Shown piece after piece: positions 1-64,000 of a stretch of DNA of 64,000 nucleotides (position 1 is the stretch's first letter; the number at the start of each line of letters is the position of its first letter). The notes below the pieces were generated by a model, which saw only the letters and a list, made by a program, of their open reading frames with translations, ran no database searches and had not been told where the DNA came from. This DNA comes from Bryum argenteum (lineage: Eukaryota; Streptophyta; Bryopsida; Bryales; Bryaceae). The stretch is taken from positions 20,705,001 through 20,769,000 of the forward strand of contig CM073321.1 of assembly GCA_037043015.1 (NCBI GenBank), written 5' to 3'. Made by a program: the position numbers and the translations under genes.

Positions 1-610
1 CTCAAATCTAAGCTTAGGAGTCTCAAAACACCTACTTTTGCACTCAAGTAAACATTACAATACACACTCCTAAGCTCAAAACACCTCAAACAATGGATTT
101 GAGAGCCCTTAATGCAAAGAAGCACGTTCAATGTGCAAGGAGGACTCAAACAACAAGCATACAATCTTACAAGTGTTTGATTCACCTCCAACACCTCCAA
201 ATTGCTTCTATTGCCTCCAATGCTCCAAACCTCCTTCAAAATGGTTGCAAACACCTTCAAATGACTCCAAGTGCACCTCCAAATCTCCAAGAGACTCCAA
301 GTAGTGCAAATGAGCCTTACATGTGCATACAACACCTCCTTGACCTCTCCAAGCCTCCAAAAGTACTCAAACTCAACCTCACTACAAGAGTAGTGGGCCC
401 ATAACCTATTGAGATTCAATAGAGGGAGAGAGAGAATACAACACACTCAAAGCTTACAAGTAGTAGAGCAAAAAATGCTTGAATGAGATACTCACTCATT
501 CCAAGCACTAACTTATATATTCAAGTGAAGGCACTAGGTGCTACAACAAAGATAAGGTTTGAGTGATCAAGATCACTCTACAAAAGGATAGACCACTAGA
601 GGACCTTCTC

Positions 611-770
611 TTTCTACATACGATAAGGCTCTAGTGGTCCATCCTTCTCTACACACGATAAGGCTCTTGTGGACAAGCCCTCTCCATATAGGATAAGACT
701 CTATTCATCCAACACTCTCCATATACGATAAGACTCTATTCATCCAACCCTCTCCACATACTCTAATCAA
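611..770. repeat. 35-bp tandem repeat, about four copies
   Basis: The core GATAAGRCTCT recurs at 621, 656, 691 and 726 (first base of the preceding C/G), a spacing of exactly 35 bases. Each unit starts with CTCTACATAC-like sequence. The two left units and the two right units form separate subtypes. Confidence 0.85.
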
Positions 771-1358
771 CTCTAGTTACCCTTAGTAACTACGAGCAAT
801 CTAATCTTCAACAACATGCCCAATAAATTTGGATCAAAAATTTGGGCGGCGTAGACGCTATTTCAAATTATTTAGACAACATTCAACTTCATATCGGCGC
901 TAATATTGAAGAAGAATCTATGCTAGGCTAAACTAGGGGAGGCAAAAAGAGGCTATGAAGTAGTTATGGGCTTGATGGATGAATTACATGGCTTAGGCCA
1001 TGTTGTAGTAACTAACAATTTCTTCATTATTTTTAAGTTACTAGTTAATTTATACAATTTGAGCACTAACGGCACAGGAACGGTTAGGGTAATCTAGGAG
1101 GGATTACCTAGCCCTATAATTAATAAGAAGAGATGGGTGAAAGAGCTCCATGGAGCCATGGAGTAGATGATACACTCTACAAGAAACTTATGTGCATTAG
1201 TATGGATAGATAAGAAGCCCATGCTTCTATTATCTTCCCAAACAGAGTCGTTGCCACCAGCTTTGGAGGTGCTACTGACGGTGCCTCGTTACTCGATCCA
1301 TCCTTCTCCCACGTCTCCTATCCATGTTGAGTATACGACGAAAATGAGGAATGTTGGT

Positions 1359-3110
1359 GTGAGCCAAAAAACTACTTAGGAGGTGGCAATTGGTGACAAG
1401 GGGATTACGGAACAAGATTACATGAAGAGAAGAGGAATAGACAAGAGAAGACAAAGAGAAAACAAGAAGCAAAGGAGAGAAGAAGAAGAAAACCGCCGGG
1501 GAGGAAAACTCTTTCAACACCCGCAACTTTTGGAGGTCATTTCTCCCTCCCTATGTATTGGAATTGAGCATGCCATATGGAATTGAAAAGCTATACTGGC
1601 GCTCTATTCACCCTAGAAATCTCAGAATCATACACCCAAAAATCTATGACTCATTGCCAAATTACTGCGGCTGGCTTGTTTACCGTCAGGGGGAAACTCT
1701 TCCAATACCCCCGACTTTGAGAGGCGATATCTCACTCCCTATAACTCCAATTTGAACATGCTTACCACCATTGGAAATCTCTACTAGAGATCTACAATTA
1801 TATCAAATCTTATTGAACTTGGACTAAAATCGAGTGACTGATGGGCATTTGACCGAACGGCCTTGAATGGAGATTGACCAAAAACACTTGAATTCAATGC
1901 AACTTCTAACCTAATAGAAAAGGAGGTCAAGATGAGTCAGAAGGAGGCCTATACCTTCCTTCTCCTATTTATTACATTACAAGAGAAAAAGAGGGAGAAA
2001 CAAGAATTAAGAAGGAGGCGCAAGGCCTTCCTTCTTCTAAAACCTAGACATCACAAGAGAGATCAAGATAAACAAATGATCAATGGGCAACACGGTTATG
2101 AGATAATTGCCTTCCAAGCAGTAGACCTACAAGGCTTACAAGCCTACAAAGAAAGCTCCTGGCAGACGCACCAAAAAGTGAGCCAAAAAACCACCATGGA
2201 GTGACTTTTGGTCAGAAGAGGTTTTAGAAAACGAGATTACATGAAGGAAAGAAGAAGAGACAAGAGGAGAAAAGAAGAGAATGAGGGAGAAAGGAAAGAA
2301 GAAGAAAAGAACCACCGGCCGGATGCCTTGGAAATGACCTCTAGTCTTTTAATCACCATTTTTTCGTCGTAACTCTGTTTGGGGCGTGCCTTAGCATTTT
2401 CGAAAGCTGAACTTCATTTTGCATGCACGCCTAAAATCTCAAAAGAAGGGCTAAAAACCCAAGACTGATTGCCATTTGAGTGTGGCTCTTTTTCGCCACT
2501 GCCGGGGGAGAAATCGTTTTCAACACCCCAACTTTGGGAGCCGATTTCTCCTTCTTTAACAATTGGATGGGAGCATAATATATACCCCTAGAAAGCTCTC
2601 CTAGAGCTCTACCTATCCTAGAAATCTCAAAAGAATTGGACAAAAATTCTGTGACTGATTGTCATTTGAATCCGCTAATTTGTTCACTGCCGGGATGGGA
2701 ACTCTTCCAACACCCCGACTTTGGGGGCCCATTTATCCCTCTCCATAATTCAGAATTAGACATGCCATATACCAATAGAAAGCTACTGAGGAGATCTACC
2801 ATCATCTCAAATCTTGAAGTATTTAGACAAAAACTGAGGTACTGAGGCGGAAGAACGAAGAAGAATTTAATGGAGATTGAGAGAATTGATAGAAGAGGCC
2901 AACGGCGTCTTTTTTCTACCAGTAACTAAGCAATTCAAAAAGAGATCAAGAGAAACAAAATTGAGAGGGAGATCCACCTACCTCCCTAATCCTACTCTTA
3001 TTAAGCATTACAAAAAAAAAGAGGTAGACAAACAAGAGATTGATGAGACAAACAAGATGGAGGAGAAGACCGGCCCATGGCCTTTCTACTCTTACTAGAT
3101 TGAGTGGTCA
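1359..3110. repeat. Nested degenerate tandem repeat (about 188 bp within about 819 bp)
   Basis: The block CAACACCCC(G/A)ACTTTGG followed by a GGAG..ATTTCTCCCTCC-like stretch occurs at about 1515, 1703, 2521 and 2708. Neighbouring copies lie 187-188 bases apart, and the pair is repeated about 818 bases further on. A second marker, GTGAGCCAAAAAACYAC, at 1359 and 2178 gives the same 819-base offset. Purine-rich GAAGAAGAG tracts lie between the copies. It resembles the untranslated spacer of a large retrotransposon, but no coding part or terminal repeat is visible, so its origin is open. Confidence 0.6.
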
Positions 3111-4574
3111 GGATAGTTTGGAAACAAGTTATGAAGTTCAAAATAGGAGCCACCAAAGAGGCGGCTCACCCTAGCCCTAACTAAGGCTCAAGCCCTAACT
3201 ATGCCTCTATCGATGAATGGTGCTCCTCCACGGCGTTCTATCTTGAAGAGCTTTTACAAATGAATGTAACCCACAACTACCACCACGAAGTTAAATGAAC
3301 AAAACCAAGACAATCAAGTCATAAAAACAAACATGAATATTAAAAACTAATTGCGCAAGGCCCATGGTAAAACACTCAATCCTAAATTAAGCAACTAACC
3401 ATATTCTTAATTCGAGGATTCACTAAGGGGGATCTTCCCTCCTCTAGTTTTTCTCCATCATCAATTGGATCTACTAGAGAGGATCTTCCCTCCTCTAGTC
3501 CTTCCATACTAAATCTAACCTAAAGCTTAAATTAGTATCAAACGTCCTATCTAAGGCCTTGCAACAACCATCTTCTAACATGCATATTGTATTCACAACT
3601 TAATTAAATTAAATTTCATCAAATTACGTCATAAAGGCATTGCTTGTTAACATTACATTCACAAAGGTAAAAAATAAACAATAACGAAACAAGAGAGCTA
3701 CTACGAGTTTCCACAGGTGGTGTTTCGGACCAATTACGAGGAGTTTACACTACTCTAACGCAAAGCCACAAATGATGGTACCGCTTATTTATGTTCATAT
3801 TTGATTTGGCAATTACTAACACTTTGATAATTTATAGATGGAAGAGCAAGGTGTTATTTCAAGAATCTCTCTCTAATTTGGAAAATGTCACAGAATTAGT
3901 CCATTCTCTCATTAAAAAGTGGACACTCGAGCGCAAAAGTTTCTTTCTATACTTCTAATTAGGGCATTCACTCTTTCGAAAAGTTACCAAAATTGCGCCA
4001 TCAATGTCGTCAATTCAAGGACAAAAATTGGCGCACAAACTACGTTTGTTGAGATTGTGGCGACAGTTAAAAGCACTTAGAGTGCCATAAAAAAAACCGA
4101 CGTTGGTACAAAACTCCTATGTTATTTCAAATCAAATGAACAAAGTAAATTATCTATGTTGTTACAAATCGTCATTGTCTAGGTCAATAAAGTAAAAACA
4201 TTGTTATACAACAATTTTAGGATTCCAACTGAGAACTTGGAGGTCCTAAGTGAGGACTATTGAGTTTTAGACTATTTGGATTTAAATTATTGTGTATGTC
4301 GACGTTGCAGTATTTTTCTCACGTATTTTGCTTATACACTTAAAGTGTGGAACAGTGCAAGGAAGTATGATTTGGGCTCCAATGACTCTAGGAGCTTCGA
4401 ATCTAGAGCTTCAGGAATATTTGCTTCTACTATTGATGTACATGGGGATGATCCAGTGAGTATGGTTTGGTTCCAAGGAGTTGAGAGACCACAGAGACCG
4501 GAGACTAACGGAGCTTTGCTAGCTCCAAGGACTCGAAGTCCGGTTCGTACGTAGAGCAGGCAAACAAGCTACCA

Positions 4575-4795
4575 ACATGCTTTGAGGCTAAAACATGCTT
4601 TTCATGCTCATGCTCCTGCTTTTTCAAACAGAGCCTCAAAGCCTCAAATCAGAAAAGGCTTTGAGGCTTTTCATGCTTTTGATGCTCATGCCTTTGCTCT
4701 GCTCTCTCATCTGCTCCTCAAAGCCTCAAATCAGAAAAAACTCCTACTTTGAGGCTTAAACATGCTTTTGATGCTCATGCTTGAACTTAGGGTTT
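4575..4795. repeat. Short direct and inverted repeats around TTTGAGGCTT
   Basis: The phrase CTTTGAGGCTTTTCATGC, with variants continuing into TTTTGATGCTCATGC, appears three times. Between the copies lies its reverse complement, AGCCTCAAAGCCTCAAATC, twice, so the segment can fold as a cruciform or hairpin. No gene is seen in it. Confidence 0.65.
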
Positions 4796-5689
4796 CAGTA
4801 ATTGAGCTGACAAGTCTTTAAAAAGTTTTCGTTTTTTTGTATTTTTTTATTTGATGTGAGGTTTTCTTTTGGAGTTCTTCCTTTTCACATGCTTCCTCAG
4901 ACATGCTGACCCATGTGTGGGCGGTAGGAAATAGCACTCTTGAAATTAGGAAAAAAACAACGACTTTAGATTGGAAGGTGCCGATGAGAGCAATAGAGTT
5001 TTTTTTGGAGGTTCGTGTTTGGAATATTGTTCTAAACTCGATGCTCCTTCCAACAAAAGTTGAAATTTTTGTAAGGAGGGCCTCAAACAATCTGCTTTCT
5101 AAAGTTGGAAAGTAGCAACTATCCCAAAAAATTCAGCCACCATTTTCGTGACTTTTTCATAGGTCTCTCTCATCCCTTTCATCACCAAGCTCCAAAAATA
5201 AGCATACTTGTACTACATCACACTGTCTACAAGATCCTAAAATTGGATTTCCAACCAAGTACTTTCAGTCAATTCTACAAGCTGTCAAAAATAATGACCT
5301 TTTTGACTATTTTCTTGCAGTATCACCCCACAAACGTTTAGGAATTAAGGATGTTATTAAATTGTTGTTAAGGAATAATTACCCCACCACATATTTCTTC
5401 ATGGTTGTTTAGGAATATATGTCTTTTTGACCAAATATTATTGAAGTGCCATTCAAAAACAACTATGGTATGTGAGCCTATCACTGAGAAAAACCCCATA
5501 GTTGCGCAGCATGCACCTATGTCTGCGCATTCTTGGATTCCCCACCGTTGGATCTAGCGGTTCTTGTATCGCCGCCACATCTTTGCGCTTTTTGCCTTCT
5601 TTCACTTTTCACGATGAGTTGTGTGAAGCGGAAGCGTTGAGTTGCGAGTGTAGAGTGTGTGAAAGAGAGAGCGCGATGGTTGAGTTTAG

Positions 5690-5820
5690 CGATGGTAGAG
5701 TGTGTGTGCGTGAGAGAGAGCGATGGTAGAGTGTGTGTGCGTGAGAGAGAGCGATGGTAGAGTGTGTGTGCGTGAGAGAGAGAGAGCGAGCGATGGTAGA
5801 GTGTGTGTGAGAGAAGAGTG
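5690..5820. repeat. 31-bp GATGGTAGAGTGTGTG minisatellite
   Basis: Units beginning CGATGGTAGAGTGTGTGTG start at 5690, 5721, 5752 and 5791, each ending in a (GA)n run; the last interval is 39 bases because the GA run is longer. Open frames over this stretch on either strand follow from the repeat. Confidence 0.85.
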
Positions 5821-5986
5821 GTGAAGTGAGAATGAGAGGTTCTCTTTTGGTGTTTTGTGTTTGACTCAATGTGATTGTTGTTGCTTCTGAACAGGAATTG
5901 TATTACGAATGTAATGTTTGAGATTACTCCATATAAACCCTAGGATTTTTGTCGCAAAAACGAGCTCGACCATTTGATATTTGTAG

Positions 5987-6612
5987 ATACAGCTGCACTC
6001 AAAGCGTTGTTGCGTCTTCTAAGATTGGCACAGGTACATTACATGCAGTTTTGTGAGATGCTTGTCAGATTACTCACTTCTCATGCTTGTACTTATATGT
6101 TCTTTGCTTGTTCACAGCCTCTTCGAAAGGGTCGTCTTCAACAATTGCTTCTAAAATTGTGTGCACATAGTGTGACGCACTTGACCCTAAAAGCACAGGG
6201 TATATCAACAGGGGCATATGTGCCAATGGTGCCCAATCTTAGCCCTTATACGGTTGTGAGTGGAATGTTGTCTTTTCATGATTGCAATGTCAAATGATAA
6301 TTTCTTCTACTACCACGTTCCAAGGATTACCTCTCTTTGTTTTTTTTGCTACAGCCAGATGAGATCCTTTGCGATGAACATAGATCCAAATGTAGCCAAA
6401 TCTGGACAAGAATGTATCATTAGTAAATCCTTAAATATGTTTCATCATGACTTTGAAGTAATGTCTCATTCGATTTTGATTGATTTTATGCAGGAATCCC
6501 TGACTCCTTTGGTATCAAGGCGGATGCTGGAGATATGACTTACCTAACTCCCAACCATTCTTCAGTAGCAAATCTGCTTTTGTATTTGGAACCACAAGTG
6601 AATACAAAAGTA
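5987..6612 (+). pseudogene. UPL1/UPL2-like HECT ubiquitin ligase fragment
   Basis: Three exon-like pieces match the helical region ahead of the HECT domain of plant UPL1/UPL2 E3 ligases, as I recall it. Piece 1 (5987-6033) reads TAALKALLRLLRLAQ and ends at a GTACAT donor. Piece 2 begins at 6118 after TTCACAG and reads PLRKGRLQQLLLKLCAH. Piece 3 begins near 6494 after TTTATGCAG and holds PLVSRRMLEI, then in a shifted frame TYLTPNHSSVANLLLYLE. A four-base insertion (GACT) seems to lie ahead of PLVS, and a second shift follows LEI. The HECT catalytic domain is absent. UPL1/2 proteins run to thousands of residues, so this is a small broken relic. The chromovirus starts about 390 bases downstream and may have separated it from other parts. 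Confidence 0.6.
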
Positions 6613-7002
6613 TACAGGATACTCTAGTAGGTAGATGTGTCTTCCAAGTACAATATATGTTGTTCAGTGTAGTCGTTGTGTTGCTCATTTCATGACTTCA
6701 GTTACAAGTGACATGTTTTAAAATGTAGATGGTACACAATTGTTTTGAAAGATTAGCACCATGAACGATACATACTAATATATTTGTGAGCAGATCCATA
6801 GGATGACAGAGATATATCACACTAAAAGTTGCAGCGAGGGCTCGGGGGAGAAGAAGTTTGAACGATTTAATTCAAACCAATCATGAACGTTGTTTATGAA
6901 TGTGCGGTTCATGTGGTGGTAATTGAGATGTTCTTATTTTTCTTGCACTTCCTTATCTTGTTGAGTTCCACCTCAAGCTGGATTTTTTGATAGGCTTTCT
7001 GT

Positions 7003-7285
7003 TGTCATGGGCCAAGGCCTCGTTGATAAGCTCGGAAGTCCACTCGCTATTAATTTTATAAATAGAACTTCGGCAGTAGAACTAAAGTATAGCCTCAGCA
7101 GTAGAGCTAAAGTATAGCCTCGGCAGTAGAGCTAAAGTATAGCCTCGGCAGTAGAGCTAAAGTATAGCCTCGGCAGTTGAGCCAAGAGATTAGTATATAA
7201 GGGACTCTTATTCATTGTAAACCTAAGTCTTGGATCAATATATTTCTTTTGTAGTTTTTGCTTGTTTTGACAGCTAGACTCTTAC
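7003..7285 (+). repeat. 5' LTR of the chromovirus
   Basis: It runs TGTCATGGGCC...CTCTTACA, has TG/CA ends, and is 283 bases long. It carries four 25-base units (CGGCAGTAGAGCTAAAGTAT then AGCCT) at 7071-7170, against two in the other LTR. A TATA-like GTATATAAGGG lies at about 7192-7203, suitably placed for the element's promoter. Confidence 0.9.
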
Positions 7286-10200
7286 ATAATCCAAGACTTC
7301 TCTTGATTTTCTGAAGGGCTTCATCCTCCCTTGTTTTTTCAAACGACAAAAGTAGGACATTGATTAGATTGAGGAACTTATCCACCCTCGTGGTAGTGAT
7401 TGAAGATAGCCACGAAACGGGACGCATTTGAAGGCTTTGCGAAGCCTCAAGAGTTGATTGAGAGGTGTTGCTTTTTGAGATGGAGAACGCCCGATGATCG
7501 ATGATGAGATCTTGGAGCAGCGGCAGCAGCGCAGGAGAAAATACGGCGGAAGACTATCAACAGAGATCGTAAGGTTGCGCACACAACTTCAAGCTTCTCG
7601 CCAGTCGAGAAGTTGGCTATCGAGCGATTGGTTGCACAACAATCGCGCAGTGGCTCCAAAGGGCCGGACGATTCACGAGTTTAGGAGGTCCGTCTTCATC
7701 GCAGATGATGCCGCAATCGATCAAAGAACAAATATAGAGGAATCTGCCGTCGCATTGCGCAAGCGATTGCCGATATTTCAAAGTTTGACGGAGTCGCAAG
7801 GGCTACCCGATATGGAAGGTCGAAGCGATAACAAGCTTCAATTGATGGAGTCATCTTTGGTACACCTCAAGATCAAGCCGCATACTTGTTTTCGAGGATG
7901 GACGCGAAGGCGCGGATGATGGTAGTATGTTTCTACCAAAATCAACGTGGTTGCAATGCGGCGACTTTTATTCAACATCTTGACAAATTTTTACATCGAC
8001 CCGAATGCAAAGGCAAATGCTGGCATTGAATTGGCTTCAAGCAATGAAGCATGGTAGGGAGTCATTCGCAACATTCTTGCCCAAGTTTGAGAAGGAGCTT
8101 GGTAAGAGTCAACTTACCATGGTTCCGGATATGGTGAAGATAGGATATCTTCGCGGTGCTCTCAACTCAGAGATGTAACGCGATGATTGGACCCATGATG
8201 TACATCGATTATGGTATGTTTGTCCAAGCTTTGTTGGCGGTCGGTATCATCAACTTGATTGCTTGCAATATCGGAAAGGGTCGTGCAGCTCCGATCGCGA
8301 CATCAAATCGCGTATGGCCAGATGGAGATGAGATGGATTGGATGCCTTCAGTCCAAATAAGCAAGCTTCGGAGACGTCTGACTTTGGAGGAACAACAACG
8401 GTGTCGCCAAGAGGGACGCTGTTTTTTATGTTTGAAGCGAGGCCACCGTGCAAATGACTGTTCATCCAAGCAAGGTGAAGGCAATGAGAAGAAGAAGAAA
8501 GAGAGCGCGGACAAAACTTCGATAGTGCGCGCGATGAAAATAAGAGCAATGTCAAGATAGAGGAGGTCAAAGAGATGGAGAGTTGTGACTACGATGTAGA
8601 GTCGGAAAACGAGCGACTTCCGCATAAGACTCAGTCGGAGGCGTGGAGGCAGGTTGTCAAAGTTGAAGAATCTAGGAGACAGCTTAGACACGGGTGGTAT
8701 GTATGTTGATGTTTTAATAAACTCAATTATATCTACTCGTGCTTTGTGTGATTCTGGATGCCAATGCTTTGCAACTGTGTCTGAGCAATTTGTTCGACGG
8801 AGAGGGTTGGATGCGTCATCTATTCAACCTAGATCTTTGGAGCAAGTTACGACAATGAAGAAGCGGCCTATGATTTGCCAAATTGCAAATTTTATGGCCG
8901 ATATTGATGGTATGGAGGAGAAGATTGTTGCCTATGTTATTCCAGGACAAATAGATGATATAATCTTGAGAAAAGGTTGGATGGAGCGACATGATGCAAG
9001 TGTTCGACCTGCTAAAGAAGAGGTTTGCATTCGAAAACCTTTCAAGATGATTGTGAAGACTCGACCGATTACGTTGGAGCCAATGCAAGAGATACGTGCA
9101 TCAGTGATTCAAACTTTGCAGAGAAGCGGTGAACCAGTAGAGGTTTTTAGTGCCACTTGGTTGACATCCGAAGGCACTACAAATGAAGGTGTATAGGGAC
9201 CCGCACAACATGCTCCCCGATCGCTCATGCGATTATTGACGCTTTTAATCGACAAGATGCAAAGTCGTTGCCCCCGCATAGGAAAGGGGTTGATCACGAG
9301 ATCAATCTTATTGAAGGAAGACTAATGATGACATCCCCGCCATGCCAGCCGTCGGATGTCCAAGGATCAATTATTAGTTTTGCGCAAGACCCTTACGGAA
9401 TTGTTGGATAATGGATTTATTCGCGTAAGTAATTCACTCCGCAGCAGCTCCGGTCATATTTGTGAAGAAACCTGGCGGAGGATTGCGATTACGTTGACTA
9501 TCGGCGATTGAACGAGATGAGTCGGAAGGACACTATCCGATTCCACGCATTGATGAGACGTTAAGATCCATTCTTTGCAGACCAAATATATCTCCAAGTT
9601 GATGTAATCTCTGCGTTTATCGGATACGTGTGAAAGAAGGTGACGAGTGGAAGACGGCGTTCAAAACACGCTTTGGCTTATATGAGTGGTTGGTCACACC
9701 GTTTGGGTGACGGGCGCACGCTGCAAACTTTTCAAATGATATATCAATTGGATACTTCGCGACGAATTGGATATATCTTTGCTCCGCATATATTGATGAC
9801 GTGGTGATCTATAGTGATACTCAAAAAGAACATCGTGATGCGCTTCTCGGGATCATCCGTAAGCTTGCTAACGCAGGCTTCAACTTAATTTTGATAAGAG
9901 CGAGTTTGAAGCGGGCACTATTAAGTATCTTGGATATTTGGTGAAGACCGGTTGGGGTTTGCGGTGATCCAAAGAAAAACTGAGGCAATTCGTCAATGGG
10001 AGCCGCCAACAAAAGTGAAAGGAGTTCGTGGATTTTTAGGTTTTACGCAATTATTATCGACAATTCATAGATGGATATTCTAACATTGCGTAACCTCTTA
10101 CTCGACTAACGCGGAAAGATCAACCTTTCCATTGGACATCGAAATGTCAACATGCCTTTGATCGATTGAAGGAGGCATTAATTCATGCGCCGGTGCTCGT

Positions 10201-12346
10201 TAAATGGACTCAGATTTGGAAACAACCATTGAATGTGATTCCTCCGGTTATCTTTGTTGGTGGCACCTTAATGCAAAAGGTGGACGGACTTTGGCATGCG
10301 GTTGCTTATTTCTCAAAGAAACACAGCCCAGCGGAGTCCAATTATCCGATTCATGACAAGGAAATGCTAGCAGTTGTACATTGCATCCGCGAGTGGCGTA
10401 CATTACTTGTTGGCCAACATTTTGAAGTGAGTTCAGATCATCGCAATTTGGCTTATTTTCAGAAGAAGCAACATTTGAGCGAGAGGCAAATGCGTTGGGC
10501 CTACGAGTTGAATGATTTTGACTTTGAGATCGTGCACAAGCCTGGCAAGGATCAAGTTCAATCGGATGCACTTTCTCGTCGGGAACAGGGTCTTCCCCAA
10601 CACGCAGATGATGATCGAATCATGAATCGATATCATCAGCTTTTGGACGGAGATGATGGCGCTTTGAAGGTTGTCGCTAAATCCGCATAGATCACAGATG
10701 GTGATGCGATTCGAGAAAGAGGCTCCTCGCTTTCACGGAGTCGATAATGACCCCGTCCCCATATGTCCATTTATTGACGCAGAGATGATTGCATTATGGG
10801 ATGTTGCCCCGCAAACAAATCATCGTCATTGGAAGATGCGAAAGCGGTTATGGATGGTGAGCGCCGACTACCTAAAGAATGGGGCTTACCTATCACGATT
10901 AGTGAGTGTTACGTAGATTCGGTCATCGATTGCGTTGGCGTGGACGAATATGGATTCCGCGCACGAACCTCTTCGGACGCGTTTGATCCAATCTACTCAT
11001 GATTCACCACTAGCGGGACATCCAGGTCGTGAGGGTACGCGTGACTTGATAGCACGTGAATATACGTGGCACAGGTTGACACAAGATGTTCGGAGATTTG
11101 TGCGGAATCGCAACGTGTGTGGAAAATCGAAGATTTGGCGGGAGCGAGAAGCGAGGTTGCTAAAACCTTTGCCAATTCCGCACGGATTTGGTGAGCTCTC
11201 CATTGATTTTATTACCGGATTGGCACCAAGCAGCGACTGTACAAATATCATGGTTGTGACAGACCGTTTGTCCAAATCTATCATTGCTGTGCCTATGAAG
11301 ACAATTCGTGCACTTGATGTGGCTCACAAACTTTTCGAGCAAGTTTTTCAGCATTACGGATTGCCTGCAGCAATTGTGTCGGATCGTGGTAGTCAATTTG
11401 TTAGTCTGCTTTAGACAGAAGTATGCAGATTGATGAAGATTACGCGTCGGTTGTCGACAGCTTTCCATCCGGAGACAGATGGTGCAACAGAGAGGGCGAA
11501 TCAAGAGCTTGAAACATATCTTCGTATTTTCACGACATTTGAGCAAGAAGATTGGGCTTTTCAGTTGCCGATCGCGATGATGGCGTTGAATAATCGTATG
11601 TCGCAGTCTATAGGTATGTCTGCATTTTTTATGACTCATGGTTATCATCATTCGGTCATGAATATTACTATACCCGAGGAGGCAGGTTCTTCGTTGTCAA
11701 CGGCGGAAAAAGGACGCAAGCTTGTTGAGCACTGGCGTAATTCAAGTGAACTGGCAACAACGGCAATGGCCATTGCGCAAGAGACTCAAGAACGTCAGTC
11801 AAATACACGACGCTCGGTGGCCGAGGATTTTCGTCCGGGTGATCGTGTGTGGTTGAAGTTGAAGAACATCAACACGTCCCGGCCAATCAAGAAGCTTGAT
11901 TGGATTGCTCTTCCTTATCGTGTATTGGAGTGCGTGAGTACACATGCGGTTCGTTTGAATACACCGTCGGTATTCATCCTGCTTTTCGTGTGAGTTTAGT
12001 GAAGAAGGCGGTGAGGATCCGTTGCCTTCCCAACTACCTCATGATAATGAGCCCGGTGTTGTTTTGAGCAATCCCGCTTTGAGGCATTCACTAGCGAGGA
12101 CGAGTATCTTTGTTGAAAAGAGTGTTGCAACATCGACGTCGTGGCGCGGTTGGCAACTACTTGTAAAGTGGACAGGATGGCCGGAGCCTACTTGGGAACC
12201 TGTTTGCCAATTACAAAATGTCATGGCCTTAGACGATTTACGAGCGCTTGTTGCGCGCGTCTGCATCTTGATATTCCTTGGGCACATTCTCTTGTATGAC
12301 ACTTGTTAATTCATCAAAGACAGAGGAGGAGGAGGAGGAGGGCATT

Positions 12347-12581
12347 TGTCATGGGCCAAGGCCTCGTTGATAAGCTCGGATGTCCACTCGCTATTAATTT
12401 TATAAATAGAACTTCGGCAAAAGAAAAAAAGTATAGCCTCGGCAAGAGAGCTAAAAGTATAGCCTCGGCGGTTGAGCCAAGAGATTAGTATATAAGGGAC
12501 TCTTATTCATTGTAAACCTAAGTCTTGGATCAATATATTTCTTTTGTAGTTTTTGCTTGTTTTGACAGCTAGACTCTTACA
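12347..12581 (+). repeat. 3' LTR of the chromovirus
   Basis: It is 235 bases long and near-identical to the left LTR except for fewer internal 25-base units, which accounts for the 48-base length difference. It ends in CTCTTACA and is followed by TCTAT. Confidence 0.9.
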
Positions 12582-12650
12582 TCTATCTATGCATTCTTTC
12601 GGTGTAACTCATTGCTCACGTTCAAAATTGGAAATTTTCTAGAGTTTGCA

Positions 12651-14028
12651 GTGGGGTAGCAAAAGGAGACAAAGCGGTCCATGCAAGACATCACAAGAGC
12701 ATTTGGAAACCAAGCCATCTAAACCACCAGAGAAGTTATCGATAAAACCTGCCAAACATGTGAAGAGACGAGGGTTGTGGACTAAAGAAGCCATGAGAGC
12801 AGCACTTTCAGATATAGAAAATGGAAGGATGAAGATAAGAGAGGCATCACGATATCATTTCATTCCGAGAGTCAAGCACTCGTGCTTGGCAAGGTGGGAA
12901 GGTGAAATCAAAGAAAAGTGGTCCAGATACGGTTCTTACGAGTGAAGAGGAAAATCTGCTCGTAGAGTGGTGTGAAAATAGGCAGAATGTTGCTCATTGT
13001 GTTTCATTGACCCTTCTTAAGGGCAAAGTGAAACATATTTGCAATGAAAGAGCTACACCTTTTTACAATGGCACTCCTGGACGGAGTTGGTGGCACTGGT
13101 TTCAACGGCGACACCCTCACCTGGTGCTACAAAGACCAGAAGAATTGGACTTGTCAAGGGCAAAAGGTTTATCTAAAGACGCATGTGACCGATTTTACAA
13201 GTTTCTTGAAAAGATATACAAGGAAGGAAAATATCCACCTTGTAGGATTCGGAATGCTGATGAGTCGGGGTTGAGTGCAGCTCAAACGAATACCAGCATC
13301 AAAGTGATTGGAGTGAAAGGGTCAAAGAATGTCATGACTACCAATAGTAGCGATCGGCAGTAGATGACGATTCTAGTGTGCATAAATGCAATGGGGTACA
13401 ACATACCAAACCTTTACATTTTTAAATCGGGAGGTAGGAAGCGGCAAAACTATGTTTTGAGATGTAAACCGAATGCCAAAATGTCACTGCAAGAAAACGG
13501 ATGGATCAACGAAGAGATTTTCTGCGAATGGTTAGATCACTTTAGAGATTCGGTGCCTGGCGGGGTTTCTCCACAGAAGAAACATCTACTTTTGGTTGAT
13601 GGGCATAGTAGCCACATCAGTTACGATGTAGTGAATAAGGCAACAAGTTACGGTATTGATATTGCTATATTACCACCTCATACATCACACAAATTACAAC
13701 CCTTGGACGTTTCGATCTTTAAATCGTTCAAAAGTCATTTTAGCAGTATGAAAGAAAGATTTATAAACGCTAACGTAGCATGGTCAAATGGTTCCTTTGA
13801 CAAGTCCTATTTGGCTGAACTTGCAAGCAATGCACTTAGAGAAGCTCTTTCAGTATCTAACATCCAAGCTGGGTTTAGAAAAACTCGAATTTATCCTCTG
13901 AATATGCATGCCATGGATGAGGAAACTGGACCATCTACACTTTTTACTAGCTCGAAGACCATGAAAACTCAAGATACTATCATATCAGCTTCTCTAAGTG
14001 CCAATGGCATTGCTATGGAGACACACAC
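12651..14028 (+). pseudogene. pogo-type DDE transposase exon, possibly fused to the downstream SUMO protease
   Basis: The reading has a psq-type helix-turn-helix (RRGLWTKEAMRAALSDIENG, about 12760-12840), a Tc5/CENP-B-type second DNA-binding region (about 12940-13140, with GRSWWHWFQRRHPHL), and a DDE_1 core. The core acids are in NADESG (13257), LLLVDGHSSH (13590) and LQPLDVSIF (13698); the last two are 36 residues apart, a DDD triad as in pogo/Tigger. A one-base gain near 12870 shifts the frame just after HFIPR, and a TAG at 13361 replaces what is normally Trp in DRQWMTILV. Otherwise it is open. A possible acceptor (GTTTGCAG) at 12643-12650 suggests an upstream exon. The frame ends at a strong donor, GTAAGA at 14029, and joins in phase to the protease exon at 14127. 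No terminal inverted repeats were found. Confidence 0.8.
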
Positions 14029-14126
14029 GTAAGATTTATTTTATTTCATTGATCAGTGATGATTGCTTATTATTTAAATTGTAGTTCGTTGTGATTAACT
14101 AAAAGAGCATTGGTTGGATGGAACAG

Positions 14127-15607
14127 GGAATATGTAGGGCCTATTGAGATATCATGGGCAGATATCCATGCATTGGATCCAGAGCAGTTTCTAAATGACT
14201 CTGTCATTGATTTTTATATCAGGTTTTTCAAATCTCTAATCCCAAATTAATTTGATTTTTACCTCATTTATTATAAATTAGATATTTAAAAATAATTTCA
14301 TTGTCTCATGTCTTAATTATAGTGTGTTATGTCAATAGGCACATTCACAGTGAGCACATTCTTGACTTGGAATGGAAAGAGAGATTGTACTTCTTCAATT
14401 GCTTTTTTTATACAAAAGCAAAACATTCTTATGATTTTCGAGACCTCAGAAAGTGGACAAAGGGAATAAATATATTCTCAAAAGACTATCTTTTTGTTCC
14501 AATCCATGACAAGTAAGTGGCAAATATTTATTCTAATTTTTTGTGAGTTTCCATTGAATTCATCTGTGTGAGATTAATCGTTCCTAATTAAGTTTTCTTT
14601 TTAACAGTCTTCACTGGAGTCTTGCAATTATACAACCAGGCCGAAGGGGCCTTTTAGAACCGATAATAGTATACTTAAATTCCATGGATCAAGGCCATGA
14701 CACCAATGTGGTATGTGGCGTTCTTAAAAGGTATGTTGGAATACTCATGTCCTTTGATTCTACTGAGTTATAAATCAGTAGAAATGGCAATTGAAGATTG
14801 TCGACTGAAGTTTCAACTTGTTACCATGTAGTTAAGTATAGCATTGTTGTCAAGATGCTCAACTTACTTGTGGTGACCAATCACTTTTTATTTATAGATA
14901 TCTTGTCTCAGAGTTGCATTATTTATAGATATCTTGTCTCAGAATTGCTGGAGTTGTTGAAAAACAAAACCATGCAGTAACAACTCAAGGAATCTTGCAC
15001 AAAAGAGTAAAAGTAAGTATCTGAGCAAACTTTCAATATTAGTAAACTTGAGAATTGAGTTAACTTGTTGGGGTTCTAACTTATTCAACAGGTTCCTTTG
15101 CAGGAAAATGGTAGTGATTGTGGTCTCTTCTTGTTGCATTATATTGAGAAGTTTTTGGAAGATGCACCTCAAAAATTGATCTTCCAGAACCTGGATGAGC
15201 TGTTCACCTACAGTTGGTTTCCACCAACAGAAGCTTCGAACCTAAGAGAAAAAATCCAAGAAATGCTTCTGAAGCAAGTTGGAGCAAAGAATGTTGACTC
15301 TATCAACATTCTCACTAATGGTAAGTGTTTTTGAAATCATTGATTGTTGTTGATGTTCTCGTAAGCACTCTAATTAGGCTGTAACGTGATGTTGCTTAAG
15401 AAAAAGAAGCTAGCAAAAGAGTTTTTGAAGAAGTTAATGAAGACTCAAAAGAAGAAGATTGATCCTCGAATGAAGAAGGAATCAAAGAGCAATATCAACT
15501 ATTGCATGGTGAGAAAAAATGAATTTTCAGAGGTGCTTTCCAAAAGAGCAAGGACCTTTGTGACACCTTTCATCTCCCAAGAGATATCAAACTTAGTACC
15601 TACTTAA
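14127..15607 (+). CDS. ULP2: ULP2-type SUMO protease (C48 catalytic region), six exons
   Basis: Exons with matching phases: 14127-14222, 14339-14512, 14608-14730, 14943-15012, 15092-15320 and 15378-15607 (stop TAA). Diagnostic blocks are DPEQFLNDSVIDFYIR, RKWTKGINIFSKDYLFVP, LHWSLAII (catalytic His), QENGSDCGLFLLHY (oxyanion Gln and catalytic Cys) and FTYSWFPPTEAS, which follow plant ULP2A/B. Such enzymes remove SUMO from nuclear proteins. The usual Asp of the triad (LDS) reads Asn here (YLNSM, codon 14678-14680). The last exon is basic and lysine-rich. No in-frame start is present before exon 1; the gene continues upstream either into the transposase exon or into exons lost to the insertions. 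The catalytic part has no stop or frameshift when spliced as listed. Confidence 0.82.
14890..14951 (+). repeat. 31-bp duplication carrying two copies of a 3' splice site
   Basis: ATTTATAGATATCTTGTCTC followed by AG occurs at 14890 and again at 14921. Both copies offer a CAG acceptor (ending at 14911 and 14942). Only the second keeps the protease frame open (RIAGVVEKQNHAVTTQ); the first runs into a stop. Confidence 0.8.
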
Positions 15608-18377
15608 CCAGTGGTGGTAATATTAGTTTGAAGAAGCCGTCGATAGTGGTGGTTACGTTACTAAGCTCACAAGTTGATAAGAACATCGGACATGGAAGGT
15701 GGCTTTGGAGGCTACAATAGCTACTGTGGCTATGAACACTAGAAGTCATTGCAATTCTGGCTTAGAATAATCATACTTCAAGCAAAATTTAAATCAGTGA
15801 ATCGTTGTGGAACTCGATGTGGAATTTTTTGATGATTGGTGCTCTTAAACCAAAATTAACATGAAAACTTCTTGTAAATCTTAAAATAATCAACTACAAG
15901 GCACTCTAATTAGTAAGTGATTAGTAAGTTGATAAGATAATGTTGATGCGCAAACATAGGTACAGGATGCGCAATCATAGGTGATTGCAGACTTCGGAAG
16001 GGTGCCTCTGCATACTGTCACAACTTCTCGTGGCAAGGGCACATGCGGTCACAAAATCAAATTTTGGAAGGTTTTCTAAAGACGTAACTCATGCATCTTC
16101 AAATTTCGTATAAAAATCCTTCACAAAATCTCTAAATTGCAGTCACTAAAACTGAATGAATCCTTAAATGCGCAAGGATAGGTACATCTACCCTATGTCT
16201 CCGAAATAATGCCATTTGACCCGATTGAAAAGATCAAAAACTAAAACAACTGTATAGTTGGTAGTTATTACGGAAGATGTCCATGATATTGAAAATATGT
16301 GCCATTTAGAGACAAAAGCAAATATTCAAAAGAATTTTCATGTTTCTTTGAACATGGAATTACAAGAAGCGTTGAATTCAAAAGGGTTGTCAGTGCTGCA
16401 ACAAACTTCTGTAGCTCAGACCTAGTAACTCAAGATTTGTATCCACTCCAATGATCTTTGACGAAAATACTAATGAGTCCATATCAAAAATATAATTTCA
16501 TAATTTATAATTGCCTTCCCATCATGCCTTTGGCATCCTTTGCTGACAACTGATTTTTAAACTACGCTCATCGCCTTCCACACGTGCAGTTCATGAAAGT
16601 TTCAATCCTATTTGGGTTCGTGCCACCAAACATGTTTATCAGTATTCTTCCATTCTCTTATCAACTGCTTGTAAGCTCGCTCACTGTAAGCATTAATCTC
16701 TAATACAAATGGTTCCTCTTGTTTTCTGCCACGCCCACACAAATACTTTGAGAACTCTCGTCTTTACTGTAAAAAAGAAATTGAAAAAAATGCATTTTAT
16801 GCTCGTAGACTGACGTTTCTATTTTAAGTAACTCACATGGGCTCTAAATGACTTGTTTCTAGGGCGGTTGAGTTCCTCTTGTTTTTCTGCGGGGTCTAAA
16901 AGTAGGTCAATTTTTGTAACTTCTAGTAAGTCTTGAAACCATAGATACTTGAACTTGAATAACTCAAGATTCGCGAACCTTGTCCACGATCCAAGCGCCC
17001 GTTAGCTCATGCAAACCAAACCAGACCAAACAAAACCAAATCAAACCAAACCAATTCAAATAATTTGCCTTAATATATAGATCCAACATCTTAGGACCTC
17101 TCAACTCAATGTATCTAGCTTTCAGCTTTCATCAACACCTCATGCGGCCCAATCCGACCCACAATCCCCAAGTTCTTGTTCTAATAAATAATAAACTATC
17201 TACCTCAAAATATAAAGAGATTAGTGCAATTGGTGACTTCAAGATTAGACAAACAACATTGACCATAATGGAGACTTCCGTTGAACACTAACCTGCAAAT
17301 TTCAAAAAAAATACCCTTTCTGTATAGGAAAAAGGATGATTTGGTTCAAACACCCATCTCACAGTAATACCAGGATTTGATATTAAAAAATGATGGAGAC
17401 CATTTAAACCATATCCAACTATATCAATGAATAATCTAGACCATTAGAAAAATCAAATAATTTTAGCAAATCATGGTGTTCTTCTAAGTCAAAGGGAGTA
17501 GTATTGTGTTTGACTCTTTGTAAAGAACAGTGATATAAATATAACAGTATTTGACAACCTCTGTGTAATTGAGGATATTATAGTGCAAATCTTTATGAAA
17601 TTTCGACTCATGTTTTGACCTTTTGGTGGATAAGTACCATATGTCATAATTTCATTTCATTAATCGTTGAATTGCACTGGTAATGTGCTGACTGCAATTT
17701 CTAAGAAACTTCACTATTACCCAGGACAATCAACGCTTGGAGCCCAATCAACCATTTATAGTTATTCCCGAAATTTGAGGAGATAAAAAGGAATGACTTA
17801 AAAAATAAATCTTTGGAAAAAGTATTAAAAAATAAAACAATAAAAATCTCATAGAAAGTTGGCGAGTTGGCAACTACATCCAACTTATAAAACTTGATTT
17901 GGACTTATAGATTGTTTACAGCAAGCCTTCATGCAGAAATATCACAAGGTTTTCTTCCTGTAAGAAATCTTACTTATTTAGGAAATCACTTAGTACTCTT
18001 CTCGGGGTCAGTAACTTTTTTTTCTTTTTCCGATGAATATATAATTTTGGTCAAACCATATGCATAGTACTAAGTATGACAAATCAAAGTTTTATTCCAG
18101 ACCCTTTGGTTCTTAGCTTAAAAGGACAGTTGATTCGTCTACAGCATTTATCTGTCACGTTCAAAGCATCTGCGCATCTCACACCATGGCAAATTTGATA
18201 ATGCTTTCCAAGGTAAAGTTGTCATGTGCTTTTTTCACTTATCATGAGTTGATTGTCATTTGATAAATTTATTTATCATACGTTGCTAAGGAGCGTTGAT
18301 CTGCAGTGAATTGTACTCCTCAGTTATCGATAACTGCGTGCCGTATCTTCCTCCCATCTTAAATAAACTCCAGTTTC
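15608..18377. other. Intergenic stretch, mostly featureless
   Basis: The first few hundred bases are probably the 3' UTR of the protease gene. A motif like GATGCGCAAACATAGGTAC recurs in variants near 15950-16200. An AAACC-rich run lies at 17017-17060. Apart from the exon-like piece near 16608-16766 I see no gene, and no terminal repeat other than the copia target site. Confidence 0.5.
16608..16766 (-). pseudogene. Unrecognised exon-like reading
   Basis: On the minus strand, after an ACAG acceptor-like site, there is an open reading with protein-like composition. It contains REFSKYLCGRGRKQEEPFV and AYKQLIREWKNTDKHVWWHE and ends at a stop at 16608-16610. A second piece, PAEKQEELNRPRNKSFRAH, lies just upstream on that strand (about 16905-16845) and ends at a GTGAGT donor. 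The phases of the two pieces do not join simply. I do not recognise the family. It could be the 3' end of a decayed host gene. Confidence 0.3.
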
Positions 18378-18593
18378 TTTTAGAACAATCACAAACAGCA
18401 GTTAACGAAGAGTGAAATTGGGGCAACAAAAGCAAATAGTAAAAGGTGATGTGAAAAGGACATCTTCCATTTCGAGGGCATGTATGTATACAAGATTTTT
18501 TTTTCCCGCCCAGGATTCTTCGCAAGGATGGACAGATACTTTGTCATCCACATGATGGGCGGACAGATTTCATTCATCCTTTATGTTCTAAAA
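18378..18593 (-). repeat. 3' LTR of the copia element
   Basis: It is 216 bases long and differs from the partner at 23442-23657 at about three positions. Its ten terminal bases are perfect inverted repeats of each other. Confidence 0.9.
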
Positions 18594-21500
18594 CTCCCAC
18601 TCGACCTCATGTGCGCTTATGACAAAGTAACTGACTCCCACTTCAGAGTGCAAATGGGGGAGAGATCATGCAGCATGGCGATGAACACCAAGTTGATCTC
18701 GTAGCTGAAAGAATTGAGCTGGCGGTAAAGCCTTAATAAGGATATTTGCTGTTAGATCGTGAGTACACACGTAAGAGACACTGATGTCCCCGTTCGCGTG
18801 ATGTTCACGAATCACGTGATATTGAATATCAATATGCTTCGTTTTCTGATGATATTCGGGATTGAGGATGAGCCGAATAACTGATTGATTATCAGAGTAG
18901 AGCGGTGTGGGTCCACGCTGAGGGTAGCCCAGCCCAGCCAGAAGTCGTCTGCTCCAAATAATTTCTTTCGTGGCAACGTGGGCGGCTAGGTACTCAGCTT
19001 CTGTCGTGGATGAGGCGGTGCAGGGCTGCTTGCGACTAAGCCAGGCAACAGGACCGTGGTTGAGGATGAGTACAACACCCGAGCGTGATTTTCTGTCGTC
19101 AAGATCTTGGCCGTAATCTGCATCACAAAATGCTTGCAGTACATGAGGATTGTCAGTAGGAGAAAAACTGATGCCATACTCCTTCGTGGATTTGAGGTAG
19201 CAAGCGATCTTCTTCAAGGCGGTGCAATGTGACTACGTATAACAATGATTAAACCTTGCGCAACTACTGATAGCGAAAGCTATATCAGGTCGGGTGCCAA
19301 GGGCGGAAAAAGCTATGCTGCCCAACAGTTGCTTATACGGAAAAACAAGATCAGAGGGTTTCGCCTTATCATGATCAACTGCGATGGAAAGCTTGGAATT
19401 TGGATCGGCAGGCACTTGGACAGAGTGAAGATCAGTATAACCAAATTTTTGAAGAAGGCGCTCCACATATTGCGTTTGATCGAGAAAAAGAGAACGCGTG
19501 GCCCGGTTCCGGGTGATGTGTAAACCCACAAAGGTGTCAGGTTCATTACGTCGAATCTTGAAAACATCGTGCATTTCATCCAGGATGGAATGAATAGAAG
19601 CGATGTCAACAGAAGCCATGAGTTCGTCATCGACGAAGATGGCCAGTAAGATAATCGGGGTTTTTGTCGAGACGTAGATGCAAGGATCAGCATCTGTCGA
19701 TCGAAGTTGATGGTTGTGTAAAAACTGATTAAACCTCCGGTTCCAAACTCTCGAAGCTTGTCGTAATCCGTAGATAGATTTCTTCAAACGACAAACTTTT
19801 GTAGGATGGGACTTATCCTCAAAGTACGGTGGCTGCGTCATGTATAGCTCTTCGTCTATCTCCCCATGAAGAAAGGCAGTACACACATCGAATTGCACCA
19901 TGTTCAGATCGTTCCCTGCAACCAGAGAGAGGAGCGTACGGATAGAATCGAATTTAGCCACAAGACTAAAAGTTTCCGTAAAGTCGATACCGTATCTCTG
20001 AGTAAATCCGCGAGCGACTAGGCGGGCTTTGTATCGGTCGATCTGACCATGGGCGTTGTACTGAAGTTTGAATGTCCATTTACATGTGACTGGCTTGCGC
20101 TGAGGTGGAAGATCAGTGATTTCCCACGTTTCGTTCTCGAGCAGCGAACGGTATTCATCCTGCATGGCATCGATCCACATGGGAGCTTCGGCAGAAGACA
20201 AGGCCTCGGCCAGCGTGGGTGGTTCTAGGACAGTGTCGTTCGCAGTCGCAAGGCGTGTCATGAACGCCCAATCCCCATAGCGGTCATGAGAATAAGACAT
20301 GCGAGAGGGATTATCCAAGACTATTTGAAGATCTATACGATTGAGAGGATCGGCTTCATGAAGTAGAGATATAGAATTACATGATAGAGCAGTTGTAGAA
20401 ATGACAGCTGATGAGGGAACATGAAGGGAAGATGGTAACGTAACGACCTCAGTGGAGGAATCAGAAACTGGCGGAGCAGATAGAGAAGGGAACATAGTAG
20501 AATATGTGGAGGTAGGCAAGTTAAAAGCGACAGTAGTTGGTGGAGGAGAGAGGGAAGAAACAAGTTCAGGAAAAGTGACCTGACCATGCTCATTGAAAAT
20601 GACATCCCGAGTGATAACAACGTTATTCTTGGTGAAATCCCAGATTCTGTATGCCTTGGATTCGTCAGAGTATCCGACAAGCATGTCAGGCCAACTCTTG
20701 GGCTGCAACTTCGTCCTTGTGTGTTTCTCTGCATGGATGAATGCCGGGCAACCAAATATGCGTATGTGATTCAGTGATGGTTTTATTCCAAACCAAGCTT
20801 CGTAAGGAGTCGTTGTAGATCGAGTGAACGATGTCGTTCTATTCAGAACGTAGATAGCAGTTTGTACGGCTTCACCCCAAAATTTGAGTGGAATTTTAGG
20901 AGAATGCATCATGCTGCGAACCAACTCCATCGTTGTCCGGTTTTCTCTCTCTGCGGCACCATTCTGTTCGGGTGTGTAAGGAGCCGTAAGCTCTTGACGG
21001 ATTAGCTGTTCATCAAAAAACTGTTTGGCTCGTTTGCTGACGAATTCACCTCCACGGTCAGATCGGAGGACACGAACAGGGTGACCAGTGTCACGAAGTA
21101 CTTGACGAAAAGCTTGCTGAAGAGCAGATAAGGCATCGGACTTATGCTTGAGACAGAAGACTAGGCGGTAGCCAGTAGCATCATCTTTGAGTAAAAGCAC
21201 ATAAAAAGCTCCACCAATAGATTCAGTATCCATGGGACCCATTAGATCAGCGTGAATTAAGGCTCCGGGGTGAGTAGCAGTGGCACGAACAAGATTGACT
21301 GGAAATGGTGTCCGATGTTGTTTGCCGTAGCAGCAGCCTTCACAAAAGGTATCCGTGGGTGCGGCACTAGTAAGTTCGATGCCATGAGCCAAATCTCGGC
21401 GCACCAGCAACTTGATGGAGTCATAGTTGATATGACATAATCGAGCATGCCAGGTTTGAAGAGACTGGCGAGATTCTGCAACTGTGGCTGGACGGAATGA

Positions 21501-23441
21501 AGCTGCGACCAAAGCGGTCTCATTATGAGGAGAAAGTACCTGCAACTGAAGTTCGTACAAGTTGTTGTTCTGGAGAGTTCCTCGAAGAACTGGATTGCCG
21601 TTGTATATCATGGTGCATCCATGAAGAGAGAATATGGTCTGAACATGTTTGCGAGCCGCCTTGGGAATCGAGAACAGATTGGTTGCGAGGTTGGGAACAT
21701 GAAGCACACCAGCAATGTGTCCGGGTAACCAATGACCATCGATGAAGCGTTCGATAGAGATGTTCCCAATACCAGCAGCATATACGGGTTCCGAAGCAAT
21801 GCCTTGAATCGGCCAGTACGAGTCCGGAAACTTGACGTATGTGGCAAACCAGTCGCGATTGCCGGTCATGTGACTAGTTGCAGCACTGTCGGCATACCAA
21901 ATGGGATGAGAATATAGCTGGTGAGAATTACCAGAAGAAGCTATAGCGACGGTGGGAGAGCATTCATATGCCATGAAACCAGTATGTGTTTCTTCTGGAA
22001 TGGGAAGATCGGGAGTATCGGCACTGGCGGAAAAAGCATGAGCGGAAGATGCTGGAACTGCTGGCAACGATCGAGAACGACGGTTTTTGCGAAGTTCAAG
22101 CCTCTCTGCTTCAGTTAAATCTCGACACTCGCCTTGCCAGTGACCCGTACGACCGCAGTTGTGACAGGAAGTCGTTTTCTTCAGGTCATTGAAGTGCTTC
22201 AGCCGAGCTTGACGCTGCTATGGAGTTAGAGCGTTCGGTGTGGCTTGTGGCTGTTGAAAGGCAACTGGAGCGGTCGATGTCGAGCCAGGAGATCCCTTGT
22301 GCATCGGGTGAGGACAAGTGCTCCCACTGCAATGATGAGCACCGGTAGAGGTGGCGAGAGATGGTCGCTGAGAAATTCGCTTAGAAGTACTATAAAAGGC
22401 TTTCGTCACATCGACAGGTGCTAGTGCGGCACTTTGAAGCTTAGCCTCCTCTTTAACTAGACCGATGGAAAGATTTGCTATAGTCTTGTCCGAGGGCGAC
22501 GCTAATTCCCAGGCTGTAGTAAAAGCATTGAAATCGATGGGAAGGCTCGAAATTACTTTTGAGATAACAGCATCATCATCGAAAGTTTTCTCAGGGTTCA
22601 TGTCACGAAGCTGACTATTTACGTCATTTAGTTCAGATAGAAAAGATCGAATTCCCTTGGCCGCTAGGGGTTTGAGATCAAAGAACCGCTTCTGAAGGGA
22701 ATGAATCGAACTAATAGCACGTTTGTCGTAATGAAGTTGAAGGCTATGCCACATCTCGTGAGCAGAAGAAGCACCTAACAAGGGACGTACTAGGCTGCGA
22801 TCCATAGTTTGCACGAGAATATCCATTGCTTGTTGATCCCTTCGCTTCCAGTATCATCGAATCTTTAGATCGGCTTGCGGATCATATGGCTCCGTGCCTT
22901 CAGCAATAGTCAGCAGGTCTCGAGATCTGAAGATACATTGGATTTGAAACTTCCAGAGATTAAAGAAATCACCAGTAAACGGTGAAAGAGTGACAGGAGC
23001 AGTATCGATCGGGATGTCATGAAAAGCAGAGGTACCATTCTCAGCAGAGTGTAGTGTGTCCACTGGATCGAGAGAAGGATCAGCGGAAGGAACAGACGGT
23101 GAAGGCAGGACTTGACCGGAGCGAAGTGGTTTGACCATGGCGAGAAACAATTTGTAGCTCAAAAACTAAGCAGGTAACGTGATGAAAGAAATAAAAGATT
23201 CCTTGAAGGAAGAAAAGATTGCGCAGATAGGCGTATAGTGTGATAGAAAAGCAAGAAAAGATTCGCAGAAAGAAGAGAAGATTGCGAGGAACAAGAATCA
23301 CTGAAAGACAGGTAAAATCAAGAAACTGAAAAATACTAAGCGGTAATACTATCAAATGAACGCCAATTTGAGCAAGAAGTAGTTTAAAAGATAAAGCACG
23401 AGAAGCAGCGGCAATAGCGTAGGTGAGACAGGCCCACAACC

Positions 23442-23657
23442 TTTTAGAACAATCACAAACTGCAGTTAACGAAGAGTGAAACTGGGGCAACAAAAGCAAA
23501 TAGTAAAAGGTGATGTGAAAAGGACATCTTCCATTTCGAGGGCATGTATGTATACAAGATTTTTTTTTCCCGCCCAGGATTCTTCGCAAGGATGGACAGA
23601 TACTTTGTCATCCACATGATGGGCGGACAGATTTCATTCATCCGTTATGTTCTAAAA
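23442..23657 (-). repeat. 5' LTR of the copia element
   Basis: It is 216 bases long and begins, in element sense, with TTTTAGAACA. It is followed by the internal region, in which I see no standard initiator-Met primer site. Confidence 0.9.
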
Positions 23658-24394
23658 GTTTCCACCACAAAAACATTACCCTTGGCACGAATTTGAGAGA
23701 CAACAGTGGAAGGTGTTGCGACTCCTCTATATCCGTGTTTTATCTTCATTTTCGCAACACAGAAATACTTTTGCAGATCCGATTCAGAGAAAAAATTTTA
23801 AAAAATTCATTTTTATTTTTCGTCCTTTCACTCACTAAATAGGATAAATTTCACCTCTAAATTCTTCTCATGTAGAGGATTCCATCGTGATATTGGCCTG
23901 CAATGATAACATGCCGAGTGCTTGAAAACCCAACAACAAACCCTCTCTTCACTAAATATGCCATACCTTCTAGTTCTGAAATAAGTTTGAAATTTGTAAT
24001 ACACAAGGTAGGATTGATATGAGATCCAACCCAAGTCATTTTATCAAAAACGGAGCCTGAATGGAGAATATGGACTCTACAATTCTTCACCTTTCAACTG
24101 AAATCTTACACACTTTCAAACTTTTAGAGCAACATAAATTATATCATGTCATTCATCCCCCTACTGATGGACCCCCGCGGCCGCCCAGTGGCTAGTTATT
24201 AGGAAACCGAATCTGAAGCACCTGCTTGCAATTTCCGTGTTCAAAGCATCGAGTATTCAAATTAGGAGTAATCCAGAATTCTATGGCACTTTCATGGGAG
24301 TATGAGCCTAGCAACTAGGATAAGGATGAAGTCAAATTCCGCAAAGTACATAGAGAGCCAACTATTAAAGTCGTTTGCGAAAAACACCTATTGT

Positions 24395-26492
24395 TTAAAC
24401 CAGAAGCTCAAAAGAACTAATGATCATTTTCAGCTTGTCCGCCATTTTACTCCACCGCCGCTCATTAGAACCTGTCGTCAGCGTGAAGAATTTCCCTGTG
24501 ACGATCAAGAACCCACCCAAAGTTCAGGAGACAAGTGTCTACAGATGTATCTGTATCACAGCAGGTAGTGCCTTTCATAACCGAAACTTAAAAAACACTT
24601 CGTTCGGTGTTCAGCACTCAGTCATAGACCTAAGAAGATGCACGCCACAAATTGATCGAATCTTTTTTAAAATAGGAAGGTGGAAGCCTAAACACAATAA
24701 AGAGAAACGTAAAAAGGAGATGTACCATCCTTAATTGCCACCGTCCCCAGACCGTGACGAGTGAAGTTCGAGGCTTTCGTCAAAAACTCGAAAGTGTAGT
24801 ATGTAAGACCATCGTTCGTGCGCTGCACAATAGATGAATGAAATCAGCTCATTCACCAATTCATCAGGTACAGTACAAGGAAATTCCAAGAGTAAACTAA
24901 TAAGCGCAAGTACCTCCTTGGCTTCTAATACTTGAGTCTTCTGCGTAGGCGAGGCTAACACCCTCTCAACCAGAGCCTTTGCAACCTACAATTAATAAGA
25001 CCACGGAATCAACTCTGCATCGCAAGATTACATTCTGCAATATCCTAAGACTGATATTACATACGGATAGTAACCTTGAATACAAAGGACAAAATGCTAC
25101 ATGGAAGATACGAAATAATACTAGAGGTACTAAAGATATTGAAAGGCGTAAAAGCAACCGTACCGCATCTGGTGTTCCTAATTCAGATAAACTTGTCTTG
25201 TCAGTTTTGATAATGCTCACGCTCACGCTCTCTAAAGGTTCAATCACATCTTTAAAAGCAACATCCTGGCCTTTAACGGCAACTTCCTGCAGTTCGGCAA
25301 ACAATGAGAAAAGAACAATCGACCAAACAAAACGAAAAAAATCAATAAAAAATTGGTAGAGACCTCACAAAGAGGAACAAAAAGGGATCCAAACTCCGAA
25401 GTGAACATGTAGGCTGTACCTGCCAGCCGAATGGGTAGAAAAACTTGTATCCATCAGCATTGTCTAGAATGGCGGTGTATCCTTTCGGAGCGTCTGCACC
25501 ACGGAATGAGTGCCCAAAAAAAGCCACTATCAAACTTCGTCCGAACAGATATGGGAGCAGCCTGTGTTAACTGCAGCGCACCACCGCCTTGCATCAACCG
25601 CTGGTCGGGGGAAGGCTGTGTCCGAACTGTGTCCAAACTAGAGCAGCAGGACGGACTGCTAAATATTCTACCGCAGCGGACTGGTGAAGTGCGCAGATTT
25701 CGAAATTGACAGAAAGATATCACTTGTGTATGCTAAGTGCGTTGATATTGACTTAGATTCAGCGCAGGAGATTGACGGCAAACATATATCCATCACAGGA
25801 TTCTAAAGAGACTGGAAACGGAACATCCGATCTAGACCCACATAGGACGAGGAGATGAAATTGACCAAAGTCCGGCAGAAGAAAGTAGAGGGTTACCGAA
25901 CATACTTATGGCGAAAGCAAAGCTCCCAAAGGTAGTGAAAGTGGCAACAATAGCAGCAGCTCCTCCCAACACATGTCTACGCGTCAAAATCTCAGACTCT
26001 GTCATCGCCAAATCATACAATTGTAAACTACACAAATGATGCACAAAAAGGACAAATCAAAGAATATGTGCAAGGCAACTTCCAAATTTCGTTACCTTTA
26101 GGTTTATCGGATCTTGATGCTCGAATTGTGGCCCGAGACGGGGAGTTTGCAGCGCCATTCAGCATCACGGGTGCGATGATCTGTCAACGATTGTGACCAA
26201 TTAGAAACCGACTTACTGGAGTGTACCACTGTCCGGGGCATCGAAGCTTGCATGTGGAAAAAAAAATCAGGATTACTTAACTAAGTACAGTTCATATTCT
26301 AAGCAAGACAGCAAGGGTGTGCGACAAGATAAATTCAGTGTCGACTTCCATTGAATACTAAGGATGTGCGAGTGACACATTGCACTAGTCGAAGACAGGA
26401 ATTCTGTCGTTTACCTCATTGAAAACGAGATTTGAAGCGCATCGCCTACCCATCGATGAATAGATAGAGCTTGGGACTTGCAGCGCAGCCAT
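24395..26492 (-). CDS. PNSL1: PsbP-domain thylakoid lumen protein, PNSL1/PPL2-like, complete eight-exon gene
   Basis: Exons: 26415-26492, 26096-26180, 25906-25998, 25420-25493, 25164-25286, 24914-24985, 24726-24822 and 24395-24495. All junctions are GT-AG, all phases agree, and there are 240 codons with stop TAA. Residues 1 to about 55 look like a chloroplast transit peptide. About 60-90 is a twin-arginine lumen signal (LTRRHVLGGAAAIVATF then a hydrophobic run and FAFA). The rest is a PsbP fold: GYTAILDNADGYKFFYPFG, FKDVIEPLESVSV, TYYTFEFLTKASNFTRH and TTGSNERRW. Length and motifs agree best with PNSL1 (PPL2), a lumenal subunit of the chloroplast NDH complex; other PsbP-like proteins are possible. 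The start is the first ATG of the open first exon. A 20-bp minisatellite begins about 400 bases upstream. This is the one clearly intact host gene in the window. Confidence 0.88.
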
Positions 26493-26885
26493 ATCTCCCC
26501 ACCTTCAAAAACAGCATCGGAACAATTGAATGAATGCTGAGGCACTGCAACATGTGAAACTACTACTCGGAACCCGTCCGTGAGACGGAGGCAATTGACT
26601 GTAACACACCTGTGACGACAGTGGGGTCACGACGGGGGCCGGAGGGACGCCGGAGCACGGTTGGAGCGAGTGAGAACAAGTTGGCAGCTTCCAAAAGAGA
26701 TGACAGTGACAAAATGGCTCTACAACCATAGGCACATACCTGGTCTCTGGATCACTAGCAATGTAAAAGCACCAGCAGCCTGCCGAGTGCGTATCCAGAG
26801 TTGGGTGTCCCTGGCCTTCCACGTCGCTCCCTTGATAAGAACTCTCTTTGTTTTCGAGATGATTCTTTTGAAGTTCTGTTCTCCA

Positions 26886-27133
26886 TTCGACTTCGTTCGA
26901 CTGCGTTCGACTTCATTCGACGTCGTTCGACTTCGTTCGCTGTCGTTCGACTTCGTTCGCTGTCGTTCGACTTCGTTCGCTGTCGTTCGACTTCGTTCGC
27001 TGTCGTTGGACTTCGTTCGATGTCGTTCGACTTCGTTCGACGTCGTTCGACTTCGTTCGCTGTTGTTCGACTTCGTTCGCTGTCGTTCGACTTCGTTCGC
27101 TGTCGTTCGACTTCGTTGGACTTCGTTAGACTT
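26886..27133. repeat. 20-bp CGTTCGACTTCGTTCGCTGT minisatellite
   Basis: About twelve units of roughly 20 bases are built from two 10-base halves, CGTTCGACTT and CGTTCGCTGT. The density of TTCG and CG is high. Several frames stay open on both strands (Arg/Ser-rich readings); these are by-products of the repeat. It lies upstream of the PNSL1-like gene. Confidence 0.9.
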
Positions 27134-27201
27134 AACAGACGAACACGTAACATCCGTCGTCGTTGCAATACACCACACAAACCCATATTATCTGTATCTA
27201 C

Positions 27202-27463
27202 TTCTATAACATAATATTGTTCGGGGATCCTTTCTACCCACCTAAGTACCTACCCAACTATGTACCCACCCAGCTACATACCTACCCACCTACCCACCTA
27301 CGTTTACCCACGTACCCATCTACTCACGTACCCACCTACCCACCTACGTTTACCCACGTACCCATCTACTCACGTACCCACCTACCCACCTACGTACCTA
27401 CCCAACTACGTACCTACCTACCTACAAACCTACCTACCTTTTATGCTTTTGGATTATGTATTT

Positions 27464-27510
<47 letters not shown>

Positions 27511-28685
27511 ACGAGTAGATATAAAAATAATAAACATAATACTGTTCGAGAAAATGGTAGCCACGAGATACTTTTTAGCTTCTTCGTCAAGACGACGGGG
27601 ACCTTACTAGACAAAATTGGGCGATCCTTCCTACCCACCAATGTACCCACCTACCAACTCAACTACCTACCAACCTACAAACTTACCTACCTACCTTCTT
27701 TTACGTTCTTTTGATTATGCATTAAAATTAGATATATACACATATGAACAAAAGAAATATAAAAATAGAAAGAAACAGAGTTTGAGAAAATGAAAGACAC
27801 GGGATTTTTTTTAAATTAAAGACCTTCCCCGTTGGGACGACGGGGACTTTACTAGTCTGCTTCTATAACATAATATTGTTCGCCAATCCTTCCTACCCAC
27901 CAAATCTTTCTATCCACAAAAACCTTCCTACCCACCATACTTTCCTACCTACCAAACCTTCCTACCTACCAGACCTTCCTACCTACCAAACCTTCCTACC
28001 CAAAGTACCAAGCTATCATCTTACGAACTTACCAACCAACCTATCTACCTATCTTCTTTATGTTCTTTGGAATTTGTAAATTAAAATGAATTAAAATGAA
28101 TTTGTAAATTAAAAGTACCATATAAAGAGCTTTCCTATCGGGACGACAGGTACATTGCTAGTCTATAATAAAGTACTGTTCAGCAATCCTTCCTACCCAC
28201 CAATGCATCAACCTACCAACCTACGAACTTACCAACCTACCTACCTTCTTTTATGTATTAAAAAGATATGAATAAAGAGAGAGAAAGGAAGAAAATAAAC
28301 CGTTTAAGGAAATGGTAGACACGGGATACTTTTTTAAAAGTACCATATATAGACCTTTCCCTCGGGACGACGGGAATCATACTAGTCTATAATAAAATAC
28401 TGTACCGCGATCCTTCCTTCCCACCAACTTACCAACTTACCAACCTACCAACATACAAACCCACCAACCTACAAAATTACCAACCTACCAACCAACCTTT
28501 TTTTATGTTTTCAGGATTATGGTAAAAAAGTATAAAAATAATAATGGAACACGGAAAATATATAACAAAATACTGTACCACGATCCTTCCTACCCACCAA
28601 CTTATTAACCTACCAACATACAAACCTACCAACCTACAAAATTCTCAACCTACCTACCAACATTTTTTTATGTTTCTTGGCTTAG
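27202..28685. repeat. Composite tandem array with CTACC microsatellites, about six units
   Basis: Units begin near 27202, 27605, 27850, 28155, 28382 and 28558. Each has ACTAGTCTATAATAAAATAC (variants), then GATCCTTCCTACCCACC, a variable run of CCAACCTAC/CTACCTACC repeats, a TTTTATGTTCTTTGGATTATG piece, and in most units a GGGACGACGGG box. Unit length varies from about 175 to 400 bases because the microsatellite grows and shrinks. A 40-plus base poly-A run lies at about 27466-27509. No coding capacity is credible. Confidence 0.8.
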
Positions 28686-30449
28686 GTTGAAAGTACCATA
28701 TTTGGAGTTGTTTAGAATTTATAATTTAGTACATCCCATTAGAATTATGGAAAATGGAAAACAAAAACAGAAGACAAGGAACTCAAAACAAGGGAATGAG
28801 CAAACGGAGGACATGCTATAAATCTTACAAAGCACAGGAACATAGAAGAAGGAAACGAAGGACATGCTGTAAGTCTTAAAAAGCATGGCCGTTTTCACGC
28901 TTGCAAGGCCATTATCTGCACAAAGTGATTTTCTCTTGGATTTCTTTTGACCAAAGGTGTTAATGAGGTGAAGGTTAACAGCTTTTTTTCATTCCAATAA
29001 GTTTATTGGTCGCATTTTGACTTCAAAGTAAAAATGATGAAACTTAATCATGTTCATTGACTACCTTACTCCGTGGTCAGTTTCAACACACGAGAGACAA
29101 AATGAATTATTTTTAACTGGGCAAAGCTTTCAACAATAGAAATAGAAATATTCTGGATTTCGAACTTTGCCAGCATGTTTATTCTGCCCTTTCGGCGTTT
29201 TGTGGGGTCGCTATTAATGGTGGAGCCAGGCTTAAAGGAGTGACAAGAAATACACTTCACATACTAGTTTAGGTATGCATTTTCGATTTTCGATTTGATT
29301 TGCAAAAATTAAAATCATTTCCATTACCAATGATTTTTAATTATGTGTTTCATGTTTTGAATTACAGTGCAAAATGAAGACAAAACAACATATGGTGGTT
29401 GTAGAGTAGGACCATTGTGATGCTTCATAAACATGCACTATGAAGCAACTTCAATGTAGTATTTACCATTATCATAGTATTTGTATTGATATAAGATTGA
29501 GACATTTTATTTTGGTTTGAGAATGAATTGTATTTTTAATTTGAAGCAAAGTTTTTCTTCATCTTGAATTTTATAATTTTCTACAGTAGTCTTTGAATTT
29601 TTGCAATTTCAAACAAGTATAATATTTTCAAAAATTAGGCATTAAGGCTTTATAATTTTTGCACATTGAACAAATTTCAACATATAATTTTCCAAAACAT
29701 TCAACATTCTTGATTTGAATTAAATTATGTCGAAACTGGCCACAACGTAGGGTATGTTATGATCTCGTGATCTATGAGGCCGCATTACTCAAAATTTGAC
29801 CTACATGATGTACTATGCGTTTACTTCAAGATTGTACAATTTAGACTTAAATAACTTACATTTGTTTTGATTTATAAGACTAGTTTCGAGAATGTGCTAT
29901 TTTTGTACAAATGAGACAAACCATCTAGAGGTCAAACACTTAACCTTTAAACGTGCCATGTCTTGAAAATCAAGACAAGCGCTGAGAAGCAACAACTTGA
30001 AGGGCCATAACTTCTTCATCCACATTCCGTTTTAGATGAAATCACTTAAATTAGGTCCAAACAAAGTCTTGTTTGTGTAGTAAAAATTGAAAATTCATAC
30101 AATGAATTATAAATCAATAGCATGCATTTTAGTGAAGGTGGCTTCTGTTTTAGGTTCTCAAGCATGGGACATGGTTTATCAATGCAAGACACTTATGTGA
30201 AATAAATATAATCATGATTTTTTCATATATATTTTTTGCATAATTATGATCTTGAGATGAACCCCTCCCCTTCCTTGCCTTAAGAATCGCTCGTAGCACT
30301 GAGATACGGTGATCCCATCTCAAAGATTTAAATCTTGCAGATTGTCCAAATGAGAGTTTATAGTCGACACTACACGTTGATTTATGCCGACAAACCTTCC
30401 GAGCCTAAGTGTAGCAACGCTGTTGAATTTGATTGTCACAAGTGGTGGG
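28686..30449. other. AT-rich intergenic stretch
   Basis: Nothing gene-like was seen. A dispersed repeat copy lies at about 29755-29860 and is listed separately. Confidence 0.5.
29755..29860 (+). repeat. Dispersed repeat, copy 1 (ATGATCTCGTGATCTATGAG)
   Basis: It matches the segments near 47225-47325 (same strand) and 60890-60965 (opposite strand) over about 90 bases. The shared pieces are ATGATCTCGTAATCTATGAG, ACTCAAA, ACATGACCT and ACAAGATT. Confidence 0.55.
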
Positions 30450-30459
30450 GCTCTATATA

Positions 30460-30770
30460 GATGTAGACAGGATATCCTGCATGCGGGTACTTACCAGCGT
30501 GGTTGCCCCGCCTATACTTCCTACCCAACCAAAAAATGACCACTATTATTTTTTCATTTTTTGATGCTTCTAAGCACTTTTTTAAAAATTTAATGTTTGT
30601 AAATGGGATCTAAGACCCCATAGCACCCCTTCGTGGCATGATGGGTGACATCTACCATTCAAAAATAGGGGGCAAATTTACCCCCAAATTTTTATTTGGC
30701 CGGGAAGGGTTGTAAGGCAAGAAGGCAAGCACGCTGGTAAGTACCAACGTGGGGGATGCTCTTCCAAATT
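30460..30770. mobile_element. MITE, Mutator-like by its 10-bp target duplication
   Basis: GCTCTATATA is present intact on both sides (30450-30459 and 30771-30780). The inner 311 bases have long imperfect terminal inverted repeats of about 70 bases, including the perfect 16-mer GGTACTTACCAGCGTG at 30486-30501 and its complement at 30730-30745. No open frame of note is inside. The long inverted ends and 10-bp duplication suit a non-autonomous MULE derivative. Confidence 0.75.
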
Positions 30771-31654
30771 GCTCTATATACACAGACCCCATGTTCATCT
30801 CTAAAGCCAAATTGCTCCAAAACTCCTAGGAAGTCTCAAATTGCCAAAAAGTACCAACATTCGATTTTCAGATTTTGATGCATTTCTAAGTATGTATTTT
30901 TGGGTATTTTAGGTATGTATTTGTAGGATTTAGTAGCGACCTTGTATGTGTCTATGTATATCAAATCTCACATTCAAACTTCTTACCAATTTTGAGATCA
31001 TAAGTTGGAGAATAAGTTTTTTCTCCTTGTCGTAGAAAGGGTAACTGTGATTTGAGGGCAACAAAACCATTTTTGATGAAAAATATGATATGAGGCTCTT
31101 CGGTTTCTTGTTCCTAGGTAATTTAGGAACATGTCAATGTAATTTTTACCCACATGCGACCTACAAAACACGTGTATTTTTTTTCATTCACATTGAAGTA
31201 TGCTGTAATTTAATCACAAAGGCCAATATTGGACAATAAAAATGGCATGTGAAGAATCATTGCATTGAAAGTTCAAATGGTGAGATCATACCTTAAAACC
31301 TAATTTACATGCATAGAAAACAAAACTTGGAAAAAAGTAAGATCTCAAATATTAATGAATTTTTGAAGTTTTTGTTGATTTTGTGCAGATTTTGAGGGTA
31401 ATTGATCACATACCACAGTTTGGAGAGTTTTGGGCAGTTTTCAAATAGTTTCTTCACTCTTTGGTTAAAAATATCTCTTAAAGTATGAGGAATTTTGAGG
31501 CATAAAGGACATTCGAAAAGTCACGGGAATACCTTACAACGTGTCACAATTCTCAACATCATAAAAGCTAATTTTAGAATGTTAGAGGGTAATGAAAGCC
31601 ACAACAAACAAATTTTGTTGTTAGTCGACTTTGGGAGTTAGCTTTGAGTCATAC

Positions 31655-32045
31655 CAGGGCCACACCAGCCAAGCAAGGGGAGAACACCAGCCCGTAGCTA
31701 GGGCCTTCACGTTCCAGGGGGTGCTTTTCCCGCTGCTAGGGAGGGGGTGGCTTTGCATCTAGCAGGCTCTCTTCCTGCGCGGCTGGAGCCGCCACCGACT
31801 GCCCATGGGGCTTCTTTGATTGATAGTGCAAGAATGGCGTTGGTCAGCACAATACAATCACACAAGGGAACCAGTCATCGGTCAATGCATTTGCCCCCTT
31901 AGCTGCCCTGTTTCCCTCCCGGCCCCTACTGAACCAACATGCTGGTTTGAGGCCGCACAGGTCAGAAGGCAATCCCAACTTGCTAGCCCATGCTATCTGG
32001 CTGGACAGAGCTGGCCCCCTGGTGTGGCCCAGCTATCACTCTTTC
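31655..32045. other. GC-rich island with weak inverted ends
   Basis: A sharp rise in GC content occurs inside AT-rich flanks. GGGCCACACCAG near 31662 is matched in inverted form by CTGGTGTGGCCC near 32018. The sequence between is rich in GGCC and CCAGC. It may be a small non-autonomous element; no target duplication was found. The rest of 30781-32600 shows no feature. Confidence 0.35.
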
Positions 32046-33000
32046 AGTAGGCCATGACGCGCTCTTTCACTTCTAACAAATCAAACAGTTTCCAGTTTTA
32101 GGCAAAGTTTAATACCAGTCTAAAATATCACATTAAAAGTAAAAAGTTCTCATCACTATGTCTCATGCAATAGTGGTCATATTGTAAAATGGACTTAGAA
32201 TGCTGTAATTTGTCTTCCGTTGCTTCTGTATTTATTTTAGTTTGTTTTTCCTCTAAGGTAGAATAAGAAATCTGCGCATATGGTTTATAAGACAAAAAAT
32301 AAATCATCAGCTTTACTAAAAAATCTATTGACGTGGTTTATAATGATCACACAAGCTGCAGTGATGATCTGTATATTCATGCTATTTGTGAAGTAGTGTA
32401 AAGCATAAGGATGCATATACGATTGATGAGCTTAATTTGTTCTAGCGCTTACATCCTACCAAATTCATCAAGCTCTCAACCCACTTCTACACATCAGATG
32501 TGTCATACTTCATGCTGTTGTTATGTCTTTGAGAACTTTGTTCTTTCCAATAGACAAGTATTCTGCTATGCTCTGAGCTAGGTGGCTCTAGGTAAGGGTA
32601 TTATGAGTATTACCATCTTCTTCTGTTACTCCTTGTCTGGCATTTTACCATCAGTGTCTAAATTTGTTGCGGCTGTAACATAGAACCCTTTTGTCGATGC
32701 CAGTTTTTGATTAGGCTCTATCTCCAAGATCAAGAGGTGATTGGCAATACCGTAATGTTGTGCACCAACCGCAGACGTCTGTTTGGCAGGTGATCTTCCA
32801 TCTGTGTATTCACGGGTCATCAAAGAAAATGAATTGCTGATAGTGCAAAGGGAATGGAAATGAATCCGGACACACTATATTGTATATGTGGTTGAAGTTT
32901 GCCATGTTGTATCTGTACTTGTCATGCTGAATACTCTGCACTTGCACGTCTAGTGTGGCTCTTACCCATTTGCATAGCAAATCTGTTGTGAAATGGTTCT

Positions 33001-36000
33001 TTAATTGAGCTCTAATATCTCCTTCGAATATTCTACATGCTGGGCGGTATACTCAATGAGCATTTCATTGTGAATCACCCAACGTAATTGCTGTATATAA
33101 GTGGCCACCACACATGAGTCTTGTGTTACAAGGCCCCCTGTGCTGTTCGCACCCGCAAATGCATCCCAAATGCATGCATTTGCAGATGAGAGGTTGCAAA
33201 TTGCTCCAGAAGAAAGGAGAACTATACGTCGTCCTTGTTTAGACAATCACCAATCGCTTCTATTATTTTGTTGCACTCGTGCCTTTAGCTAATCTACAAA
33301 GCATGGCAAATCCCTCAATTTGGCAGAGGGGGTACGTCACAGGTCTAGAGGATTGATGACATCTTGACTGTAGTCAAAATGTTTCATGGTCTTTCCATTG
33401 ACGTTCTTTCGAAATGAAGTATCTCTTGTGCAACACTGCCACCTTTGTTGTTAGACTATTTAATTCCATGCTTAACACACACACATGCGTCAGATGCTCA
33501 AATGTCCTGGAATATGTCTTTATAGACATCCTATCGTCCGTACTGATGACGCCTACTTCATCTACATTGACATCTTCGGACATTTTGGTGGACTCTTGAA
33601 TATTAGAAGCGATGTCCTGCAAAACATCTGTGTTGACATCTACGTTTGTCAGACTTCGATTCGATCATTCATGTTACCAAGGCATGGTGCTACAGACATC
33701 AACTATAATATGGCTTGACATGCCTAAGTATTGGTGTAGAACTCACTCTCGCCATGGTTCCAAGCAAGCTACGTTGTTGATGACGACTGCATGTGCGTAG
33801 CCTCGTAACTCATCACACATTCAATGCTTTGTTGTTTAATTGCGCTCCAAGATCTCATAATTCATGGAAGCATCCTCGTTTCCATCCCATACGCGGAATT
33901 TTTTTGCTTTGTGGTCTTTCATGTACTTTGAACAGAATCCAAGAGTTTTGTCTAGACAATAACCTTCCGCTATGCTGCCTTCGGAATGTGTGTGCGTGTG
34001 TACGTAATCTTTGAGCGTCTTCATGTATCTCTTGATTGGATACATCCATCTATAATGGATCAGTCCACATATGAAGAGTTCTCCCACAAGATGTACAAGA
34101 AGATGCGCCATCACGTTTAAGAATGTCAGTGGGAATCTCTTATCCAACACGCATGTCGCCTTTACCACATCATGGATCATACTATCATGGTAGTCTTCTT
34201 GTACCTCTTTCTGACATAGACGCTCAAAAACCCTGCAAATTTTGATGATTGCAACGTGCACCTCTTTGTCCATGACGTCCCGAATGGCCACAAGAAGTAT
34301 ATGCAACCCCCCATACAATCAGTGTGTGCAAGTAAGAAAGTGATAATCCTCTAATATTGAGATGTGTGTGCCTACATGATTAGCATGCTAGTTCCTTCTA
34401 CCTCAAAAGAGGGTCACAAAAGCAACTACCATGTGTGCAAGGACGTAAGGATGCCTTTTTGGACATCCTTCTAGACACACAAACGTCTTCATATATTGTA
34501 GTTTCTCGTCTTGCAACCGTTAGTAAATTGCCCTACATAGTTTGTTGGAGTTTGCATACTTGAAACTATGTGAATAAACTCTTGTTTCTCGTCTGGCTTT
34601 TCAATGTGGAGGGGGTGTGGCATGTAGTACTCATCACCTTGACGATATGCCAGTTGCAACCAAATCCTCTCAAGTATATTTAAATCTTGTAGATCTTAGC
34701 GATCTTACAACTATTGCTCATTCCAAAAAAAGTCTTCAAAATGTTCTCAAATAGATTTTTCTTAGTGCATGACATCCAAGATGTGACAAACCTTTAGATG
34801 CTATTACATAGTAACCATTTATGTGATTAGATTCACATACATTGTGGTCAGTATGCTTCCATTGTACGATTAATTGCCGTCCATGTCTACTTGTCATAAT
34901 TGATGTCTACGCGGATGTCTACAAGGACATTTGTCAAGTCTCTGAAGAGATCCGCGTAAAGTGCTATATCGATTATATGCCCGTAAAGTGCAAAACACGG
35001 GTTTTATAGCAGTAAATTAATGACTTCCTTGCGTGCCAGTAAAGTAGCTTGTAGAGGCACTAAGACGCTTGACTCTCGTGCTGTGAACAGGGTTATCAGT
35101 AGCCCCTTGTCGTCCACCAAGATCCTAGTATGATTGCCGCCATGCAGCGTACTTGATGATGTCTAACCCTGTGACCGCTAGGAGCGTCGCTTGAGTCTCA
35201 CAATGGTTGTTAAACCTAGTGTACCTACAATGAGGATGGTGACAACCGAGATATCGACATATTCCTCCATACACTATTTTCGAGCCTCTTACCGTACGGT
35301 CAACGCGTAGATCTCCAATTATCGCCATACGATCATCAGTCTGTGAGCCATAGCAAGGACAACCTTTATACCTCTTACATGATAGACCAGAGATCAAGCC
35401 CTACACTAGGAAATTCAAAATTGTCCACATCTACAACACGTGTAGGTTGAAACGTCGAGCACCATGTTGAGCACCTCTCCTGTCACACCTTGCCAAAGTT
35501 GCTGTAGCTCGTTCAACAATATGCGAAGGTATACATCAATGTTTGCTGCCGTGGGCAACTGTTTCCTTGAAATCAGTATGCACAATGATATGAAGAACTT
35601 CTTTGTAACAAACGATGGCTCGAAGTTATAAATCGATACGAACACTAGCGACGCTGACCAGTTTGAGCTGCTCAACTTGAACGGATTGACATTGTCAAGT
35701 GCAAAAGCAAGTGGTATTTCGGTCCTCACTTCCAAAGATGTCAAATGTCAAAGGGTCGGTGTTGATGTGCTTCCACGTAGGACTATCAACAACAGATTGC
35801 ACAATTCCATCATCACTAACATGGTTCTTGTAACCGTTCAACATGCTAGCAATCCCCGGAGATCTCCACAGTTGTTGGAGCCACAGAATGAGAGAAAAGT
35901 GTCTTATCACCTTAGTTGGGTTGGAATTTATACCCTCCAACCATCTGGACTTTGAACATTGTGGGCATGCTTGCAACTCTGCATAATCATCCACGTACAA

Positions 36001-36844
36001 TACACACTCATCTAGACAAAGATGGATGTTGTTTTGGTCCAACCCTGACCTCCAATTTCTCTTAGCAATAGCATAACGACTATTGGGCAGCTTGTTGCCC
36101 TTTGATAGTAAATCCTCAGCCAAGTACCTAAAGAGGTAGCTTCTAAACGTATTGGTGACATGAAACACAACAGACTTGTTCATAGAAACGATTGTAGCAG
36201 ACACATTACTCGTTTTTGCTCCTAAATGCACGGGTGTCGTGGCTTCCGCATACAAGTTCTACAATTCATCAACTATGTTGCTCTCAAACTTATTAAGTTT
36301 GCCTCTTGCATCCTTGCGTAGTGCATCGCCACAATCCAAAGCTTCCATACCCTGGCGCTCAACCCCGTGAAACCCATCGAGTAGTATGGCGTCTCCATTG
36401 ACATGATCTCCTCTCTGGATATCTTCAACAACGACTTCCGAGACATCATTAGCGTCACCCGTGCCAACTTCATCTACGAGGTCGTCATTGTATGCAACAT
36501 CGTCCCCCTATATAACGTTCGCTCAAAACACATGAGGCGGGTCACCCTCGATGATGGACCTAGTGAAAAATGTGTCTCTGCCAACCGCTGCGAGTTGCTC
36601 CTTGATGACGGACGATTTTTAAAATCATTGGGGTCGATGTCCATGACAAACCACGTCGACCCGAATGACAAGTTTGGTAAGGGCAGTAAAATGATAATTG
36701 ATATGTTTTGTGTTGTTGCCACCCGGAGCTTTGTCTAGGGGATAAGGTCTTTAAGTGACATGTGATACATTGTACGCTCATCACGCATGGTTTTGAATCG
36801 TTCCGCCCTTGCCGCGCCGCTCTGTAGCCGCACCTTTGCTGCAA
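33001..36844 (-). pseudogene. CACTA (En/Spm) transposase, TNP2 type, decayed
   Basis: Minus-strand blocks follow TNP2 order. They are: LPNSRYAIAKRNWRSGLDQN with LDECVLYVDDYAELQACPQC (about 36150-35960); a cysteine-containing spacer and SPTWKHINTDPL (about 35770); LAFALDNVNPFKLSSSNWSA (about 35700-35640) with VTKKFFISLCILI; the KGYKGCPCCG-like zone (KRYKGCPCYG) and KIVYGGICRYL (about 35380-35270); and a DUF4218-like part (LTFLNVMAHLLVHLVGELFI, IHYRWMYPIKRYMKTLKDYV, about 34140-34010). The blocks lie in different frames with several stops, so no full protein can be made. Minus-strand pieces at 33374-33720 and 33001-33246 may be its 3' part or an accessory frame. CACTA-type ends were not located. 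Confidence 0.82.
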
Positions 36845-37659
36845 AGATTAGAAAATTATTTTATACCATGTAAGAAATAATATTGCTCATAAGAACACGC
36901 AAAAAATGACATGTACATGAGTGCACATTGTTCAAATTTGACATCATAATGCATAACGTGTATGAAAATGTTCATTTACAGGCACAGTCGTCTATGTTTG
37001 CATCAATAATGAGGTCTTCTCAAACATTGTACATTGTTGACATATCTACGTCAAAGTCCACAATATATTATCCATGTTTTCTTCAACCATGGAGGTGAAT
37101 AAAACCATACATGGAACGCGATCATGCAATTGGAAATCTCAATTCTCCCTACAAATTCTAGACATATCATTATTAAATATATACATTGACGGGGACTGTA
37201 AAGCGTTTACTTTGCATTCATGCGAAGCGTTTGTACTATTTGTCTACCATGGCAATAGATACATTTTCATTCAACTTGAGTTCGTAGTTGTGCTCTCAAG
37301 GATCAAATGGATATTGTTCCTCATAGAACCCTACATAGAACTTAGTTTAGCTATCTTCAGATCCGAAGTTGATTCGCCCGCTCTTGGCTTCCAAGCTGTT
37401 ATGATACATGATGTAATAAAACATGTTGGATCCATTGTTCGATCTTCATACCACACGTTCCCTTATTGCGTCTCCCATCCCACATACGTATCCATTTTCA
37501 TATGTTGTCTAGCTGCAAGAGTCGAATATTGAATTTGGATCATAAGCAGATGAGCGAGATCTAGATTTGGGTTTGTTATGGCCCTAGCAAGCCATAATGG
37601 CTTTAAGTTATCTTCAGTAAGACGCACTGCAATAAAATATCCTGCAAACGTATCACGAT

Positions 37660-39948
37660 TTACATGGAAGAAGCACGTGGACGGTCACCGATACGTCCAA
37701 CAAAGGGTGCATCCTCCGCATCATTTTCCAGTAGAGTTCCATCTCTATGTATGAAATCAACCTCGTCAAGGACAATTCTTGAAGTTGGCCATAATCCATC
37801 AACTAAACTTTCACGTCGCTCGATTGTTGCATTAAGAGCAACTCTAACACCTTCCCAATAATCTCTTGAAGGATTATTCTGTCGTCTAAATTCTCCAGAG
37901 AGATCTTTATCAGCCATTCCTGTCCAATATGCAATGTACCCATTTAGCCCTTTCTTGATATTATCAAGTCAACGCATCTGTTTGGAGAGGACAAGTTTAG
38001 GTTGACTAAATGGAACACAAGGTTGTCCATATTTATTCTCGCCCCACAAGCGACTTCCCTTGCCATGCTCTGGTAGCCAATCCTTGTCTGTACACAAATT
38101 CTTGTACTCCATAAGAGGCCACCCATTAGAATCCATGAAGAAGTTAAATTGCTTTGCCTAGGACTAGCCTAATAGAAATTCACCGCATGAGTTTAGATAA
38201 CCATCGCAAAATTGCTTGAAATTGGGAACCTCCTCAATTAAGTGGGAAATGACAGGTTGTGTTTCACGGTCCATAAAGAATTTCATAAGTCTTGGAATTG
38301 TCAGATAGTCACTTGTATTCAACTCCGTGCTCTATCGGCGGAATGTGGCATCTATATCTTTGTGCGTGTGTCCAACTATGAAGAAGTTCATGTACACTTC
38401 ACGGAAGATTCCTTTGTATACAAGGAGTGAACAAAAGGCCAAAAGCCATCTATTTTTATTGTCCCCTGAAGCATTATGTAGTTGCAAGACTAGTATAGGA
38501 GACAAAGCTTGAGCACGGACGAGAACATCTGGTTAAGGAAAAAGGGAGTCAAGGCATGTATCTGAACCTTGCAGAACCACTTTGGTTAATGTGGATTGAG
38601 TATTCTCATTTGAAGAAAGCTTACAAGATGAATTCCGAGGTTGTCCTTTGAGATCACGTAGAAGCTTTGCGAGAGATCCAATGGTTGCGTTTGACTTTGC
38701 TTTGAAGATGTCAAGGCCATAGTGCGCGTACTTAACATCTATATGACCATGGGCAATCATTCCGGAATAACAACGGGCCTTTTCGTGTAAGAATTTGTCG
38801 TCCTAGTCTTGTGAGAAAAGTGTGGAGACGCGGTCTTGGAGTGATCCATTTTATGATGAATGATGGTCAACAGCTTGTGAGCAGAATCATTGGAAAGGGT
38901 CCGATTGAAATAGTATAGTTCTCTATGTGCCGATTGAGAGATGAGGTGGTTTTCCAATTATTCGACTACTTCTTCTATGCATATCATAGAAGTGTGCAAG
39001 TACACTGCAATTGCTTGTATGTATCACACAAGCCACATCAAGAAAAAGTGTCACCACAAACCTTTGTGGCAAATTTTGGAAATGAAGAATGCCAAATGTT
39101 ACTCAAGCCACTTGAAGTAATTGGCAAAACCTCAAATCTTGTATTCATCTCATTGATGTGAGCTAACTTGTCGCTCCAACAAAACGCAGACGGCAAAACC
39201 ATTGCACGGACTTTTCCACCATCGCGAGCGTCCTTGTTTTGTGTGGCATTTTGTCGGCATCTGAAACTATGAGCGTTTGAAGTGTCGCAGCTGCTTGGAC
39301 CGTATGTAACCGGGGTTATTTTAGCCCCACATTCTCGTGACCCTCAACTTGTTTCGCACTTTTGGACATTTCCCTCAACTTGTAGAACGTAGCTTTAGAA
39401 ATACCATGAATGATCTACCAAGCAGTAGGACACACTTCTCTACCTTTCAAGGTAATTCACTCCAAGCGAGCGAGGTCCTTGAGGATTTGTCTATCGACCT
39501 CAAGGAGATACTTCTTTTGAGCATTGACCCCATCATTCACATGTAGTTGAGAGCAAATATCATGAATTTGTCCTTGTGGAAACGGTCGTAAACAATTTCC
39601 CTCACAACACGTTTGTGTGGAGAGTGCAATGAAAGAACCTGGCGCAAGCAAGGTATTTCTCTTGGGTGGAGCAACATTGTCCACTCTTTCATGCATAGTT
39701 TTGTATGAACGAACACCTTCCCGCCTTCTTGGATTAAGTGCTTTCTTGGCCTCTTTGTACTTTTGAGTCTGCTCATGGTCGTAGAGACCCACGCCATCCA
39801 ACAAAACATGTTTTGTGTTCCATGCGTGAATTGACGACATCTCTCCGGACGAAAAATGCACCGCTGATAGGGACTCTGCTATTTGAACCATAATTTGATT
39901 TTCACCAAGAATTGAGCTTTCTTTCACATCATCCAAATCCAGATCCAA
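37660..39948 (-). pseudogene. DUF7869-type transposase-like gene, copy 1, decayed
   Basis: Reading down the minus strand I see an N-terminal helix block (YGISKATFYKLREMSKSAKQ, near 39400), DADKMPHKTRTL (near 39220), NATIGSLAKLLRDLKGQPR (near 38670), LQLHNASGDNKNRWLLAF (near 38490) and NFFIVGHTHKDIDATFRR (near 38380). These fit the widespread eukaryotic DUF7869 family, which has spaced acidic residues like a DDE nuclease (...LDN..DNKNR...GHTH.DID...). The first of these Asp is His here. Stops and shifts are frequent. The open piece at 39457-39948 may be its N-terminal part and 37660-38130 its C-terminal part, but both assignments are uncertain. A second diverged copy lies at 50776-54827. Confidence 0.62.
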
Positions 39949-40339
39949 GCTCTAGCACTATACTTTGCCTACGTCCAAACCTTCATTGTTGCAAAGAGTC
40001 ACCTCTTTTAAGATCCATTTGGAACGAGGAATGCCAAATCTATTTTCAAAGTAATGAAATACCCAAATTTAAATTTGAGGGATGATTGAGATAATCTTAG
40101 AATTTCTTGCGACATGTTGACAAATCAACCACCGATGTATGTGACATTGTACTCTTGTAAGTATTGTAAAAGAGGTGAAGATGAGCGTTGCAAGGAAACA
40201 CTAATTGTCAACCCGACAATACCTCAGAGAACGAGGTGAATTATATGTTCTCAACGGGGATGTCACGGCGTCCGGACGTCCGCTGGGAGTGCAGAGACTG
40301 TCTGTGACTTAGAGATTTTAGACTTTTTACTAAGGGTAA

Positions 40340-40572
40340 ATGGCCGTCGGTGTATGTTTATTAGCCGGTCTACGCCAGCGACCAGCCCTTGAGGTGGCCG
40401 TCGGCCCGGCCGCCCGGGCCGGCCGTCGACCAGGGCGACCACCTCCGAGGTGGCGGTCGGCTTGGGCGACCGGCCTCCGGTCTGGCCCTCGGCCCAGGCA
40501 CCCGGCCTCCGATAAGGCCCTCGGTCCACGCAGCCGGCCGTCGGCCTAGGCGACCGCTTTCTGGCCGGATGA
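40340..40572. repeat. GC-rich tandem island, left (GGCCGTCGGCC type)
   Basis: Imperfect units of about 30-32 bases, such as GGTCTGGCCCTCGGCCCAGG then CACCCGGCCTCC, repeat about six times. The segment is extremely GC-rich against its flanks. Open frames on both strands here come from the base composition. It sits just upstream of a TATA box and the hAT gene. Confidence 0.75.
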
Positions 40573-40645
40573 CTTGCTAGCAATATCTAACGGTCCTTGG
40601 AGCATGCCATTTTCAAACTGCAACGGTCATATTCAGAGTAAGATG

Positions 40646-40657
40646 GTATATAAGAGA
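40646..40657 (+). promoter_or_regulatory. TATA box ahead of the hAT gene
   Basis: GGTATATAAGAG is followed 25-35 bases later by CTTACTTCACTTCC-type sequence suited to transcription initiation. It lies between the GC-rich island and the hAT reading frames. Confidence 0.5.
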
Positions 40658-40919
40658 AGAGACATAGAGTCTTACTTCACTTCCAAATTTTGAACACTTT
40701 TCAAGGGCTATGAGCTACATAATTCCTCTTATGTATACATTGCTTGGTAAGTATTGAGTTCGGAAGTGAGGATTTCCGAAAAAAAACTCTTGCCATTTTT
40801 TTTCACGTCCCAGTTCCACCACTGTTGTGACTTTGAGGTGTCCTATTTATCAAAATGGGTCCTGCTGCATATGAGCCTTGGTTTAGAGACACCAAGTAGG
40901 AAGGCAAAAGAGGTAGGTC

Positions 40920-43310
40920 CTTCATACAATACACCTTATGTCACGTAAAAGTTTCCAAGAAGAAGAGTCGGAATTTGAGTCATTACAAGTATGAGAGGAT
41001 TCTTAGACATCGAGATCCGAGTTCTGCCCTGTGCCCAAAGCTGCCTACGCAAATTAGGCAGCTATTTTAAAAATGTGGCAAGGAGTTCCCTCCATAGAAC
41101 GGAGAACTGGACGGATTTCTTGGTGAATGTTCCCTCACTCCATCCGCAGACGTTTCGGGTGCCTCAAAACATGGCATTCCAGAAACTAACTAGAGTGACT
41201 CTTCTGTAGGGTCCTCTTAAGGCACCCTCATAATTTCAGCAAATCCTGTGGTTGGAGCAACCTCCGCTTCTTCCATCTTCATAAGAGGAATTAAGGATAA
41301 TCGCCCGATGATTGGATCTATGAAGCAAACCAAACAATCATCAATTGAAGCTACTTTTGCAGAAGTGGATAAGCGAGAGTTGGATAAACTTTGGGCGAAA
41401 TTTTTCTACGAAGCAAATATACTATATTCAGTAGCCCAAAATGATGCGTTCAAAGCACTAGTACTGAAGACTGCTCGATTTTGAAAATCCTATGCTCCAC
41501 CATCTTATCGGACAAGGTTGTTGGGAGATGTAAAGACCGAGTTACAAATAAAACTAGATAGTAGACATCGAAGAATGGTTAAGTTTATGAAGAGACGACG
41601 AATGCCCCTAGCTGTGTATCGTAAACACGAGGCAAAATTCAGCCTACTGATGCCTGGGAAAACATGATTTGCTAGCCAATTCTTAATGATAGATCGCCTC
41701 TTGGAGGTCAAGACATCATTGGAGCAAGTTGTTGTTGATCCTATGTTCATAGCCTATACCTCAAAGAAGACGGTATCAACAAGAGATAAGCTTATATTCT
41801 CCCGTAAGGTCAAAAAGGTGGTGTTGAGCGATGATTTTTGGGAGCAATGCGGAAGATTACGGGCAAGGCTTGGCATATCATTCGTGATCTTGGAAAGCAA
41901 GTCCATATTTTGCATGCACCGCCATTCTCTTTGGAACCACATCTGGTGGCCACCGCAAAAGAAAAGTTTTACCATCGGAAACGCTTCATGACAACTGATC
42001 TGCTTGGTGCAGCACTTCTGAATCCTTATGTACTACGTGACGAAGAGTTAGCTAGCGATCCTAATCTTACAATAGCTTATAAGCGTGATTTACAAAACTA
42101 TGTTTCGGAGGATTATTCAGACGTGGTGAATGAATTTCTTGTGTTCCGAGTAAGGGGTCCACCATTCCATGACATGGTGAAGCCTAAGACTTAAAAAATA
42201 GCTCCACATGCATGGTGGAAGTTTGAGGGTGCTTGTGCTAAACTCCTCTCTCCAACTGCAAAGCGAATACTAGCACGGTCTGTGTCCTCGTCGGCTTGCA
42301 AACGCAATTGGAGTAGCTACTCTTATGTTCACGACAAGAAACGGAATCGGTTACTACCGGGGAGAGCTGATGACTTGGTCTACATATTTTCCAACTCGAA
42401 ATTGCTTGCGAATAATAAGTTGAGTGACGATGGGCGCTGGTATAGAGAGAACTTGGATTTAGAGGAAGACCAGGTACATGAAAACGATGAGGAAGCTGTC
42501 GAGCACGATTCAGAGTTTGATGACAATGATATTTTTGAATTTGGTGATGAAGACGATAATATGACTTTCTTCCCTGCTTCAAATGATGAAGATGCTCTAA
42601 ATGTTCATAATGCTAAGGGTGATTTTATCGCTGATGGTGTTTCGGCAAATGATTTAGAGGATCAACAGCCGTTAGCACGGTTAATGACACAAGGCGACAC
42701 GGACAAATCCAATAACATCCCACGTGCTATCGCTAATGGTTTAGGGTTGGAAAAGGAGGCGATAGACGTGAAAACCACCGCGTGCAATACTAGTGCCGGA
42801 AGTATGAGCTCTGATCCGGCCTTCGAGAATATCGCATCATGTAGTAAGGATCAACTATCTTTACCATGTGCTACTCCCCGCGCTTTATTTCAACCCTCTT
42901 CTGTAGGGGTTACGACAACCTTGGAGAAACCCTCAATGGGTTTGGTATCCCTTTCAAGAGCCAAATATGGCATCATCTCTAGTGACTCTGATGTACCTTT
43001 GGGCAGGTATTTAAAAAATGCCAAAGTTCCTCGTACTGCCATGGGGTTACAACACATGCTTGGCACTTTTAAGTCGCATAAACGTAAATCTGCAACGGTT
43101 CCAATTATTCTGCCGAAAAAACCAAAGATCCCTGTTAATCCTCAAGAATTTGGTACTTGGCATAAATATGGGAATACACAATGTTTAGAGAACAAGCCCA
43201 AGATCAAACAAGAGGTTCTGAGCGATTATGAATATGATCCTATGGGGTGTGATGGAGCTAAAGAGAAGGGAGACAGCGAATATGAACAATCCTTTGATGC
43301 TGATGAGTAG
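40920..43310 (+). pseudogene. hAT-family transposase with C-terminal dimerisation domain, mildly broken
   Basis: Blocks in order: a possible BED-like N-terminus (about 40930-41080, weak); KRELDKLWAKFFYEANILYS (near 41370) followed by a DUF659-like region; LGKQVHILHAPPFSLEPHLV (near 41900); LLGAALLNPYVLRD (near 42010); HAWWKFEGACAKLLSPTAKR and VSSSACKRNWSSYSYVHDKK (42209-42345), which is the hAT dimerisation domain; and then DDLVYIFSNSKLL. Downstream is an unusual acidic tail of roughly 300 residues up to 43310, with DEEAVEHDSEFDDND. A few stops and shifts separate the blocks (near 41483, 41670, 41840 and 42194). The catalytic core is too broken to check all acids. It faces the RING gene tail to tail, with about 390 bases between. 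Confidence 0.75.
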
Positions 43311-43702
43311 TTAAATTTTGCTTTTTTATATAGTATAGGTTCATTGAACTTATCCTTATTATAGATATTGTAGTCATAGTTTTCCGTAGTACTTTATTGT
43401 TATACTCCAAATGCATTCGGAGTTTCTATTGTCTACATGACTACTCAATGTGTTGAAAAATTATGTATATCTCTACATACTTGTCGCACAATGGTCTTGA
43501 CTCTCGAGCATAGAGAAGAAATGCACTTTAAACCCAAAAAATTGGAACCCTTTACTTCAAAAATAATGCCCCATGAGTCAATGGTGGCATTTTCATCATT
43601 TTTAAAACATCCATACAAACTAGGAAAAGCCTATCTCTATCCGTTCAAACTAAAGGTCCTATCTACCTAGTTCTATTCCGTTCAATCTAAAGGTACATTC
43701 GA

Positions 43703-46318
43703 TTAATCAAATTGAGTTATAGTACGAGTACGCGGTCTTTGGCTTGGATGGGAAATTCTACCGCCCTCTTCATATTCCCGATCCACGCCTGCAATTTCGC
43801 GGCTCATCTCCGCCTCCCAACTATCCTCCCCATCTTCGCCATCTTCCCTCTTCCGCTTTCGCCTAGGTTCTACTTGCTTGTCACGCAAGATTTCCATAGC
43901 CTCCTCGATTTGTGCAACGACATCGTGTACAATACCTTTGAAATCATTCATTAATATGAATGATACTTCTTTTAGATATAAAATACATGTCCTCCAAAAT
44001 GAAATGGCATCATCCATACGCTTATCAAACTTTTGCACCGCATCCCAATAAATGACCTCCACATCTTGAAAAGAATTTTCAGCTATCAAAGTCCGGTATA
44101 TCGCGGCTTCTTCCAATTTTGCAAGGACCATAGCTCTTCCAATTGGGGTATGATTGTACTTCTCCTACTCGACTCCTAAGCCGGTTGAATCTGTTACTTC
44201 GTGCCACGAACCATCTTATCCCTTTTCCACTCTCTTTCGAGGAAATCGAAAGAAACGATTGTGTTCGATGCTCCAATGTCCTCTAAAATTACAACAAAAC
44301 AACTCTCGTTGCTCTTTATCTTTAATATTCCTCGCCTTTATCCGTACTTCGTAATCTTGTGTCATCCAAAATAAGGGATCTCTTTCTCCACCATATTGAA
44401 AGCTTAGTTGGTGTTTTGATTTGGACGTACTCCACTCAAGTGCATTTCTCCAATCAGAGTAGTGTAGAAATTTCTTTGGGAGTTGATCCGGGCGAAGATT
44501 CCATTGGTTGAACTTGTGCCCTGGTGGCATAAGATCTGGTATGCCCATCATCTCGTAGAATCTCATGCTAAATGGAGAGCGACATACCGGACATACCAAT
44601 TTTTTCATGGCATATCAACATATGCAAGTGACATGAAAGTTATGGCTACATTGGCCCAACGTATATGCTGCCTCTGGACCAAAATGATGTAGGCACACTG
44701 CACATTTGTCCTTAAGTATTGCCGGAGGAGGGTTGCATGTGTTGATTACAATGCGAGCTGACTCTTGTAGGTGCAATGAGAATCTGTTGTACGGCGCCAT
44801 CCTTCCTCTATCTCCAAAGTCCAATCAACATCATTGTTTCTCCTCATCTTAGAGTAATTTGTACGCTCCATCATATCTTCTGCATCGTCCCAAAAAGTGA
44901 CCTCTATGGGGTCATAATGTCATTTTGTACTCAACCTATTGAACATCTTTAATAAAGTATCTACAACTGCACGTGAATCTCTTGATTAGCTGCAATAGAT
45001 TTGAGATCGTCTTGTGCCTTCGAAACCAAGCTCTCCGTGTCTTGAAGTCGATGAACCCATTCCAACCATGGTAGTGTGCATTCTTGGAGTGGTGTAGAAT
45101 CTAAAGTTATCAAGGTGTTTCGTAATGCCTCCTATTCAGCAACTGCCTCATCTCTCCTTTTACTTGTAGCCTCCAACTTCATTAACCATGCTTCCGCACC
45201 ATCCTCCAATTTTGCATCTGCAACATCCCGCTCCTTATTCGCAGCCTCCAGCTTCATCGCCCATGCTCGTGCATCTTCTAGTGCATTATCTCTCTCCTTA
45301 TTTGCTATCTCTAACTTCATCGCCCACGCACTTTCATCATCGTTTATTTCCACAATTCTCTTTTCCTTATCTTCTTCACAATTCTCTTTACCACCTGCAT
45401 CATATTGTGAAAGAAAAAGACTAGATGAAGTCCCTTGAGTGTTCTTTGTGATGCAGCACACTCTTCCGCTTCTTTTGAGTCTTCTATCGGAACCCGAGGT
45501 ACACTGCGAAGTGCTTTTTCAAACTTTGCATCAATGTCGACAGAACGTTTGCCAAGCACCCGAAATGATTGCAATTTCTTATTGCTTGGTACCGTACGCA
45601 AAATCTACTCCAGATTAACTATCATACCAGGATCGGGATCCGTCCCAATGACATCTGCTACTGATTTGGTTTCCCCTGGTTCACTTGGCCCTGCGTCCTC
45701 TGATGTTGGTACCAGGGTTACGTGAGGTTCTCTAACTACTTATGTATCTTTGAGCCTATCAATTATTGTTGGTTTTATAAGTGGAGCATCCATGGCAACC
45801 GTGTTCCTTCCATCCTCCTTCTGTGTCGTGGTTGTTGGAGGAGAATCTCTCACTGCCGTCTCATGAGTTTTCTTCCTCAAGTGCTGCAATAAGGCCTTTG
45901 TAGAGTTTGATTCTGGATCAAACATATCTGGGATATCCTTCTGATTTTTCCCGATTCGAAGAAGAAATGTACTACTCGCTGTGAATGTGCTCCGATAAAA
46001 TTATTGGTATTAACTTTATGACATTCTCTAGGCCAAAGTTTTCCAATGTGGTACATCTTCACATATCTCTTGCAGGTCGCCAATCTCCAGTGTTCCTCCT
46101 TTTGAAGCTCCCAACCGCTCTCAGCTTTCATGGCCACATTATCCAAGATTTCATAATGCAACTCATGTCTCGCTCCTTTTGGTTTCACTCTCTTTGACGG
46201 TGTCTCATGTAAAACCAACTCCATCTCTACCAATTCTGCCTTTGTGTTTTCTCTTGCAGGTGCCCTCAAGGTCTCTTGAGAATCAACCTCCATCTTCGTG
46301 TTATCCGTCACCGTCGCC
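43703..46318 (-). pseudogene. RING-H2 / coiled-coil protein gene, broken, paired with the hAT gene
   Basis: It starts with ATG at 46318 (MATVTDNTKMEVDSQ). There follow a nuclear-protein-like acidic/basic N-terminus, a coiled coil (about 45330-45140) built of three repeats of AWAMKLEAANKERD, and then a RING-H2 finger: CAVC (near 44710), GQCSHNFHVTC (near 44650) and CPVCRSPF (near 44595). After the RING come PDLMPPGHKFNQWNLRPDQ, a helical part and a basic tail, RRKRKRED, ending at 43703. All eight metal ligands (C3H2C3) are present, but a TGA sits inside the finger just after VTCIC. Further stops lie near 44950-44840 and 45600. A RING-H2 would predict ubiquitin-ligase activity. I do not know this domain combination; it may be a captured gene inside the same element as the hAT transposase. 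Confidence 0.6.
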
Positions 46319-46547
46319 ATGAAGAATGGGGATTATTTAAAATACTCCAAAGATCTCCAAAGTATGCAAAAATTTGATTTAGCAACCGCAAGTATCGTGT
46401 AGAACGCCCACTTCTCCTCGCCAATACAAATGCAACAAATGAGAAGCTAATGCCCACAATTGCAGCCCATTTGAGGTGGATGGATTCGAGAAGAAGTGAT
46501 GGAAAATGAGGGCCAAGGGCCATTTATCCATCAAAAATCCCAACCCT

Positions 46548-46712
46548 AATGATCGGCCGCATGAACCGGTCGGTTGGCCAATCACGACCGCGACCGATGC
46601 TGGCCGGCCGGTCCAGTCGACTAATCCTGGGCGGTTGATTCAGACGACTGATCCTGGCCGGTTGATCCGGACGACCGATGACGACTGATTGATCTGGCTG
46701 GCCGGTCTTTAT
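46548..46712. repeat. GC-rich repeat island, right (GGCCGGTY type)
   Basis: GGCCGGTTGAT, GGCCGGCCGGTCC and GCTGGCCGGTC recur with CGACTGATCCTGGCC spacers, about five times. It lies upstream of the RING gene start, mirroring the island ahead of the hAT gene. The two share the GGCCGGTC/GACCGGCC word but are otherwise diverged. Confidence 0.6.
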
Positions 46713-47224
46713 TTTTTAATTTTTTTTCCAGATGTTTTAATGAAACCTGACAAAATTTCATTGGAAAGCTTTTGATTCCTCAAAGATTTCTTTATTAGAT
46801 TCTGAATGATTATTACACAATGAATAAAAGAACCCTTTGTTGATTTCTCAAATGCTATATCTTCTTTATTCACAGATACATCTTTACTTTAATTTTTGGA
46901 ATCGAAACCATTTCCAGTCTACTCTATAAAGTACAAATCTTCACAAATTCAAAGATGTTTCATACATAAGGCAAACATTTGAGTCCAAACGGTTTCATTC
47001 TACTCTATTCTCCTTTTGTAAATTATTTGGCAATTTTCATCATTCCAAGGCGATGATCTCAACCAATAATTTTCATTGAACGTACTTTTTGGTACAAGGG
47101 TAATATTGAGATAAATTTGAATAACTTTGTAGTTGGAAATTTTATCATTGCATTAGCTTTGTTATAAGAATTTTCACTTTAATCTGAAAATGATGAAATT
47201 TTGTAAATTCTCTTGTGTACTAAT

Positions 47225-47325
47225 ACATTATGATCTCGTAATCTATGAGGCTTTGTAACTCAAACTTTGGGCCACATGACCTACAACTGTAACTCTATTA
47301 CAAGATTTTATGATTGGAATGTAAA
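47225..47325 (+). repeat. Dispersed repeat, copy 2
   Basis: This is the cleanest match among the three copies: ATGATCTCGTAATCTATGAG, then GGCCACATGACCTACAA, then TACAAGATTTTATG. Confidence 0.55.
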
Positions 47326-47420
47326 TTGCGTATCCTCATTTTGATATGGATGCGTTATTTAACTAAATATGGACAATCCACAATCCATATTTAACTAGCA
47401 CCAAAAGTGGCATGAATTGT

Positions 47421-48425
47421 TGGATCCCCCGATGCAATGGTAGTGAGTAAGCTTGAGGCATTGAGCTCATTAATTTAGGAAGTAATTTGGTGAGGAATTG
47501 GTTTGCTCAATAATAAGAAGAAAAATCTAGGGATAGATCAAGATATCCATCGATCTGTAATTGTGGTTTGAGGAGTGTATTACAATAGTTGAGAGTCATA
47601 ATTAGGAAGTAGACTAAAAAAATGTGGACTTGTCTTTTAAACATAGGAAAGTGGGAAAAAAAAAGTTACGTGATTATCAAGACGAAAGAGTAACAAACCA
47701 AATCCTCAGTAGGGGTGGGCTGTAAGAGCTATAAGTGAAATATCAAAAAGTTACACAACTACGAGTATCCATTTTGCGTCACAAGAAACACTGATCTTTG
47801 GCAAAAAATTAAACGCATAATAAAAGAAAAAAATGGCAACAAGAAAAGGACAAGAAAAAATGCCCATTACACCTGTTACACATGGCTCAGTGCCCCGATA
47901 CAAATAAGGAAATTGGCATCATTTTCTATTCACAAAATGCGGAAAAACAAAAGCAGGGGCTCAAACACAGCCATAATACATCAAATGCAAGAGTGGGGTA
48001 CAAAGAACATGACATCTTCTAGGCGAAAGATAACCAATACAAAAGACAAACATATACAAAGTTGTGGTACATCACATTGGGCGATCGCCCCATGGCAAGC
48101 GTTATTTTCATATTTTATTTTTGGAGCCATCGAATCGCTTTCAGCAAGTCGCGTCATTTGACAGAAAGCAAATGCAGTCACAGAAGCAAACGTAGTCTGT
48201 AGTTGACATGGGGGGTCCACCGATGCACTATAGTATAATAGATTTAGGAATATTTAATAAAGTCATAGAAACCAAACAGAAAGTGCACATTACGTATGCG
48301 TGGATCCCCTATGTATAAGTGAGACTTCAGAGCATGAATTTATTGTCATGCAGTGTACTAAAATACGGTGGATTCACCTGAATAAGTTATACAAATCGAT
48401 AGAGTGGGCCTCTGCATATGAGTAT
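47421..48425. repeat. Left group of CATCGGGCGATCGCCCATG-type palindromes
   Basis: Copies lie at 47421-47440, 48075-48094 (CATTGGGCGATCGCCCCATG, near-perfect), 48207-48228, 48294-48314, and weaker ones at 48364-48381 and 48396-48420. The four from 48207 are about 30-90 bases apart. Other single copies are at 50720-50745, 52521-52546 and 54207-54227. Confidence 0.6.
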
Positions 48426-48515
48426 TACTCAAACCAATATCCATGAAACACTTTGCGCATTGGACAAATAACAAAGTTTGATGGCTACTTATAGGCTATC
48501 TATACAAACGGAAAT

Positions 48516-48931
48516 AAAATTCATTACACTGATCGCTGTAACTCTTCATGGAGAGATATGAGCTCTTCAAAGCTCATTTCTGCAAATAGCTTGTGAAGGT
48601 AAACACTTCAATAGAAAGCAGCTTGAGGACCACACTGCAACTTCTTGAAGTCATTCCATATCGTCCGCACCTGGAAGAGGACTTATTGAGCTGGGGAAAC
48701 CCAATATTGAACCTGCGATATTGCTGCATAATAAATGGCTAACTTCACAGCAAAATACTTCACACAAGTGTGAAGGTACGTCCTGAAAAGTGAGCATGTC
48801 CTAGCAAGGTCGACGATGAGTTGCAAGGACTCAAAGTCTAGGTGGAACTTAAACTCCGGATTCTACAGACAGTCTATATAGATAGACTGGAAAATGAAAT
48901 CTGCAAATGTAGCGACGAAGGTCGGATCCAT
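48516..48931 (-). pseudogene. Eroded exon-like reading, family unknown
   Basis: After an acceptor-like GTTTGTAG there is a minus-strand reading of about 138 codons with only three in-frame stops (one each of TAG, TAA and TGA). It is leucine- and aromatic-rich: DPTFVATFADFIFQSIYIDC, LARTCSLFRTYLHTCVKYF, MSFEELISLHEELQRSV. So few stops in AT-rich DNA suggest a former coding exon. I cannot name it. Confidence 0.35.
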
Positions 48932-50380
48932 CTACAAACACCCAAACAAATCAATTAGAGAAGTTGACAGCCATCAATCGGATCTTAAGATAGCAAGAGT
49001 GCGTCTGCAAGCAATACAAAAAATAGAATTTGAAAACTAGAAAACAAGAGTAGAAGTAAGAAGATCACCTGAAATACTAAACATTCACCCTGGTTTGCAA
49101 GAGTGGAAAATGACGAAGACATGCTATGAGAATAAGGTAGTCTAGCAAGTTGCAATCTCTTCGGTGCAAGTTTGGTCATCTCCTCTCAAAAAAATGAACA
49201 ACAGAACTAGAAAGTACATTGCCTCCAAATAGTAGAATTCTAGACGGACTCAAGAGGAGTGAGGAAAATCACAATGAAGGATATCCTAAATAGCAGCATG
49301 CATTTGAGGAAGAGAAGCTCCAAATATACTCAAAGGTCAAATCCAACATGAGGCAGTATGAGGACCACTTTAGGTTCCAAGATGGCGGCTGGCGGCACGC
49401 GTAATCATGAGAGCCATAATGAGGACTGAAGTACTTAAGGAGAAGACTGCTCATGATGAGTATTCACGTAATTCAAGGGGACAATGTCTAAACAATGGAT
49501 TATTAGGCGCAACCATTGTTAGTTAGCCTTTAAATAATGCAATTCCATATTGTAAGAAGTGATTGGTGGACACCTCGAAGGACAATACTAGAGAAGTCCT
49601 TGAAGAGAGGAATACGTATTAAATAAAGCACTACCAATATATTAGAGACAGAAAGCGACACCAACTTAGCTAATCATCATTTGCAATCATAAATAGGATA
49701 TACACAAATCCGGCCCCAGATCATATCATTCGTATGATATGAACAGTTGACGCCCCCAAAGACTATGACAAATATGTAGAGTAAAACAAAAAGAAGTAGT
49801 TGAAACTTACGCCGCCCGATAAAATCGACAGGCATGAATGAATGAAGCCTAAAATACTGACGGATAGCCTAGTGGGTATAGAAATTAAAGCAAACAAGCA
49901 AAGAAAAGTAAACTAATTACCTTGTCCCTAGTAGAACTGGGAAAGAAAAAGACACGGTTACTAAGTAGGCTCCTATCAGTGAAAGAGGTAAGGGTGAGAA
50001 CTACCGCGAGACAATATGTGAAGAAGCAGGGTGACCTCTCAATCAATTTGACAATGTACAACATGTTGTACGTAACATTGTAATTTAGCTAGACTCTCAT
50101 ATGAATACGTTATGAAAATGAGCTTCATACAGACAAGACTCATCTATTGAATTATAATAAAAAGTATAATCTTTATAAAGTTGATTACGGAAAACAAGTC
50201 CAAAAAATGATGTTCAAGATAGATTGATATGTCAATATTGGATTCAGTATTCATACTTATGACAATCTAACTCGGAATTAAAATATAGTTGAACCTCGTC
50301 AGCTGATCAGAAGAATTACGTCATATTGCGGATGTAGACAAAGGCAATGAAGTAAAAAGAAGTATATCTGTCATCGAGAG

Positions 50381-50720
50381 CAAGGTTGTCATATCGGGCG
50401 TGTTGAGGTAATGGGGCGAGCAAAACGGGCGTACGAGTTGTCCCAGACGGACGGGCGTGCCCGCCCACCTTGATTGTAGGGGGTGTGTAATTTTTTGTGG
50501 GTAACAAACTGTGCAGTAAAAAGCATGTGTGGCGTTCCACGCGGCCCGTACGCGGCGGCCAAGTGGTTTAGTTTTCACCTGAACCCTTGCCACATCGTTG
50601 TTTTCTTACATAAACTAAAAGTCAACAGCCGTTTGACCCTATTGGGCAAGCCACAACTCAGTCGGCCGGATAAGGCGGACGGACGGGCGGGCGGTGTGCC
50701 CGCCCGGTATGACAACCTTG
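50381..50720. mobile_element. hAT-type MITE, copy 1 (340 bp)
   Basis: The ends are CAAGGTTGTCATATCGGGCG and its near-complement CGCCCGGTATGACAACCTTG. Flanking octamers ATCGAGAG and ATCGGGGG agree at six of eight positions, as in an old 8-bp hAT target duplication. The interior is GC-rich at both ends (GGACGGACGGGCG) with no coding frame. It is about 85-90% alike, by eye, to the copy at 53414-53754 and in the same orientation. Confidence 0.85.
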
Positions 50721-50775
50721 ATCGGGGGATCGCCCAATGATGCACTTCACTCAGCCCCACAAAGATATGTCTTCA

Positions 50776-53700
50776 TTACGGGTCAGCAATGTTGGCTCTT
50801 GTTAAGTTGTCTAAGGCACGAGTTTTATCTTTCTTGGGATTAGTACAAGACTTCGAATTACTAATCTTAGAGAATGACGCGTACAACATAGCGCCAAAGT
50901 TGATCCACTCAAGACGACGGTCCTCCACGACCCACTTAGCAGACCAACAATTCTCGTACTTCTTTGCCATGTCTCGTGCTGCGTTTTGGGGCTCCCAATA
51001 CTGGATAAGGAACTTTGCGTACTGAGCAACACCCTCCTCCCTACAAACAGGAGACACTGTCGGACCTAGCCACAAAGGGCATATTGCTGGATTTTCAGGC
51101 CTCAAGAGCACCCACCAAAGAGGAGCGATCTGGCGCCAGGGGTTAAATCTTTCTTCACGCCTCTCATTAGCAGGCCCACAATATGCCTCAATCTCTTCGT
51201 CCTCTGGAAGAACGTCCTGTGGTAGCAAAGTCGGGCGTAGGACGGAGAACAAGGACCCTCACCAATTGTGAAGCGGCCAGAAGCCCTCAACTAAGCGAGA
51301 CGGTGTGTGAAGTGATGGTGGTTTGTTATGCGGTTGCCATTGGGAATTCACCCCTGACTTCTTCCATCTCATTACCGGCCAGCCGTCCGAGTCAACATAG
51401 AATTTGAAAAGATGCATCTCCCCAAGTCCAATAAATCGATTTGCTCCATCGCATTGGTAACTCTTGACATAAGACTTGAATTCTGCAACTTCTTGTACAA
51501 ACTCCGGCATGAACGACAATTCTTGAGACTGCATGAAAGCTTTCATAAGATCTGCAAGTACGAAGGTATTCCTGCTTTTGAGTGCCTCGGCGAGATGGCT
51601 AAAGTACGCATCAATATGTTCATGAGTATGTCCGACTAATAGAAACCCAGCCTAGATTTCCTCGAATACTCCCTTGGCCAAAAGCACTCAGAGAAATGAC
51701 ATCAAGTACTTGTTTTTGTTGTCCTTCGCAAAATTGTCTAACTCAAGATACAGGTTTCTTAGGCAGTGGAGACGCGCCAGTAAATTTGTTCGGATCCAAG
51801 ACCGTTAGGGCATCGATGCACCTGGATTTTCCGCGTAACAATGCTTCAAAGAGAGAATTAGCTGGTGGATGAGGAAAGAGTGCCCTCGATTCTCGAAGTG
51901 GGGACTCTAGAAGCTGCCTAAATAGCTTTGCAAGAGAGGAAATTGTGGCATTGGGATCGGAGGGCCAGCAGTCCGGTGAGTAATACGCATAGGCGCCGTC
52001 ACTGTTGCGATGAGCAACCATTCCCGTCACGTTCATTGGGAGTTGGCCCAAGCCGGAGGTTGCCTTTGTTGTAGTCCTCATCCATGGAAAAGCTGTCTAC
52101 GCGGTACCCATTTTGTCATGAATAACACATAGATATTCTTGAGGATTCCGCTTTGACTCTTCACGCCAAGTTGCATATAGCCACCGACAAGATTCCTGAT
52201 GATGCAAATGAGAAAGTTTATGCTTCAAGTATGAAACATACTTAGGACTGCCATTAGGACTCCTTAAAATAAGTTGCTGAAGGGTGTCGCACTCGGTACA
52301 TTTTGCAAAACTACTACCAACAGGTTTGATAGCAACGTTATTGAACATGCCCGTCTTAATTCGGCTAATTACAGACTAACTGAACAGCGGCAGGCCGTAG
52401 GAATGGTGCGTCTGCAGAAGAATTCAAAGAAATCAGGTTAGATGAAAATCGACTCATTTACAATTACAAGCAAAATTGACATATTACTACAAATATCTAG
52501 ATCCAAGAAGCCTCGCTCAAGCATGGGGCAGTCGCCCCATCCCGACCTTACAAACATCTCAATTTAAAGGTAGAAATTTACCTCATTAACATTGGCGTGA
52601 ACTTTCGTCCAATTGTTAAGGGCCGGAAGATACTTCAATAAGTCGATTTGGTGGGGTTTTCCAATTTTGCGCATTCGGTTCGACATCTGATCAGCGTTCT
52701 CAAACACAATTGCTTCAATTGTGGCCATAGGTTGAACCGTCCCGATCTGGGGACGCTTCATGCCTTTATTTCCATGCTGACCAAAAAAAACACCTTCCTT
52801 GAAGTTTTGAATGTATCCATGGAATGTTGATTTGGCGATACTATGAATTTTAAACCACGGCCTAGTGCACACCTCAAGTCCCATTAGCGTTATGAACTTC
52901 ACTATGATCCACTGTTTTCAGTGCATTTGTCCACCGGCCGCGTTGCAGTACTCACACCGGTCCTGATACTCTTTTAGATAGAACAACTGTCTAATAGAGC
53001 GAGTATGAGACCAAGGAAATCGTTGGCAACACAGTAAATCGCAACACTACTCCGCGCTAACTTGTCGAATCTCGCTGTCTCCCATCATTTTGGTGTACAA
53101 GGAAATGACAGGACTTTCACGGCGCTTCCTGCAGACAAATTGATAGGGAGGTTTCTGAATCCCCCCCCCATATATGCGTCAGGGTCGACGACTTCGGGCA
53201 CGGACGCGAAGTGTTGAAGTGTGTTAGTCAGGGATCAACCACGAAAAAGCATTATGAAAGGAGCCACTTCTGTTGCGTCATAATGGACATGATATCACCG
53301 GTCATCACCTGAAGAACAGTGACCCCAACAGAGTCCTCACCAAGAATACCATCCTGGTAGGGGTCACTGGAATCGCAACAATTGATTCTACTCGAAGCTA
53401 TAACAACCCCGTCCAAGGTTGTCATATGGGGTGTGTTGAGGTAATCGGGCGGGCAAAACGGGCGTACAAGTTGTCCCGGACGGACGGGCGTGCCCGCCCA
53501 CCTTGATTGTAGGAGGTGTGTAATTTTTTGTGGATAACAAACTTTGCAGTAAAATACGTGTGTGGCGATCCACGCGGCCCGTACTCGGCGGCTAAGTGGC
53601 TTAGATTTCACCTAAACCCTTGCCACGTCGTTGTTTTTTCTACTTAAACTAAAAGTCAAGAGCCGTTTGACCCTATCGGGCGAGCCACAACTCAATCGGA

Positions 53701-54827
53701 CGGACAAGGCGGACGGAGGGGCGGGCGGCGTGCCCGCCCGGTATGACAACCTTGACCTCGTCATCACCGTTCCTCATTACCTCGTGTCCCGCCGACTGGG
53801 ATCTTGCAATATAAGAGGAGTCCACACCCTCATCAGCATCATCAACGTGGGAGTCTTCCGGTGGAATCATCAAGTCCAGGACCTTCCAAAGCACAGTCTT
53901 ATCAACAGATTGGCCGAGGACACTAACACCTACCTAGCGTGGATGAAGGGGGCAAGGATGAAAATAGTGGAATGATCTTGGATGGCCGTAGCAATACAAA
54001 GTCATTGCTGTCGTCTAGCAAATGAATACCCCGCCAGTCGCCAACAGGATGTGCTTCAGGAATAAAACTTGACCCCACCTCTCCAATTCTAGGATAAAGA
54101 AGAGTGACATCCATCCCATTCTGATAAACAATGTCGTGTGAACTGCTTCCACTAACCCAATCAGAATTTGAGAAGCTACCCGATGCCATTATGTAGAGCA
54201 AACGTGTATCGGGCGCTCGCCCGATGCGGCTCAGTAGGGGTCAGGTATCAACGCTGGAATGTCACGGTCGAAGTATCCGCACTAATCTTGTTTTCTTATG
54301 GTGCACGCTTGAAGTAAGTCGGAATGCCATGTTGATTCAAGGTCCTAATCGGTAAGACAACTACCCGAGCTCTAACGAGACTAATATAAGGGACAATGTC
54401 TAGTGCCATCACGAATTGATAAAGCCTATCCGGTACAAGCCCACGGTACACCATCTTCCCCGGTTCTGCAAGGTGTAACTTTGAGATATGTACCAGGAGG
54501 TTAATTCCTAGACGTCTCTGAAATGCTCAAGTCTCCCCCCCCCCCAAGTGCCTGACGATGTATGTACAGGGGGCAGAATTCCTTGTGGTAGAGCGCCTTG
54601 ATTTCTTCTCTTCTTTCAAGTGTCAGGATCTTCTTATCCTTATCTGTATACATCACGGCCTCTTCAATCGTCAACTCCTTCTTAGAGTCCGCATTTGTCT
54701 TGACAGATACGGGCTTCCTTGTGTCCATTTTCAGCTTCACTAGGGACTTTCTTTTCTTGGTAGGCGTCGCAGCATTAGGGGAAGGGTTATCACCAACAAC
54801 TACAAATTCGTGTTGGGCCTCAAGCAT
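50776..54827 (-). pseudogene. DUF7869-type transposase-like gene, copy 2, lightly broken
   Basis: Minus-strand order: a basic N-terminal part (54827-54501, TPTKKRKSLVKLK then LERREEIKALYHKEFCPLY); a helix block (FKIHSIAKSTFHGYIQNFK) with ENADQMSNRMRK (52902-52564); KCTECDTLQQLIL and YLCVIHDKMGTA (52348-52097); NATISSLAKLFRQLLESPL (52081-51743); YLELDNFAKDNKNKYLMSFL (about 51745-51690); VGHTHEHIDAYFSHLAEAL (about 51640-51580); and a C-terminal part with EMHLFKFYVDSDGWPVMRW (51546-51259) and more to 50776. Spaced acids (IHDKMG, LELDN, HTHEHIDAYF) suit a DDE-like nuclease. At least two stops lie between LDN and GHTH. MITE copy 2 sits within this span. Exon-like pieces at 55134-55355 and 56234-56376 may be its 5' end. 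Confidence 0.65.
53414..53754. mobile_element. hAT-type MITE, copy 2 (341 bp), inside the DUF7869 gene
   Basis: It has the same ends as copy 1 (CAAGGTTGTCATAT... and ...TATGACAACCTTG). The flanking octamers ACCCCGTC and ACCTCGTC differ at one position, a near-perfect 8-bp target duplication. It lies between the N-terminal and middle blocks of the DUF7869-type gene, probably in an intron. Confidence 0.87.
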
Positions 54828-55133
54828 AAGTGCCCACGATATGTTGAGGGATGCATGAGTTACTTTAGGATCCTTGTCAATATCTAATCCCCTCCTTTTT
54901 CAAGTAAGCGAAAGTGTGACATATAACTTCCGGACATCGAGGCACACTCAATATAATCGGTCTTTCGGATATCGTGAGAGTGGATCTTTGTGTATGATTA
55001 AATAAACGTATGGCCATGTGTTCTTCAATGCATCTAAGTGCAGTACCTCCATGCCGGTGCTCAAAGTTTGAGACATTGCATTAGCATTGATAATTACTGG
55101 TAATATTTTCGCCCTGACATTTCCAACCTGCTT

Positions 55134-55355
55134 TCAGACAAACCCCAAGCCTCCAATTGACGGCTTTACACTATATATTGCTAGGACGGGACTGTTATCA
55201 GGCATGTTCAGGACAAAGGCACAAAGCCAGAACTTGACATAGCAAGCGGTCCTGATCAGATGCATGTGCTCCAGCGCTTCTTGAAAAGTAGGATGTCTGT
55301 ACGAAACAGACCAGAGAATTAGGAACAATTGTGGGACAAGGTTAGTCACACCCAT
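55134..55355 (-). pseudogene. Exon-like reading upstream of DUF7869 copy 2
   Basis: A minus-strand reading with protein-like make-up contains HPTFQEALEHMHLIRTACYV and FVLNMPDNSPVLAIYSVKP, preceded by TACAG. It may be part of the same gene as 50776-54827 or of a neighbour. The family is not recognised. Confidence 0.35.
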
Positions 55356-55442
55356 TACATCAATGATTGTATGAAGGGCTCATTGCCGATATATGATTGA
55401 TTCAAATCCTCTATTGATCGGTAGACATGAACATGATTGTTA

Positions 55443-56170
55443 TGCATGTGGCGATCAACCGATGTTGACGACCGCTGAACCTTACACCTATGATCGGGGG
55501 CGACTCATTGGGTCCAATGAGGTTTAGACATTAAAGTCCAAGTTCCAATCGATTTTACTATTTCATTGGTCGACCGCCCCATGAACAGTGCAAACACGAT
55601 CACAACAAAACATCAATAGGTTATTTAGTAGCATTGGTGGTCTTGCATCGGACAATCAACTGATGTATGAGACTGTTGTTCAAAAATGCTTCATGATTAT
55701 AGAGTCGACAAACTTGTGAATAATTACCTGCTTGCGAGACCAAGTTCTTACTCAATGATCCATTACATCGGTCGACCACCCTATGTTCGGTGTGAACTCA
55801 ATTAACAATACAGCATAAACTGATAATACAGATAGACTGGTTGTCTTGCATCGGGCGATCAACCTATGTATACAACTGGTTAACATTACTTTCATGTTTA
55901 ATGAGTGTTCCACAGATAACGTATTCTAGACTAGCACATCCAAGTTCCAATACAGTTGTTCAAGTACATCGGTCGACCGCCCCATACACAGTCCGAAATG
56001 ATCCCAACATCAACGAGTACAATTACGTTCTAATCGTCGTCCTGCATCGGGCGATCGACCCATATCCAGAAATCACTGCTCAGCGATTGAGCGTAATATA
56101 GACAGTAGTTCGTACGGATAGTTGAATCGCTTGAAAACACAGGAAAACACTGCATCGGTTGATCCCCCAC
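55443..56170. repeat. Right array of palindromic motifs, tandem units of about 200 bp
   Basis: Nine motif copies start at 55443, 55489, 55563, 55643, 55764, 55847, 55965, 56043 and 56151. Two types alternate: type A, CATCGGTCGACCGCCCCAT (55563, 55764 and 55965, exactly 201 bases apart), and type B, TGCATCGGGCGATCGACCCA (55643, 55847 and 56043, 204 and 196 apart). The sequence between also repeats (CATCCAAGTTCCAAT), so this is a degenerate tandem array of about 200-bp units with two palindromic boxes each. Confidence 0.8.
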
Positions 56171-56233
56171 TGAACTCCAGAATCTTAATGACATTCATTC
56201 TCACATAGACACAAGAGCACGTATTGAACTTAC

Positions 56234-56376
56234 TCCATATTGGGACGATCCGTACAATCGCTCTCCGCTTCTTTGCCGAGTAATTCCTTGATTTGCTTCT
56301 CGAACAGCTTCTGAATTTTGTCAGGACCACAGCGCCGAATCCGGGCAATGCTCTTTGTACACGCCAGAGCTTTAAC
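56234..56376 (-). pseudogene. Exon-like reading flanking the palindrome array
   Basis: A minus-strand open piece lies between an acceptor (AATTTAG) and a strong donor (GTAAGTTC). Its 47 codons include ALACTKSIARIRRCGPDKIQ and FEKQIKELLGKEAESDC. It looks like a real exon. The palindrome array would lie in the following intron. It could be the first coding part of the DUF7869-type gene or belong to a separate gene; the family is not recognised. Confidence 0.4.
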
Positions 56377-56379
56377 CTA

Positions 56380-58684
56380 AATTAGAGGCCGAACTGTCTT
56401 CAAAATCTGCATTCGAACTACAACACCGACTTCATCACTTACTCAAACATGTTTCAAAGTGAGTTTGAAAACGCGAGATTTAGGGTTCATCTTTTAAAGA
56501 TCAGAGTTCATCAATCAATCAAGGAAACAACGTAAACAAATGAGGAGGCACAATGTTGCACCTCTCAAACTGTGAAACACAACCAGAAGCAAATAACATA
56601 CTTTTAAAACAACAAATCCGAAGACAATGAAGCGGTTTGTTTGGATGGAATACAACCAAATGCAGCCACAGAGCAAATTGTTAAAGGCATTTCGAAGAAT
56701 AACCTAAAACACTACTCAATTCTGGAATTGTTAAGCAAAACTCTGAATATTCAATAGTAATGCAAGCATAAAAGTAAGTCAGGCATCGGAGAGAACCAAA
56801 CAGAGAGAATCTAACCAATGATGAAACACAAAGTGAAACAAGAGAAAATTCCTAAACACAATGAATACAATCTAAGTGAACTGAAAGCAATCCGCAAAGG
56901 ATTGCAAAGTACAAACCTCCGATGCGCAGCAGCTTCACAGCTTCGTTCTGCGACGCTCTTCACCTGCGATCAGCATGCAAGCAGTGATTCAACAACTCAC
57001 AAACAGTCAAGCGGTTGCACGCGGAGGAAATAGTATTCAAAAGCACAAAACATAAAATAAGTTGCGCAATCACCGCTCACAGAAGCAAGCACGGGAAATG
57101 AGTGAGTGACGTCAGGTCGCTGTCATGCCGCCAAATCCACTCATCACGCTGCCAACTTCACTCATCATGACCCTCCACAATCATATTCTTATTGTCATCT
57201 TTCACTTCATTGTCGCCAATATTTTCCAATTCCATGCAGGCATGTGGACGCCCTCGCTTCAACCCTTTTGCTAATATTTATACAAAATACAAGTATTGCC
57301 TTCTTGTAGCTCATTCAATAAAATACGTATCTATTTGGAATATATATCTAAATGAAATACTTGTTATTTGCACTCGGTAATAAAAATAAAATTTATAATC
57401 AATTGACATACATATTTTTTTGATTTTCGTATAAATTCATTTTCAATACATTATTTTTATGATATTCATGTGAAAGACCACGTATTGGACATACGTATTT
57501 ATATTAAAATAATTATTATCCATAAATTGCACTAAAAAACTTAGTACAAATGGAGTATATCAACTATGTAAATAACTAAATACTGAAATAAAATCAAAAT
57601 TTACTTGTTAAAGCTATTAATACTAGATTTTCAGAGCCTTCTAATTTATAGGTTCATATGTTGTTGTGAATAAAAAGTTGCAATGATTACCTTCACCTCC
57701 AAACGCCATTTGCAATATTTTGCCAAAACTCTAAACCCTAAACCCTATGCCATAATTCATGTAAATAATATACAAACCAAGTAATACTAATGACGGAATT
57801 ATGATTAGTTTATACATAGATATGACCAGATTATCATCTCAAATAGTTCTGTAAGTATGCACATCTGATATATTGGAATTTATATTCCTAGTAATCCACT
57901 TCCCCTGCTAGTTGTTGCTTACAAAGACTCCTCGACCCCCGATACTTCCCAAGCAGACAGTCGAGTACACCCGGAGAGTGCACAGATAGACTCTCGCGCG
58001 GCCCTAACGCTCTATTCCGACCCAGCCTTGGGCTAAGGTCAAAAGTCGTCCACGCTGTCCCGGCCAGTTAAAGACAGAGTCCCTCTTCTTCTTCCACACG
58101 CTGACTCCCCTGAATCCTTACCAAGGTCGACTTGAGTCACCTCGTAAAGCACTATTCTGAGAAGTCCAGCAAACACCCACATGGTTTGCTCTTGTTGTGG
58201 GAGGTTGGAGAGCTTTGCTGGGACCAACTTTGTTCTAATCAGACTTCTATCCTTCTTAGTCTTTCGGATAGCCTTTGGTCCCCCATTTGTTTGATTTCTA
58301 CTGTGTGTTGTAAATCAATTAACGTGGGTGACTGACTTTTGTTCACATATTTTTAATTTGTACTGGTGTTGACTGTCTAAATAGACATGAAACTTAAAAT
58401 TCTTAAACGATACTCAGTAGAAGCGTAGCTTGCTACACTTTTGCGGTCATTGCGGGTTATAACTTCCTAGAATTAACCCAGGGCCAAAATAATTTCTGTC
58501 TAAGAACGACAATTCAGTTGAATAATGAATTTGTTGTGTTTGGAATGGTGATGTGTTCTTTTAATTCCCTGCCTAATAAAGAATATGGCATTCTTGGCGG
58601 AAATTGTATCTTCATTCTCCAAAGTCGATATGATTATCATGGGGATTTTTTTTTCTTTTAGGGAGTATATGGCACAACGGCCAA
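56380..58684. other. AT-rich stretch, no gene recognised
   Basis: There is a short telomere-like run CTAAACCCTAAACCCTA at 57731-57747, too short for an interstitial telomere and more like a promoter telo-box. A GC-richer patch at about 57900-58250 has no open frame or RNA fold that I recognise. Confidence 0.5.
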
Positions 58685-59160
58685 ATTATCACCGAGCCGG
58701 AGATAATTCATACTATTTGAGTTCACAAGTACGGCTAAGCCTGAGATTTATCCCCGGCTCGTGGATAATTTGTCTCCGTCCTATGAGAAAATATGGCGGA
58801 ATGACATAATTATCCTTGGCCCGAGGATAATCCCTATAAAAGAAGGTGATAAGTACGGCTAGGCTCAAGATTTATCCACCGTTTAGAAATAATCAGTTGT
58901 CGTCGTATGATAAATCATGGCCCAATGACAGATCTTACCCCAAGCCGGGGACAATTGTTACTTTTAGGGGTGACATTTTGGGATATGTTCAAGAATTATT
59001 CCCGTGCCATGGATAATATGTTGTCGTTGTATGATAGATTATGGCACAATTACAAAGTTATCTCTGATCCGAGTATAATTCTTTCAAACGGAGGACACAA
59101 ATACAACTATGCTCAACATTTATCTCTGACTTGAGGATAATATTGCGAGCCGGAGATAAA
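58685..59160. repeat. Array of hairpins ATTATCCCCGGCTCGGGGATAATT every 62 bp
   Basis: Imperfect palindromes of the form TTATCC..GGATAA start at 58685, 58747, 58808, 58871, 58933, 58994, 59057 and 59119, with a last half at 59142. The intervals are 61-63 bases throughout. The spacers alternate between TATGGCACAACG.C-like and TACGGCTAGGCTCAAG-like, so the higher-order unit is about 124 bases. No coding frame is plausible. Confidence 0.88.
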
Positions 59161-62100
59161 ATTTCATGCATTGATAGGGAAGAAATCATGTGATACAAAA
59201 CTTGAAATCTACATGGGGACGTAGGTTTTAGCATACAATAGCAATTTCAATCTCATCAGATTAGTTATGCAATCCAAGGAAAGCAAGTAGAACTAGGAGC
59301 TCACAAGAGAGAAATGCTAAGTAAAAGCTTGATGTGCTTTAGCAAAATAAAACCTAGGTTGATGATGAGTACAGTTAAAAACTTGACTTGCAATGCCTCT
59401 GAAGCAAAAACCTGAGACAGTAAAAGCAAATCAAACTGATTCAACTAGAACCCTAGTACCAGTTTGCAGCATGAATTGCTTCAAACTGAAAGACGCAATG
59501 TCTACAGCTCTAGCAATTTCAATGTTTTGAAATGAGATAATTAATCAGAGTACCAAACCTGATTTGAAGTTTGATAGCAGGATTGCTCCTATTTGAAGCT
59601 GCTTTTGTGTTCTCGTCGCTGCTCCTCATACCTCGAACAACAAACTTTACAAAAACTACTTTCACTCTAACGACGAAGACTCACAATGAAGCTCGAGGTC
59701 GCAGTTCTCTCAACACTCGAAACAAACAAGAAAGCACAAATTCGAGATTGCAACTTAAAACTTGAACAACAGAGGTCAAAAACTACTGAAAGCTTGTCGC
59801 AAAAGAAGCGTGCGGCAACATGAGCAATTGCAAGCTCTCTTTCTAACTCCGACTCTCAAGCGCCTTGCATGCACTTACTCACAACTCTGAAAACTTCAAC
59901 CCAACGACGACAAAGCTACAAGAACGACAGAGAGGGCAACAAAGAACAAGCACAATGAGAAACAAGAAGCCCGATTGAAGCGTGAAGGTGCACAAAAAAA
60001 TTTGAAGCTAGAGAGCACAATGAGCGGAGCTGCGCAGTAACATGATCAGAAAGAGAGGAAGAATGACATCAAAGGAGGGTCATCATGACCCCTTCCCCAT
60101 CATTACGATCATGGCTATGCCCATGATCATATGCATGGTCATGGACATGTACGTGACTATGCACATGATTATAGGAATGGCAAACTCATATTCAAAATTT
60201 GAGTTAGCATAATCATCATTTTTTTGTCCAAACTTTCTTTGGTTGAAGTTGTCCACGTACTCCAATTTAAGTCTTCAAAGTTTAGATTGTATTTTATTTA
60301 TTAATCTTAGCAAGTTCGTGTTCAAAGTTTAGTACTCTAAGTCTAACGTTCTAAGTTAAGTTTTTAGTCTTCTTCTAAGTATTCCACGTACTTAGTTTAC
60401 TGCAAAGAATAGTACTCCAAGTATGGATTCTCGCTTTAATATATAGTGTTGTTCACATATGAATATTAAGTTTAGTATTCTAAGCTTGATTCATAATTTG
60501 GATTATATTCTTTAACTAATTTTTCTTATACATGTGTTTTCAAATTTAGCCCTCATTGTCCATCTTTTGTACTTATATTAGTATCACCTCTAGGTTTAAC
60601 TCTTGTAATAATTTGTAAATGTTGCAGCCTATTTGTATCCAAGTAACACATTATCGTTAGCATTGTTATAATAAAATTGTAGATGAACAAACTTGAATTG
60701 CAATCGTAGATTTTGACACTTAATAGACTTATTGTACGTGGTTTACATCCAAACCCTAGTCTAAACTCTTAAATGCCCGAGAGGGAATTAGAGCCGAGGA
60801 ACAAATTTTTTTGCAAAGTGTCACTGTAGAAGTATATGTAGAAGAGCTGTCTATATTTCAACCATACAATCTTGTAGAAACCTTGTACAAGGTCATGTGT
60901 ATCGAATTTGGAGTCATGACGCCTAATACATTACGAGATCGTGACATATAGGTACTCAAAAGAATATAACAGGATTCCATCATTCCCACTTTGAAATACA
61001 AATTAAGGCTATCAACAAAGCTATTGGAATCTTCAAACATAAATTCATCAACTATGTAGTTTTTTATTCTCTTCTCAACAACAGTGTTGTACAATAAGAT
61101 TCATTTTATAAAATTCTTTGCTAAAATAGTACACCTGCAATGCAAGGAAGAGCCACAAATCTACATACAAAAAATACTCCATATCTTCACCCATTGGATT
61201 CAAATTTTTGGTTGACATTAAAAACACCTTTGATTGGGTCAAGGTTTCTACACCTTAAACTAGACTCTATTTGAAATCTATTCATTTGAATAGCACCCTT
61301 ATGTAGACCTTAACCCTAGAACCAATTCTTGATTGTGAATAATTAACTTGCAATGGTATAAATGGTTTGTTGTTTCAGAACTCTTAATCACAAGATGCAC
61401 TCTCCAAAATGCATGCAAACGTTTCCATACTTTATTTTATAGGTCTCTATGAATGTATCTCAAACCAGTTCGGTTTTTGAAACCCAACCCAGTGCTCTTG
61501 TCTAAAATAGCCTGTTGTCCAAAATGGACCCTCGCTGAAGAAGGTACGATTTGTCAAATGTTTGCTTTGTCAATCAAAATGTTGTGTCACAACATCTCTT
61601 AGGTTTAAAAGGAAAAGGTGTCTAGTTTGCGAGAGCATAATAAGCGTATTAGTTCTAAATACAATATTTAAAATTAGTACTCTTTCTCTTTGGAATTGAA
61701 ATTGTACCAACAATACTATTACAGTATAAACCTATGAGTCTATAAACTTCTTTACCCTACCAAAAAAACCACTATTTCTACACATATCATTTTTTCTAAA
61801 AGATTAGTATAAAATATTGCTATTGGACTAGAGGAAAGTTTGAAAACATAAGGAATGAAATAGGGTTCAATAAAAGCTTAATTTGCAGTCAAATTCAGGC
61901 CTTATCTTATAAACATCTATAATTAAATTAAATTCGTATGAATTTAACTTGTATACTAGTATTTATAGATATACATATAGTTAAAATACATTAGTTTGTA
62001 GTTAATCGACGTGATAATGATATTAGTTTAGTTATTATTCTTCTTTTTGTACTTTAGTTGAAAAAAGGTAATATATATATATAAACAATATAATAGAAAA

Positions 62101-64000
62101 TGTATTTGTGAATTTCTATTCTCTATAAGCGAATCAAAGAGCTCGTAGCCCCTTCAAAGCGGAAATTTATCAAAAAGTATTAATCCTTAAACGTCAGGCT
62201 ATACGGATTTGGGCAACCCAGTATTGGATCACATCATCTTTTGGACTCGGGCATCATGAATAGTGCACTTTTTAAACTTGGGCATCATGAATGATCCAAT
62301 CAATGATGAGCTTGCAACCTCCTACAAGTATTGTACAACTCCAACCTACCTACCACAATCCTTTCAAAGCACAAAATCACTCATACAAATTGTGATATGA
62401 ATTCTAAAATTTAACTTTTTGAATGCATCAGAAGAAGGTGACCGAAATATAAGTGAAAAGTTGAGTACATTGACAGCTACAGAGAAGATTCTGTTGGAAA
62501 AGGACCCCTTAGGTCACCTTAGACGTTTAAGGGTTAGATAAAAGTGGCGAAAAAGCTAACGGACCTCCAACTACTCCTCCTGCACATCGCAGCGTCCGAT
62601 CGAGAAGAAGGCAAACAACATCACCGCCTCCCTCCCTTTTGCATCGCCGCCTCCCTTCCTTACGCTTCGCAGCATTCGATAGAGACGAAGGCAAAGAACA
62701 TCACCGCTGCAACCGATTGGCAATCAATGGAGAAGAAGCCAGACAACACAAGTTTCAACAGAAGTTTCATACTCTTTATGACGCAACGACAGAAAATGGT
62801 TTCAACACAAGTTTCATATACTTGACGATGCAATGACAGAAAATGCATAAATACAGTATGTGCTGAATACTTTCTTGCTTGGCCATAATGCTCTTGTTCA
62901 TCCTCATGCCTATGCTTTGGTAATGGATAAGGTTTTGTGATGGTGCACTTCAGTTGAGAGGTTTAAAATTCAATTGGTTAGTTGATTTAGTGCAGAATTG
63001 TTTGGTCAGGATGGGGTGTTTAGATAGTAAACTGAAAACAGTAATAGGGTAAACCAATCATGTATGCTATGAAAAAACCTTTTTCCTGCTTAATAAGGAC
63101 AAAAATTCTGAGGTACTGATGAAGACCAAGGAAAACCACTAGGAAACAGGACGTAAGTGGTTATACTTCAAAATCTATTACCATTAAAGCTGCGTTTACA
63201 CTACAAACGCGAAGCACAGTGTATGTTGCTGACTGGTTCCAACACGTTGGCACGTTCCCGCGCTGTTACGTGTGAGCGCTCCCTACGTAAGCTCATGGAC
63301 GTCATTCTTACATGGAGCACAGTCACTGTCCGTTGCCACTTACCACTCACTGTAATGAACACGTTTCCGAATGTAACAGCAATGATGAATGCTGAGCAGA
63401 ACGGGCCAAGAATTCCGATGTCTGTTAACAGAATATATTCAGAATGAATACATATAAGAATGGCGGGAGTATGGTATTATGCTCACGTCTTGCAGTAGGT
63501 GATGAGACTTGCTGCGTATAAGTCCCGAAGTGCTTTTACATGCTTAGCGTGATTGTCACTCTACGTGACTGCCTTTCGGTGGAAGTCTGAGGACATGAGC
63601 ATCCTTCGTTGAGCAGAGACATACCAAACTAATTTCAGTTTGCGCCATGAACTCCGAAGCCATCTCACAGGTATTGTCTCATGTATTTTGGAAATGTGAC
63701 GTTAGTTTGTACACAAGGTAAAGCCCTGAGTGACTTCGCTTCACACTCTGATGTGTAAGTCTAGAGAGGCGTGACTATGAGGAAAGCATATTTTCACAAG
63801 GTGTTTCAGTTTTGGAATTCACCATAATATATGGCAAATGATTGACCCCATGGATCCTGATATATTCCAAGGAATAAAACGACGATCAGGGAGTAAGAAG
63901 TACAAGTGTTTGGAATGACAATACAAGATTTGTTAAATGCATTGTTCATAAGTTTCGTGTGCTTGTCAAGGATATGTTCTAATTTGTGGCTCTGATAACA
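59161..64000. other. No recognisable gene
   Basis: Contents seen: a CATG/ATG-rich low-complexity piece at 60083-60190; the third dispersed-repeat copy at about 60890-60965 on the minus strand; an 80-base duplication (CGCAGC..TCGAT at 62588 and 62668); and a CpG-rich open frame at 63157-63447 with no known motif. The rest is AT-rich without pattern. Confidence 0.45.
60890..60965 (-). repeat. Dispersed repeat, copy 3
   Basis: The reverse strand carries CACGATCTCGTAATGTATTA followed by ACTCCAAATTCG, ACACATGACCT and CTACAAGATTGTATGG. It is collinear with the copies at 29755 and 47225. Confidence 0.45.

Follow-up and report, generated by a model that had tools for sequence, protein, structure and literature searches.

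Genes and repeats at the locus

We analysed a 64,000-nucleotide segment of moss DNA (the window), which carries a DUF7869 pseudogene at 50776..54188 on the reverse strand. Two pieces of this gene match Pfam PF25273 (E 7e-15 and 3e-5), which bears out the DUF7869-like gene named in the preliminary description, and tblastn gives 72-87% identity to the proteins of the related locus L043. The coding stretch, with its DUF7869 core at about 51259-52096, is broken by stops and frameshifts and reads toward the left end of the element (end A). A remnant of a second conserved gene, hereafter the B-gene, lies at 54272..55307, also on the reverse strand (tblastn 35-41% to the protein of L042; tblastx about 48-63% to L114). 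Palindromic sites accompany both genes, and two copies of an unrelated MITE-like short inverted-repeat element have inserted in this copy and interrupt the gene, one at 50378..50723 with 23-nt arms and the other at 53432..53755, which was read in the sequence and aligned to the family of the first.

A very large DNA transposon, present here as a decayed copy, has one of its ends in the window; the left end of this copy is at 47350. A search with end A of the family matches the copy there (C1:20752350) at 88% identity, and the terminal inverted repeat ATGCGTTATTTAACTAAATATGGAC (47350..47374, forward strand) was recognised by pattern match at the point on which the window and five relatives converge. 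The host repeat carrying the insertion (46386..47349, forward strand) matches L044 9894-8932 at 79.5% and stops exactly at the terminus, and the uninserted repeat copy of L044 (8932-9894) breaks after TATGG, precisely at end A. The tetranucleotide ATGG (47346..47349, forward strand) would be the left target-site duplicate, as judged from this one side, the right-hand duplicate being unseen.

Considering the end-A match and the pieces alike to relatives, we assign 47350..64000 to the end-A portion of the element. Pieces between 47350 and 54271 align with the related loci L043, L044, L048, L050 and L052. At the breakpoint 54271..54272 the alignments to L043, L044 and L050, and with them the resemblance to other copies fetched, come to an end, and an inverted internal segment with the B-gene remnant starts. 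Neither a pattern search for terminal inverted repeats nor comparison with relatives revealed a second terminus within the 64-kb window; therefore, the element runs beyond 64000 or its other end was lost. The continuation of the host repeat did not lead to the other end among the best 40 of 445 candidates. With its stops and frameshifts, two short insertions, an internal inversion at 54271 and its other end unseen, the window copy is dead.

Termini, target duplications and sizes of the relatives

The search with end A found about 30 related ends in the genome. The relatives carry terminal inverted repeats of about 25 bp at both ends (ATGC..ATTTAACTAAATATGG), and the bases after ATGC vary (GCAGT, GCGTT, GCATT). 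Perfect 4-bp target duplications were present in 21 of the 27 end pairs tested, compared with 5 of 702 mispaired flanks (0.7%); one of the six pairs lacking a perfect duplication was an A1-B1 pair of the correct kind and orientation. At first the duplication was taken for 2 bp (AT), which was given up once the 4-bp duplications outside ATGC appeared. The 21 elements confirmed by target-site duplications (TSDs) span 17.5-146.8 kb, and eight copies cluster at 21.4-23.3 kb.

Empty sites support several of these elements. When the flanks of the 86.6-kb element are joined, they align gap-free to the window's first MITE copy (261/287), so that the MITE-like family of 50378..50723 also supplies this empty site, while the joined flanks of the 31.8-kb element align across window positions 2923-3162 and those of the 21.9-kb element across L043 565-750. 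The target duplications and empty sites show that the genome of a land plant has received insertions of single inverted-repeat elements as long as about 147 kb. One could suppose instead that the paired ends belong to two neighbouring small elements and that the giant spans are artefacts of pairing, considering that two of the first seven pairs had unlike flanks (one B1 + A2, one A1-B1). However, perfect duplications in 21 of 27 pairs, with only 0.7% in mispairs, and empty sites that join both flanks of the 86.6-, 31.8- and 21.9-kb elements leave this supposition scarcely credible, and it no longer stands for any copy with a confirmed TSD.

The same comparison bears on the extent of the window copy. 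The preliminary description had proposed a single element of roughly 9 kb bounded by two clusters of palindromes. We reject this extent because no relative has an end at the right-hand cluster and because the relatives with confirmed TSDs measure 17.5-147 kb; no element end was recognised at 56.2-56.4 kb. On the other hand, the alignment of copies yielded exact ends with 4-bp duplications, none of them lying well inside the arrays, in agreement with a DNA transposon.

In these relatives, two conserved genes read outward to opposite ends; the one close to end A is the DUF7869 gene, and the one directed at end B is the B-gene. The long B-protein of one A2-type copy (C5:10217928-10219280) falls within an open frame of 933 aa. 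Within 120 kb inward of the 31 A2 ends, a B-gene match points away from end A in 24 cases and is absent in 6; in the remaining one, the window copy, it points toward end A, opposite to the 24 others. An FCP1/NIF-like phosphatase ORF is also present in the family.

The DUF7869 domain

DUF7869 was the sole Pfam match above the cut-off in the transposase pieces scanned, with no other transposase family among the matches, and sequence searches returned nothing significant beyond DUF7869 itself and no solved transposase. No relative was confirmed in viral contigs scanned with patterns from both the transposase and the B-gene alignments, nor in bacterial and archaeal contigs, for which the transposase pattern was used.

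The fold was approached by modelling. Because the model of the family's own transposase was poor (pLDDT 43.9), a canonical DUF7869 relative with 27% identity was modelled, giving pLDDT 74.6, pTM 0.78 and an RNase H-like order of elements. In this model of a 27%-identical relative, the fold of the DUF7869 domain is RNase H-like, and its conserved acids occupy the positions customary for DDE/D enzymes. The conserved acids of DUF7869 proteins are D, D and those of HEDID; with the order of elements in the model and its PDB matches, they point to a putative DDD-type transposase. The PDB matches listed for the model comprise PIWI domains, the SETMAR transposase, retroviral integrases, terminase nucleases and a CAST complex. 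They are weak: only two have E <=0.001, both Argonaute/PIWI, SETMAR follows with E 0.005, and the integrase and CAST matches have low to moderate probabilities (0.38-0.72); TM-scores to the query are about 0.2-0.3. The nuclease likeness first suspected from the spacing of acids agrees with the relative's model. We infer that DUF7869 is the transposase of the family; in this way, a mechanism is proposed for a Pfam domain of unknown function.

Palindromic sites and the B-gene

The palindromes have the consensus ATSGGGSGATCSCCCSAT, whose GATC core hardly varies. Scanned with a weight matrix derived from the sites of relatives, the window has 15 sites in 47350-56400 and 1 outside this region, with about 1.7 sites per 64 kb expected from shuffling; at 14/20 matches, 13 sites lie in the region and 2 elsewhere in the window. 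The array described earlier is therefore real, but its count of about eighteen was slightly high. In its exact form, the 12-mer has one site in the window and 243 genome-wide, as opposed to 1 for the reversed control. All 50 of the palindromes listed (of 243) fall within these elements, 46 of them in intervals that make up 2.4% of the stretch; among these 50, no arrays unlinked to DUF7869 elements were seen, which agrees with the proposed bond between motif and gene.

Besides their subterminal places, the sites occupy the starts of genes, an intron and the element's interior. The window copy has a subterminal palindrome 65 bp inside end A (47415..47434, weight matrix), and the same spacing was found in all three A2 relatives examined. 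Further in lie the palindrome CATTGGGCGATCGCCCCATG (48075..48094), detected by the exact 12-mer, 14/20 and weight-matrix searches, one downstream of the transposase gene (50720..50739) and one at its 5' end (54207..54226), both from the 14/20-match and weight-matrix searches. Another stands between two coding blocks, probably in an intron (52522..52541; match searches and coding-block alignment), and the 14/20-match and weight-matrix searches place an array of eight upstream of the B-gene remnant (55445..56172). Across the family, a palindrome lies 61 or 65 bp inside the terminus in 8 of the 8 ends examined (five B1 and three A2), although these eight are close copies and thus not independent. 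The terminal repeats, 4-bp duplications, empty sites, the relative's RNase H-fold model and the 50 listed sites give good support to the original proposal that this is a DNA transposon whose transposase is the DUF7869 protein and whose palindromes are subterminal sites.

We propose that the DUF7869 transposase, or the B-protein, binds the palindromes. The terminal sites may help to assemble the synaptic complex, and the internal arrays may regulate the element's own genes or compact the long DNA, allowing distant ends to come together. Giant elements are tied to a defined palindrome, a candidate binding site for either element protein.

Alternatively, the palindromes may be those of the B-protein rather than of the transposase, as part of a partition- or methylation-like system that marks or gathers element DNA. 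Both genes are flanked by palindromes and the GATC core is nearly invariant, and none occurs in any of 30 canonical DUF7869 loci, of which 3.5 kb apiece was examined; moreover, a protein with ParB-like and methyltransferase domains is described for Sola1-1_Ec32 (PMC12477816). However, the ParB likeness is the motif IIGGQHTVAAHQKV, spotted by eye, profile searches were negative, and subterminal sites are equally expected of transposase sites. We consider this assignment rather unlikely, and the fuller form, in which the B-protein would bind the GATC arrays to gather ends 20-150 kb apart or to mark element DNA, somewhat more doubtful. If true, it would mean that a cut-and-paste transposase could move pieces far larger than usual. 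As to the B-protein itself, neither profile searches nor tblastn gave support for a ParB domain. The methyltransferase reading of the second B-gene ORF likewise found no support, with an hhalign probability of 0.1% to YhdJ (from a very low-diversity profile) and no Pfam match.

Comparison with known elements

Starships, which use a tyrosine recombinase, and Polintons, which encode a polymerase, are both giant elements with cargo. The moss family resembles them in size and cargo, but it has a putative DDE/D-type transposase in place of a tyrosine recombinase, with terminal inverted repeats and 4-bp duplications, and does not appear to be a polymerase-encoding element.

CACTA elements typically carry arrays of short subterminal sites or repeats, and their transposase is Transposase_21. 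A giant CACTA (EnSpm) element was weighed here, considering that the moss family also has subterminal arrays of short sites, that several termini read GCACTA and that A2-family ends read ATG followed by CACTATT. However, the elements start with ATGC followed by variable bases, the 4-bp duplication lies outside ATGC, and no CACTA transposase family was matched in the pieces scanned, the transposase belonging to a different family. This reading was dropped once ends from several families had been aligned, and we regard it as very improbable even though giant EnSpm elements are known in algae, according to the excerpts of PMC12477816.

KDZ elements make 8-bp target duplications; the moss family has 4-bp duplications and no Pfam match to a KDZ transposase in the pieces scanned. 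The giant KDZ and EnSpm elements of algae exceed 10 kb, many have accessory genes, and nested insertions occur (PMC12477816, excerpts). The moss family shares these traits as a set of DNA transposons, but differs in termini and in duplication length, and the pieces scanned gave no Pfam hit to the transposases of those elements.

The Sola superfamily is described, in the excerpts of PMC10741241, as having a DDD transposase and 4-bp target duplications, with some elements above 15 kb and an occurrence in a moss. The closest known system is Sola1-1_Ec32 of Ectocarpus (PMC12477816, excerpts), which is 21.5 kb long, as against 21.4-23.3 kb for eight moss copies, and whose accessory gene and transposase lie on opposite strands. 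The moss family shares the 4-bp duplications, the terminal inverted repeats (about 25 bp) and the outward accessory gene opposite the transposase, the B-gene of the window copy itself being inverted. On the other hand, several moss copies are far larger, up to 147 kb, the accessory protein has no detectable ParB or methyltransferase match, and those excerpts mention neither an FCP1/NIF-like phosphatase ORF nor arrays of GATC palindromes, both of which the moss family has.

The preliminary description had raised the transposon as a candidate undescribed one. In a superfamily of their own, elements defined by DUF7869 would have converged on 4-bp duplications and large size, and the likeness to Sola would be superficial. 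None of the papers searched names DUF7869, and it would suit that account that the pieces scanned hit no further transposase family of Pfam and that no solved transposase was matched by sequence. However, the 4-bp duplications, DDD-type acids, a core of about 22 kb and the outward accessory gene fit Sola/Sola1 as the excerpts present them, and we consider a separate superfamily unlikely. The moss family is probably a giant, unusually elaborate branch of Sola, likened by its features and not by its transposase sequence. For the window, we consider a decayed large cut-and-paste DNA transposon, best read as such a giant Sola branch, to be the likely explanation.

The authors of the brown alga study link giant elements to long haploid phases (PMC12477816, excerpts). 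The moss family is strongly concentrated on one chromosome, and, together with the parallel in brown algae as far as those excerpts describe it, this raises the question of sex-chromosome accumulation.

Palindromic sites and element ends

The palindromic 12-mer GGGCGATCGCCC has 243 exact sites in the 259-Mb genome of Bryum argenteum versus one for the reversed control, and it occurs once in the window. One LEAFY (LFY) locus is present in this genome, in keeping with a land plant. A weight matrix derived from the sites of relatives showed 15 sites within 47350-56400 and one elsewhere in the window, where about 1.7 are expected per window, and two minus-strand ORFs in the window matched DUF7869. 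Accordingly, the motif and the gene that had been noticed together in the preliminary description are both real. The palindrome consensus is ATSGGGSGATCSCCCSAT, in which the core GATC is almost invariant (214 sites, 21 loci).

The loci around exact palindromes sort into families with long shared similarity and sharp boundaries. The window region 47350-54271 matches, in pieces, five other loci of the genome (L043, L044, L048, L050 and L052) at about 76-88%, and a short inverted-repeat element, present in two copies, breaks up this match. The shared element start consists of ATGC and then ...ATTTAACTAAATATGGAC; with two mismatches permitted, this terminal pattern has 175 genome matches versus 0 for the reversed control. 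A further terminal variant, GCATCATTTAACTAAATATGGAC, is frequent among the pattern matches and probably represents another family with the same inverted repeats. For the two termini, end A and end B, we obtained 31 ends of family A2 (32 matches, one fragment left out), including the window end at 88%, and 23 of A1/A3 (27 matches, four short matches to A2 ends left out); end-sequence searches gave 23 full B1 ends (34 matches, 11 short ones left out) and 31 B2 ends.

Among 50 of the 243 exact palindromes listed, 46 lie in 11 paired end intervals, which represent 2.4% of the stretch covered by the listing, and the remaining four are located no more than 8 kb inward of a single known end. All 50 listed palindromes thus lie inside these elements. 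At 14/20 matches, the palindrome was absent from all canonical DUF7869 loci compared, each 3.5 kb long and together representing the best 30 of at least 151 matches.

Target duplications, element length and empty sites

Ends were matched to their nearest oppositely oriented neighbours, and 27 of 37 candidate pairs were compared. Identical 4 bp immediately outside ATGC on both sides were found in 21 of the 27, versus 5 of 702 mispaired flanks of the same ends. The six failed pairs comprise a B1 end paired with an A2 end, an A1-B1 pair whose flanks are unlike, a pair in which the boundary rule misplaced a truncated end, two pairs with a single-base difference and one with a two-base difference. 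The 21 duplication-bearing elements range from 17,535 to 146,819 bp (median 30,490; eight are 21.4-23.3 kb), and a single element of about 9 kb, as originally proposed, does not agree with these lengths. The larger elements may contain nested insertions.

For 25 insertions, the flanks were joined with one duplication copy taken out and compared with putative empty sites. The joined flanks of an 86.6-kb element were compared only with the two window copies of a MITE-like element (50378-50723 and 53432-53755; inverted arms CAAGGTTGTCATA in the first copy). They span the junction in the first copy without a gap (261/287) and align with the second with one gap, so this MITE-like family was the target of the 86.6-kb element. 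The other 24 insertions were compared with the window and a set of other loci of the genome, and at this scope of comparison a miss says little. For a 31.8-kb element, the joined flanks match window 2923-3162 (83%), and for a 21.9-kb element L043 565-750 (85%). Two further insertions gave weak matches (75%), at window 46883-47043, together with the corresponding L044 stretch, and at window 61984-61870. A sixth match, of a 28.7-kb pair whose duplication is imperfect, covers 5764-5891 of another locus, L046 (87.5%). Four matches to the insertion's own flank locus were left out of the count.

Genes of the giant elements

The DUF7869 gene sits near end A and is transcribed toward it, its DUF7869 part lying 2.7-9.1 kb from end A in five giants. 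A second conserved gene, the B-gene, is transcribed toward end B, from which it is separated in the same five giants by 7-9 kb (three), 9-11 kb (one) or 18-20 kb (one). Across the genome, 95 stretches match the B-gene, some of them being fragments of one gene, and 67 of these were used, the rest being mostly extra pieces of the same loci. On searching up to 120 kb inward from the 31 A2 ends, 24 showed a B-gene match directed away from end A, six showed none, and one, the window copy, showed a B-gene directed toward end A. Beyond the B-gene toward end B, in the few loci extending that far, two element families carry a NIF/FCP1-like phosphatase ORF (L046:13-702, minus strand, E 2.5e-17; L072:1458-2120, plus strand, E 5.9e-14; these two 60% identical to each other; also L073:5808-6191, minus strand), possibly an old cargo gene. 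Arrays of a 32-bp satellite (TTTACCTAGTAACTCGTATTAATCATGCAGTA) are located inside one giant element locus examined (L047:199-1693).

Alignment with the DUF7869 proteins of the genome showed conserved acids in VDGMD (canonical) or IHDKMD (giant family), QxDN and GHTHEDID. Regarding the earlier suggestion of a DDE nuclease, the model of the giant family's own protein was poor (pLDDT 43.9), and the support comes from a canonical DUF7869 core of the same genome, 27% identical, whose model (pLDDT 74.6, pTM 0.78) has the predicted strand-helix order of RNase H-like nucleases. Its PDB matches (50 listed of 543 at E<=10) are Argonaute/PIWI proteins, SETMAR transposase, SIV integrases, terminase nucleases and a CAST complex and, as far as can be told, all RNase H-like; only two of those listed reach E 0.001, probability is low to moderate for the integrase and CAST alignments, and TM-scores are low throughout.

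Sola elements are described, in the part of the literature consulted, as having a DDD transposase and 4-bp duplications, as being mostly 2-9 kb with some above 15 kb, and as present in Physcomitrella (PMC10741241). In Ectocarpus, a 21.5-kb Sola1 family is described in which the strand opposite to that of the transposase encodes a 1104-aa protein with ParB-like and DNA methyltransferase domains; the same account mentions similar proteins in transposons of green and red algae (PMC12477816). On the one hand, the giant family resembles these descriptions in its 4-bp duplications, core size and gene layout, and apparently in its acids. On the other hand, unlike in the Ectocarpus protein as described there, no ParB or methyltransferase domain was detected in the giant family, and a likeness of its B-gene product to ParB is seen only by eye. 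Considering the published descriptions, the family is probably a giant branch of the Sola superfamily, and we place it there provisionally.

Position of the palindromes

Relative to end A, a site is located 65 bp inward in the window copy and in each of the three A2 relatives examined; relative to end B, five of five B1 ends have one 61 bp inward (13/20 or better, among close copies in both cases). A 194-bp derivative retains both inverted repeats and one weak internal site (14/20), with flanks unlike at one of 4 bp. The subterminal position argues for a role of the palindromes in transposition, and further sites located where genes begin and within a probable intron argue for regulation or compaction as well.

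The window copy and its chromosomal surroundings

The left flank of the window element is a host repeat (46386-47349), and a second copy of this repeat near L044 runs uninterrupted beyond the point where the element starts. The continuing half was found neither in the window nor, just beyond it, among the best 40 of 445 genome candidates, so either the window copy continues beyond position 64000 or its other end has been lost. Its DUF7869 gene has stops and frameshifts, and its acids differ, with DKMG in place of DKMD and EHID, a change shared with L047, in place of EDID. The B-gene remnant (54272-55307) is inverted relative to other A2 copies and adjoins the transposase gene, an arrangement suggestive of an inversion within the element that has 54271 as a breakpoint.

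The host repeat is nearly restricted to C1, the contig of the window (C1:20705001-20769000), on which 38 of its best 40 matches lie. This largest contig listed represents 17% of the genome and holds 24 of 31 A2, 25 of 31 B2 and 12 of 23 B1 ends. C1 could be a sex chromosome or some other chromosome of low recombination, and the concentration recalls the giant elements described on Ectocarpus sex chromosomes (PMC12477816).

The canonical DUF7869 genes (L005-L034; at least 151 genome matches), some of which have open frames near 1000 aa, probably belong to other transposons. The window also holds a second, more diverged and broken DUF7869 gene (37741-40032, minus strand, about 30% identity to the first), near which the weight matrix gave no palindrome and one 12-mer with 2 mismatches lies at 40464. 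A hAT dimerisation domain (PF05699, E 4e-9) identifies 42195-43310, on the plus strand, as a hAT transposon remnant.
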